In this document: piece after piece, positions 1-64,000 of the stretch
How positions within the stretch are numbered: position 1 is the first letter of the stretch
Layout of the letters: every line of letters starts with the position of its first letter
The notes under the pieces: model-generated
The model's input: only the letters and a program-made list of their open reading frames with translations
Database searches by the model: none
Told to the model about the DNA's origin: nothing
Position numbers and translations under genes: made by a program
Assembly (NCBI RefSeq): GCF_021462225.1
Contig: NC_061817.1
Coordinates: 3,842,751-3,906,750, forward strand
DNA: 64,000 nucleotides
Reading direction: 5' to 3'
Source: Girardinichthys multiradiatus
Lineage: Eukaryota > Chordata > Actinopteri > Cyprinodontiformes > Goodeidae

Positions 1-139
1 GGAGGCTTTTGGAATGAATGCCCCGAAAAACAGAAGGCTAATGCTAGCGCTGCTTAATGTTGGTACACTTACATATGCGCCACACAGAGACGGAAGCAAA
101 CGCTAAACATAAACTAGGTCCTATTAAATTAGTGATATT

Positions 140-303
140 TGTTAATTCAACCTGGAAAGTTTATTAGTGAATGTTTATTTATTTGGCGCTCGGACCCCAG
201 TGGAAGATGTGAATGCTGTAAATGACATGCGCTTGAATGAACATCTTGGGGTTAGATTTAGAGATGTCTTCCCCCCTGGGAACTGATCCTGGTGGTATAT
301 ATA
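140..303. repeat. Dispersed repeat shared with 22677-22866
   Basis: About 160 bp here match 22677-22866 closely in the same orientation, including TTTGGCGCTCG, ACCCCAGTGGAAGA, TGACATGCGCTTGAATGAACA and GATGTCTTCCCCC. The homology stops where Tc1 copy A is inserted. On the complementary strand the unit contains an AATAAAC-type polyadenylation motif, so it could be part of an LTR or leader read on the minus strand. The family is not recognised. Confidence 0.6.
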
Positions 304-305
304 TA

Positions 306-1556
306 CAGGGGTTGGACAATAAAACTGTGGGTGGTTTCATGGCTAAATTGGACCAGCCTGGTAGCCAGTCTTCATTGATTGCACATTGCACCAGTAAGAG
401 CAGAGTGTGAAGGTTCAATTAGCAGTGTAAGAGCACAGTTTTGCTCAAAATATTGAAATGCACACAACATTATGGGTGACATACCAGAGTTCAAAAGAGG
501 ACAAATTGTTGGTGCACGTCTTGCTGGCGCATCTGTGACCAAGACAGCAAGTCTTTGTGATGTATCAAGAGCCACGGTATCCAGGGTAATGTCGGCATAC
601 CACCAAGAAGGACGAACCACATCCAACAGGATTAACTGTGGAGACAAGAGGAAGCTGTCTGAAAGGGATGTTCGGGTGCTAACCTGGATTGTATCCAAAA
701 AATATAAAACCACGGCTGCCCAAATCACGGCAGAATTAAATGTGCACCTCAACTCTCCTGTTTCCACCAGAACTGTCCGTCAGGAGCTGCACAGGGTCAA
801 TATACACGTCCGGGCTGGTACTGCAGAACCTTTGGTCACTCATGCCAATGCCAGACGTCGGTTTCAATGGTGCAAGGAGCGCAAATCTTGGGCTGTGGAC
901 AATGTGAAACATGTATTGTTCTCTGATGAGTCCACCTTTACTGTTTTCCCCCACATCCGGGAGAGTTACGGTGTGGAGAAGCCCCAAAGAAGCGTACCAC
1001 CCAGACTGTTGCATGCCCAGAGTGAAGCATGTGGGTGGATCAGTGATGGTTTGGGCTGCCATATCATGGCATTCCCTTGGCCCAATACTTATGATAGATG
1101 GGCGCATCACTGCCAAGGACTACCGAACCATTCTTGAGGACCATGTGCATCCAATGGTTCAAACATTGTATCCTGAAGGCGGTGCCGTGTATCAGGATGA
1201 CAATGCACCAATACACACAGCAAGACTGGTGAAAGATTGGTTTGATGAACATGAAAGTGAAGTTGAACATCTCACATGGCCTGCACAGTCACCAGATCTA
1301 AATATTATTGAGCCGCTTTGGGGTGTTTTGGAGGAGCGAGTCAGGAAATGTTTTTCTCCACCAGTATCACGTAGTGACCTGGCCACTATCCTGCAAGACG
1401 AATGGCTTAAAATCCCTCTGACCACTGTGCAGGACTTGTATATGTCATTCTCTAGACGAACTGATGCTGTATTGGCCGCAAAAGGAGGCCCTACACCATA
1501 CTAATAAATTATTGTGGTCTAAAACCAGGTGTTTCAGTTTCATTGTCCAACCCCTC
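306..1556 (+). mobile_element. Tc1-like transposon, family 1, copy A
   Basis: The element starts CAGGGGTTGGACAAT and ends with the inverse ATTGTCCAACCCCT, flanked by a TA duplication (304-305 and 1557-1558), as expected for Tc1/mariner. It is 1.25 kb and carries one transposase gene in the sense direction. Two further copies of the same family lie on the minus strand at 9392-10639 and 17816-19061. It inserted into a TATATA run inside the 140-303 repeat. Confidence 0.93.
472..1504 (+). pseudogene. Tc1 transposase (family 1, copy A), frameshifted
   Basis: This is a DDE transposase of the Tc1 group, about 343 codons in full, that would cut and paste the element. The N-terminal third is the paired-like helix-turn-helix region (GARLAGASVTKTASLCDVSRATVS). 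The catalytic Asp is in LFSDEST at about 919-939, the second in QDDNAP at about 1194-1211, and the Glu in NIIEPLWG near 1301-1324. One extra C in the run at about 947-951 (five C where copies B and C have four) shifts the frame, so the protein is split between two frames. The start was chosen at the ATG conserved with copy B. Confidence 0.92.
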
Positions 1557-1574
1557 TATATATATATATATATA

Positions 1575-2600
1575 CACTGCTCAAAACAATAAAGGGAACA
1601 CTCGAATAACACATCCTAGATCTGAATGAATGAAATATTCTCATTGAATACTTTGTTCTGTAGAAAGTTGAATGTGCTGACAACAAAATCACACAAACAT
1701 CATCAATGGAAATCAAGTTTATTAACCAATGCAGGCCTGGATTTGGAGTCACACACAAAATTAAAGTGGAAAAAACACACTACAGGCTGATCCAACTTTG
1801 ATGTAATGTCCTTAAAACAAGTCAAAATGAGGCTCAGTATTGTGTGTGGCCTCCACGTGCCTTTTTGACCTCTCTACAACGCCTGGGCATGCTCCTGATG
1901 AGACAGCGGATGGTCTGCTGAGGGCTCTTCTCCCAGACCTGGACTAAAGCATCCGCCAACTCCTGGACAGTCTGTGGTGCAACGTGACGTTTGTGGATGG
2001 AGCGAGACATGATGTCCCAGATGTGCTCAATCGGATTCAGGTCTGGGGAACGGGCGGTCCAGTCCATAGCTTCAATGTCTTCATCTTGCAGGAACTGCTG
2101 ACACACTCCAGCCACATGAGGTCTAGCATTGTCCTGCATTAGGAGGAACCCAGGGCCAACCGCACCAGCATATGGTCTCACAAGGGGTCTGAGGATTTCA
2201 TCTCGGTACCTAAAGGCAGTCAGGCTACCTCTGGTGAGCACATGGAGGGTCATGCGGCCCTCCAAAGAAATGCCACCCCACACCATTACTGACCCACCGC
2301 CAAACCGGTCATGCTGAAGGATGTTGCAGGCAGCAGATCGCTCTCCACCGTGTCTCCAGACTCTGTCATATCTGTCACATGTGCTCAGTGTGAACCTGCT
2401 TTCATCTGTGAAGAGCACAAGGTGCCAGTGGCGAATTTGCCAATCCTGCTGTTCTCTGGCAAATGCCAAGCATCCTCCACGGTGTTGGGCTGTGAGCACA
2501 AACCCCATTTGTGGACTTCGGGCCCTCATACGGGTCTGGGGAACAGCCCTCCAAAGAAACTTCAAATTAGCATGCCCTCCTGGACATAACATCAAATTTA
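1575..2600 (-). mobile_element. Tc1-like transposon, second family, 5'-truncated
   Basis: The terminal sequence CACTGCTCAAAACAATAAAG next to TA at 1573-1574 is the end of a second Tc1-type family, with the transposase running inward on the minus strand. The other end, including the N-terminal part of the gene and the opposite inverted repeat, is missing: similarity stops at about 2600 and unrelated sequence begins. It lies 16 bp from Tc1 copy A, so the two shared the same TA-rich target. Confidence 0.8.
1834..2595 (-). pseudogene. Tc1-type transposase, catalytic domain only
   Basis: A 253-codon open frame carries the DDE catalytic domain: Asp in VLFTDESRFTL, Asp in LLMQDNARPHVAG and Glu in SPDLNPIEHIWD, with the C-terminal ARGGHTQY ending. 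Family members are usually about 330-340 residues. The missing 80-90 residues are the DNA-binding helix-turn-helix part, so the fragment cannot make a working transposase. The catalytic frame itself has no stop. It resembles the family 1 enzyme only at the motif level. Confidence 0.88.
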
Positions 2601-4135
2601 TCTGCCACTGAATATTTAAACAAATCCGAAGTGTGAACTGTGTATGGCAGAAGTAAGTGCTTCCTTAGGTTGTAGTTTTTTATACAAGCTGGGAGCTTCA
2701 GTGTCTCCAAGCACATTGATGAACTACGAAAATTCCCCCAGAAATCTCCACCTGGAGTTTTGAAGGAAGCACCTCCCAGCCAGCTCAGAATCTCAGCAGC
2801 TGAACCACAGTATCTGATGAAGCTAAACGGTGACAGAATGAAAAGGCAAAAATGTTAGGCAAACAAATATCCAGTTTTTATTTCAATATGAACTTCATAG
2901 TGTAGATTCATTTATAAACGATGCATTATTCAATATGAACATGCCACACCTGTTTTAATGAATGTTCTGAGAAAACCTGTGACGTGGCACATGGACTCAG
3001 CATCACAATCCTCCTCATCATCAGTGTCCCTAACTGGCCACATGACTTTGTCAAGAAGCATCTGAAAGAACAAATTTCTGTCTTTTTTTTTTTTTTAAGA
3101 TTACAAACTTGGCTATAAGAAAAAAAAATCACATCTATTTCTATAAAAAAAGAATTTGCACCTTTGGAAGGATTATGGTTTTATTGCTGTAATAAATCAA
3201 TCATGGTCGTTATAAATTGGCCTTTTCTTCTACAAGTAAGCCCCTTCAATGTCAAGGTCAACTCAAATGTCTACAGAGCACGCAAACACTTCTTTTTCAT
3301 TATATATATTTTATTTAATTGGTATCACCCTGTACAAATTTAATATAACATTGACACAATGTTTTTTATATTTCTTTGTAAAAAAAAATGAAACAAAACC
3401 AAGAGACTGAATATATTCAATGGCACTGTAGATACAGCACCATAAATACCATATACTGTATATATAGCACAATCAAAAATTATGTGGGAATAACTTAATT
3501 CCCTGTGGTGTAAACAGATTTTCTGACATCTTGGGGAAAAGAAGAGGCCAGATGTCAGGAGGGGCCACACCATTCCATCTTTCAATCCTCCGTACCAACA
3601 CTGAATACAATAAAATAAAAATGTCACAATCTGTGCTTAGGTCGCTATTTATTATAGCAGTTCCCTGCTTTCTTGAAATAATTTCTTTCATTTTGCAAAC
3701 ACCAGATTCACACCCATCTGGCTGCATTGGTTGTAGAGTGTCACTTGATGAAAATGGAGAAAAAAAAGTAAAAGCAAAGCACAAACGCATCTTCCTGTGA
3801 TGTACAGTCCTGCAACAGAAACCCAGTTTAAATATCAAATGTAGCAGCAACCCTGCTTCTTACAATTATAAAGTAAGGTATGAACAAAACATCAGCTTCA
3901 GTCTTTAGATGTTGACTGCAGAAACATTATGGGGCTGAATAAGCTGCTTTTATTAAACAAATGTTATTCTATATTAATACTTCATTATTTTATAGCACAG
4001 AATTTAATCTGGACATCAGACTGTGCTTCGTACACATTGCTGTCAGCTCTGTTGTGCAACAGAAAAAAAAATTCAATCAGAGCCTGTTTGATTATTATCA
4101 AAATGCATAAATTGAAGAGTAAATAGTTGTGCTTT
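2601..4135. other. Non-coding interior of the 1-4262 block
   Basis: This is AT-rich sequence with A/T runs (for example T12 near 3084-3096). The longer open frames here are short, lack recognisable motifs and overlap one another on both strands. No gene, promoter or repeat family could be supported. Confidence 0.5.
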
Positions 4136-4262
4136 TGGAGTTTAAACAAATATCACAAATTTAATAGGACCTAGTTTATGTTAGCGTATGCTTCCATCTG
4201 TGTGTGGCGCATATGCAAGTGCACCAATGTTAAGCAGCGCTATTCGGGGCATTCATTCCGAA

Positions 4263-4734
4263 CGCTTCCGTTTCTGAAACAACATAGGGTTTAAATCAAA
4301 TCTTTAGACTGCTTAAAGCCAAAGCATTTTACAGCTGTTACCTTTGAGCTGAGCCTCTATGATGGCTAATGTTCCCCCCACTCACTATTCAGCATAACGA
4401 CGGCAGGAAAATCCCTGCAACATTGACCCCACGGTACACTGAATAGCTGGCTGGTAAGAGCAGATTACTCCTGAACTCACTTATGTACAGAAGTTAAGTG
4501 AACAGACTGTTGTACCTACCGGAATTGCTGAGGGTGGTGCATGTGGGAGTGTACCCTACAGTGCAGCCCGCACACCTGCCTCTACAGCCCGTTCAATTTC
4601 CTCCGCTTGCAGTGAGACCGCCAAGTTGGCTGTTGACCTCCACATCCTTCTCATTCACGGCCCTATGCACTGAGGGTGTGGCCACGAGTTGATACGTTGA
4701 AGGGGCGTGGTTAATTAGCATATCTTATGAAGAT
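4263..4734. other. Unassigned non-coding stretch
   Basis: Nothing recognisable lies between the right inverted repeat and the satellite. A 64-codon frame at 4498-4692 has no motif and no support. Confidence 0.4.
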
Positions 4735-5185
4735 TTAAGTTCGAGATTTAGATTTAACATTTAGATTTAACATTTAGATTTAACATTTAGATTTAGATTT
4801 AACATTTAGATTTAACATTTAGATTTAACATTTAGATTTAACATTTAGATTTAGATTTAACATTTAGATTTTATATTTAAGACTTAGATTCAAGATATAT
4901 ATTTAGATTTAGATTTAAGATTTAGATATAATATTTAAGATATATATTTAGATTTAAGATTTAGATTTAAGATATATATTTAGATTTAACATTTAGATTT
5001 AAGATATAGATTTACATTTAACATTTAGATTTAAGATATAGATTTAACATTTAGATTTAGATTTAACATTTAGATTTAAGATATATATTTAGATATAGAT
5101 TTAAGATTTAGATTTAGATTTAAGATTTAGATTTAGGATATATTTCTAGATATAGATTTAAGATTTAGATTTAAGATAATGCAAG
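4735..5185. repeat. AT-rich tandem satellite, (ATTTAGATTTAAC)n and variants
   Basis: About 450 bp consist of short units built on TTTAGATTTAACA, alternating with TTTAGATTTAAGA and TTTAGATATA variants. The left part (4755-4870) is the most regular, and units diverge to the right, where TTTAAGATATATA forms appear. All units keep a TTTAGAT core. It has no coding potential. Confidence 0.92.
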
Positions 5186-6081
5186 AAAAATTCACTAAAT
5201 GTAAAGAAAGAGTGCTAAATAACATAAATGTGCCAGTGAATTTTATTTTGCTGAATTTCTACATTCGGCACCCCATACCTCTGGGTCTACAAGCATTTCG
5301 CCAGTTATCACCAGACGCTCTAGCCAGTGAGGGCCCCTCAGGGTGATCAGATCCCTAGGTTAGTCCCGTAGCCAATTAAGTGGTGACTTGGTGTATATAT
5401 TGTTTTAAGTTCTAGAAAATGGGTAGCGCTAATGATTTAGTTTGCAAGGTCTGGAAATAACTGATTCTGTTAAAATAAGTTTTGTTGCTTTTAAATAAGC
5501 TTTTGAAAGGTAAAATCTGGGTAAAATTAAGCTAATCTATAAAGGAGTTGGTTTTGGAAATAGGTCCTGTTGTATCCATGCAGTCCTCTAAGTGGATGTT
5601 GATTTAGAGAAGGTTTTGTGGCAAGATTGAATGTGTGTTGTGCAGAATGTGTTGTGTGTGGTTGAGGCTTATTCTAGTAGAAGACTGGGTTGCTTTTAAG
5701 ACTCCTGAGGCTTGAGAGTCACCTTTTCCATGTGATATTCCTAAAGGCAGAACCTGGGAGGGCAGATACGTACTGTGCCTCTGGTTTCAAAAACACACTG
5801 TCTGTTAAAACCGCAAGGTGGAACTAGCATGTCCAGAAAGCTTGTAGCGCTTCTCCATTGTTCAGTGAAGTTGCTCTTCTCCTGGGCCAAGAGTCTGTGA
5901 ATACTTTAAGGGGATTTCTGCCTTGTGCTCTGTCGCTCCTGGTGGGTCCATGTAGCGGAGACTGCAAAGCAAGTAACAGCTTAAAAGGCAAAGAAAACAT
6001 AATTGCTCTGCAGTAGCTCTAAAAAGAGCTAATGGTTGAAGATGGTCCTTCTCAGTGTTCATCAAATAGTGATCTTCAGGC

Positions 6082-6113
<32 letters not shown>

Positions 6114-6285
6114 CTGTCTGCCTGTCTGCCAGCTAAAGATAAAGCAAATTAAAATGTATTACAGTGCAAGCTCCGTTTTTCTGTCACTGATAAAAATGCC
6201 AGGAATATTTTGTTTAGAGATAATGCATTTTGATGGACACTTTAAAAGCACAACACAACATAAAAATGGCGGAGGAAGCATGACA
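5186..6285. other. Unassigned region before the first ERV
   Basis: No gene is recognised. A stretch starting near 5262 (TTCGGCACCCCATACCTCTGG) could be a retroviral leader or primer-binding area, because ERV1 pol lies downstream, but no matching 5' LTR was found. A (GT)n run followed by G18 at about 6083-6113 is a simple repeat. Confidence 0.35.
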
Positions 6286-6445
6286 ACAGAGCTGTCCACT
6301 CAAATTCTTCTATATTCACCCATTTACTCACAGATTGCACTTAAGTGTTAATCGCAGTGTTCAAAACAGAGCTGTCCACTCAAATTCTTCTATATTCACC
6401 CATTTACTCACAGATTGCACTTAAGTGTTAATCGCAGTGTTCAAA
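6286..6445. repeat. 80-bp tandem duplication
   Basis: The 80 bp beginning ACAGAGCTGTCCACTC at 6286 are repeated directly at 6366 with essentially no differences, so the duplication is recent. The second copy runs straight into the frame that starts with ATG at 6460. Confidence 0.93.
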
Positions 6446-6459
6446 ACGAATTAGACAAC

Positions 6460-6790
6460 ATGCCGAAATCTCAGAAACATCTTAACAAAGATCAGGGCGT
6501 TTCTGATGACAGCGCTATTTCAAGGGAGGCTAATACCTGTGCTGCTCGCATCGGCAGTGCTAATGCTAATGCTAGCCCTAAAGAAAGATCCTCTATTTTA
6601 ATGGCTGAATTTCTACTGAAAAGTATCTCGGTAGCGGTTGCAGATGAGGGGCACCGCATCCTAAAGTCTCTCAATGAGTCACTACGCAAACTAGAGACCA
6701 AGGTGGACTGCATGCTAAATCGCATTAATGACACCGCCGCCATCACAGAGACACTTGTTGCTCACCAGGCTGAACACTCACAGCCGCATT
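6460..6790 (+). pseudogene. Coiled-coil ORF, possibly a LINE ORF1 N-terminus
   Basis: About 110 codons from the ATG at 6460 give a polar N-terminus followed by a heptad-like helical stretch (LNESLRKLETKVDCMLNRIN). Its style resembles the N-terminal coiled coil of ORF1 proteins of L1/Tx1-type LINEs. The same open frame then runs to 7095 but changes character near 6795, where retroviral pol-type sequence begins, so it looks like a chance fusion at an insertion border. A retroviral Gag fragment is the alternative. No zinc knuckle is present. Confidence 0.35.
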
Positions 6791-6799
6791 ATTACTGGT

Positions 6800-7930
6800 C
6801 CCTCGATCTAGGGCCCACACCAACAGCTCGAGAACTGCTGAGGAGAACCAGAGAAAAAGAAACCTCCCAGGAGGCACAGTACATGCCAGGTACTGAGCTC
6901 CATGTAACCATGAGATATAAAATACTGCAGGGCCAGATCATCAGTATGACACTGTTTTTCACAGAGAAAATAATCAGACTGTTACCATACAGCACCTGTA
7001 TGTTGACCCCAAAACAGGGAAATCCTCCACCTCAATCATACTGTCAGGAAGACAGCTTCAACAGTTTAAAGGCAGTACACCTCATCTGTCATTAACTAAA
7101 CCTGTGGGGGGTCAGTGGAAAGAATTAGAAAACTTTATACAGCGTGCTGAAAGAGGGAGATATGAGGCATTAACAAGCTCTGACTGGAAAGTAGATCCTA
7201 ATACAGGAATCTGGAAACTCACTCTAGGGTGGATAGTCAAAGTTCATCCAAAGACACATTTGGATGATGCAAAGTGACAGATACAGGGCCTAGCTGAAAG
7301 CAAAGAGAGCAACAGGCACCCTGCCTTAGCTGCTGTCCCACCTGAACTGTGGTCCCAATCATCAACTGATGTAGGACTTATAAAGGGGTTTCTACCATAT
7401 AAGGTTAAATTAATATCTGAAGAACGGCCAGTAGTTCGCCAGTATCCCTTGAAACCAGAAGCTGAAGAGGGTATTAAGCCAGTAATACAGGATATGTTGA
7501 AGTCAGGAATATTAAGGGAAGCACCTGATGCTACATGCAACACACCTATCTTTCCAGTGCAGAAAGCCAGCACAGGAAAGTGGAGGATGGTTCAGGATCT
7601 TAGACCGATAAATAAAATAGTGTGACATGCGATTCCAGACGTCCCGAATCCACATACATTACTGCATTCATTAACTCCAGATAAAAAATATTTCTCATTG
7701 GTAGATCTTAGCAATGCTTTCTTTACAGTACCACTGCATGAAAAGTCACAGCATTTATTTGGCTTTCAGTTTAAAGGGAAAAATACACTTACACCAGACT
7801 ACCACAAGGCTTCAGTGAAAGCCCACATGTATATACACAAGCCTTAAGATACTCTATGAGCACCTGTGAGGTGCCTGAACATAGTCAAGTCCTGTTGTAT
7901 GTAGATGACATTCTTATAGCTTCAGACACT
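6800..7930 (+). pseudogene. pol: ERV1 pol: reverse transcriptase, broken
   Basis: From about 7320 the frame shows retroviral RT fingers and palm: VPPELWS, VVRQYPL, CNTPIFPV, WRMVQDLRPIN, YFSLVDLSNAFFTVPLH and the catalytic YVDD at 7898-7909. Damage includes TGA at 7263-7278 and 7623-7625 and a frameshift near 7790. After YVDD the thumb, connection and RNase H are missing: sequence passes through a 180-bp tandem duplication straight into integrase. Upstream, 6800-7250 is retroviral-looking but its domain is unclear. Confidence 0.85.
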
Positions 7931-7970
7931 CAACAACACCGTGAGGAAGCTACCATAACAGTTCTGAAAC

Positions 7971-8330
7971 ATCTCTACCAGACAGGGAACAAAGCCTCTA
8001 GGGATAAACTGCAGTTTTGTAAGGAGAAAGTGATTTATTTATTATTTATTTATTTATCATTTGGGAAATAAGCCAATATTACCAAAGAATTTATACAAGA
8101 CATCGGCCCATGCGACACACGGGGTTTCCCATGTGTCGAGAGGGGGAATGATCTCTACCAGACAGGGCACAAAGCCTCTAGGGATAAACTGCAGTTTTGT
8201 AAGGAGAAAGTGATTTATTTATTAATTATTTATTTATCATTTGGGAAATAAGCCAATATTACCAAATAATTTATACAAGACATCGGCCCATGCGACACAC
8301 GGGGTTTCCCATGTGTCGAGAGGGGGAATG
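7971..8330. repeat. 180-bp tandem duplication inside ERV1 pol
   Basis: The segment starting ATCTCTACCAGACAGG at 7971 recurs at 8151 with few differences. Each unit contains a TTATTTATTTATT low-complexity stretch and the GCGACACACGGGGTTTCCC block. It occupies the site where RT thumb and RNase H coding sequence would be expected, so it probably marks a rearrangement joining RT to integrase. Confidence 0.9.
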
Positions 8331-9300
8331 ATACACTTAGTAAATCTACATTCCCATACCATAAATTTTTCTGACTATGCAAGAAACTTTTGTAGATCAT
8401 GTATTATCTGCTGCAAACATAATCCACAGGGGAACATGAGACCTAAAAGAGGCCAGTTCCCAGCAGCAATTCATCCCTTTCACACGATACACATGGATTT
8501 CATAGAGTTATCATGGTCAGGGGGAAAGAAATATTGTTTACTGGTCATAGATGCATTTTTGAAGTGGGTTGACATGTACCCTGCAAAACACTGTGATGCG
8601 CTCACAGTGGCGAAGAGTTTAGTGACACATTTCTTCCCTACATATGGTATCCCACAAATCACTCTTTCAAAAAAATTTTGTAGAACATGTTTAACATGCG
8701 CAGAACACAAGCCACAAGGGAATCTAAGACCACGAAGGGGACAATTTCCAAAACTACAGTACCCTTTCCAAACAATTTATATGGATTTTATTGAGCTAAA
8801 CCACAGTGAAGGGAAAAAGTTCTGTTTAGTCATTATAGATGCATTTTCTAAATGGACAGAACTATTTCCAACTACACATCTAGATGCCTTAACTGTAGCA
8901 AAAGCACTGTGTAAAGATATCATTCCCAGATATGGGATTCCCGAGAAAATATATAGTGACAATGGAGCCCATTTTGTAAATCAAATAATAAAGAAAATAG
9001 GAATCATGTTTCACATAGATCTAAGAAACCATTGCGCTTACCACCCTCAAAGCGCTGGATTAGTGGGACTATAAAGAACCACCTGAACAAGTGTATTGAA
9101 GAGACAGGAAGACCATGGACACTGTCTGGATCTAGTAAAACTATATATAAACATCACAAGCACCTCAGGGCTAACAACCTATGAAATGTTATTTGAAAGA
9201 CCATTCAGATTACCACAGTTAAAAAATCAGTGGGAGTTAGATGAAGAAGCAAACCTAGCTGATTATATGAGGAGTATGTTAGAAAAACAAAAGAAACAAA
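8331..9300 (+). pseudogene. ERV1 integrase, two diverged copies fused head to tail
   Basis: One open frame (8241-9074) contains two integrase segments. The first has a zinc-binding FCRSCIICC and core MDFIELSWSGGKKY, and stops after YGIPQITLS. The second restarts with FCRTCLTCAEH and MDFIELNHSEGKKF and continues through the second catalytic Asp (SDNGAHF) to YHPQSAGLV. The copies are clearly similar but far from identical. The first lacks the second Asp. Around the expected catalytic Glu after YHPQS the frame is lost, and the rest appears out of frame to about 9300. The C-terminal domain continues after the L2 insertion at 16180. Confidence 0.88.
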
Positions 9301-9391
9301 ATCAAACTAATTCAGTTTCAATTCCGTTTATTTATATCGCGCCAATTCACAACACGTCATCTCAAGGCACTTCACAAAAGTCAGGTACATA

Positions 9392-10639
9392 CAGGGGTTG
9401 GACAATGAAACTGAAACATCTGGTTTTAGACCACGATATTTATTAGTATAGTGTAGGGCCTCATTTTGCAGCCAATACAGCGTCAATTCGTCTTGGGAAT
9501 GACATATACAAGTCCTGCACAGTGGTCAGAGGAATTTTAAGCCATTCTTCTTGCAAGATAGTGGCCAGGTCACTACGTGATACTGGTGGAGGAAAACGTT
9601 TCCTGACTCGCTCCTCCAAAACACCCCAAAGTGGCTCAATAATATTTAGATCTGGTGACTGTGCAGGCCATGGGAGATGTTCAACTTCACTTTCATGTTC
9701 ATCAAACCAATCTTTCACCAGTTTTGCTGTGTGTATTGGTGCACCGCCTTCAGGATATAATGTTTGAACCATTGGATGCACATGGTCCTCAAGAATGGTT
9801 CGGTAGTCCTTGGCAGTGATGCGCCCATCTATCATAAGTATTGGGCCAAGGGAATGCCATGATATGGCAGCCCAAACCATCACTGATCCACCCCCATGCT
9901 TCACTCTGGGCATGCAACAGTCTGGGTGGTACGCTTCTTTGGGGCTTCTCCACACCGTAACTCTCCTGGATGTGGGGAAAATAGTAAAGGTGGTCTCATC
10001 AGAGAACAATACATGTTTCACACTGTCCACAGCCCAAGATTTGCGCTCCTTGCACCATTGAAACCGACGTTTGGCATTGGCATAATTGACCGAAGGTTTG
10101 ACTATAGCAGCCCGGTCGTGTATATTGACCCTGTGGAGCTCCCGACGGACAGTTCTGGTGGAAACAGGAGAGTTGAGGTGCACATTTAATTCTGCCGTGA
10201 TTTGGGCAGCCGTGGTTTTATGTTTTTTGGATATAATCCAGGTTGGCACCCGAACATCCCTTTCACACAGCTTCCTCTTGAGTCCACAGTTAATCCTGTT
10301 GGATGTGGTTCGTCCTTCTTGGTGGTATGCTGACATTACCCTGGATACCGTGGCTCTTGATACATCACAAAGACTTGCTGTCTTGGTCACAAATGCGCCA
10401 GCAAGACGTGCACCAACAATTTGTCCTCTTTTGAACTCTGGTATTTCACCCATAATGTTGTGTGCATTTCAATATTTTGAGCAAAACTGTGCTCTTACCC
10501 TGCTAATTGAACCTTCACACTCTGCTCTTACTGGTGCAATGTGCAATCAATGAAGACTGGCTACCAGGCTGGTCCAATTTAGCCTTGAAACCTCCCACAC
10601 TAAAATGACAGGTGTTTCAGTTTCATTGTCCAACCCCTG
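9392..10639 (-). mobile_element. Tc1-like transposon, family 1, copy B
   Basis: Both ends carry the family 1 inverted repeat (CAGGGGTTGGACAAT) and are flanked by TA (9390-9391 and 10640-10641). It is inserted in the 3' tail of the L2 LINE, so it is younger than that LINE. The GGTACATA flank to the left resembles the GTACATA flank of copy C. Confidence 0.93.
9461..10453 (-). pseudogene. Tc1 transposase (family 1, copy B), open but lacking a catalytic Asp
   Basis: This is the longest uninterrupted family 1 transposase frame in the window (330 codons, ATG at 10453). It keeps the helix-turn-helix region, the first Asp (LFSDETTF) and the Glu (NIIEPLWG). A 21-bp in-frame deletion removes the codons that in copies A and C encode VYQDDNA, and with them the second catalytic Asp. 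Copy B reads straight from YPEGG into APIHTA. A TGA replaces a Gly codon six residues before the normal end. It should bind DNA at best, not cut it. Confidence 0.92.
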
Positions 10640-11093
10640 TACATTCCAATCAATCCTAACCATTGAACAGTGCAGTCAGATTCAGTTATTTATTCAAAGT
10701 GGATAAAAAGTTTTTCTGTCTTAGGAAACCCAGCAGATTCCATTGAGTCAGAGACTTGTAGCAGTCACTCTTCCTGGATGAGCATGTAGCGTGTCGAGGT
10801 AGGAAAACTTTACTGGCCGTCCGTTAACTCTTACATCACTCCTCACCTCTCATCGACTCTTTTTATTTGGCACCCCAAAGGACAATCCTTAGTAAGAGAT
10901 CAATTGTACGTTTCCACAAGTTTATTAAAACCAATCTGAATTCAGAGAGGAGATACCACACTTACACGGGTACCTGGAAACGTCTGTGTGTTGTCTCCTT
11001 TGGAGGTGCACCACAATACCTTTATATACCCCACGCTGCTATGTAGTACACATACACAATCATTCTGTCTGTGGATGTCTCCCAGCCACAATA

Positions 11094-12690
11094 CAGGTCC
11101 TTCTCAAAATATTAGCATATTGTGATAAAGTTCATTATTTTCCATAATGTCATGATGAAAATTTAACATTCATATATTTTGCACTCTAAATGAAATATTT
11201 CAGGTATTTTATTGTCTTAATACGGATGATTTTGGCATACAGCTCATGAAAACCCGAAATTCCTATCTCACAAAATTAGCATATCATTAAAAGGGTCTCT
11301 AAACGAGCTATGAACCTAATCATCTGAATCAACGAGTTAACTCTAAACACCTGCAAAAGATTCCTGAGGCCTTTAAAACTCCCAGCCTGGTTCATCATTC
11401 AAAACCCCAATCATGGGTAAGACTGCCGACCTGACTGCTGTCCAGAAGGCCACTATTGACACCCTCAACAAGAGGGTAAGACAGAAATAAATTTCTGAAC
11501 GAATAGGCTGTTCCCAGAGTGCTGTATCAAGGCACCTCAGTGGGAAGTCTGTGGGAAGGAAAAGGTGTGGCAGAAAACGCTGCACAACGAGAAGAGGTGA
11601 CCGGACCCTGAGGAAGATTGTGGAGAACGGCTGATTCCAGACCTTGGGGGACCTGCGGAAGCAGTGGACTGAGTCTGGAGTAGAAACATCCAGAGCCACC
11701 GTGCACAGGCGTGTGCAGGAAATGGGCTACAGGTGCCACATTCCCCAGGTCAAGCCACTTTTGAACCAGAAACAGCGGCAGAAGCGTCTGACCTGGGCTA
11801 CAGAGAAGCAGCACAGGACTGTTGCTCAGTGGTCCAAAGTACTTTTTCGGATGAAAGCAAATTCTGCATGTCATTCGGAAATCAAGGTGCCAGAGTCTGG
11901 AGGAAGACTAAGGAGAAGGAAATGCCAAAATGCCAGAAGTCCAGTGTCAAGTACCCACAGTCAGTGATGGTCTGGGGTGCCATGTCAGCTGCTGGTGTTG
12001 GTCCACTGTGTTTTATCAAGGGCAGGGTCAATGCAGCTAGCTATCAGGAGATTTTGGAGCACTTCATGCTTCCATCTGCTGAAAAGCTTTATGGAGATGA
12101 AGATTTCATTTTTCAGCACGACCTGGCACCTGCTCACAGTGCCAAAACCACTGGTAAATGGTTTACTGACCATGGTATTACTGTGCTCAATTGGCCTGCC
12201 AACTCTCCTGACCTGAACCCCATAGAGAATCTGTGGGATATTGTGAAGAGAACGTTGAGAGACTCAAGACCCAACACTCTGGATGAGCTAAAGGCCGCTA
12301 TCGAAGCATCCTCGGCCTCCATAAGACCTCAGCAGTGCCACAGGCTGATTGCCTCCATGCCACGCCGCATTGAAGCAGTCATTTCTGCAAAAGGATTCCC
12401 GACCAAGTATTGAGTGCATAACTGTACATGATTATTTGAAGGTTGACGTTTTTTGTATTAAAAACACTTTTCTTTTATTGGTCGGATGAAATATGCTAAT
12501 TTTGTGAGATAGGAATTTTGGGTTTTCATGAGCTGTATGCCAAAATCATCCGTATTAAGACAATAAAAGACCTGAAATATTTCAGTTAGTGTGCAATGAA
12601 TCTAAAATATATGAATGTAAAATTTTCATCATGACATTATGGAAAATAATGAACTTTATCACAATATGCTAATATTTTGAGAAGGACCTG
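11094..12690 (+). mobile_element. Tc1-like transposon, third family (Tc1-D), long inverted repeats
   Basis: The ends CAGGTCCTTCTCAAAATATTAG and its inverse are flanked by TA (11092-11093 and 12691-12692). The terminal inverted repeats extend about 200 bp on each side (11094-11296 and about 12488-12690), much longer than in family 1. The element is 1.6 kb, with one transposase gene in the centre. Confidence 0.93.
11413..12413 (+). pseudogene. Tc1 transposase (Tc1-D), two stops and one frameshift
   Basis: From the ATG at 11413 the frame encodes a Tc1 transposase of about 334 codons ending KGFPTKY. It is interrupted by in-frame TAA at 11488 and TGA at 11632 and by loss of one T in the run near 11844, which shifts the frame at FSDESKF, the first catalytic Asp. 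The downstream frame (11733-12413) keeps FQHDLAPAHS (second Asp) and DLNPIENLWD (Glu). Upstream, the paired-like DNA-binding part is recognisable (CSQSAVSRHL). Confidence 0.92.
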
Positions 12691-12890
12691 TATAACAGTT
12701 CCTTATGTCCAAGTAAGGAGTGTTTCTGGTTATTCTCTTCTAGCAAGCTTGTTCTCCCCTATCTTTTTCACCCCCATCCGTTAATCCCTTGTCATTCACC
12801 AATGTATGACCTTGGACTCTCTATGCTTCACTCCCTAAGGACCTTGCACTTTCTATGCTTCACTCCCCTCTCCTCTATCTGCACATAGGT

Positions 12891-14076
12891 TACCGTATTT
12901 TCCGTACTATAAGGCGCACTTAAAAACCTTTAATTTTTTCAAAAAATGACAGTGCGCCTTGTAATCCGGAGCGCCTTATATATGGATCAATTGGTTAATT
13001 GGTTGATCCATACTGGTTGTACACGGCGCTCTGTCAAAATTTTTCAGTATGACTGGTAAACTACAAAGCCGCACCGCTTGCAGCATTACGGCTACCGTAG
13101 TCAGGGGAGTCGCCGAAGTAATAGCGGTAAACACCTGTACTGTGTTTGCTCCTAGTCCAACACCACTTGTGTCTGTATAACGTTTGAATGTACTGTTGCA
13201 GGAATTGCCTGAACTATATGTGATTAGAAGCTCAGTGTGTGGGGTGTATGTTTCGTGTGTGTGTATGGAAGATGTTGACATTACTCCTCCGGACAGAGGT
13301 GGTGCTGTGTGCTGCCGTAGCTGAGAATCAAGAGTGAAGGAGTGACGTCGGTATTATTGTGTGTGTGGGGTGGGTAGAGACGGCGACCGGAGCAGCGGTG
13401 TATGAGTCTGTAAGCCCTGTGTTTTTACGTGCTGCAAAGTCATTAAAAAGAACCCCGAATCTCGTCAACAACTCAGTGTTTTGATGCTGTTTCTTCATAC
13501 TCAACTCAGCAACGTATGAGTGAGGGAGTTAACCCTGAGGAAACTAGTAACTTCGGCCCTGGAGAAAGCGTCTCCCCTGTGTCATCAGACTACGGTCAGG
13601 GGACAGAAACAGGAAAGGTTAACAGTACTAATGTTTGATTTAGTGCATCAAACTGTTTCTTTTACGTGTTTACTGAATCAGGGAAAAGTTCCCTTTCACG
13701 TTTTAACTAACGTTTGATTTCAACTTCAACTTCATAGACTCCAATGCATTCCTAACTTGCGGTTGGCTCTATTCAATAGAATTCTATGTAGAGGAGACCT
13801 TACCATGAGAGTGAATGGAGTTATCAGAACGCTGGTTTGTAGTGTATTAATAAAGTTTGACTGACTGACTTATCTGTTTTGTTGACATTCTCTTTAGCAC
13901 AGCTCCATCTAGTGGATGCATAACGCAACCCCAGTCAAACGTTTGACTGCAGTAGCTTCTATTCTATGTGCCTTATAATCCGGTGCGCCCTATATATGAA
14001 AAAAGTTCTAAAATAGGCCATTCATTGAAGGTGCGCCTTATAATCCGGTGCGCCTTATAGTGCGGAAAATACGGTA
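12891..14076. mobile_element. MITE with TACCGTATTTTCCG termini
   Basis: The left end (CCGTATTTTCCGTACTATAAGG) and the right end are inverted copies over about 30 bp. TTATAATCCGGTGCGCC modules repeat subterminally (near 12960, 13975 and 14035). The element is 1.19 kb, is bounded by TA and encodes no transposase; frames inside are short and motif-free. This terminal sequence is widespread in fish genomes as a non-autonomous DNA transposon, but its superfamily cannot be fixed from the sequence alone. Confidence 0.8.
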
Positions 14077-14132
14077 CACACATAGATAGTTTATATTCTA
14101 CATTACACACATAGATAGTTTATATTCTACAA
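14077..14132. repeat. 29-bp tandem duplication next to the MITE
   Basis: ACACATAGATAGTTTATATT occurs twice with a 29-bp period directly right of the MITE end. It may be a small duplication made when the block inserted. The L2 3' UTR resumes right after it. Confidence 0.85.
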
Positions 14133-14828
14133 GCGATAGTGTACAGTCCCTGACGTTGACTTTGCAGCAATCCCTCATACTGAGCATGCATGTAGCGACA
14201 ATGGAGAGGAAAAACTCCCTTTCTAACAGGAAGAAACCTCCAGCAGAACCAGGCTCAGTGTGAGTGGCCATCTGCCATAACCGACTGGGGGTTTGAGAGA
14301 ACAGAGCAGAGCCACAAAGAGAACAAAGAAGCACTGATCCAGGAGTCCTTTCTATGGGAAGGAAAAGAAAAGGTTAATGGATGTAGCTCCTTTAGTCATT
14401 TCACCTAGGAAGAATGAACAGATAAACTCAGAGCACGTTTTCAAGGTTAGAGTCTGAAAGAGAGCACATAGAGTTAGTCACAGTAAAAGCTCAGTCAATT
14501 GCCATGTCTAGGAGAGAGAAAGGGTTAAACACGGAAAGACAGGGCCATGTGGATCATCGGTAGAGGGTGATCATTAAGTTATTGCCAGCAGAAGCTTGGA
14601 CGATGCCCCTCTCCAGAAAGGTGTCACAGGTAGACACAGTCAGGCCAGATGTAGGAAGAGAAAAGAGGGAGAACATAAAGTTAAAAACTGAAATAACAGC
14701 AAATAATGCAGAATTAGAAAGTATTGTGAGAATGTAGCGAAGAGGGTGAAAGTGGTCATTATGTCCTCCGGCAGCGTAAGCCTATAGCAGCATAACTACA
14801 GAGATAGCCCAGGATAACCTAAGCCACT

Positions 14829-16164
14829 CTAACTATAAGCTTTATCAAAAAGGAAAGTTTTAAGCCTAGCCTTAAAAGTAGACAGGGTGTCTGCCTCACG
14901 GACTAAAACTGGGAGCTGGTTCCACAGGAGAGGAGCCTGATAACTAAAGGATCTGCCTCCCATTCTACTTCTAGAGACTCTAGGAACCACCAGTAAACCT
15001 GCAGTCTGAGAACGAAGTGATCTGTTAGGAACATATGGAACCATCAGATCTCTGATGTATGATGGAGCTAGATCATTAAGGGCTTTATATGTGAGGAGGA
15101 GAATTTTAAATTCTATTCTGGATTTAACAGGGAGCCAATGAAGGGTAGCTAAATTAGGAGAAATATGATATCTCTTTTTAATTTTCATTGAAACTCTTGC
15201 TGCAGCATTTTGAATCAGCTGAAGGCTTTTAACTGCATTTTGTGGACGTCCTGATAGTAACGAATTACAATAGTCCAGCCTTGAAGTAACAAATTCATGG
15301 ACTAGTTTTTCAGCGTTACTCCTGGACAGGATATTTGTAATTTTGGCAATGTTCCGGAGATGAAAGAGGGAGACCCTAGAAACCTGTTTAATATGGAATT
15401 TAAATGACATGTCCTGGTCAAAAATAACACCAAGGTTTTTTACTTTATTATCGGAGGTCAATTTAATGCCATCCAGGTTAAGTGATTGATTAAGCAGTTT
15501 CTCTTTTAAATACTCCAGTCCAAAGACGACAACTTCTGTCTTGTCTGAATTTAGAAGCAGAAAATTTAAAGTAATCCAAGTTTTTATGTCTTCAAGACAT
15601 GCTTGTAGTCTATCTAACTGGTTGGGCTCATCAGGATTCATGGATAAGTAAAGCTGAGTGTCATCAGCGTAACAGTGAAAATGTATTCTATGCTGCCTGA
15701 TAATTTTACCTATTGGAAGCATATATATAGTAAAGAGAATTGGCCCAAGTACTGAACCCTGTGGTACTCCACAATTAACCCTAGAGTTGAAAGATGATTT
15801 ATCATTTACATGAACAAACTGGAATCTGTCAGACAGATACGATTTAAAACCAGCCTAGCACTGTTCCCCTGATCCATACAGCATATTCCAGCCTTTCTAA
15901 GAGAATATTGTGATCGACTGTATCAAATGCAGCACTGAGATCTAACAGGACAAGTACAGACACAAGTCCGTTATCTGAGGCCATAAGAATAACATTAGTG
16001 ACTTTCAGCAGAGCTGTTTCAGTGCTATGATGAGCTCTGAAGCCTGACAGAAACTCTTCGAACAGGTCATGGCTGTATAAGTGCTCACACATTTGATTAG
16101 CAACTATTTTCTCAAGAATTTTAGATAAGAATGGAAGATTGGATATAGGTAAGTAATTTTTCAA
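14829..16164 (-). pseudogene. L2-type LINE ORF2 fragment (reverse transcriptase to C-terminus)
   Basis: Two frames make up the C-terminal part of a LINE ORF2. 15844-16164 has the RT motifs LPISNLPFLSKILEK, GFRAHHSTETALL and LLDLSAAFDTVDH. 14829-15722 has the catalytic HCYADDTQLY, the thumb region LNSDKTEV and the C-terminal TFKARLKTFLFDKAYS. A gap of about 120 bp between them holds stops and a frameshift. The endonuclease and ORF1 are absent, which is the usual 5' truncation. The L2/CR1-group assignment comes from the LSAAFDTVDH and YADDTQLYLS style. Confidence 0.9.
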
Positions 16165-16179
16165 GTTGTCTCAATCAAG

Positions 16180-16514
16180 CGAAGGTTTCTTAAGTAAAGG
16201 TTTAATTACAACTACTGAGGAATGTTCTATTTCTCAGCTGGAAAACCAACTAGTGGAACCAGGAGACTGGGTGTTAATAAGGAGTGTAAAGAAGAAATAT
16301 TGGTACTCACCTAAGTGGGAGGGCCCATTTCAGGTATTACTAACCACTCCTACAGCAGTAAAAATAGCTGAACGGTCAACCTGGATTCACTTGACACATT
16401 GTAAAAAGGTCATTCGGTTGAAAACTCCGCCAGGGGAAGTGATTTACAGCCTGATAATAGGGTGGACCCAGACATCTAGAGGCTGGAGAGACGCGAAAGT
16501 CAGTGACGAAAATT
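16180..16514 (+). pseudogene. ERV1 integrase C-terminal domain
   Basis: After the L2 LINE the pol frame resumes and carries the SH3-like DNA-binding domain of a gamma-type integrase: PGDWVLIRSVKKKYW, WEGPFQVLLTTPTAVKI and TWIHLTHCKKV. It ends at a TAA at 16512-16514, 41 bp before the env ATG. This confirms that the LINE split integrase rather than marking the end of pol. Confidence 0.88.
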
Positions 16515-16555
16515 AAGACACTGGAACCACTTAGAGGAGTCAAATTTCAGCAAAA

Positions 16556-17813
16556 ATGACTCTTAGATGGATTAGCGATGCAGTTCATTGCTGGGTATTT
16601 ATACTTTTCCTCATATTGACTTTCTTATTTTTCTGGTACCTCTGGGAACCAGTCAAGATAAATCAAAATATAACAACACCTGTTATGAGCTATACTAAAC
16701 GAGTAGCGCTAAACCGAGGACGTCAAGATAATCTAATTATGTGTACTGAACTTACTCCTTATACTTATGATATTCAAGTGAGCGTGAAATCTAATACCAT
16801 AGCTGTGGTGTGGATCCCACTCATTAGCTTGACCAAACGAGGAAGGAAAGGACAGGATTATAGAAGTTATAAATGGTATTTCACTAATGACAGAAGAGAC
16901 ACCTTATGGTCCACGATGGTAGCTGATGAAGGAAATAATTGGACACCAAAGTGGGGCACCACTGCATATGCTAGTCATCAAAAGAAGTTGTTCAGACTCC
17001 ATAAAGGTGATAATGCAATCCAAGTAACCATTAACCTCACGCTATTTCCTCCCGACTATCCTTCATCAGGAGGAAAATGTTGGGGTTTTCTCCTGTGGGC
17101 CTGGGTTTCAAGGTCAGATCCAAACTTTGACCTTTTTGTTTGTGAAGTAAAAAGTGAAACAACTCTCTCCTCTACGACCACGGCAAAGAAAGTAAAAATT
17201 ACGCTAGGAAACTCAACCGCAGATGACTGGTTCCAGGTTATTACTGGAATATCAGGAACAAATAATAACTGGTTATTGATGGTAGAACAAGCAGCTAACA
17301 TGACTAAAAGAGATTGTGCTGTGTGTATGGGTCCCAGACCTTTGTTACAAGTAATCCCAGCTGTAATACCACAACCCTGTATGATGGAAGTGATGAATCA
17401 AACTAATCCTAATGAAACGTGTCAGTACTGGGATTCTGTTTTTCCTGTACCTAGAGCAGATAAAAGTAAACTGTTATTCCATAAACAGGTCACCACTGGA
17501 AACCACACATTTATAAATATGACAGAGAGAGGCAATAAATTGGGAAATCTCACTGCAGTATGGTGTACTACAACTGTAAAAGTAAATAAGTATTTTAAAC
17601 CAGTGAGGTTAACAGGTTGTTTGATCGATTACCTTCAAATGTAACGGGACTCTGTGCTCTAGTTACCTTATGGTTACCAGTTTCGGTATATCCTATGTCA
17701 GTAGATGGAGTAGCACATGGACTATCTAGTGTAATACCACATGACTGGCGTAATAGAAAGCGCAGAGCTGCAGCTTGGCAGACTGAGGGAGACCCTACGT
17801 ACATACAGGGGTT
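16556..17813 (+). pseudogene. env: ERV1 env surface subunit (SU)
   Basis: The frame starts at ATG 16556 with an N-terminal hydrophobic helix (WVFILFLILTFLFFWYLW) that would act as signal or anchor. It continues 362 codons with several Asn-X-Ser/Thr sites and the gamma-type SU CxxC motif (DCAVCMGP). A frameshift near 17617-17640 ends the frame. The other frame carries on to a basic RNRKRR stretch, the probable furin-type SU/TM cleavage site, and is cut by Tc1 copy C at 17816. Receptor use cannot be inferred. Confidence 0.85.
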
Positions 17814-17815
17814 GG

Positions 17816-19061
17816 ACAATGAAACTGAAACACCTGGTTTTAAACCACAATGATTTATTAGTATGGTGTAGGGCCTCCTTTTGCAGCCAATACAGCGTCA
17901 ATTCGTCTTGGGAATGACATATACAAGTCCTGCACAGTGGTCAGAGGGATTTTAAGCCATTCTTCTTGCAGGATAGTGGTCAGGTCACTACGTGATACTG
18001 GTGGAGGAAAACGTTTCCTGACTCGCTCCTCCAAAACACCCCAAAGTGGCTCAATAATATTTAGATCTGGTGACTGTGCAGGCCATGGGAGATGTTCAAC
18101 TTCACTTTCATGTTCATCAAACCAATCTTTCACCAGTCTTGCTGTGTGTATTGGTGCATTGTCATCCTGATACACGGCACCGCCTTCAGGATACAATGTT
18201 TGAACCATTGGATGCACATGGTCCTCAAGAATGGTTCGGTAGTCCTTGGCAGTGATGCGCCCATCTATCATAAGTATTGGGCCAAGGGAATGCCATGATA
18301 TGGCAGCCCAAACCATCACTGATCCACCCACATGCTTCACTCTGGGCATGCAACAGTCTGGGTGGTACGCTTCTTTGGGGCTTCTCCACACCGTAACTCT
18401 CCCGGATGTGGGGAAAACAGTAAAGGTGGACTCATCAGAGAACAATACATGTTTCACATTGTCCACAGCCCAAGATTTGCGCTCCTTGCACCATTGAAAC
18501 CGACGTCTGGCATTGGCATGAGTGACCAAAGGTTCTGCTGTACCAGCCCGGACGTGTATATTGACCCTGTGCAGCTCCTGACGGACAGTTCTGGTGGAAA
18601 CAGGAGAGTTGAGGTGCACTTTTAATTCTGCCGTGATTTGGGCAGCTGTGGTTTTATGTTTTTTGGATACAATCCGGGTTAGCACCCGAACATCCCTTTC
18701 AGACAGCTTCCTCTTACGTCCACAGTTAATCCTGTTGGATGTGGTTGGTCCTTCTTGGTGGTATGCTGACCGTGGCTCTTGATACATCACAAAGACTTGC
18801 TGTCTTGGTCACAGATGCGCCAGCAAGACGTGCACCAACAATTTGTCCTCTTTTGAACTCTGGTATGTCACCCAAAATGTTGTGTGCATTTCTATATTTT
18901 GAGCAAAACTGTGCTCTTATCCTGCTAATTGAACCTTCAAACTCTGCTCTTACTGGTGCAATGTGCAATCAATGAAGACTGGCTACCAGGCTGTTCCAAT
19001 TTAGCCATGAAACCTCCCACACTAAAATGACAGGTATTTCAGTTTCATTGTCCAACCCCTG
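17816..19061 (-). mobile_element. Tc1-like transposon, family 1, copy C
   Basis: The family 1 terminal repeats at both ends are flanked by TA (17814-17815 and 19062-19063). It is inserted in ERV1 env just after the SU/TM cleavage motif; retroviral env sequence continues on both sides. Confidence 0.93.
17858..18869 (-). pseudogene. Tc1 transposase (family 1, copy C), start lost and frameshifted
   Basis: All three catalytic motifs are present (LFSDESTF, VYQDDNAP, NIIEPLWG) in the 17858-18790 frame. The initiating ATG seen in copies A and B is TTG here (at about 18869). A 14-bp deletion near 18772 removes part of the helix-turn-helix region and shifts the frame. Each family 1 copy in this window was therefore disabled by a different mutation. 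Confidence 0.9.
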
Positions 19062-19063
19062 TA

Positions 19064-19746
19064 GATCCTATAGGTGTACTTGAGGAGTGCCTGATGAATA
19101 TAAATTAGCTGATTAATTAGCTGCAGGATTTGAATCAAGTATCTGTTGGTTGTGTACAATGAACAAAAACTTAGACAGGATCAGCTATATCCACTACAAT
19201 GTTCAAAAACTAGGAAATTAGACACAAAGCAGGTTTGAAGCTGTCCATGACCAATTGGCTTCAACTTCCCTGATGGCATTCCAGAACAGAATTGCTCTGG
19301 ACATGTTAGCTGAAAAAGGAGGAGTTTGTGCAATTTTTGGAGAATAATGCTGCACATTCATACCTAATAACACTGCTGCACCAAACACCAAAGCCGTAGA
19401 AGGTTTGAGATCTCTAAATGGCAAAATGAAGGAGCATTCTGGAGTAGACACCCCAATGTGGGACTCCTGGCTGGATGTGTTTGGGAAGTATAAAGTTTTA
19501 GTATCATCAGTAATAATTTCCTTTGCAGTGTTTGCTGCAATTTTGACATTGTGTGGATGTTGTTGTATTCCCTGTCTTCGTTCTCTTCTTAACCGTCTCA
19601 TCACCACAGCTATTTCTCCTATGGAAGATAGAGTTACCCAGCTCTATCCGTTACTTAAACATCAGGATGATGAGGATGCCGAAGATCCAAATGACCAGTT
19701 TTCTGACCTATACCCAGATCCATCTCTATATGATTTTGTGGTATAA
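19064..19746 (+). pseudogene. env: ERV1 env transmembrane subunit (TM)
   Basis: The first 200 bp after Tc1 contain several stops. From about 19250 the frame shows the conserved gamma-type TM ectodomain ending in a CX6CC-type motif; a TAA lies inside the six-residue spacer (about 19347). Downstream is a membrane anchor (VSSVIISFAVFAAILTL), a Cys-rich juxtamembrane segment CGCCCIPC and an acidic cytoplasmic tail ending at 19746. The layout matches the ERV2 TM at 37313-38127. Confidence 0.87.
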
Positions 19747-19878
19747 ATGTCAGTAAGTGCCTCTGAGTGTAATTATATTTGTGCTCATGAAAAATGATCT
19801 TACAGTTAAAAATCCAAAAGAAGTGGCTGTTTAAGTGATATGAGAATATGAGCAAATATAAGATAAACAGGGGGGAAA

Positions 19879-20396
19879 TGTTCGAATAATTGTATATAGA
19901 TTTATCTTATATTTCCTCGTCTTTATTAACTTTAGTATTAGACCTTTATAACCTTTCATGTTGTATGTGTAAGTAAACATGTGATGAGTTGTTTGCAGGC
20001 AAGGAGGAAAGGTGGAATCGGGATGATGCAGTCACGGTTGAGGACATCATAAAGATGAAGGCTGATTGTGCTGAACAAAGAGTGCACATATCTTAAGATT
20101 TTGGAGACTGTGCTAGTGTGTTTGTACAAGATAATGGGGTACATGATCTATGTCACGTTGGTGCTGTTGTTCCCCACCCTTTAAGAGCAGCAACGTTTAT
20201 GTAACTAGGGACCACCCTGAAGATAATAAAAAGAGGATGTCGGAGAGACGGTTTTCAGAGCAGTAGGAGATTTGTAACTGAAAGCACATCTCTGTCTGTT
20301 CTCCTCGCAGCGAGTAAAAACTAATTCTCTTGTCTTTCTCTTCTTTTTGTGATGTTATAAATATTTTAGGTTAATTGAACCTGACAAAAATGCTTC
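19879..20396 (+). repeat. ERV1 3' LTR
   Basis: The LTR starts TGTTCGAATAATTG right after the polypurine tract AGGGGGGAAA and probably ends ...CCTGACA at about 20396. A TATA-like AATAATAAAAAG lies near 20222-20233. No matching 5' LTR was found upstream, so the provirus is truncated or rearranged at its 5' end. The 350 bp after the LTR (to 20744) contain nothing recognisable. Confidence 0.75.
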
Positions 20397-20744
20397 AGAA
20401 ACGTTTCTAGTGAGATTTTGAGGAAACAAAAGAAGAATATAAGACGTGTGGGAAAGTTGCCTGACTGTAGTGGTGTGATTCCTGGAAGAAGTTGGTCCGG
20501 CCTTTTGAGAATATTATATTCAACGGATAGAAAGGTTTTGTATTCCTTTATTGCATTCTAGGAAAGATAGCTTTCCCTCACATGCAATATAAAAGCTACC
20601 TCCTGGAGTGAGGCACGAATACTCGGCTAAGGTTTAAACGGGTCCTGGGCTCTCCTAAAGAGCTCGAAAGAGCTGCCGATGGGGGGTCTTGAGTTTTGAT
20701 ACCTCTCCTGATTTTTCCTGAAAAAAAGTCGAAAAGCCGCTGGC

Positions 20745-21440
20745 TCCCTTTTTTACGGAGCCGCGAGGGGACATGGGGGGATTTGTTTTTTGTTGTGTCC
20801 CCACGCAATACTTTTGCGTTCGCTCGCAAAAGTTGTTAATCACCTTGAGAAAGCCGTGCATTTTGGAACAGCAGCACATATGACAAACTACTCACAAAAC
20901 AAACTGCACTGATATGGCATTGGTATGATTTATTTGTCATATGCAGGTTAACACGCAGTCAACAATGCGATTAAATGCTTAGGATAAGAAGAACCATTCA
21001 AATCACTATAAAAACAAAAGCACTAATGGCGTCCAAAAAAAAGTACACACCATGCAGCAGCAATAAGGAAATTAAGTGTCACAGATGTGGTTTCGTGCAG
21101 TATTAGCTATTGTCCAGAGTTCAGTAGTTTGACAGCTTGTGGATTATAACTGTCTTTAAGTTTGATTGAAGATTCTTTTATTTAAGGGCGATTTCAAAAT
21201 AAAACTCAATAAATCTCAAAAACGGGTGTAGTGTTTGTTCCATTTTTTGCAGTTATCTGGTTTGGAAACTATCCCACAAAGTACTGTGAGATAACCCAAA
21301 GACGCGTGAGAACGCAAAAAGTATTGCGTGGGAACGCAAAAAGTATTGTGAGCGAACGCAAAAGTATTGCGAGCGAACGCAAGAGTATTGTGTGGGGACG
21401 CAAAAGAAAAAAATTCCCCCATGTCCCCTTGCGGGCTCCG
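20745..21440. mobile_element. MITE with long inverted repeats and subterminal 20-bp repeats
   Basis: The left end (TACGGAGCCGCGAGGGGACATG) is inverted at about 21405-21440 (CATGTCCCCTTGCGGGCTCCGTA). Inside the ends are repeated units built on AACGCAAAAAGTATTG (at least five on the right, two or three on the left). The centre is AT-rich and non-coding. Size is about 0.7 kb. Long inverted repeats plus subterminal repeats suggest a non-autonomous cut-and-paste transposon; the superfamily is undetermined. Confidence 0.75.
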
Positions 21441-21683
21441 TACTTTTTTAAATAAACAGCTGTGTAAATATAAAAGTGTTATATCAACTGACCAGTGTAA
21501 ATGTGTGTGAGTCAATAACAATGAGCTAGCAGACGTAGCAGACTTTGATTGCTAGATGCTAAACTAACAGACGCTAACTCACTGAATAAACACTACTGTG
21601 AATAAGTTTGGTGTCTGAGCGATAAAGAAATAAGCTCTCATTTGGACCAGATAACGGTGCTGTACCGCCTGGTTGGCCAGAGT

Positions 21684-21689
21684 GTATGA

Positions 21690-21728
<39 letters not shown>
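21684..21728. repeat. (GT)n microsatellite
   Basis: About 22 GT units form a simple repeat, which explains the His-Thr run in the antisense frame at this place. Confidence 0.95.
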
Positions 21729-21730
<2 letters not shown>

Positions 21731-24700
21731 GAGGAAGAATGACTGAGATATCACGAGTAAATGAGTTCCCTGCTTAGCAAGCATGGGAAACAGGGAGGAA
21801 AAGCATTCCCCGCACAGATGCCTTAACAATTTATAAACAACCGTTTAATGGAGCCTGTTTGAGTCCCAAAATAATCGACAAGTCACCGAAAAACCATAAG
21901 AAACTACCTTTAATCATATAAGGTCAAATACAGGATTGCTGACACAATATATGGTGGAGTAGATTTTCTTTCTTCAAATTTGGTATTTACAGTTTAATTA
22001 AACTTTTATGTGGCCAATATCTGTCCGTTACGTCTGTCTGTTATGTGGAATGAATGACTTTTTCATGCTAATTAAAAATTAGGGTATATGTGGCATGATG
22101 AATTTAATTTTACATTGTTTCCTGATCTGAGACTAATTGGGATTTTGAGTTTTTCAGGTCTGGGGAGCAGTTCCAACGAGGTAAACAGGGTCCTGGCCAG
22201 CCCATGGACCGGCTGCTTAAAGGATAAAAATATTTTAAACTGCCTGATGTCCAGCATTAATTATTAAATGAGAACTTGTTTTTATGTCAACTCAAGGTTA
22301 TCACAATAACAATTAGAGACTACAAAAGCAGGTCTGACCCTCAACAGTACCATAATAATATTAGGTCAGTTCTTTATGGTAAAACAAAAGGAAGTCCAGA
22401 CAGGGACAATTTTTCCCCTCAAAACAGGATTGTGATTAGCAGAGGGCTAAACTTTTTCCAGTCAGGTTCAGAATGATCAAATTAGGCTCTTATTATAGTA
22501 AAATTTTTATGGTGTTTATAAAACTGACGAAGACAAATTAAGGTTATAAGTTATATGCCCTTCATTTGAGTGTTTATCAATTTTATTAAGCCTTATAAAC
22601 TGATGTGGAAAGGGGAACCAGATTTTGAAAATGGTATCTAGGGTTGAGATTTAATACTTATATTCACAATTTAATTAATTCAACCTGAAAAGACTGACAA
22701 AGAGAAGACAGGGATGCAATTAGAAAAGTTTATTAATGAATATTTATATCTTTGGCGCTCGACCCCAGTGGAAGACATGAATGTTGAGAATGACATGCGC
22801 TTGAATGAACACCTTAGGGTTAGATTTAAAGATGTCTTCCCCCGGGATCTGATCCTGGTGGTGGAGTGAAGGCCTGAGGAGATTTGGAAAGAAGTTGGAA
22901 GCCAAATGGTGGAGATGAGGTGGAGGAGGGTCAAAGTTCAGCTGCAGAACGGAGGGTTACATGGATGAAGATCTTTTAAAGCGGAGCCTTGAAGGATCGC
23001 AGACTTTTAGTGACTAATAAAACTAGCTACCCCATTCTTAAAACATAAGGACTACCTGCATTAGGTAAATGCAGATTCAACTAAATAAAACTAAAGTTGA
23101 ATAAAAACATCCAGAGTAATTATAATCTAGCAGATGGATACAACTTGAATTGTTATGAAACCAGATCATTAACAGAGAACAGTTTTGTTATGGCCAGACG
23201 AAAATGTTTATAGGAAGCAAACTTCAAGGGCAACCCCTTGAACACACACAACAGTAATGCAAATCCTGCATTTAACACAGAAACACTCACAATCACAAAC
23301 AGTACACTGTATGGTACTTTAACACACAAAATAAGGCAATATATATTGTTACAGAGTACTATGCACATCCCTGTTAGGATTAAGTCCAGAATAAATTAAT
23401 CTTTGTTCTTGTTTGTACATGAAAGAGGGAGGTAAGTTATTCCAAGCTGACAGAACTTTAAACTGAAATCCACAAGGCAAAATTTATTTCCTAAATTATT
23501 GTAGCAGGAAGATAACTAAACAGTATTTCTCAGGCTATATTCTGAACTACGTGGGATTAAATATTGTTTTCATTACAGAGAACAATTAAAATAGATACAT
23601 TTAAAAGGAAATAGCCAATGAAGTCTTCTGATATGGAGAGCTAACCAGTTCAAGGAATCATGCACAAGGCAGTGATGAGTCCTAAATAGACAAAATAATT
23701 AAATCTACAGAGACTATTATACACAGCATTGAGAGGATGAAGTTTAGTATTGGCATAAAATAATATCTGTCTGCTATAGAATTTGCAGCATCAGTTGTGT
23801 GAAAACTCCTTTATGAACTGGAAGGGAAAAACATTCTTCAGAACAACAATATGACAATTTTAAGGATTACAGATGATAGTGAGATTTACAACTTCAGCAC
23901 AACCAGTTAGCCTTTAGCTTTGTCCGAATCCAAAAGTCGGGTTTTTTGATAACCTCACAACAAATAATTAGTGATTAAACTTGGCTAAACTTTCACCCCT
24001 TCAAGACATACAGATAGGAATACAAATGCTGTTAACCCTCTATAATTTCAAAAAGAATACACCAACCATTGCCTTCTGACCAGATTAAAAATAATGTCAT
24101 ATATTTAAGACTTGGCTTTTTACCGAAAGTGGTAGGTGCATTAAATGATACATTTGATTTAAATGATGGCATGAAAAACAATTGTACAGACTATTTATTC
24201 ATAAATAAGTTAAATGTGACAGGCTTAAATATGAATAAATTTTTAAACTTTCATTACTTCATGGTGCCAAAAGGTAACAAGATACCACTGCTAGACAGAA
24301 TACCCTTTTTCCTTTTCTATTGAGAATGATTCCCTTTATAACTAATCTATCTGCATTCAACATTCTAACTTGAATGTTGTTCTTATTTGTCTACTTTGCA
24401 TGTACATTTATGTTTATGTGTAAAGGAAGAGAAAAAAAAGAAAAAAGAGGAAAAATGCTGATTTCACTACTCAAGTTTGTGATTTTTTGTTGTACTGGGA
24501 CAGCTGTATGATCAAATTGTATATTAATGATTTTTCTGAGAGATTATTGAAGAGTCGTCCCACTAAATTGTCTGTTGATGTGAGCGATAACCCTAAACAT
24601 ATAATTTTCTCCTAGGTGAAGAAGGCCTGAAAAGGTGGCTGGAAGCAGCCCGACAAATGGGTCCATTGACATGTTATCACTTAGGACAGGAAGATCCCTG

Positions 24701-25383
24701 GGGTTCAGAAACAGTATGACTAGAAAGATTGGGGTTGGGGGATGAAAACAGTGTGTTTTAGCAGGGTATAACAGGAGTAAATGAAGGCCCAATGTATGAA
24801 TGATGTATTGATGTGGGCCATCTGAGTGAAAGATTCATGAATCGAATGGTATGTTTTGGTTTTTGTGAGCTCATTATTTGTTTTGGTTTTTGATTCATAG
24901 TTGTGTTTGGACAATTAATGAACGTATTGGAGTGCACCAAGTTTTGTTTTTCATATGTTTTTTCTGTAATGTAGTTGTTCACTATATGTGTTCGGGTGCT
25001 CGCAGGCTGAAGCAGTTATCTGGGTTTTAGTTGCAGAGGGTGGAAACATAAATTTCTTATGCATTCTCTTAAGGTGAAATTGAATCTAAATTATCTTTGA
25101 GGTGGGAACATAACCCAATAGAACCTCTCATTCTGCCATAGGTTTCTGATTGATTAATTTGATGGTAAAAGATTTGGCCGTCCAATCTTTAAGAGGGGAG
25201 TCCGAAGCCGGCACTTGTTGTCTGTTTTAAGTGTTTGTCTATATTTCTGTCTCAGTACGTCTTAAATGTTTGTCTGACTAACCTTTGAACTTCAGAGTGA
25301 AAAATAGTGATAATATTCCTAGGATGGAAACAGGGAAAATTGGGGTAATGACTGATTAGAGTGATCAGATGTTTAATAGGAAT
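21729..25383. other. Unassigned AT-rich region
   Basis: Apart from the dispersed repeat at 22677-22866, no family is recognised. The longer frames (24069-24323 plus; 23153-23368 minus) have no known motif and end in stop-rich sequence. This could be old retroviral or LINE non-coding DNA. Confidence 0.4.
22677..22866. repeat. Second copy of the 140-303 dispersed repeat
   Basis: It matches 140-303 in the same orientation but has an extra 35 bp near 22692-22725. Here it continues uninterrupted into GGAGTGAAGGCCTGAGG, showing what followed the unit before Tc1 copy A cut the first copy. Confidence 0.65.
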
Positions 25384-26880
25384 TGTTGTGATTATGAATA
25401 TGAATATATTATTTAATATTTAATTTTGATACTTTATTGAATACCAGCCAAATAAGGTGGTGTTATTAGGACAATATTGACAAAATTTCAATTTCTTCCT
25501 TTGAGTTTTGCTGTTCATTATTGAACAGCAAAACTCAGAGACTGAATTCACATAATTTCTTAAAATACAAGAATTTATTAACACAAATAAGTCAACTCAA
25601 AGACAAACATATTTCAGTCAACAAACTCTTCACTATGCTAAAACAACCCAACTAAACTACCAAGCAAAATGAAAGAATAAAGAAGCCTAATTGGCTGTGT
25701 ACAATATAAACATGTGAATCAAAGATGATTGACCAACCATGACGAAAAGAGTGATGTAATATTATGATTAATTATTTATGTTTGAGAATTATCTTGAAGA
25801 ATCTGGAATTGAAGTTAAGTTAGACTTGGAACCAACTTAGGCAATAATTGGTATACCTTTACACAATCATTCAGAATGCAAGATCAGATAACACATTATT
25901 TTGATAAAACAACATTTTAAAGAATGATTTGCTGAATAAAACCAACCTTCTGGATGACCAATTCTCAACAGTGTTTAATTAGCTGCCTTTGTTCAGTGAA
26001 ATAATATTTAGTGAAATTTAATTTCCTAGATTGGAAACTAACCGACTTTCTGGGTAAATGATCTTCAGCTGACTCATAAAGTGGGCAAGTACATGTTCTT
26101 AGCCGTTAGCGGTTGGAGGTAACAAAATATGCTTATAGCTTGTCATCAGAATTAAACACATACCGTAAAAATACCACTAATGAAAGGGTTGAAATGCATA
26201 AGTGTGGATTATGGACGATCTTTTGTGTATAAAAAAACCACCTTTTAAATAAAGTTTGTCTTAACTTTGAAAACACAACACAGAACACATCATTAGCTGA
26301 ATTTTTCAACACAAACAAAAACAAACATCGTTAAACGTTATTTAGATTATTCAACTCTAAACTAATCTTCTCAGCCTAAACGCTACCTCTTACGTGAACT
26401 GTGCTGAGGAGAAGTTGTCCTGGGCATTGGGGAAAACATCCATGTGTGGGTAAACAAAGGATTAGCTTGCAGCTAACCTCTGTACCTGCGGGGAAGGGCT
26501 TTTAGCAAGGCACGTTCGGTTCCTTGAGTACTCCTTGAGTGGTGGGGTAGGTCTTGCCAACTGGACGTACATGCAGGAAGGCGTGCAATGTGGTCCCGGC
26601 CTTCTTTTCCAGGCCCTTTGGGGCTGCTTCTGGAGGTCTCAGAAGAAAAGTCAAGTCACGCTAGTCTCATTACACCCTTTATATGAAAAAATGCCAGATA
26701 CTCAAACAGCAAATCATTACTTAACTTTATTGCATGTGATCGTAGTTACTTTTGAGTCCAAGTTGAAGAGTCATCTCTGCTTGCCAGCAAGGAGACATAC
26801 GCGGGTTTGGTGCCTCTCCTGTCCAGTTCCTGTCTGGAATCCGCATGGAAAGAGATCTGTTTGTTGAAACGCTGGTTTTT
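25384..26880 (-). repeat. 1.5-kb repeat arm, inverted relative to 32855-34414
   Basis: Reverse-complemented, this segment aligns over nearly its whole length with 32855-34414. Shared anchors are CAGAAGGTTGGTTTTATTCAGCA, GATCTTGCATT, TTAATAAATTCTTGTATTTTAAG and the ACTCTTCAAC-GATCACA region. Both copies end ...TCACAACA on the outer side. The arms are diverged, with many small indels. A retroviral-type LTR of about 1.5 kb read from inside to outside would fit (CA end, AATAAA), as would very long terminal inverted repeats. Confidence 0.75.
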
Positions 26881-26934
26881 TATTATTTAATTTATTTTTA
26901 TTTTTTTATTTGATTGATGAAAATTGATGTATTC

Positions 26935-28997
26935 TTTTCTTAGATTTTTACAAAGCATTTGATTCTGTTGAACATAAATTTATCTTTAAAACTCTTACTC
27001 ACTTAGGATTTGGAGAAAAATTCAGGAACTTTATTTAGGTGCTTTATACAGACATAAATAGTTCTGTATCCCTGAGTCATGGAATATGTAACAGATTCAA
27101 CATTGATAGAGGTATTCGTCCGGGCTGTGGATGTTCACCATTGCTATTCATAATGGTTGCAGAGATGCTGTCCATTCTAATTAAAAATAGCAGAATAACT
27201 GGAATTGAAGTAATGGGCAAGCAAATAATTATAAGTCAGCTGGCTGATGATACAACCCTTTTCTTGAAAAGGGAAGATCAAATTCCTTTAGTTTAGCTCT
27301 TCAAACCATAAATTTGTTTTCTAGGGGTTGTGGACTTCAACTAAACTTGGATAAATGTGAGCTGTTTTCCCTGAAAGATCACCTAGTACAATCACTATTT
27401 AGCATAAAAGTTAAAAAAGAAGTCAAATATTTGGGAGTAGTGATAACAAAGGATAAATCTATTTCTGAGAAGGTAAATATTGGGAACAATATTGACAAAT
27501 GTAAGTTGATTCTAAATAGATGGCTACAGAGGGACATATCAATCTTTGGTAGGATTTCGGTAACGAAAATGGATAGTCTCTCTAGATTAATCCACCAGGC
27601 TTATTCCCACCCTATATCAACCAAGATGATCACAGCTATTTACAAACAAAATTTTTATATAATTTGGAAGAATAAAAATCACTATATACGGAAAGATGAC
27701 CTGATTAAAACTTATGAAGACGGTGGAGGAAATGCAAAAGACTTCAAAATTATGATTGGTATTTTGAAACTCAAATGGCTGAAGTTTTTTTATAAATAAT
27801 AACCTTTCAATTTGGTCATATATACCCAGTTTGGTATTTAATAGGAGGGCTTCATCTCCTTTTACAGTGTGACTTTGAGTTTAGCAGATTTTCATAAACA
27901 GGTCCTTCTTTATTGGAAACTCATTTTTATTCCCAATTTTACACCTCATAATACCCCAGTGTGAAATAATAGGTATATTCTAATTAGTAGAAAATCTATA
28001 TTTATTGATGAATGGTTCACAAAAGAGATCTGGGCTGTTGCCCATTTTATGGACAACGAAGATAATTTTTTACAGCATCAGGAATTCTGTGACAAATTTA
28101 AAATTCATTGCACTAAGGAAAAATACAACCAAATTTTAAACGCTATCCCATTATCCTTTCAGGCTATGGTTAAACAAGACATATTATATTCTAATCTCAC
28201 TCCTAATCTGAAACAGCTTTGTATTGATGGGGTTCCCTTCTCTGATTCTAGATGTAATAATAAATTTCTGAGAAGCTATTTACTACATTACTACACTCCT
28301 AATCCAGTAAGGAGGAAATATATTCTCAAAGACTTTAAAGAAGAGGACATAAAAAAAGATTAGTATTAAATTTATGTCGCCCACCTAAAGCAAAGGAAAT
28401 TCAATTTAAAATTATAAATAATATTTATCCAACTAAAACCAAAATTTAAGATAGACATAGGGAACTGTAGTTTTTGTGAGACAGATAATGAGAACTTGAA
28501 TCATCTTTTCTTTGATTGCATGATAGTTCGGAGATTTTGGTTTAAGTTTCAGAGGTGGATTCAATCCAAAGGGATTCAATTACCCGCTTTCACTTTAAAA
28601 GAAATCCAATTTGGGATATGTAATAAGATTAAGATTAGTAGTAGCGAATGTGGTATCAACAATCTAATTATACTGGGTAAATATTATTTACATAAATGTT
28701 GTTTCTTAAGATGTAGGCCTGATATGACCCACTGGATAAATGAGCTGAAGTCTTATGCAAAATCTGTAAGTTTCATAAAAGAAGAAAATGCTGACAAATG
28801 TCTTTACTTTCTGAATAATTTCAACTTTCTTGATAAATGCCCTTTTTACTTTACTTTACTTTCTTGAATAATGTTTTATATAACATTGGCCCTTGGCTTT
28901 ATCTTAATTGTATATGAATGCGTAATGTAATTCTCATTGTAAGCGATTGGTACCTGTTTTGTTTTTTACTGTAATATGTAAAAAAACAAAAATAAAT
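26935..28997 (+). mobile_element. L1/Tx1-type LINE, 5'-truncated
   Basis: Coding remnants of an ORF2 C-terminal half run from an RT motif (FYKAFDSVEHKF at about 26942) to a C-terminal zinc-binding-like segment. The A-rich tail with AATAAA at about 28975-28997 marks the 3' end. The element begins abruptly inside RT, as expected for 5' truncation. Confidence 0.8.
26940..28867 (+). pseudogene. L1/Tx1 ORF2 remnant
   Basis: The frames carry RT palm motifs (GIRPGCGCSPLLF), the catalytic box as LADDTTLFL (Leu in place of the usual Phe/Tyr, near 27240), the thumb region LNLDKCELF and KYLGVVITKD, and a C-terminal NHLFFDCMIVRRFW segment typical of Tx1-related L1 elements. Stops at 27036, 27296, 27799 and 28363 and several frameshifts split it into at least four pieces. 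Confidence 0.83.
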
Positions 28998-29029
28998 TCA
29001 TGACTTGCGCTGTTGTTTACAGTTGCGGG

Positions 29030-29490
29030 GTTACACACTTGCTGTTGATTTAATTTTTTGACACCGCTGTTTGCTTTACCTGGCGTAAATGGCAACGCAT
29101 CGGAGGTGGATACATTGCAAGGATGTTTTAAAAAGCGGCGTGGACAAATCATTAACAGTGCCTCACCCATCACTTCTCACGGATTGGGTAGACGACGTGA
29201 AGTTATGACCCGAAGTTACCTACATTGACATTATGAATTACCTTGTTTTTTCTGAAGGCGTTGATGGCGATGAATTACGTAATTATAAGAGCACCGAGGC
29301 ACCTGCACAGCAACAAAATTGATAAAGTAATGCTCAAGAAACAAGGCGACTTTATTTTTCTTAAAGCAGCTGTAAAGCCGAGCCAAATCACTAGTCAAGC
29401 TAAACACTTAGCATGGGTCATGCTCAGGGAAAGTGGAGTGGTGGGGACAGTCGTGTTGGGACCCACAGCCATGGAAACAACATGAATGAT
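29030..29490 (+). pseudogene. Fragment of a SWIM/YqaJ-type gene (N-terminal part)
   Basis: From the ATG at about 29089 the frame reads a protein resembling the N-terminal exon of the ISL2EU YqaJ gene at 52599: an NYL..SEG..GDELRNYKSTEA segment corresponds to YL.......ESLKAFKSTDA there. After a frameshift at about 29300, KKQGDFIFLKAAVKPSQ corresponds to the exon 1/exon 2 junction of that gene. Here the two parts are contiguous with no intron. TGA interrupts the first part. The frame breaks up just before the expected SWIM Cys-X-Cys. It may come from another ISL2EU-like element or from a host gene of that family. Confidence 0.6.
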
Positions 29491-29558
29491 GCGGTACAAA
29501 CTTTTCTGGAACTTTCAAAATAAATTGCATTTAACCTACTTCCAACATTTGGAAAGGG

Positions 29559-29571
29559 GGGGGGGGGGGGA
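29559..29571. repeat. Poly-G tract
   Basis: A run of 13 G follows a GGAAAGG lead-in. The DNA from 29572 to 30216 is non-coding except for the direct repeat at 29822. Confidence 0.9.
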
Positions 29572-29821
29572 CAGCGCACTTCCCATGATGCCACTGGCCA
29601 TATAAAACCCCCACCTTTCCAATGGTCCGATCTTTTTTACACGGATCGCACAGGGACCTGGACAGAGAGTTGAAAAAAATGGCTACAAGACAAAAAAAAA
29701 TGTTGAAATAATAACCCCCTATTTTTGGTTATATTGTGTACATGCAAATTTTATAAGTCCAGTAGAGGGCACTCTCGTGTCACTGTGGATCTGCCAGGGA
29801 GGATAAAGTTTCCAGTTCTGG

Positions 29822-29893
29822 GCATGCGCAGCTCAGAATAAACGAGCTCTGGCCCGGACAACACGCTAATCGCTGTCTCCTCTCTGATTCACA
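29822..29893 (+). repeat. 72-bp unit, directly repeated at 32719-32789
   Basis: GAGCTCTGGCCCGGACAACACGC and the following CTCTCTGATTCACAG recur almost exactly at 32719-32789. Here the unit continues into GTACGATAAAAGG; the second copy continues into AGTATTAGCTGC. The first contains GCAGCTCAGAATAAACG, a polyadenylation-like motif, so the units could be ends of two LTRs. They could also be a segmental duplication. Confidence 0.7.
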
Positions 29894-30216
29894 GGTACGA
29901 TAAAAGGCAACTTTCATAAGCCCAAAAATTTATTTCAATGTAATAAAAATATGTTGAGATTATTACTGCAGTACTTTAAGTGACTGATGATATGTGTAAT
30001 TTCAACAGTTTTATAGTTAGCTTTACCCAGTGTTCGGAATATGTCATGTTTTCTGTTAGAGCCCAAACTGATTTTTGGATGTATCTACTTGACATAATCA
30101 GTCACCGCTGTTGTGTCTGGATTTAAACATTGTTAAAATGTTAATCTGTCAGTAATTTTTTGTGTGAGGATTTCTCATAAGTGTATTTTTTGTGTGTGTG
30201 TGGTACACACACAAAG

Positions 30217-30310
30217 CTCCATAACTCCATAACCTTCATAATCTTCATAACTGCCATAACGTTCATAACTCCCATAACGTTCATAACTGCCATAACATTC
30301 ATAATCACCA
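30217..30310. repeat. 18-bp minisatellite, CATAACKTTCATAACTSC
   Basis: About five degenerate 18-bp units alternate CATAACTGC and CATAACGTT. Short and non-coding. Confidence 0.88.
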
Positions 30311-30391
30311 ATTGTGATTAGATGCAATGCTTTTGTCCATTTTGTTATTTTAATTTAAGATCCGATTCTCTTTTGTAAGTAATTTTGTGTT

Positions 30392-32561
30392 CTTGTACTT
30401 GTACTCGTCGTCTTCCGCTTTATCCGGGACCGGGTTGCGGGGGCAGCAGACTCAGCAGAGACACCCAGACGTTTCTCTCCCCAGACACCTCCTCCAGCTC
30501 CTCCGGGTGGAGCCCAAGGCGTTCCCAGGCCAGCCGAGAGACATAGTCCCTCCAGCGTGTCCTGGGCCGTTCCCTGGGCTTCCTCCCAGTGGGACGTGCC
30601 TGGAACACCTCCCGAGGAAGGTGTCCAGGAGGCATCCGGTATAGATGCCTGAGCCACCTCAACTGGCTCCTCTCCATGTGGAGGAGCAGCGGCTCTACTC
30701 CGAGCCCCTCCCGGATGGCCGAGCTCCTCACCCTATCTCTAAGGGAGTGCCCGGCCACCCTACGGAGGAAGCTCATTTCAGCCGCTTGTATCCGGGATCT
30801 CGTTCTTTCTGTCATGACCCAAAGTTCATGGCCATAGGTGAGGGTAGGAACATAGACCGACCGGTAAATTGAGAGCTTCGCTTTTCGGCTCAGCTCTCTC
30901 TTCACCACAACGGCCCGGCAGAGCGCCCCCATTACTGTGGCAGCCGCACCAATCCGTCTGTCGATCTCCCGCTCCATTCTTCCCTCAATCATGAACAAGA
31001 CCCTGAGATACTTAAACTCCTCCACTTGAGGCAGGAACTCCCCTCCAACCTGAAGAGGAAAAGCCACCCTTTTCCGGTCGAGAACCATGGCCTCGGACTT
31101 GGAGGAGCTGATTTCCATCCCTGCTGCTTCACACTTGGCTGCGAACCGCCCCAGTGCGTGCTGTAGGTCTTGGCTGGAAGGGGCCTGCAGGACCACGTCA
31201 TCTGCAAAAAGAAGAGACGAAATCCTCTGCGTCTAGAAATCCTCTCCATAAAAATTGTGAACAGGGCCGGTGACAAAGGGCAGCCCTGCCGGAGTCCAAC
31301 ATGCACCGGGAACAGGTTCGACTTAGTGCCGGCAATGTGGACCAAACTCCTGCTCCGCTTGTACAGAGACCGGATGGCTCCTAGTAAAGGGCCCCCGATT
31401 CCATACTCCTGGAGCACCCCCCACAGGGCATCATGAGGGACACAGTCGAATGCTTTCTCCAGGTCCACAAAACACATGTGGACCGGTTGGGCAAACTCCC
31501 ATGAACCCTCGAGTACCCTGTAGAGGGTATAGAGCCTGGGTGATGAAAGAGTCCAACTCCGAGTCCCCAGCCTCAGTTTCCACCACGGAATGTGTGATGG
31601 CAGGATTGAGGAGATCCTCGAAGTACTCCTTCCACCGCCCGATAATGTCCTCAGTCGAGGTCAGCAGCTCCCCGCCCCCACTGTAAACAGTGTTGACGAA
31701 GCACTGCTTCCCCCTCCTGAGGCACAGGACGGTTTGCCAGAATCACTTCAGGGCCAACCGGTAGTCCTTCTGCATGGCCTCACCAAACTCCTCCCAGGTC
31801 CGGGTTTTTGCCTCTGCCACCACCTGGGCCGCGGCACGCTTGGCCCCAAGGTACCCGTCAGCTGCCTCAGGAGTCCCACAAGCCAACCACAGCCGATAGG
31901 ACTCCTTCTTCAGCTTGACAGCGTCCCTTACTGCCGGTGTCCACCACCGGGTTCGGGGATTGCCGCCGTGACAGGCACCGCAGACCTTACAGGCGCAGCT
32001 ACGGGCGGCAGCATCGACAATAGATGCGGAAAAAAAGGTCCACTTGGACTCTATGTCTCCAACATCCCTCGGAATCTGGTCAAAGCTTTCCCAGAGGTGA
32101 GAGTTGAATACATTCCTGGACAAGGGGTCCGCCAGACGTTCCCGGCAGACCCTCACTATGCGCTTGGGCCTGCCAAGTCTGTCCGGCTTTCTCCTCCGCC
32201 AGCGGATCCAACTCACCACCAGGTGGTGATCGGTGGACAGCTCAGCCCCTCTCTTCACCTGAGTGTCCAAAACATGCGGCCGAAGGTCTGATGATACGAC
32301 AACAAAGTCAATCATTGACCTCCTGCCTAGGGTGTCCTGGTGCCAATTGCACTGATGGACACCCTTATGTTTGAACATGGTGTTAATTATGGACAATCCA
32401 TGACTAGCACAGAAGTCCAATAACAAAACACCGCTCGGATTCAGATCGGGGAGGCCATTCCTCCCGATCACGCCTCTCCAGGTGTCACTGTCGTTTCCCA
32501 CGTGGGCGTTGAAGTCCCCCAGCAGAATAATGGTCCCCGGGAGGGGCGCTATCCAGCACCC
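30392..32561 (-). mobile_element. Rex3/RTE-like LINE, truncated, with 14-bp target duplication
   Basis: The LINE is flanked by the direct repeat AGTAATTTTGTGTT (30378-30391 and 32562-32575), a textbook LINE target-site duplication. On the minus strand it ends in a short TACAAG-type tail near 30392-30410. It holds endonuclease and RT sequence but is 5'-truncated and internally deleted, leaving 2.17 kb. It inserted into the interior of the 25.4-34.4 kb inverted arms. Confidence 0.88.
30420..32501 (-). pseudogene. Rex3/RTE-like LINE ORF remnant (endonuclease + RT)
   Basis: 31743-32501 is the C-terminal part of the apurinic-type endonuclease ([28 protein letters not shown]) plus linker. 30989-31477 has RT motifs (CFVDLEKAFDCVPHDALW, LRQGCPLSPALF). 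The catalytic FADD near 31195-31206 lies at a frameshift into 30420-31196, which holds the thumb and the C-terminal TYGHELWVMTERTRS region. Sequence between the endonuclease linker and the CFVDLEKAFD motif is missing (near 31530-31590), so N-terminal RT motifs were deleted. Confidence 0.88.
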
Positions 32562-32854
32562 AGTAATTTTGTGTTTATTATGATATTTTATTTATTTTCT
32601 GTTTAAGAGAAAAAAAGGTGATTGGTTCCCTTTTTTTTATTTGTGCCGATTTTATTTTTATTTCTTTGTAAGTACATTGTTGATTGTATTTATGTATGAA
32701 TTGTATTTTTTTCTTAAAAATGGGCAGCTCAGAACAAATGAGCTCTGGCCCGGACAACACGCTAATCGCTGTCTCCTCTCTGATTCACAGAGTATTAGCT
32801 GCACAGTGCTCTTAAGGCTGTGTGGCACTTGCTGCCGGCCCAGGTTCCCCTAGA

Positions 32855-34414
32855 TCTGGTTCCGGTAACACTGGCAAACAGACATAACTCTTCAACTGGA
32901 CCCGAGAGTGTCATATGATCACACGATCATATGCACAAGTTAAGTACAAATGAATCACTGTTTGTGTATCTGGTATTCATTCATAAAAAATGGTAATTAA
33001 GGTATAAGCATTGCTTTACTTTCTCTCTGAGGCATGCAGAAGCAAATTGTGTTCCAGAGAGTTCCCTGCAGAGACACTGTCTCTACGAAGCCGAGTGGAG
33101 CAGTTTCCCAGTCTGAAAGGAGGACAACAGGAGCCGCATCACCGTGGTAACGTGCAGCTTGGTCGGCCCGACAGCGAGCCGCCCTCCCCCAACAGCTTCG
33201 GAGGTTAGCTGAAGCTAACCTTTGTTCAAAGTGGATGTTTCTTCAAACTTCGTCGTCGCCCGGACGACTCCTCAGCATGGTTCATATGAGGTTAGGGTTT
33301 GGGCAGAGTAACAGAGAGATTTAGGGTAAAATGATCTGAACGTTTTCATTTTATGAAGTTTGGTTTTGTTTGTGTTGAACTCAGCTATCTTGGTAGAGAG
33401 ATTTAGGGTGAAAGGGTGATTTTAAACACAGAAGAGTGATCATAACGTACCATCTGCGCTTATGCATTTTAACCCTTTTATTGACGGTATTTTTAAAGGT
33501 GTGTGTTTGATTCTGGTGCTAAGCTGTCAGCTTCTTTTGTTAGCTTTCCCTGCTAACAGCTGAGAACACCTGCTTGCTGCCTTACCCAGTAAGGTTGTTA
33601 GTTGTCAGTCCAGTAAATAATATTTCCCTAACATTATTTTACTAAATTTGATAACTAAGTTAACACCATTAAGCCCCATTTCTCCAGAAAGATTTGTCTC
33701 TTTTCCAAAAATATTCCCTTAAATATTTCACCATTTCCTTAATAATAATTCTTTAAATATTACTTTAATAAACAAAGGCAGCTAAGGAGACACCGTTGAG
33801 AATTAGTCATCCAGAAGGTTGGTTTTATTCAGCAGATCATTCTTTAAAACATTATTTTATTAAAATAATATTTTATCTGATCTTGCATTGTGAATGGTTG
33901 TCTAAAGTTGTGCTGATTATTGCCTAAGTTAGTTCCAAGACTAACTTAACTTCACATCCAGATTCTTCAAGATAATCCTTGGTTCTCAAACATAAACATT
34001 GCATGGTAATGTTGCATCACTCTTTTGGTCATGGTTTTCAATCATCTTTAATCAACTTGTTTATATTGTACATAGCCCATTAGTCTTCATTATTCTTTAA
34101 TTCTGCTTGGTAGTTAGTTGGATTATTTTAGCATAGTAAAGAGTTTGTTGATTGAAATATGTTTCACTTTGAGTTGACTTATTTTTGTTAATAAATTCTT
34201 GTATTTTAAGAAATTGTGTGAATTCATTCAATGTGTGTTCAGAGTTTTGCTGTTCAATAATGTCAGAGCTTGTCTCACCCTTTTCTATTTTGTCCTAATA
34301 CCATCGGCTTACTGGGCTGGTATTCACAGGACAATCCTTAACACACCGAAATAGTATTTGATAAAATATTAATAATAAATATTGGATAATATTTTCAGAT
34401 TCATAGTCACAACA
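32855..34414 (+). repeat. 1.5-kb repeat arm, inverted relative to 25384-26880
   Basis: This is the plus-oriented partner of the 25384-26880 arm. It contains AATAAA at about 34187 in the shared TTAATAAATTCTTG block and ends TCACAACA at 34414. A 65-codon frame at 33011-33208 has no recognisable motif and lies in the less conserved inner part. Confidence 0.75.
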
Positions 34415-35230
34415 GTCGGCTGTTCCCGTATCGCCGGATTAGGGAAATCATGTAGTCATGTGACAGCTATTCTGTGGAAGGTATATCACTTATCTGGATA
34501 TCAGAATGTTTAAATCACTGAAACACAGGACTGGCCGAAAGCTATGATCGGGGAGACGTGCATCTGTAATCTTGCTGCCTGCTATGTGTTTACATGTGGA
34601 AGCCATGCATTGCTAAAGCTTCATGAAGCATGTCTAATCTAGTTTCACACACAAAAATGAAATAACACAAAACAATATAGGAGGCTGTTCATTAAAGGAA
34701 ATTTTAAAACATGAGAAAAAATAAAGTAATATAATGTGCAACTGGGTATAATGTTTGGGGAAAAGAACAAATATACAGAATATATTAATTTGAAAAAGTA
34801 CAGACTGGATGGAAGGCAACTGGTCATTTACATAAAAGGAAAATAAATTTGAAAACAGCAGGGATGTAAATAACTTAAGTTTCATTTTGTTGGGAGCAGT
34901 GATAGTTGTAAAGTCTGAGCTGCTGGAAGTAATTAGCTGGCCGTTTCAAGATTAAAAATATTTCAATAACAAATATTAAGTTTAAATTAAACAGGGCTAA
35001 AGTGCTCTCAGAGTATCAGGAGAAGCATCCACAGAAGACGAGCAGCTGCCTAGATTGATCAATTCTTGTTAACAATAGGTTGCACTAATAGGTTGCACTG
35101 CAGGTGGCCTTGCCAGTGTTTATATTTCAGTGATTTAGATCTATATACAAAGAGATAGTAGTGCTTTTTTGAGCATAAACTTCCTCATTATGTTAAATTT
35201 TGAGTAATGACAGTGAGAAAATACTCCTAA
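34415..35230. other. Unassigned non-coding stretch
   Basis: AT-rich DNA without motif-bearing frames or recognisable repeats. Confidence 0.45.
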
Positions 35231-35840
35231 TGTCACGGTTCTGTCACGGTTTACTTGGAATTGGACCTCAGAAGGCAGACGAGCAGGCAGCGTGATGGTA
35301 AGTGAAAAAAGGTTTTAATAACAAAAACTCACACTCAGCAGGAGGCAGGAACAAAACAAACGGGCAGGCAAGACAGGCATGGCATGATCAAAAAAACAAA
35401 ACTTGGTTTGAAAACAAGACATGAGCATGAGAGTGAAAGATGTTTCCATGATGACTAACTGAACAGGTGTGTATAAATGGAGCATGGTACAGGTGGAGCA
35501 AGGAGACAGATTAACTTGGACAGGTGAACCGAATAAACTTAATTGACAGAGAACACAACGTGACAGGAGCAAAACATGGCTTGAACAGAACGCAAATCCA
35601 AGGAAACAAACTAACAGAAATATAACTAGAAAAACATGAAACAAAAGCATAACCAGATCCAAAAACCAAACTTGACAAAACATGAGCAAGACGACAAAAC
35701 AAAAGCATGACCAGGAAAATAACAGAAGCATGATTCAAAATCTAAGAAGAATAATAACAAAAGAACGAGTCAAAACCGTAACTGTGAAAAACATAAGAAG
35801 AAACCCGAAACCAAAAACCAAATAACCCTACATCATGACA
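35231..35840. mobile_element. Solo-LTR-like repeat with 5-bp target duplication
   Basis: The repeat starts TGTCACGGTT, ends CATCATGACA (TG...CA) and is flanked by CCTAA on both sides (35226-35230 and 35841-35845). A 610-bp non-coding unit with TG/CA ends and a 5-bp duplication fits a solo LTR. The perfect TGTCA/TGACA termini would also fit a short-TIR transposon. The interior is A-rich with repeated AAACATG and ACAAAAGCATGA motifs. Confidence 0.7.
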
Positions 35841-35848
35841 CCTAATGT

Positions 35849-36410
35849 TTGTTGCAGGTCCAGAATGCTGTGATCAGTGGAAAGACAGGGGTTGCACGTA
35901 CAGGTGAGCAGCGCAGGTGGAATGCAGGGACAGCAAAGAATCTTGAACCAAAACGTCTAAGACAGATAAACTTCAGACACCACAAAGCACAACAGCAGTA
36001 TAACATGAACTCAAGGGCTGTAGTGACACAAACATGCCACGTCATCATACTCACCAAGACTTCAAAGACAGTGTTAGCAAAGCACCAATGAAGCCACTTT
36101 TCCTCCTCAAGAACACGTTAATTGGAAAGTGGTACAATGCCTCGCCATCAGCAGAAACTCACTCCAACAGTACAATTGATGAGCAATTTTTTCAGCCACA
36201 CCAAGCACAAAGTTCTTATCTTAGCTGTAATCCATGCAGGGCATTCTATCAGGCATGTATTCAGGTTTCTGAAGATCAAGCATCACAATTACAAGAAGAA
36301 ACAAAAGAACAAAGTGCATCAGATTTGTGGCACAACTGTAGAAAAATCAGACTTACAGCAAGCCCTCCAAAAAAAAGTTCCAGTTCGTGCCATCACAAAA
36401 AATAATACGT
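35849..36410 (+). pseudogene. YqaJ-type gene fragment (central part)
   Basis: In the frame 36034-36405 the segment ETKEQSASDLWHNCRKIRLTAS corresponds to the start of the YqaJ nuclease-like exon of ISL2EU at 54235 (STREQSASKVWFEQRAGRVTAS). Upstream, the 35849-36091 frame is unassigned. The YqaJ catalytic residues (SPDG, ExK) are not present before the frame ends at 36405. Together with 29030-29490, it suggests remnants of a second gene of this family. Confidence 0.5.
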
Positions 36411-37312
36411 TTTTATCTGAGCACATGTACCTTTATTTTAGCTTTATTTTAAGGATTTTACAGCATTGGAGATGTGCTCAGTAGTGCTGCCAAATCATTC
36501 TGACCGGACAAAGTAAAGGTTCTCCTATAAGCTACAACAATTTTCAAGGTGACTCTCATGAGACCTGTTGTCCTAGACATAATCTTAACAGTGTGGCATA
36601 CATATTATCTCACACAGCTGCAAGCAGAAGGTTGAGAAACCATTACTCTAAGACTAAACAAAGAAGAATGGAACAACACAGAGGGGTTCTAATAATTTTG
36701 TCAGTTCCTGTAGAGTATCAAGGAGCAAATCAAGCAAGGCACTAAAATTTCCATAACAATCCACGCTCTTCGATTATAATGAAACTAGTTTCATATGTTA
36801 TCGAACACCTAAGAAAATTTTACTGATTGACAAAGAAGGAAAGTACAAGAAAATGAATTTCAAAAATGTGAATTGATTAGTAATAAAATGAATAATAAAA
36901 ACAAATCAAAAATTGATTATATGAAATAAGTAGTAATAAAAATGGACTAAATAATGTCAAATGAATAATGAAACACTATCACAAAGCTAAACACTACAAC
37001 AAATCTATTATTACTGTTATCCTCTTTGTTGGGAACAATTTGTCATTCTGATGGAAACAAAAACATCTCTTCAATCAACAACCTTTTAAGGAATGATTAG
37101 ATCAAATGAATACACAAATAACATAAAGAATTCAAACACTCAAAAAAAATTAAATGAAGAAATTATAGTAGAATATATTAGTACACCAATATACTAGCAA
37201 AAAGAAATCATGACTTATCAACTACCCTGTGTGTGTTCGATACACATTTACATCATTAGAATTAGGAGGATTATTTGAATAGATGAAAATTGAATATCGG
37301 TAAGTAAATTTA
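36411..37312. other. Unassigned AT-rich stretch downstream of ERV2 env
   Basis: This is the position where the ERV2 3' LTR should lie. TGTTCGATAACATATG on the minus strand near 36790 weakly resembles the ERV1 LTR start, but no polypurine tract precedes it, so no LTR is called. Confidence 0.35.
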
Positions 37313-38127
37313 TTAGAAAGTATTATCATCATGAGAGTCGCTGTCAGACTCATCAGAGCAATCCGTGGGTTCCTCTACACCTGTGAGGAGAGGCATCTGA
37401 TATGACCTAGAGGAGTCCTCCTTTGACAGAGCTGTAGTGATCAATCTGTTAATTAGAGTGCACAGACAGGGAATGGCACAACATCCACAGCAAATGAGAA
37501 TACCTGTGAAGATGGCAAAGGAAGTCATACCTGTAATAATAAAATCCTTCCATTCACCAAAATTGTCAGCAAACCAATCGGGTAAAGAATCTACACCAGA
37601 GTCTTCTGTCATGTGATGAGCCAGGGTGCGCAATTCATCTAGGACCTTGGCTACTGAACCATCAGGGGCTGTATTATTTGGAATAAAAGTACTGCATAAA
37701 AAACTAAACATGGCACAAACACCTCCCTTTTCAGCTAACAACATGTCTAAGGTCATTCTGTTTTGCCAAGACATAAGAGAACTGGAGGATAATTGGTCAG
37801 TTACACCTACTATTACATCTCTGGTAATGTTTGCTAAGCGCTGTATATTATAGTGAACATAATGCGATCAACATTTTTGTTAGGAGTAATCCAAAGAAAT
37901 ATTGATTCAAACCCATTGGCTATAGGATTGGCTAACTTATATTTGTCTGGAACACCACATGGAACCCTAATAGCATCAAAATAAGTGGGATTGTTATGTC
38001 TGAAAGAAAAATCTACTGCACGTTTGTGACGGAGAATCGAGGATGGAGAAGTTGGCAAATGTCCAAGCAAAGCCACTGGTAGAGCTAACCTAACTAAAGT
38101 ACATGTTCCCGACCAAGAAGAAGGCAA
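37313..38127 (-). pseudogene. env: ERV2 env transmembrane subunit (TM)
   Basis: The upstream piece (38127-37834) starts in the last part of SU, has the RHKR basic cleavage motif and continues into the TM ectodomain. After a frameshift near 37835 the frame 37774-37313 holds the conserved ectodomain motif, in which CX6CC reads as CX6C-Ser. The membrane anchor is ITGMTSFAIFTGILICCGCC, followed by an acidic tail rich in Asp/Ser. The length is close to that of ERV1. Confidence 0.85.
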
Positions 38128-38229
38128 ATAATTAAACAGTGTCTTTCCACCGCAAAACCAGAAGATGTCAGCACGTGCATGGAGGAGTGAACTAGCATTA
38201 TCCCAGGTTGTAACATTTATGGTATCTGA

Positions 38230-39320
38230 CTACCAAGACTTAGACATGTGACCCACAACGCTGTAATTCCTCCTGGTAAGGCATGTGTAATTTCCTGTTC
38301 TAGGAGTGAAAACCGGAGGGATGTTGTGGTTGTTAGCAGGTGGGAAAAGGTCACTCAAAGTGGAACAATGTTTAGGTGAAGGAGTCATGTGTAGAGCTAA
38401 CATGCAGTCAAACCCAGGGTGGGCTGTGTTATATAACAAAGGAGCAGGAGTAGTGAAAAGTTGTGGTCTGGCTGAAGAACAGGCAATACACTCTGTCATG
38501 TTATTGGTTTTTGCAGTAAATGTAATCCATTCTAACCAGATGTTTTTATCAGAAAATCCAGTTTCAACTTGTAACATTACTTCAGGTGATGAGACATTTA
38601 AGTAAGTCACCAATGCTTGAGGAGGTGTGGTTGGGCTAGGAGAAGTGCTAACACCAGAAATATCTAAAATTTCATCAGGAGGTTTAGGCTGATCCACAAA
38701 CTGAATCCAAAACAATCCCTGTGGGTCTCTTCCAGAAACATCAGCTCCTAAAATCAAAACAAGTTCATTAAGATCTGCATGTTTAACAGTAGTGTTGTCA
38801 GCTCGCTGAGTAGATTTGTCTCTAATCAAACTGATGCGTTGCCGCAGGACCTGGGGAATATAGTTAGAGTTCAGGTTGACATAACCTTTTGGATTTGAAT
38901 TCCAGTACACATAAGTCCAGTCCAGACAAGGGTTGAGACCCCACTTTCCAAATGCTAGGGCACAAATGTTCAAGTCTGCATTCTGAAACCAACTGTCACG
39001 ACCTTCACAGGGGACCACATCACAGAGGTCAATCCTCGCTGCCACTGTGGTATTCCTAGGAACCTGTATGGTTACCAGCCCTGAGTTCCTCTCTACGATG
39101 GCCATCGGAACTGCTCTGCCTGTCCTGATGTGCTTCTGAGCAACAAATACATGCAAAGGAAAAAAACAATATAATATAACAATGATGAATACAAAGAGTA
39201 ACACATATGCAGTAGTCTTTCCCCATCTCTTGAAATCCTTAATTTTGGAAGATTCGGGGCTGAAAGGATGCATCCTCTTCTCGTCCAAGTACTCCCTTTA
39301 ACAAACGTTGCACTGCCCAA
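38230..39320 (-). pseudogene. env: ERV2 env surface subunit (SU)
   Basis: A 352-codon frame from 39288 has about 26 polar residues before a hydrophobic helix (TTAYVLLFVFIIVILYCF), so the signal/anchor is internal as in type II proteins. It then has many Asn-X-Ser/Thr sites and the SU CxxC motif (TECIACSSARPQL). It ends at a stop at 38230, about 100 bp before the TM-containing frame. The gap is an old frameshift or stop. Integrity of the long frame suggests relatively recent decay. Confidence 0.85.
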
Positions 39321-39439
39321 GGGATTATTGTGCCCTTGTAAGAACAGTGTTCTTCACCCACCTTTTCAATCACTCTCCAGTGATTAATTTACAGTTCGTA
39401 GCCTTGTGGTGGGCCGCTGTCCTCACACGTTAAGCAGAA

Positions 39440-40204
39440 GATGATCCAGGTAAAAGATTCTTTGGATCCTGGGGACCAGGAGAATCCAGAGGAGCTGGAA
39501 TCCGCTTGCAATGCGATGCGTGTATCCACGTGATTCGCTCTGCCACCTTCACAGCCATGTGGGTGACCAGCAGGATCTAAAATGGTCCTCTCCAGCTCCT
39601 GGACTTCCAGTGTTTCCTCCTAAACTCTCTGACCAGAACCCAGTCACCTGGCACCAAAGAATGGAGGGGAGATGTGGCTCTCTCAGGTAGTGTCGCTTTC
39701 ACCATAGTGTGCACAGTCCGTTCGTAGGTCAAACCCCAGGAACTTACTCACCTCCTTCATTGCTGCATTCACAAAATGAGTGCCATTGTCGCTAGAAATC
39801 TTTGAAGGAATGCCCCATCGGGGAATTATTTCTGTTAAAAGGGCTTTGGTGACAGTGTGGCTGTCTGTGTTTTTGCTTGAAAACATTTCAATCCATTTGC
39901 TAAACGTGTCAACAACAACCAACACATACGTTTTCCCTTCAGATGGAGTGAGTTCAGTGAAGTCCATCATAAGATGTTAAAATGGTCTATCTGGCTGTGG
40001 ATGTGCAGCTTGAGTCATCTGTGGTGTTTTGCCTGCATCGTATGCTGCGCAGATCACACAAGATTGACAGAACTTATGAGCATAAATACAGAAACCTTTT
40101 GTGAACCACTGAGATATTATAGCAGCTATCATTTCCTCTTTGAACAATAATCCAAACCATGTGTGAGCTTTGCATAATGTGGAAAGAAGTGTTTGGGAAG
40201 ACAT
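39440..40204 (-). pseudogene. ERV2 integrase, core partly deleted
   Basis: The N-terminal zinc-binding Cys pair is in FCQSCVICA. The core has MDFTELTPSEGKTYVLVVVDTF (first Asp) and SDNGTHF (second Asp). After FDLRTDCAHY the sequence jumps, so the segment with the catalytic Glu is missing. The SH3-like C-terminal domain follows out of frame (PGDWVLVREFRRKHW and a VKVAERITWIHASHCKR region, about 39660-39440). A stop separates the zinc region from the core at about 39975. Confidence 0.85.
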
Positions 40205-40512
40205 GGTTTATCGGTCGGGCCCATACAAACTTTCGTTGTCCGATGAGCTAACCCCTCCCTCCTACTTCCCTATGTCTAAAGGGATTGCTCAATCCAGCTC
40301 TCCATCCAATGGTTCCAGACTTCCCTAAACCTGAAAGATCTTACTAAGCAGGTTTACTGAAAGTTCTGTTTAAACTGGTGTCGGGAAATGACTTGCCTAG
40401 CCTCTGACAGCCTTCATACAAAAGTCTCGCCCTTCTTCAACTGGAGGTCTGGACGACTGAGTAGCCCACTGCAGTCATTCACACCTTCAACAGTCACTTT
40501 TGTTCATAGTGC
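40205..40512. other. Unassigned junction sequence
   Basis: Non-coding DNA between the ERV2 integrase start and the LTR-like repeat at 40513. No motif recognised. Confidence 0.4.
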
Positions 40513-40766
40513 TGCTCATTCCCTAATTTTACAACTGGCTTTTGGTATATGGGCTAGGTTAATTTTAGTGGATCGGCACAAGCCCCAAGGGCGCTGTTTT
40601 AACAAACTTGGCTAAGGCAACCTATAAAAATATCTTAGAACCAGGCAACAATACTTTTTACCACCAATGGAAAACCAAAAATACAGTGACTAAAATAATT
40701 GAATGTCCACGATTTAACTAGAATTTTATATGCTTTGTTTAATTAGTAACGCTTTTGCAGGGGTCA
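40513..40766 (-). repeat. LTR-like terminal direct repeat, copy 1 (3' end of the macro-domain element)
   Basis: 254 bp match 61145-61407 in the same orientation with about a dozen substitutions and one 9-10 bp indel. On the minus strand it starts TGACCCCTGCAAAAGCG and ends GAATGAGCA (TG...CA), with ACATATAAAATTC as a possible TATA box. Sequences differ outside the repeats on both sides, as expected for LTRs. No target-site duplication or convincing primer-binding site was found. Confidence 0.65.
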
Positions 40767-40869
40767 GGATCTTCCCAGATGTAAGTGATGATGGGGAGAT
40801 ACATTCCCCCTTGCTGTGTCTTTATCCTAAAAGTGTGCGCAGCAGCCCCGATGTCCAGGTCACCTTGTA

Positions 40870-41743
40870 TCATGTCTGAAGAGTTTGGCTCATGGTCATG
40901 GAGATATAGAGAAGATCCCCAGGACCCTCAATGCAGAAAACACTTGTCACTGTAGCATAGTCGACAGCGATAGAGAGACAGTGGTGACACCAGTGCCCCT
41001 CAGGCGTAACCCACAGGTATCTGAGCACTGAAGCTGAAATTCCACATTTGGAACAGGAGACTGTGTCCTGGAGAGATAAATGGTAAATGGACTGAACTTA
41101 TATAACGCTTTTCCAGTCATACAGACCGCTCAAAGTACTTTTACACTAGAGCCACATTCACCCAAGTGCACTCACTAACGCTCACACATTCATACACCGA
41201 TACGCAGATCAGTAGGCAACTTAAGGTTAAGTGCCTTGTCTGGGGGCACATCGACATATGGGAGGAGAAAGCTGGAATCGAACCCACAACCTTCTGATTG
41301 CAAGACGACTACTCTTCCTACTGAGCCACAGTATATATTGGAGACCTGTAAGTGGATTTTTCAGGAACATAATGTTGACCCTGGATAAAAAAAAACTAAA
41401 TGAAGAGACTGAACTAATTATAGAAGCATGCGTTCTAGCGGGCAAAAATCAGACTGTAGTGCTAGACTACTTCTCTGTTTCGTCTCTGGGCGGCCAGCCA
41501 AGGGGAGCGAAAAAGTGGAGGTTGAGTGTCACTCGAAGAGGACAACACCACTTCCCATCTGCGTATCCAGAAAGGGCCAAAGATTAGATTAGCATATCCT
41601 TGAAGTACGATGAGAAACCTTAATGGTTGGTTGACCGACCAGGACCCGGTGTGGCAATAGCATAGCCATCCACAGAGAAGCGCATAAAACTCCACTGTAC
41701 TCACTTGGACAGGCTCGGAGAAAGTGGTGGAATTGGTACTCAT
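40870..41743 (-). pseudogene. Small ORF downstream of env, with four-Cys ribbon, split by a SINE
   Basis: The first part starts at ATG 41743 (MSTNSTTFSEPVQVSTVEFY) and runs 93 codons to a stop at 41462, with several hydrophobic and aromatic stretches. The SINE follows. Past it, at about 41068-40870, an open frame of 66 codons contains CSKCG...WCHHC, a four-Cys zinc-ribbon spacing, and ends at TGA (40872-40870). Whether both parts were one gene is inferred from position only. A TATA-like box lies 88 bp upstream of the ATG. The position after env resembles that of accessory genes in complex retroviruses. No homology recognised. Confidence 0.45.
41078..41335 (-). mobile_element. tRNA-derived SINE
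   Basis: Read on the minus strand the head contains a tRNA-like A box (TGGCTCAGTAGG) and B box (GGTTGTGGGTTCGATTCC) near 41260-41335. The body runs to the end GTCCATTTAC at 41078. The body (TATATAACGCTTTTCCAGTC on the plus strand) is a common fish repeat. No clear target duplication seen. Confidence 0.75.
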
Positions 41744-41830
41744 GATGATAAGCGACTGCAAAGGCTTAGGCTCAACTGCTGTCTTCAAACCCAGAACTCA
41801 GAGTGACTCAAAACTCCCCAAGCCCTGGGT

Positions 41831-41836
41831 CTTATA
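41831..41836 (-). promoter_or_regulatory. Possible internal TATA box upstream of the small ORF
   Basis: GGGTATAAGACCC on the minus strand lies in a GC-rich context 88 bp before the ATG at 41743 and just past the end of the env cytoplasmic tail. Complex retroviruses such as foamy viruses have an internal promoter in about this place. This is a motif only; no initiator or expression evidence. Confidence 0.35.
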
Positions 41837-41871
41837 CCCGGGGTGGCCCCTCCCTCAAGGGGAGCGGCTGA

Positions 41872-44093
41872 TAGCTCCTCCTTCCTGGGCTGAGCATGGG
41901 CCGAAGAAATTGTTGCTCAAAGACTTTACATATTATGACTACAATAATCACTCATACAGCAGCAAGCAAATAAGGCCAAAGCATCATAAACAAATTAGCG
42001 ATCCAATCTTCAACTACTGAAACCCCTTCCCCTATAATATGTCTGGCTTCCTGGGCAACTGTAGTGACTACATTGCTGACTGAGTGTCCTAATGTCTCAT
42101 ACCAACTACAAGCATGCTGATACGGTCGTTCCCCACAATTCTTCCAGGTTTCTTTAGGTGGCTTACATGTGAGGTTGGAGTAGAAAAGATTATATCCTAC
42201 CCAGTCTAAACCCTTATCTATGCTGCCAGAGCATAAATGCTGTCTGAAAGCATACAATTCGCCTAGAGTAATTACTGAATTAGGAATGAAAGGCACAATA
42301 ACATTCATGATGCTTTTCCAATGCCTGAGATTGTGTCCCAGTACGGTCTCGGCACAGGTCGAGCCTCCACTGAGAGATCTTCTCCACATTCCTCCAATTT
42401 CCGTCCACACAACTTCATGTGCATAGGTGTTGTATGTTATCATAATGGGATTGGCATAATTCAGTCCAACCTGTGAGCTCTTGGCAGGGTCTGCGGTCAA
42501 GGCCTATGGTGCACTGAGTACGGGCAGTGTTACACTCCATACGCCAGGGTCTTGGGTGAACAAATCTTTCTGGTCAATAGAAGGGTTGCTGCCAAATGTC
42601 TCGCTCTTTGGAGTAAATCGTTGCTAAATACTGGTATTTAACCCAGTAGTTATCAGTCTGAGACAAACAGGGAATAACCCATTCTTTAACTTCATACTCC
42701 TGCAATCTCCACCAGGTTCGGGACCAGTCTCTGCTGTGTCCTTCAGCCCAGGCCTGCAGGAGCATCTTTGCTGTTTTGATTTTACTTAAGATGGAGCAGT
42801 CATATCGCCATGTTGACATGACTGAAATGTCAGCTTGCCACAGGTCACATCGGGGGGAAGCTCCATTGCTTGACCACACAGAGTTGTTAAGACTGTCAAA
42901 AACTTGTTGTGCCACACATTGGTCAATTTTATGAAAATCTCCTGCCGTTACATTCAATAATTTGTCTGGCTTAGGTAGTTTTTGGACATACATATTTGCA
43001 TAATAAGGTCCTTTCAAACCTTCATGTGTTCGGCTTTCACCCTCTGGGAAGTCTCCTTTGAAGTGGGGAACACCATAAGCCTTCCATACTCAGGGAAACG
43101 TCATGTTCAGCCATTCTTCATGTTCAGTCCAGATGGTTTTCGACCAGGAGGTTATGAAGGAGAGGTAGGCTCGATGAGTGTAAAGAGGGACTAAGGGCAG
43201 ATAGTTCTGAGTGCGGCATTGAGTGAATATGTTCCAAAAACAGCCGGGCAAATGTCTGAGCTTGGTATTAATACATTCCTGCAGGGCTTCTCGATTCCGA
43301 AAAGCCAACGGATAATTTGTACGGTCTATGGTTGACGAAGTGTTTTTAGGCCTTGGAGTGTCGGGAAGGCGTGTGCGATTCTGCGCTGTTGCGTTGGATC
43401 CTCTTGCGGGGGATGACAGGGCTCCAGTCGGTGTGGTTGCTGGTGTGCTGGAATGCGTCTGGTTCAGTGGACACATTCTCCTCACAATTTAATTGATATT
43501 TCCCCCAAAATTCCCAACGGGGAAACCAGGCTGGGCAAGTCACAACTCTTGAAGGAGCCCTGTGGATAACTTCAGGCTCCCAGTAACCGTGGCCTTTAAA
43601 CTGTACTAAGGGCCGACAGGCCCAGTCGCAGTGCCACTCCGGGACTCTCGATCAGGGTGAATCCAATTGCAGCAAATCGTACTGCGGACGAGTCGGTGCA
43701 GGATTTTCACCCTTATTATTACTCCTTCATCAGTGAGTTCAAGGTTGGAGATTGACTGGGTGGGATTGACAAGTTGTTGGGTCGTGGAGTCGTTTATCCA
43801 TGTTGGGTTTCTCTGTATAACCTTCTTTAGTCTGGTGAAATTGGTTTCTTGGCTTTCACGAAAGAACACAGACTGGTTCTTTAGGGGAGGGTGTTCTGTC
43901 CAAGGCAAAAAGACGTTCAGAGACGTTGTGTTCCAGCAAGTTTGGTTGGCATATTTTGAAGGACCATGAGCGACCTTAACATGGGTTAAGTTGCATGATC
44001 CCACTCCAGTTTGGTAAAGTATAATTAACAAAAGAACGATGCCAATAAGCAAAGCAAAAAGCCTAAGCAGTCTTCAAACAAGACGCTTTATCC
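41872..44093 (-). pseudogene. env: Env-like glycoprotein of the macro-domain element
   Basis: Remnants of a protein of about 700 residues. The N-terminal hydrophobic helix (LLIGIVLLLIILYQTGVG) is at about 44052-44000, preceded by a basic stretch. It is followed by many Asn-X-Ser/Thr sites, Cys and Trp residues (frames 43606-44052, 43346-43485, 42574-43017), then a TM-like half (41952-42500). The TM anchor begins NLFMMLWPYLLAAV and is cut by an in-frame TGA at 41954-41952; the hydrophobic stretch and a short tail continue beyond it. Frameshifts lie near 43620, 43090 and 42540. It lacks the CX6CC and CxxC motifs of ERV1/ERV2 and is a different Env type. Family not identified. Confidence 0.65.
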
Positions 44094-44099
44094 GTGATC

Positions 44100-44390
44100 C
44101 GTTTCCATAGCTTGGGTCAAGTAGAGGGACTTGTGTTGTCAGGGTCGTCAGAAGGCTCTTCGTCTTGGGCATTAAAAGCAGCTAAATAACTGAGAGGAAT
44201 CATGTCCAAATGAGTCTCTGGCATGGTTATCCTCGGGAATAGCCTGCTAATTCCAGTTGATCTGCTTCTTCAGTTCTGTCCACTCATCCTTTGAGCAGGG
44301 TTTGATAAATGGGTAAGGCAATCCAGGTTCCAACCCCTTCCACACCCACGTCCACTGGTAGACTATCCAGTAGTCAGATTTTACCTGTGG
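44100..44390 (-). pseudogene. C-terminal end of the ORF upstream of env
   Basis: Just left of the Gypsy insertion the minus strand reads an open stretch with an aromatic segment (SDYWIVYQWTWVWKGLEP) and, after a stop, an acidic tail (AFNAQDEEPSDDPDNTS) ending 6 bp before the region of the env start. It is probably the continuation of the ORF at 51660-52498 across Gypsy. Function unknown. Confidence 0.4.
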
Positions 44391-44410
44391 TCCTGCAAGA
44401 TTCTTCTCTT

Positions 44411-44708
44411 GCAACATTCATACCAACTTTACTAAATGAATCCATGTTTCAATGCAACCCACACAGAATATATTCACCAAAACTGTCACAGCATCAGGCT
44501 CCTGGCTAGCTCGCCATAACTATAACGCATAAAGACTAGGCAATTTGACTGGGCTACAAATGCAGCATCAGAAGAATGTTATTTGAAAGAGCCTGAGGGG
44601 TAAAAACCAAGAAGCAGCAAACTCAGTTTTAGTTTTAGTTTTGGTGCATGTATTAAAGTGACTGGTGCAGATAACAATACAATAAACAAAAATGGATTGA
44701 GTGACAAA
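44411..44708 (-). repeat. Gypsy 3' LTR
   Basis: Read on the minus strand it starts TTTGTCACTCAATCC and ends ATGAATGTTGC. It matches 51354-51645 almost throughout. It carries an extra TTTTAG unit near 44630. Confidence 0.85.
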
Positions 44709-45631
44709 GCTCAATTCAAAGTCCATCAATATAAGTTCATAATTCTAGCTCGCCATCTATGAATCCAGGTGAAGAATCTTGTTCAAAAAAAAAAACCCTA
44801 CCTAAAAGGTCAGAAACATACATTAAAGATTTCATTCCATTTAAACATTCAATGCATGAATACATTTATGCAAATTAAAAGTCACTACATTTTTCATTTC
44901 TAAAGTCCCATGTTTGTTATATGACTAAATCATGATTTAAATAGTAACTCGTGTAAATCAGAAACATGTTTCAAGTCAATCAAGCTAAAGTGCACTTTCA
45001 ATAATACTAAACTGACACTGAATGACCAAAGTTACTCAATATCAAATTCAATATCACATTTAGTAGGACAATAAAATATTGCGCTACATTAAGTTTTAAT
45101 TAAGTGTAATTATATTATTTTCCATCAGCATACAAAACCTCATTGCTGTTTCAAAGTCAATTTAAAAAAATACCATAACATACATGAAATGTAACTAGGA
45201 CACCAAACAACAATTGTGATGCACATATTAAACCTTCATCTATAATTCGGCTTCCATCACACATTAACAGAAACTTGTTTTACCTTTTCAATGGAGTAAG
45301 GGTGACTTAACTTCATGCACAGCCGAATGGATATTTACAGCAACCATGCCAATGGAGTTTGGAAGATAAATCGCCGCCAGTTCTAGTAAAACAACAGTTC
45401 GGTAAATAATGACACGGTCCATTTAAGCATAAAACAATATTGCTACAATGTGCTAAAGGACTCACCATGCCATCGAGTTTGTATAAAGCACAGATTTTAC
45501 AATCTGTTCGAGACACGCCAACAGAGCACGCCACAGCCACAGTGAAGACGGACCCGGAAGTTTCCTATGACCCATGACTTTAAGGAAGCTGAACAGAAAG
45601 GTGTTGAGCCACGCAAAAGTTAGACATCTGA
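44709..45631. other. Gypsy 3' untranslated region
   Basis: About 900 bp of AT-rich non-coding DNA between the pol end and the 3' LTR. Frames are short and without motifs. No env-like gene is seen. Confidence 0.6.
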
Positions 45632-46938
45632 CTAAACACGGGTTACAGGTTCCCCCCCTAAACTTGTGTACGGCCTTGTACATGCCAGTGGCTGATGACA
45701 TACTGCCCTTTCACAAGAAGTAGCGGTCACAACAGTGTCCTCTAATTGCAAGGCAGAACTAAATGCAGTACTAAATCCTTGGAAAAGGGACTGGACGCTT
45801 TGCAGGAGTGAATGCCCAAGTGTCGTATACTTTAGACGGTTAGGTGGCCGACCTGTTCTAGTGGAGCGTCGGACGGGCAAGTCTGGGCTGGAGAGTTCAG
45901 GAGCAGTAGAGTCGCTTACAATGTTAAGTGGCTCTGGAATTAGTGCGAGTTCTTGTTGGGAAGAAACAGTTTCCTCGAGAGACTCCGACTCAGTTTAACC
46001 TGTACTTCCTGCTTCCAGTACAATTAATACTTGCTCAGGTTCAGCAATAGATTCTGGTCCAAACTCTCGTGCCTGTTCCACACCAACAGTTTTGTCCATA
46101 AAGCTCTGTGAACGCTGGCCAGGCGGGAGCACAGGAATGATTGTAGGTGCAGGAGCAGGTAAGTCAATCACAGTTGTTTTTCTGATAAGACAGGAGTTGG
46201 AGTAATCAGATAGATCAATTGTAAACTGTTCTTGTTCTTCAGAATCTGAAGGTTCTGGAGTCACTGGGGGTGCCGTTACTGATGTTGGTTTCAACTTTTT
46301 TGGTTTGGAGGCTGGTAACAAGTAGCCACAAGGCAACAGCAGATCACGGTGCAATGTCCTGATGGGATGATCTTTACCCTCTGGTTTAACTGTATATACT
46401 GGAAGAGTGCCGGCTCTCCTCTGGACAATATACACATCTGGCTCCCACCGGTCTGCGAGCTTGTGCTTGCCTCGTAGCTTGACGTTTCGAACCAGGACTC
46501 TATCCCCAGCTCTATCCCAACTAATTTACAGAGCTCTTTGATGGTGTAGGATTCAAAACCGGGCCCTTGGTCGCTATGGAGATGCTCCGGAATTCCATAA
46601 TGAACCAAGTAGTTGTCCCATATCGCCTTTGCTACCGTCTTAGCTTTCTGATTTGGGGTTGGCATGGCAACAGCATATTTTGTGAAATGATCAGTCATCA
46701 CAAGCACATTCTTGGTGTTACTTTGGTCTGGTTCTATTGAAAGGAAATCCATACAGACAAGTTCAAGTGGTCTTGAGGTTCTAATGTTGACAAGGGGCGC
46801 AGCTTTCTCAGGTTGTGCTTTTCTGCATACACATCTCTCAAAGTTCTTAATTTTATTGCAGACATCAACTGCCATTTGCGGCCAAAAGAAATGTGATCTA
46901 ACAAGGTCCAGTGTTCTCTCTATACCCAAATGACCCAT
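45632..46938 (-). pseudogene. Gypsy integrase, core truncated
   Basis: 46938-46291 starts with the zinc-binding region (MGHLGIERTLDLVRSHFFWP, then CVCRKAQ) and the core with MDFLSIEP (first Asp) and HSDQGPGF (second Asp). After LCKLVGIE the sequence jumps into the C-terminal domain in another frame, so the catalytic Glu segment is deleted. 46435-45995 holds the C-terminal part (PVYTVKPEGKDHPIRTLHRDLL). 45880-45632 has the typical Gypsy pol end RRSTRTGRPPNRLKY. Confidence 0.88.
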
Positions 46939-47127
46939 CTGGTCGTGAAGCTGGTTGAGGACCTCTGGCCGACATTCTTCTGGAAGAACAAGTTGATAAG
47001 TAAGTTCACCTCCAATATTCCGTCTCCTGACAAGAACATTATTATGGAACTCCAGACATGTAAGCTCTCGCAGGAGTAAGGGCAGATCAGGGAGCTGTTC
47101 CCTCAGGGAGGGTGGTGGATTTTCTCC

Positions 47128-49272
47128 TCATTCCAATTGAGCAACAATGTGCTGAATAACGGGGTCGGCTCGTTGTTTGTCAGCAATTTCAGCATCAGAG
47201 AAGGAGCCCACTACAGGGGAAAAGAACTGCAGGTCATTAACAAATCTGTCTGGTAGGCTGTTCGTGTCAGCAGAAAGTGTTTGTACCAAAGCAACAATTG
47301 GTTGGTCTGGATCAGGTGAGCTGTACACCAGTTGTCTGTCACATACTGCTTGGACTGACTGCTGATCAATTGAAACACAAGATGGAAGTTCGAGATGTTG
47401 TTCAGTAAATTTCAATATTCTTTCTCTCTCCTTTTGAGTCAAAGGATCCTCCAATTTTTCAGCATGAGACCATCAGCATCCGCATTCAACCTGCCAGCCC
47501 GATAGATGATTTTAATGTGAAAGTTGAGAGAGCAAAAGCCACCTGTAACCTGTTGCATCCAGTTTAGCAGAAGTTAACAGATATGTCAATGGATTACTAT
47601 CCGTAACCACAGTAAAACTGGATCCATACAGGTAGTCATAGAATTTCTCTGTAACTGCCCATTACTGCCAAAAAACTCAAGTTTATGGGTAGGATATTGT
47701 GTTTCACTCCGTGACAAACCTCTACTGGCATATGCAATCACCCTGTTCTGCCCATCATATTCTTGATACAATACTGCGCCAAGGCCGGTAGAGCTAGCAT
47801 CAGTGTGAAGAATGTAAGGTTTGCCTGGGTCTGCAAAAGCAAGAATCGGGGCTGTGCTGAACTTCTGTATAAAGGTTCTTTGGGGTTTAAATAATGTTGT
47901 AGCTTCCCTCTTTGTTTGGATCTTTTCTGAGTGGGTGGATATCCAGCAGTCAAATCATTGAGTGGTTTGATGACTGAGGAGTACCCTTTCACAAACCTTC
48001 GGTAATGTCCCGCAAACCCAAGGAACGACCTAAGCTCTTTCAGATTTTGCGGAACTGGCCAAGATGTCAAAGTGTGTATCTTGTCTGGGTCAGTCTCCAC
48101 TCCATCCCTTGAAACTACATGTCCAAGGTAGCGAACTGATGTCTGAAAGAAAACACATTTGTCAATTGATAGTTTCAATCCAAACTCTTTCAGGCGTTGA
48201 AGAACTTTCATCAATCGGCGTTCATGTTCCTCTAAAGTCGGTGCAAATACTATCAAGTCATCAATGAACACAAGCACTTCTTTCAAATTCATATCTCCCA
48301 TACACCGTTCCATGAGATGTTGAAAAGTGCTAGGAGCATTAGTCACCCCTTGAGGCATGCGATTAAATTCGTAAAATCCAAGCAGACATACAAATGTAGT
48401 CTTAGTCTGTTTCATTCATTTCTATCTGGTAGTACCCAGATTTTAAATCTAGTGGAGAACCATGCAGAACCAGACAGTGCTGAAAATGCATCTTCCAGCT
48501 TCGGCAAAGCATAGGCATCCTTGATAGTCTGGTCATTCAATCTCCTATAGTCAATACAGAGCTGCACCGCTCCATTTTTCTTCCGCACCACTACTATGAG
48601 GGAAGCAAAAGGTGAGTTGGATTCACGTATGACTCCGGATTGCAACAATTCCTGAATATGCTCACGAACAGCATCCACATCTTGGGGGTGGATGGGCCTG
48701 GGTCTTTGCTTGAAAGCCGTGGGGTCTGCCAACTTTTTCTCATGCTTGACTTTGTCTGTACAACCAAAATCTAGATCATGGTTTGCAAAGACTTCTGACA
48801 CACTGTCAAGAATCGTTGTTATACGTTGCTTCCATTCAGCTGAAAGCGGTGAGTCTCCAAAGTTGTAATTCAATTTGATTAGATTTGGATCAGCACTAGG
48901 AGAGCATTGATGCACACCAGGCTCTTTATGGAGAATAGTCTGAATGGTACTGACCTCAGCGACAGCTGCTCTGGCAGGAATCAAAATGCTATGGTCGGAT
49001 TCATTGGTGATTACCACCAGCAGGAACGCAGGCTGAACTGGAGGTAGATCAACTAGACTGGATTTCACCATCAACCCACCAGGCAAGGGGAAAGAAGTTG
49101 GGTGCTGAATCATCACCTCTTTCTCACCTTGTAGAAAAGGACATATGATAGAAGCATCCAACACAACAGTCTGTCGAGCAGAAATAACTTGTGGGCTGGT
49201 AGACTGCATTTTAAGAATGCCATGATACTCATCAGTTGTTAACTTGTGTCTTAGCTCCAAAATATTATGCAC
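47128..49272 (-). pseudogene. Gypsy reverse transcriptase and RNase H
   Basis: 49272-48412 contains the pre-RT region and RT motifs KQRPRPIHP, SPFASLIVVVRKKNG and CIDYRRLNDQT. A frameshift near 48415 follows. 48415-47738 holds FNRMPQGVTNAPSTFQ and the catalytic box VFIDDLIVF (about 48257-48268; Phe in place of the usual Tyr), then the thumb GHVVSRDGVETDPDKI. RNase H remnants (YASRGLSRSETQYPTHKLEF) are at 47586-47771, again shifted. 47454-47128 is the linker before integrase. Confidence 0.9.
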
Positions 49273-49275
49273 TGC

Positions 49276-49718
49276 TCAATACCTAACAGCTACAGGACAG
49301 AAGTCAGGCTGTGATTCACAGCACTGGCCATACACAACATCCAGAGTGTTTGTACCAATCAGAATGGGAGGCTGTGATGATCGCAGGTCTGGAACGACCA
49401 AGGCTAAGGTGCTGATCTCCATAAATTCCCCTATAAACTCAGGCAGAAATGTTAAACAAAGTTCAACATATCCAATATAAGGCACCTTCTGCCCATTTGC
49501 ACCTTCGATCTCCAAAAGATCACTTAATGACTTCATGTTATGGTCTGACAGGTGGGTATTATAGAAGGAATGTGAAACTGTGGTGACCTGGGAACCAGTA
49601 TCAAAAAGGCAAGGAAAATTGGTCCCTTTAATTTTAACCTCATCTGTACTTTTTGTGCCCACCAATCCTCTTGGTAGTGGGAACTGTTTAGTTGAGTACT
49701 TGGTATGGGGACATTCAT
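49276..49718 (-). pseudogene. Gypsy aspartic protease
   Basis: The active-site triad lies in CLFDTGSQVTTV, with a downstream ILIGTNTLD segment as expected for the second conserved block of retroviral-type proteases. It would cleave the Gag-Pol polyprotein. It lies between gag and RT and ends just before the RT frame. Confidence 0.85.
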
Positions 49719-49757
49719 CAGTTGCAGCTCCTACTTGTCCCTCAGCAAGAACTGCTT

Positions 49758-51363
49758 CTAGTTTAATGGCTTCCTGTCTTCCCAGGACTCCTGTTTTTGT
49801 TTCAGTTGGTGATGTTTTCCCTCAACCAAGCTGGCGTTACGCTGACTGGAACAGTTTGGAGCAATATGACCATCTTGTCCACATTTAAAACAGAACCAAG
49901 GCTTTTGCCTATTGCTCATTTGGCCAGGTTTTGCTTTCTGTTTTTTCGGCTGGATTTCTGGTTTAACAGGATTGGAATCTTTGGATAACAACGTCGACAT
50001 CTGCTTCTGCAGCTTCAGCATTTGCCTCCTCAAATCCTCGATATCACTTGGATCAGAAGAATGGCCACATGAACATGCACTGCTGGTGTGACTTTGCAAG
50101 TTAACACGGTGCTTGACTGTTGGGATATGTTTTTTCATCAATGTCTCTTTTGCCAGTTGTCTATCTTCTTCTGTTCTGAGTGTAAATAAAAGCTCCAGGA
50201 AAGAAGGTGGTTCGTCTTTTTTCTTTTCTAGTTGCAGTTTGTTTATCATGCTGTTATCCCAACACCCTCTGCAAAATTGCTTTAGCAAATATTTATCCAT
50301 TTCAACTGCTGGAATCCCACCACGCTTCACCACTGTACTGAGAGCCAACTGGAGTCTCTGCAGATATGAAGATGGTTGTTCCCCCTGATCTTGAAGCGTG
50401 TTTAAAAAATTTTCAAACAGCTCTCCTCGATCCTCCGCAGTGGCGTATGCAGAATCAAGTACCTGCAAAAACATTGCAGGAAGGACATTGGGTCCCAAGC
50501 CTTTCACCAAGTCAGCAGCCGGAGGGAGTAACCCTTCCAAGATGCGTCTTGTAATATGTAAAGGTACTAGATTAGGATCGGCATTTAAAAGTTATATTTG
50601 GGCTCTCCAAGAGTCATAATCAGCTTCATGCTGTGGTTTGGGAAGCTTCCCTGAGAAAGTGCGCAATCTATACAAAGACGGGGGTTGAGAGTTCACATCA
50701 TCTTTGCGCACAATGTGTTCAACTACCACCCTCTGTATCTCTGAAGGATTAATATCATCTCCTGAAAGAGAAATTCTTCGGCCCACATTTGTGGCTGAAT
50801 TTGGCTGGAGTGGCGGTCCTTGCTGATCAGTAAGAGACTGACCTGCTTGTTGCAAGGGAACAGCGGATTGCTGAGTTTGACCGGCCTCCCCAGCAGTGGC
50901 AAGAATTTCCAACGTGTCCTCCTCTTCACTATCCTAAACATGCTCCCCCCCACTGGCCGCTAATCCCAAATGTGCACTTATTTGTTCAAATACTCCTTTC
51001 AAAACATCTTCAAAACGATTGGCCACCCTGCTGGGAAATGCGTCTCAATTCATGAAGGAAATCTGGCGGTGGGGAAGCCCTCACTGTAGCTGCGGCAGCA
51101 CACTCACTCGAGAGTAATTTAACAATAAATTCAACATCTTCTGCAGCATGAGATGAATAGGTATATGGCAAAAGCGGTTATAGCTGTTCCAACGCTGCAG
51201 TATTAATAAATTCAACAGCCAGGTTTTTATAAAATGGAATCTCACGATCAGTAACAAAAAATTATTTTTTAACTTCACCATAACTGCGTAAATAATTGAT
51301 GATCTCATCATCTGCTTGAGTGTTTGTTGCACCACTAATGATGACAGAATGAGCAACATTCAT
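49758..51363 (-). pseudogene. Gypsy gag, PNMA-like, with CCHC zinc knuckle
   Basis: The N-terminal part (from ATG 51363, inside the end of the 5' LTR) reads IINYLRSYGEV and FYKNLAVEFINTAALEQL, with stops. The capsid-like core lies at 50912-50592 and 50540-49900 (LYRLRTFSGKLPKP, RRILEGLLPPAADLVKGLGP, FLNTLQDQGEQPSSYLQRL), matching the PNMA capsid style. A single CCHC knuckle CFKCGQDGHIAPNC (about 49842-49883) is near the C-terminus. Stops at about 50590 and 51270 and a frameshift near 51000 disable it. It would form the retrotransposon capsid and bind its RNA. Confidence 0.87.
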
Positions 51364-51645
51364 ACCAACTTTACTAAATGAATCCATGTTTCAATGCAAC
51401 CCACACAGTATATATTCACCAAAACTGTCACAGTATCAGGCTCCTGGCTAGCTCGCCATAACTATAACGCATAAAGACTAGGCAATTTGACTGGGCTACA
51501 AATGCAGCATCAGAAGAATGTTCTTTGAAAGAGCCTGAGGGGTAAAAACCAAGAAGCAGCAAACTCAGTTTTAGTTTTGGTGCATGTATTAAAGTGACTG
51601 GTGCAGATAACAATACAATAAACAAAAATGGATTGAGTGACAAAT
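51354..51645 (-). repeat. Gypsy 5' LTR
   Basis: It matches 44411-44708. The gag ATG (51363) falls within the last ten bases of the LTR, an uncommon arrangement that leaves no space for a normal primer-binding site right after the LTR. Confidence 0.83.
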
Positions 51646-51659
51646 GGGACTACAACCAT

Positions 51660-52498
51660 TTGCACTGCCAGTTGTACCCTCTGGGTGGGGCCAGGGTCAG
51701 TGGGTGTGTCTGTCCAATGAGCCACAGTACCTGGAATCTGTAGCACCCTATCGCGATGCCAGTTTTCAGAGGTTATGATGAACTCTCCCACCTTCTGTTT
51801 GGGTCTGGCTCCATGGCTGCCCCGGGCATCTAAACTGGTGGTGTAGTAGTATAGCCTTGTACCCCGAGCACCCCTTTCCTTGGGAGTGTCGGGCAAGTCT
51901 TCCAGGGGGAGGTCTGGATTTGCAACAACTTCTAATATTAACTGTCCCCAGGTTGTCAACTCCCAGGGCCCAACCATCCACTTGGCTATGCCTATTGTTC
52001 TTCATTGTTGGGAGGTTGTTCCAGTGCAGTGCAGACACCCTCGTGACCCTGGTCTCTATGCACTCGGAACACCAGGGGATACTGTGTGGTGGTTAAAGGT
52101 GGGCGGCTTACCTGGCCAGAGGCTGGATCATATGGCCAGGACTCCCTGATTGATGCTGTCAGCAGATCTGTTGGTCCCCCATCCAGACCACTCTGGGGAG
52201 AGTGGTGATTCGGCACCCCCCACAAATGAAGATGTCCGTTACCTTGACGGGCTTGTATGGCAGTTTGTCTAACTCATCGCCACCGGTGTTGTGATGTAGT
52301 GGTTTCTCTCATCCTTGTCCTGCCCAGCGGACTTTGAGCTGACTTGGGCCCATGCAGATTGCGCAACAGTTCTTGACCTCTCGCCACCACAGCATTTCAT
52401 CTTCTGTTGACAGGAATCCTTTTTTAGCAAGTTCCAATTTCTTCAAGGCTCTTCCTGCCCAAAGCCCTGAAGTGGTTCTTCGAATGGCAACCACCCCA
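51660..52498 (-). pseudogene. Cys-containing ORF of the macro-domain element, part after the ISL2EU insertion
   Basis: The minus-strand frame 52494-52309 directly continues the frame at about 57688-57590 once ISL2EU and one TA are removed. It contains KNCCAICMGP and, after a TGA near 52306, a CGGC pair, which together could form a four-Cys zinc site. Further on, frames 52038-51510 show polar sequence (ERGARGTRLYYYTTSLD, KQKVGEFIITSENWHRDRV) up to the Gypsy junction. No known domain recognised. Confidence 0.5.
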
Positions 52499-52598
52499 TA
52501 TAGATGCGTTTCAGGAGAATGATGTCATCACGCACGCTACCGCCATGTTGAGTACCGAACGCTAAGCTAAGCTCCATGGCGCTTTCTCTCAGACCAGA

Positions 52599-55418
52599 AT
52601 GGACCGTTCTCATTTAAATCCCCACGAACTTAAACGATACAACGAAAAAATCTCTGTTATTGGATGCGATCCTGCAGACAGTTTTCAACACCTTTCATCA
52701 ACTGACAGGCTTCCAGATCTTTCCTTCCACGACTTATACATATATCTGATACACAACCCGTCTTCATACACCGGGGAAAGTCTGAAAGCTTTTAAAAGCA
52801 CGGATGCCTATCGATATTTCACGGCTGGCTGGGTCATTGACCCGAAAATATGGTATCAGAAGAACAAGAAAATATTCTTGTGTAAAGCAAAGGTAAGTCG
52901 TGTTCTACTGATCTTTATGCTTGATGTAAACAGCGGCTGCCACTGTTAGCATTGCAAAGGGGTAAGCTAGGATCATTTAAATCATCCACTGAAACATAGA
53001 GCAGGACAAATGAGCAATGTAAGAGTGATGTTAAGGTCCTAAATAAACAATTTTGAAATTTCAAGGGGTGGGTGAATGAACATCAAGCTCCTGACTGTTG
53101 CAAAACGTCACATGGGGGGGAGAGGGGTTCCGAGTACCTGAGGTTAATGTTGTATTTGTCCCAAGAAAGTTAAAGTCTTACACTCATCTTGATAAGTATT
53201 TTCTAGTTCTACTTTACTAATAGATCACATTCTTTAACTTCAGGTGAATCACTCTCAGGCCATAAATGCCGCACCCACACAACCCTGGGTTGTTGTCAGA
53301 GAGGATGGGACAGTGCTAATGGCTCACTGCACCTGTAAAGCAGGATTGGGTGAAGCATGCTCCCATGCAGCCGCACTGATATATGCACTACTGGCAGCAG
53401 TCAATGTCAAAGATGGACAGTCCAGCACTCAGAAGGCCTGTGCCTGGGTCATTCCAGGCAAAACATCTCAAATCTAGTATGAGGAACTGAGCAAAATATC
53501 AATGACCAAGAAGAATAAATCAAAATCCACTACAATGCCCAGCATTCCTGTCCCTTCAGTGGATGAATACATGAGGTTCTTCCAACAGCTACACGAGTGT
53601 GATGTCCAGGAAGGAAATCCCAACGGAACGGCTATTTTGTCTGTCACTCTGACAAATACATACCAAAGACTGTCCAACTGAACTTGCCACAACCTCTGAC
53701 AAGTCTCTTCTCTAATGCAAGATTACAAGCAGATTTATCATCACTACAGGTAGAGAGTGAAAAGGTCTTTGATGATCTTCAGCTAACGGAAAAATAGGTA
53801 TGTACATTGGCTGTCTAATTCTTCACTAAATTTGTAAAGCACTTCCTTATTTTTTATATTATTGGTATACTGAATAAGATTACTACACTTTTGGTAAAAG
53901 CTTCTGGTAAATGCATATTGGGTAAGTACTGGTATTAAGTATACTATTTGTACTTTGCTTAAAACAAGGGTCTGCAACCTAAGGCTCCAAAGCCACAAGT
54001 GGCTCTTTGGATCTTCCACAGTGGGTCTTGATAACATAGGCTAAAAATAAAAAAGAACCAACTAATATTTTTTTTTCCTGAAGACCTTTTTTTGTGGCTC
54101 TAAACGAGTGTTATTTAGCTGGGCCGAGGGCAAATTTGGATCGTAAAGGTTGCAGACCCCTGGCTTAACACTAATATAAACAGATGTATCAACATTAAAA
54201 ACTGCATTTAACTAATCTTCAGTGTTCAAAACATCTTGCAATCATTTTCAGTAGAAAAGTCAACTAGAGAACAGTCAGCCAGCAAGGTGTGGTTTGAGCA
54301 AAGAGCAGGCAGAGTAACAGCATCGGTCTTCCATGAGGCAGGCAGGACGGACAGTGCCATATCCTTGATTAAAAGGATCTGTTACCCTCGATCCTGTCAG
54401 GTTTCTACTGAGGCAGTGAGGTAAAGACAGAAGTGCATATGGAAAGGCTACATAACCAACCAGGTTTACCCAGGGTTGGTTTTTATTTAATTTTTAAGGG
54501 ATATTGCAGAATAACAAAGTTATTATCATTACACTTCAAAGACTTAAGTGATGCAAGCTCAAGATAAGATCCCAGTCCTAACACTTCCACTATTTCATTT
54601 CTGCTCTGTCGAAAAGTCAGGTAATTACACAGTTAGATATATGTATACAATGTATAATTAGATCATGTTTGCATAACTGCTAATGCACAGGTTTTAGATG
54701 TGAAGTAGTAAACTCTAGGTTGTGATTGTTGTAAGTAGGAGTCAATCTAATTCATGTGTAACATAATTTTTCTAGATGGGGAAATCTAAATGAGCCAGTA
54801 GCAAGGATACATTACATCAAAGCGTTGCAAGATCATCACACAGATTTCCAGGTGACAACAGCAGGCCTCATCATCAACACATCTTTGCCATGGATCGGTG
54901 CATCGCCAGATGGAATCATTACATGTGTCTGCCATGGTAAAGTTGTGCTTGAAATAAAATGTCCCTTTATCTTCAAAAATAGCTCTCTTGCCAACAGCTG
55001 TAACACTGACACAAACATCTGTCTAGTGGAAAAGGACAATGTGATGACACTGAAGACAAATCACAAATACGTGTCACAAGTTCAAGCCCATATGCGTATT
55101 GCAGGTGTACAGTTTTGTGACTTTGTTGTGTGGAGTCCCACTGAAATGTTTATACAACGCATTCAGTTTGATGACTTGTTCTTCAGTGAGATGTACAGCA
55201 GAGTAGTGCAGTTCAACAAAACTAGACTTCTGCCAGAACGTTTGGGAAAGTACTACACGGTACCACGCATAGTGGTCTCCCCAATCTCAGAGAAACAGCC
55301 ACATTCAGGATGCTACTGTGGTGAACCACAAGGAGCTCCAGAGGATGTAGTCATCTGCGCATCAAAACTATGCAAGCGAGGACATTTTCACAGGTCCAAA
55401 AGTGTGGAAATGTTATGA
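52599..55418 (+). pseudogene. ISL2EU second gene: SWIM zinc finger + YqaJ nuclease-like protein, four exons
   Basis: Exon 1 is 52599-52892 (98 codons, donor AG|GTAAGT). Exon 2 starts 53244 (acceptor TTCAG) and carries the SWIM finger CTCKAGLGEACSHAAAL. Exon 3 is about 54235-54424 (donor GTAAAG). Exon 4 is 54776-55418 with the YqaJ motifs WIGASPDG (Asp) and VLEIKCP (Glu-X-Lys), as in lambda-exonuclease-type recombinases. A TAG at 53475-53477 and a frameshift near 53650 in exon 2 break the protein. ISL2EU elements carry this protein beside the transposase; its exact role in transposition is not settled. Confidence 0.85.
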
Positions 55419-55627
55419 ATGCAGGAAGATAAAGCAAAACTGAGGAACTACACTGTTATGCAACAGACATTGTACAAACCTAACATAACAAAAAGATATT
55501 CAATAATATTTAGCCTAAGGTTTTGTTTCCTTTTGTTCTGATGCCAGAGTTTTCCACTTATAAACATGGTGTCATTCCAGTAATCCCACTTTGCGTTATT
55601 TTCCATCTAAGTCAAAAAACCTTATTA

Positions 55628-57500
55628 TTAAGGTACTGCGATTGTCTTGTGATCTTTTAAAGTTGTGTTTAACCTGCCTTCTTTATTCCCTATTGTTCTT
55701 ATTCTAATGATATGGATGCGCATTGCTGTCAGTCCTCTCGATGACTCGATTTCTTCTGGGTGAAGCTGTGCTTTTCCTTTGGTAAAGGCAGGTATCTTGA
55801 GTTGTGCATTGACAAGTCCTACAGAATCTGCTACATTAAACCCTCTGTCAGCAAGAACCACATCCCCAGGGGACAACAGGTCAAGATATCCACTATGCTC
55901 TGTCACATACTTATCACTTGTCCTACCACCCCAACCTTTTGAAACAAAGCTAATGACCCCTTGTGGTGTTATGGAAATGAGATACTTAACTGTATTATGA
56001 TGTTTATATTGTGAATAGGTTTGTGCACGTGCTGTCATCTCTTTAGGTCTTTCAATAAATATCTCAAAGCAGTCAATAATACTAGTGCAATTTTTGAAGT
56101 TTTTTCTGTAACACATGGGAAGACTAATTAAAATCTGATCTCTGCTTGGCCACCTTATAATATTACACAGCCGGAAATACATAACATTCAGTGTGTTGTT
56201 GAAAACCCTACTAGCAGTTGATGTTGATGTATGAAAACAATGACCTAGGAAAAAAAGTGGTAAATTCATTCTCAAGCGCATTAATGTTAGTAAAAACTGC
56301 TGAAAAGGTGACAAACATGACTTAACATTAAGTAATGGTGATATAAAAGAGAATACAACAATCAATTTACAGTAAGAAGGCAGGCCAGTTAACTTATTGA
56401 CTTTCTCATCTTTGCCTTGGAAACTTTCTTTACTGAATGTCAATGAATCTACTTGACCCTTGAGTTTACAGATTTCAGTCCTTAATCTCATACATTCTTC
56501 ATTGAGTCTTTTAATTGTGACTTGGCAAGAAGCATTGGTACAGGAACCATCCATCGCCAATCCAACATGTCTGTCTTCTCCTCCATCCTGCTGGTCATCA
56601 TCATCCACCTCTTGTCTGTCTTCTCCTCCATCCTGCTGGTCATCATCATCCACCTCTTGTCTGTCTTCTCCTCCATCCTGCTGGTCATTGCCATCCACCT
56701 CCTTTCTGTCCTCTGCTTTTCCTGTCTCTCCTCTGTCAGCATCAATCACTGCTCTTTTTCTTTTTAGAGCCTGAGTGTGTTCAAACCTGGCCATTTGATA
56801 AATCCTCTTTCGCTTGTTTGGAGAACTTAGATGAGGAAATATTGTTGGCACGTAGTCTGGGCTTAGTGGGTTTTGGCTTTTTGCACCTGATGAGACAAAG
56901 GATTCAGTTAATGTAACTAGGTCTGTGTCCAAAGCATCTACAACGAAGAAACCAGAGAAATGAAATATCTTCCTAGGTTAATCTAAGATCAGCACAATAT
57001 ATCATCAAGCTTATTAGCTTGTAATACTGTAAGTTTTCAACTTTTGTTGCTGTATATTTTACTGTCATTATGTTGCGTAAGTTCAATTGAATGTAATGTA
57101 AAAATACTACATTAATCTCAAAGATCCCGCTGTAGACAGATATCTAAGCTAACAACTGCAATCTCTGAAGCAAAATATTCAGATCTTCATATCAAATGCA
57201 TTTGTTGCACACGGTGTCAAATCAGTTTCATTCTAATCACTTAATTTTCTGAAAAATATGTTCAAGACATTAAATCCAGTTGGCAGTAGCTTGAGCTAGC
57301 TCTCCTGACGTGGTTTGAAACTCACATGATACAAAATGTGCACTGCACAGACGGCTACTTGCAGTCGGCGTCCAGTTAGCCCTCCTGATCGCTGACAGCC
57401 ATCTCTGACGATGTTCTTCCTCTTTCGGTAAGCGATAAAAAGAAATATTTGGGTCACCTTTCTTATAATCACACCCGACTGCACAACACACGGATGGCAT
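55628..57500 (-). CDS. ISL2EU transposase: THAP finger + DDE (Harbinger-like) nuclease, two exons
   Basis: Exon 1 (57500-57326) encodes a THAP zinc finger starting MPSVCCAVGC and ending CSAHFVS; the donor GTGAGT follows. The acceptor TGTAG precedes exon 2 (56937-55628). The one leftover base of exon 1 and two bases of exon 2 complete a codon, so the frame is kept, for about 495 residues. Exon 2 has a nuclear-localisation-like KNKRKR-type stretch, three tandem 15-residue acidic repeats, a coiled coil (IKRLNEECMRLRTEICKLKG), a helix-turn-helix segment (STSTASRVFNNTLN), and DDE residues in IIDCFEIFIERP and VVLADRGFNV. It would bind the terminal repeats and cut them. No stop or frameshift is seen, so it may be functional. 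MPS was preferred to the upstream Met at 57521 because THAP domains start there. Confidence 0.85.
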
Positions 57501-57589
57501 CTTCGACGACAGGGGCACCAAAGAAGGTACTCAATATGGCGGCGGCTAGAGTTCGATGAATGTGTGACGTCAGCTGCAAGGCATCTATA

Positions 57590-57863
57590 CAGTGGCCAGT
57601 CTGATGTAGGGTGGCATGGTGCTTGGTTCACTGGCCATCCCTCTGGTTTCTGGTTATCCTTAGCTGAGAATTGGCTTGAGCTGTGCAACTCCTTGGATCC
57701 CTCTCTTCTGTAACAACACCGTGTTACGATCTAATTCTTGCTTCACAATGTCAGTGGTATCGTACTTGGGTTTCACTGCTGTCGACACAGGGTGATCTCG
57801 TCCCTCACGGAATGGCACCTTAGGCGTTGGCTTCCTTGTTTTCTCATTGGAGCTCCGCCCCAT
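57590..57863 (-). pseudogene. Cys-containing ORF of the macro-domain element, part before the ISL2EU insertion
   Basis: A frame from ATG 57863 is basic and polar (MGRSSNEKTRKPTPKVPFRE) and ends ...LKPILS at a TAA near 57660. The overlapping -1/+1 frame takes over and runs open to the ISL2EU border, where it joins the frame at 52494. No domain recognised. The 200 bp between this ORF and the macro ORF contain stops and may be an intron or a decayed segment. Confidence 0.45.
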
Positions 57864-58063
57864 TTTTTGTGAAGATAATGGTTGTTGGTTGAGTTCTGCT
57901 GCAGGGGAGGGCCTACTGACTCAATGTCTGTCATTCAGTTCTTGCCCTATTTCTACAGCTTTGGTGCTCCAGTCACGAGAATTAGCGTTTTTTGCTATCC
58001 AGTTTTTCACCAGACCTGGTGCGTTCCATCACTCCGTTCACGGCTTTTCTTTCACAGACGGCT

Positions 58064-59960
58064 CTAAGGGTGTTTTCCTGCTGGCATTTTGGCAAAAGCG
58101 ATCTCTCCTCTCCTCCCTTTAGTTACTTCTCGGAGGGCCTTCACATATCTAGCTGGTGAGATTGTTTGCTTAAGCACATGCCACACCAGTCCAAGGTGCT
58201 GACCTCCATCCATGTACAGTCTTGCTCTTCTGATCTGGGAGTCTTCATCATCCATGTCTTCCAACACCAACCTCTCATAATGGCTTTGAGCTGTTCCTTG
58301 TTTGTCTAAGGGATGTGCTGTTACATGGCTCAGCCACAATTTTTTAGCTTCGTCACTTTCAGTAGCATTGGTAATCATCGGCCACACATCTTTGATGTAA
58401 ACTTCACTACTTTCTTCTGATCTTTTCTCTCTAACTAAGGTCTTGATCTTTTTGTACTTATGAAAAACATCAGCTTCAGGGCTGGATGCCGTGGGTTGTT
58501 CAGACATTTTCCCTATGGGCTTGCTTATGGAGCGTGGTGCTGACCGCAGTGGAGGTTCTTCCTCGGCTGACAGCTCATCAACCTGTCGCTCGATCTCTTG
58601 TGTATACTTGTATGCTGCTTTCTTTAGTCTTCTTAACATCACATCTCCATCATAAGCAGATCTGAACTTGCTGGTCAGGGGCTGATAAGTTGCTAGGGTG
58701 TGGTAGGATGGCATCATTAGGATGTTGGCCCATTCCCCAACTGTTGCTTTTACCCTGAGTTCGACTTTGTCAGCCCATACAGCTGGGATGTCATAGTCTC
58801 TCTGTCCAGCTTCTGGTATGTACGCTCGACGCCCATCATTCGCTTGAACCGGCCCCCATGTCAGGTCTCTGGCCATTCTTTCTGAGACCCGGTAGATGTC
58901 AAACACTTCCCCTGCTTTCTTTTCTCCTTTTCTCTGTCCTACTTTGATTGGCTTGTGAGGGGTTGCCTGCTGCACTTGGATTGAAAACAGGCTTTCACTG
59001 TCATCACTCTCTGCCCCAGAGGTCTCATATTCTGATGGTTCTTCTTCTTCCGAGCCATTGATTTCTCTTTCTGGGTTCAAGGGCTCCATTTTAAATGGAC
59101 TCAGGAGCTCCTCTTGAGCTGGACTTTGTTTTATCTTTTTCTTTGCTTTTAAATCTTTTGTTGGAACCAGCTCTGTTTTATCTAGATCTTCCAGGCTGCA
59201 ATTAGCTAGGCTTATTTCCACAGCCTGCACGGAGGTTGAAGGGGCAGCTGCGTCTTTCTTTGCTGATTTTGGTCTTTTCTCCAGGCGGGACACTTGGTTG
59301 GTCTCACTCTTGTGCAGGTAGCATTTTTCATCAAGGTGTGGTTTGATTTCACTCCCTTGTTTGATTCTTGATATCTCTAATTGAGGAGGATCTTTCGGCT
59401 TCTTCTCATCCATCCTTTCTACTAATGTCAGCTCTCTCTTCCTCCGACTCTCATGCTGGCTAAGGGACGTGATGATGACTATTTTGGCCAGTGAGGCATC
59501 TGTCAGCAGATTCTTGACTACATGGTGTGCTGTTGCAATGGCTACTTTTTCTGCTGACTCCCATGGCAGGTTATGCGATCTCAGTCCGTCTAGGCATATT
59601 GTTACCCTTCTCAGGCCGTGGTTGATGGCAGCATTCAGTCCTTCTTCCAGGGCTAACCACATTTTCTCTCTGTACTCTTTCAAGTCTTCTCCCTTTTTGT
59701 AAGCGGCAATGGGAGAGTGGATGACAGCATAATAAGTGAGGTCGGCCCCACTAGTCAGATGCACTTTGTTTGCTTTGTTCTGGCTCACTTGTCTCCTCGG
59801 CTCTCGAACCTCTTTTTTGTAATCTTCCCCTGCCTGGGCTCTTAACCTTTTCCTGAATTTGGTATGGTGGATCTTGAAGTTGTCATTTGTGAAAACTAAC
59901 AGTCTCCGTCTCCCTGTATGTCCCAGGGGTCTCCGATAACTTGGTAGAGTCGAGTCCCGT
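58064..59960 (-). pseudogene. Macro-domain protein of the LTR-flanked element
   Basis: The macro fold runs from about 59960 to 59462. Its first strands lie in the preceding frame (TRLYQVIGDPWDIQGDGDC, stop at 59896-59898). It continues after a one-frame shift with LLVFTNDNF, RLRAQAGEDY, KVHLTSGADL, YYAVIHSPIA, a helix LEEGLNAAINHGLRRVTI, HNLPWESAEKVAIATAHHVV and the last strand KIVIITSL. These match the order of conserved macro-domain strands. The Gly-rich loop that holds the distal ribose is replaced (KIHHTKF), so activity is doubtful. A long acidic Lys/Glu/Ser-rich linker follows (59450-58950), then an unrecognised C-terminal region of about 290 residues (from DIYRVSERMARDLTWGP) ending at 58064. 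No homologue was recalled for the C-terminal region. Confidence 0.65.
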
Positions 59961-61151
59961 TTTGCAGGGAAATTTGACTTGCATCTGTGGGCATCAGGTC
60001 TAGGACTTTCCTCATCATGACTCTGTCTGACTTCTGACTAACCTTTATTGGCTCTTTTCCTTCAACATCTGTCTTTCCTGTCATTCTGAGTTGGTTACTG
60101 GCACTATTTTCTTTGGCTTCTTGTTCAAATTGGAAGGTAAGGTCTCTTACTTTACTTTGTGTGGGGTCATGCTCCATGTGGTTTGGGGTGTTGGCTATAC
60201 ATTGGAGGTTTCCCTTATGACGCTCGAAGGCTGCTGATAAGAGGGCTCCCTGCCCAGCAGTCTCTTGCAGTTCCTGTCTGGCCTGAGCAATCCGTTGAAG
60301 GATGTCACCCTTCGGCCTTGTGATGTATGGGATAATAGTTGGTCCTTGGCTGTGTTCAGCTTTCTTTGGTCTTGCTCTTGTTTTGACTCGTTGCCCTCTT
60401 CTTCACTCTCTGTTTCTTTTGTTAAATCATAAGTTGGTATCTCTGGGTCAGCTCTGTGGTATTTTCTTTGATCCGGTCTGCCATACTCACTACACTCCTC
60501 AAGCAAACTCTCTTTGTCGCCATCTTGGATGGCTCCAAGCTTTTCTTTGAACTGTGTCATTTTTCTGGTATCTATTTCATACTCTTTCAACCTTGCCGTG
60601 GCTCTGGCGGTGGGGTTTGTGAGGTACCCGTTCTGTCCAGACTCGCTGGAAACCATTTTTACGATCGGGTCATATTTTTCGGATGGACTGTACAGTGAGA
60701 TCAGCTTCCCTGGTCCCCACTGTTCAAGGAACCCTATCCACCAGCGTAACCGTCGACCAATGTCTTCCTTCCTCTGGACTGCCTTGGGGCATGGTACCAT
60801 GACCAGTCTAAATCCATGTTTTATCTCTGAACAATAGTATACTTCATCTCTTTGGAGGTGGTTTGTTAGCTGACTCTCTAGTGCTTCTTTCGATTGCTCT
60901 TATTTGAAACTGAAGAACATTTTCTTTACCGATGAAGCCCATGTTGAATATCCATCCCCACCTAGCAGCACCTCGGTAGGTAAGCGGTGTAGCTCTAACT
61001 GTGTTGATGTCAGTTGTTCTGTTGACGGGAGTGATCCATCAGCTCCCCGCTCCGTCCATTTCTGCGTTTCAATCTCTTCGTCCATCGCTATGTGTTTGTC
61101 GTCTTGAGTTGTCCGTCTCCACGGCTGTTGTCCGTCTCCACGGCTGCTCAT
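59899..61151 (-). pseudogene. Charged N-terminal ORF of the LTR-flanked element (Gag position)
   Basis: The frame begins with ATG 61151, whose first seven bases are the last bases of the direct repeat. 61151-60900 encodes polar sequence ending YSTWASSVKKMFFSFK and a TAA. The same frame restarts and runs to 60195 with RLVMVPCPKAVQRKEDIGRR, LRWWIGFLEQWGPGKLISLY and a Glu-rich stretch (TKETESEEEGNESKQEQDQ). 60177-59899 follows in another frame and leads into the macro domain. Its position next to the 5' repeat is that of gag, but no CCHC knuckle or capsid homology is visible. The start of the frame contains an 18-bp tandem duplication (CCGTGGAGACGGACAAC twice). Confidence 0.45.
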
Positions 61152-61407
61152 TCCCTAATTTTACAACTGGCTCTTGGTATATGGGCTAGGTTAATTGTAG
61201 TGGCTCGGCACGAGCCCCAAGGGCGCTGTTTTAACAAACTTGGCTAAGACAACCTATAAAAACCTCCTAAAATATCTTAGAACCAGGCAACAAGACTTTT
61301 TACCACCAATGAAAAACCAAAAATACGGTGACTCAAATAATTGAATGTCCATGATTTAAGTAGAATTTTATATGTTTCTTTAATTAGTAACGCTTTTGCA
61401 GGGGTCA
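61145..61407 (-). repeat. LTR-like terminal direct repeat, copy 2 (5' end of the macro-domain element)
   Basis: 263 bp match 40513-40766, with an extra AACCTCCTAA near 61262. Minus-strand ends are TGACCCC and ATGAGCA. The bases following it on the minus strand (GCCGTGGAGACGGACAAC) do not clearly match any tRNA 3' end, so no primer-binding site is called. Confidence 0.65.
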
Positions 61408-62873
61408 GTAATAGCTTAAATGCGGCAACACAAAATAATTTCAAAAATAGAAATGAATCAATCAACTCAAACTGTCTTTCCCTCATGCTGAAACTAGTGA
61501 GTTTGGAGAGGCTTTGAAGACGGAGGCTCATCCATGCACCTGATGGAGATGTTTCTTCTGGTAACGAGTGGTTTCTTGAAGGGAATACGACTTAATCTTT
61601 TCTTCCTTTAAGTGGTAGGCACTGATGCTCCAGGCTTCGATGGTTAAACAGGATCTTTGTTGTCATATGTCTCTGAAGACAGTAGTTTCCAGAGGCTGAA
61701 GAGTTGAAGGAAACCTGGAGACATAAATGAGGTTGATTCAGGACTTCCAGAAGCCTGAAACTTAGAGCAGTCAGCTGTTCACCGATCAAGTTCACTTCTG
61801 TTGTGTGGACAAAAAGGCTTTAGATGAAATCAGATTCTTGATTTTGAGGCACAGTCCTTTCTGGGCACACGGGTTGATCCTCTTTTTAATGCAGTCGATC
61901 AGCTGGGCTGTGTCTCTGTTCCTTTTCCATCTGAGCTTCTTTTCTCCGTCCGATCTTGTTCGCTGGTCTTCTGCGAGAAAACAACCCCAGTTCCCTCCTT
62001 CAGCATTGCTTTTATAGTGCTTGATGCTTTCACCAGTCAGCCCCTTGTTAGGCTTCTCAGTTATTGCCCAACCTACTCTGCTCAGCTTCTTAGTTATTGC
62101 TCAATACTTAGTCATGGTCATCGTGACTTTCTGGTTCTTGTTTTTTCGGCCTTGGAGAGGCCGGTAATAGCCACGCAGCTGGCTGTAGACTCATCCTCCC
62201 TTCTTTGCGCTGGCCTTCAAAGGATTTGTTGTCAGCATGCAGTTGGCTCTCGTCACTGCTAGTCATCCTACAGTTCTTTCCCTAATCTGCTCAGTCTTAA
62301 ACTTTACACAGTATTACACATTCCATTCTCAGCTTTCTGCATTTACTTTAAAACACAGTTACAAAACCATCACTTCATTCTTCTTATTCATGTTTCAGAA
62401 ATGATTAACGTTATATCTCTTTCATATATAGCTGATTGAGAATGTCAAACCTTAATGTTTTTTACTTTAATTCTCACTTCTTAATCACATTTCAATCATA
62501 CATCTTTTAACTTGATAATCAAAGATTACTAATTTCATTTAATACATGTGAAAGAATGTAAAATCATCATACATCATTTCTTTGGATACACTTGTTTATA
62601 TTTTTGCAAAAGATAAGACAGATAATATGTGGCAGATAACATGTGGCTCCACACAGGCCTCTCCAGTCTCTCAGTTCTAGAATATGAGAACATGCTTGTT
62701 TCACTCTCTACTGCTTCAACTGTGTATTTTAATAATTATTGCATGGATTACACATGAGGATATAAGGATATTTATTGTAACCTTTATGGAGTTAACTGTG
62801 AACGGTTACTAAATGTTGCATGGATTACATGGAAAGATCTCACCTTATTTTGACAAAACACCATCAGTGTATT
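61408..62873. other. Non-coding stretch with promoter-like sequence
   Basis: No coding frame with a motif. On the minus strand a TATA box (CACTATAAAAGCAATGC) is followed by a purine-rich transcribed-leader-like stretch. It could be the U3/R of an LTR belonging to the macro-domain element or to ERV3, but no second copy lies in the window. Confidence 0.4.
62011..62016 (-). promoter_or_regulatory. TATA box on the minus strand
   Basis: TATAAAAGC lies in a GC-balanced context about 870 bp upstream of the ORF starting at 61151 on the same strand. It could drive a transcript into the macro-domain element. Motif-based only. Confidence 0.3.
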
Positions 62874-64000
62874 TCACTCCTGCAGAAGCCCACACGCGCC
62901 TCTCGCCCACAGAAGCAAAACTGAAGAAACCTGAACATCTTTCAAAATGGGTTTTCCACCGCTTTTAAGAAACTTTCTGTGTTTCCACAATGCCCCAAAA
63001 TCATGGACTATACCAAATCCGTATCCTGAGTCTGTGCAAATGTTTACAGTTTGATTTTCGGTTAATTTGCAAGCTTCAGTCAGGGCCACAAGCTCAGCAG
63101 CCTGGGCAGAAAAGTGTTTTGGCAGTGAGCCTGAAACAAAAGTTTCACGGGAAGAACACATTGCAAAACCCACCTGATTCCTACCAGTATCAGGGTTTCG
63201 AGAAGCCGAACCATCAACAAATAAAATCATCTCTGGATTCTCCAGAGGTATCTCAGAAAGGTCAGGCCGGGGTGTGCAAACTTCCTCCAACACTGAAACA
63301 CAGTTATGAGGCTCCCCATCTTCTGGCGTGGGGAGAAGTGTTGCTGGATTGAGCACAGTACACCTTTTAACAGTTATATTTGGCATGTCCAGAAGAATTG
63401 ATGTGTATCTCAGCCAACGAGCAGCAGAAAGGTGTGATGTTTTTTGTTCAAGCAGAATAAGAGCAACAGAGTGTGGAACCAAAACTGTGAGGTCTCCATA
63501 TCCAACAATGTCTCTAGAAGCCAACACAGCTTTTTCTGCAGATGCCACAGCACGAACGCAGTTATGGAGTCCCATAGCCACGGGATCCAATTTTGCAGAA
63601 AAATAAGCAACATGTGGCAGGTTATCTCCATGATTTTGGAGGAGAACTGATGGCATGCACCCATGTTTTTCATCAACAGCCTGAAAAAAAGGTTTGTTAG
63701 GATTTGGTAATCCTAAAGTAGGAGCCTTCTGCAAAGCCAGCTTATGTTGTATGAAAGCTGCTTCTGCTTCAGGTGTCCAAACAATATTGTCATGAGATTG
63801 AAGACCTTTACCATGAATGAGAGCACCCAACGGGCTTCCATACGGGAATAATTAGGAATAAAATTCCTGCAATATGAAGCCATGCCCAAAATTGACATCA
63901 ACTGTTTTTTTGTAACACGTTTTGGAATGTTTTGCACTGCATTCATACGCTTTAAGGAACGAGTTTTACCTTCAGCAGAAATAATACGATCTAAAAAGGT
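62874..64000 (-). pseudogene. pol: ERV3 pol fragment: RT thumb/connection and RNase H, runs off the window
   Basis: 63946-63713 shows the RT thumb style KRVTKKQLMSILGMASYCRN. 63830-62874 continues with PEAEAAFIQHKLALQKAP, the connection domain, and RNase H with LFVDGSASRN (Asp), AAELVALTEACK (Glu) and CTDSGYGFG (Asp). This is gamma-type RNase H. The frame ends soon after the third catalytic residue, so the C-terminal part with the last Asp is lost. A frameshift separates the two frames near 63810. It is of the same broad type as ERV1/ERV2 and could be the pol upstream of ERV2 integrase, now separated by 22 kb. That is inference. Confidence 0.83.

What the first reader, a model, noticed from the sequence alone, without database searches (positions are those of the whole stretch)
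40513..61407. LTR-flanked element combining a macro-domain protein, an unusual Env and a Cys-ribbon ORF, with no polymerase
Two ~260-bp TG...CA direct repeats bracket a minus-strand set of ORFs not matching any retroelement I can name: a charged N-terminal ORF starting inside the repeat, a macro-domain protein, a Cys-containing protein, a glycoprotein of unfamiliar type and a small zinc-ribbon-like ORF. Macro domains are known in alphaviruses, coronaviruses, hepeviruses and cellular ADP-ribose-processing proteins; I know of no described retrovirus or LTR retrotransposon carrying one. If the unit is real, it is a new kind of Env-bearing element that may have countered host PARP-type ADP-ribosylation and used another element's polymerase, or lost its own pol. 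The parts are seen; the unity is inferred.
Basis: partly seen in the sequence, partly recalled or inferred. Interest (0 to 1): 0.92.

Follow-up and report, generated by a model that had tools for sequence, protein, structure and literature searches.

The report
Fish retrovirus relic with macrodomain Gag
This stretch of DNA, likely from a fish, is most likely the decayed remnant of a retrovirus whose capsid-type protein (Gag) contains a domain predicted to fold like the cell's ADP-ribose-binding macrodomains, and which probably lost its own polymerase gene through an internal deletion rather than having borrowed one.

The parts
61143..61407 (-). 5' LTR-like direct repeat (265 bp)
40511..40766 (-). 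3' LTR-like direct repeat (256 bp; has a 10-bp gap against the 5' copy)
60543..61085 (-). gag, N-terminal part (starts 57 nt after the 5' LTR-like repeat)
   Evidence: P0009 aa 1-181, 82% identity; P0006 aa 4-168; distance
59890..60366 (-). gag, middle part, running into the first strands of the macro-like domain
   Evidence: P0011 aa 62-220, 81% identity
59426..59902 (-). gag, macro-like domain (main part)
   Evidence: P0006 aa 382-542, E=2.2e-30; Pfam Macro 4.8e-6; fold of the P0014 equivalent
58064..59005 (-). gag, C-terminal capsid-position part, cut short (about the last 100 codons of the intact relatives are missing)
   Evidence: P0006 aa 694-1012, 47% identity; alignment
57867..58016 (-). 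pol remnant: integrase C-terminal part with one in-frame stop; similar-looking reading goes on to about 57663 (by eye, no database match for that tail)
   Evidence: P0013 aa 918-967, 60% identity, 65.5 bits against at most 25.0 in 20 shuffles
51645..52300 (-). broken ORFs between pol and env, one with CxxC pairs; the position of FLERV accessory genes; identity untested
41952..44073 (-). env-like gene in frameshifted pieces: hydrophobic stretch near the start, sequons, and a hydrophobic run across the stop at the end (by eye)
   Evidence: goodeid relatives P0015-P0018, 89-93% identity
44411..51644 (.). nested Gypsy-like element (not part of the unit)
54762..56977 (.). parts of a nested ISL2EU-type DNA transposon: YqaJ (+) and DDE transposase (-) (not part of the unit)

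Best explanation
The 40.5-61.4 kb unit is most likely a decayed endogenous retrovirus whose single Gag protein contains a domain predicted to have the macrodomain fold, and whose polymerase gene was likely removed by an internal deletion that left only the end of integrase. Its ancestor likely worked as an ordinary infectious retrovirus with gag, a foamy-like pol and an Env of unfamiliar type. The macro-like domain lies between an N-terminal Gag region and the capsid-position region; because it is conserved in Gag but has lost the usual ADP-ribose-gripping loops, it likely serves as a structural or nucleic-acid- or ligand-binding module of the particle rather than as an eraser of ADP-ribose marks (inferred, untested). 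The copy likely integrated into an older retrovirus, lost most of pol, and took Gypsy-like and ISL2EU-type insertions (inferred from anatomy).
Against: No target-site duplication beyond chance; no primer-binding site recognised. Pfam Macro passes its cut-off in the window ORF only: P0014 0.083, P0006 none, and none listed for P0001 or P0011, which hold parts of the domain. The profile of three Gags found no PDB sequence. The capsid-region model is poor (pLDDT 56) and matched no capsid clearly. Env pieces match no family, and env and gag were not shown on one contig elsewhere. Only one relative, distant (P0013), has enough RT to classify. P0013 and the goodeid hits are automatic gene models that may splice across real sequence. 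The own-genome search did not complete, so copies were not counted.
Confidence: 0.82

Rival explanations
1. The Gag macrodomain is an active ADP-ribose binder or hydrolase that counters host PARP-type antiviral ADP-ribosylation, as in alphaviruses and coronaviruses.
For: The fold matches PARP14, PARP9, macroH2A and hydrolase macrodomains; such domains counter PARPs in other viruses (established knowledge).
Against: Patterns for the glycine-rich and STG-type loops are in 0 of 19 sequences scanned, while YmdB has both; in the alignment with YmdB they fall on a gap and on a DGLRS stretch. That alignment is at low identity and hhalign did not support it, and loops were not inspected in the model's coordinates.
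Confidence: 0.15
2. The unit is a non-autonomous element that never had a polymerase and used another element's enzymes.
For: No RT of its own was found between the repeats; the RT there belongs to the nested Gypsy-like element.
Against: Integrase remnant directly after gag on the same strand; relatives with the same Gag have a protease motif, RT and integrase.
Confidence: 0.05
3. The macro ORF and Env are extra genes of the surrounding retrovirus, as reported for fish epsilon-like ERVs, and the two repeats are dispersed copies of something else.
For: An RNase H part at 62874-63830 (best solved match a p80 RT/RNase H chain, recalled as MLV-type, 5.2e-54) and an integrase core at 39683-39976 (rve 6.3e-17) flank the unit on the same strand; a review reports macro ORFs in epsilon-like fish ERVs.
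Against: The one relative with a long RT joins this Gag to a foamy-like pol; the unit has its own repeats, a gag start 57 nt after one of them, and its own integrase end. The flanking integrase core itself has only weak solved matches, to PFV-type integrase (28.8 bits), so the flank's class is not settled.
Confidence: 0.08

Closest known systems
[quoted passage not shown] Aiewsakun and Katzourakis 2017, PMC5512871; passages and section 6 read)
   Same: Teleost hosts; Pol of the relative P0013 nearest to foamy virus Pol among solved structures; Gag and Env unlike those of mammalian foamy viruses; ORFs between pol and env; nested transposons and frameshifts.
   Different: Two full-length ones are described with genomes of about 17 kb and a tRNA-Lys primer site; here at most about 10.9 kb remains between the LTRs after subtracting the nested elements and no primer site was recognised. 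The passages shown to me mention no macrodomain in their Gag. FLERV proteins were not on hand for comparison.
Macro-domain ORFs in fish ERVs (Basta et al. 2009, known here only through PMC4977317)
   Same: A macro domain in a fish endogenous retrovirus.
   Different: Described in the review as additional ORFs of epsilon-like elements; here the domain is inside Gag, and a relative links that Gag to a foamy-like pol. The original paper is not held and was not read, so it may describe this same domain.
Rhinella marina endogenous retrovirus Gag (A0A2U9K508, BFVD)
   Same: Best viral fold match to the P0014 Gag model (E=1.3e-8, prob 1.00), ahead of the other viral matches listed.
   Different: Amphibian host, 873 aa; the tool shows no aligned ranges, so which parts match is inferred from TM-scores.
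Lokiretroviruses (PMC9040795, passages)
   Same: Vertebrate LTR viruses with Env unlike canonical retroviral Env.
   Different: Their Env resembles fusion proteins of Mononegavirales; the Env pieces here gave no such hit. RT trees could not be built, so the placement is open.
Cellular macrodomains (macroH2A, PARP14, PARP9)
   Different: 11-18% identity; loops that bind ADP-ribose replaced; embedded in Gag.

Membership tests
Endogenous retrovirus (LTR provirus) | paired terminal direct repeats | tested here: met
   244 of 267 columns identical
Endogenous retrovirus (LTR provirus) | gag, pol, env order on one strand, from an ancestor with its own pol | tested here: met
   gag parts, integrase end and env-like pieces in order; relatives gag to PR motif, RT, IN. 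No RT of its own found in this copy.
Endogenous retrovirus (LTR provirus) | target-site duplication | tested here: inconclusive
   candidate of a kind also found at 853 of 2000 random site pairs
Endogenous retrovirus (LTR provirus) | tRNA primer-binding site after the 5' LTR | tested here: inconclusive
   sequence read by eye; no tRNA gene in the window to compare
Ray-finned fish FLERV (spuma-like) | Pol in the foamy branch of an RT tree | tested here: inconclusive
   P0013 RT best matches foamy Pol, 198 bits against 96 next; no tree with FLERV, ERV-L, SnRV or loki references possible here
Ray-finned fish FLERV (spuma-like) | FLERV-type env | tested here: inconclusive
   no Pfam hit above cut-off for 5 of 5 env pieces; FLERV Env not on hand
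Lokiretrovirus | Env similar to Mononegavirales fusion proteins | tested here: inconclusive
   no such Pfam hit for 5 of 5 env pieces at E<=1
Macrodomain fold | three-layer macrodomain fold | tested here: met
   predicted structure of P0014; the window ORF passes the Pfam cut-off
ADP-ribose-binding or hydrolase macrodomain | glycine-rich loop 1 and STG-type loop 2 (motifs recalled, seen in YmdB) | tested here: not met
   (sequence level): patterns in 0 of 19 sequences, in YmdB yes
ADP-ribose-binding or hydrolase macrodomain | binding or hydrolysis of ADP-ribose | not testable with these tools
   needs purified protein

The most novel reading that the evidence does not exclude
A distinct retroviral lineage of fishes (and perhaps amphibians) built a macrodomain into Gag itself and kept it over deep divergence after stripping out its ADP-ribose pocket, turning a cellular signalling fold into a structural part of the virus particle.
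Probability: 0.4. Interest if true: 0.75.

Novelty: new variant of a known kind. Interest (0 to 1): 0.52.

Why it matters
The viral macrodomains I know of are mostly non-structural proteins that act on ADP-ribose. A macrodomain built into Gag would be an unusual addition to a retroviral particle and a test case of a captured enzyme fold reused for structure. The intact Gag ORFs in Siganus and in P0014 make this directly testable. It also shows how an apparently polymerase-less element can be explained by an ordinary internal deletion.

Full report
What is in the sequence. Two direct repeats lie at 40511-40766 and 61143-61407. Aligned, 244 of 267 columns are identical with 11 gap columns, that is 12 substitutions in 256 ungapped columns. 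With the fish neutral rate quoted in PMC5512871 (1.46e-8 per site per year) this would be about 1.6 million years, a borrowed rate and a rough figure. On the minus strand the N-terminal gag reading starts 57 nt after the 61.1-kb repeat. A Gypsy-like element (44411-51644, LTRs 96.98% identical over 298 bp) and parts of an ISL2EU-type transposon (YqaJ; DDE transposase) are nested inside. Subtracting these from 40767-61142 leaves at most about 10.9 kb for the unit between its LTRs.

One Gag, not three ORFs. A search with the macro ORF found 13 proteins, all from fishes, among the 7996 candidates scored. P0006 (Siganus canaliculatus, 1138 aa) aligns to the window in order at 61046-60579, 60003-59911, 59902-59426 and 59005-58082. 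P0014 (1120 aa, unnamed contig) is 40% identical over 99% of P0006 and was the only other protein found with P0006 as query. Gene models in Crenichthys join the same parts: P0009 covers 61085-60543 and 58978-58439, and P0011 covers 60366-59890 and 59902-59171. So the window's N-terminal ORF, the macro ORF and the part after it are one gag broken by frameshifts.

The missing polymerase. Right after the truncated gag, 58016-57867 matches the integrase C-terminal region of P0013 at 60% identity, 65.5 bits; 20 shuffled queries reached at most 25.0 bits, run without composition adjustment. P0013 (Anarrhichthys, 967 aa) has part of the same Gag (43% over 153 aa), RVT_1, RNase H-like and rve domains and a spumavirus protease match below its cut-off. 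Its RT's best solved relatives are foamy virus polymerases at 198 bits; next 96, Ty3 84, MLV 66, HIV about 42 bits (some virus names recalled from entry codes). P0005, P0007 and P0010 continue from Gag to a DTGA motif, and P0004, P0005 and P0010 to the RT start. The simplest reading is one internal deletion from late gag to late integrase; the junction was seen, the event is inferred.

Env. Five pieces at 41952-44073 carry a near-N-terminal hydrophobic stretch and sequons, most of them in two of the first three pieces (6, 2, 5, 2 and 1 per piece). The piece 42574-43089 has four goodeid relatives at 89-93% identity among 8 candidates, and P0017 spans two pieces. Pfam gave nothing above cut-off for 5 of 5 pieces, NCBIfam nothing for 3, PDB sequences nothing meaningful for 1. 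That it is an Env is inferred from anatomy and position.

Surroundings. On the same strand, 62874-63830 is a connection/RNase H region closest to MLV-type RT (5.2e-54; name partly recalled), and 39683-39976 an integrase core (rve 6.3e-17) with weak PFV-type solved matches (28.8 bits). The unit therefore likely sits between RNase H and integrase of another retrovirus; that both flank parts belong to one element is inferred.

What is known. A 2016 review (PMC4977317; passages, the ray-finned fish section) says fish epsilon-like ERVs occasionally include macro-domain ORFs (citing Basta 2009, not held). PMC5512871 (passages and section 6) describes ray-finned FLERVs whose proteins, apart from Pol, show no strong similarity to mammalian foamy viruses. 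PMC9040795 and PMC10996621 were seen as passages. Hence: a new variant of a known kind, with the Gag-embedded, pocket-less macrodomain as the unusual part.

Noticed in passing
62874-63830(-), 39683-40207(-), 38230-39288(-): Parts of another retrovirus (RNase H, integrase core, and a 352-aa ORF in env position without a Pfam hit) flank the unit on both sides, so one retrovirus is likely nested in another.
   Followed up: partly
62143-62229 and 62570-62705: Stretches upstream of the 5' repeat whose relatives also sit next to gag or env fragments in goodeid gene models P0011 and P0018; dispersed repeat or shared neighbour, not resolved.
   Followed up: partly
1834-2595(-), 9461-10453(-), 17858-18790(-): Three transposase ORFs with DDE_3, Tc1/mariner-type by recall.
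   Followed up: no
7428-9074(+) and 14829-15722(-): A further retroelement with RT-like and integrase matches (rve 1.5e-18) and an RVT_1 fragment.
   Followed up: no
P0012 (Girardinichthys multiradiatus): A database gene model fuses a fragment of this Gag to an adenosine receptor A1-like protein; gene-prediction artefact or exonised Gag.
   Followed up: no
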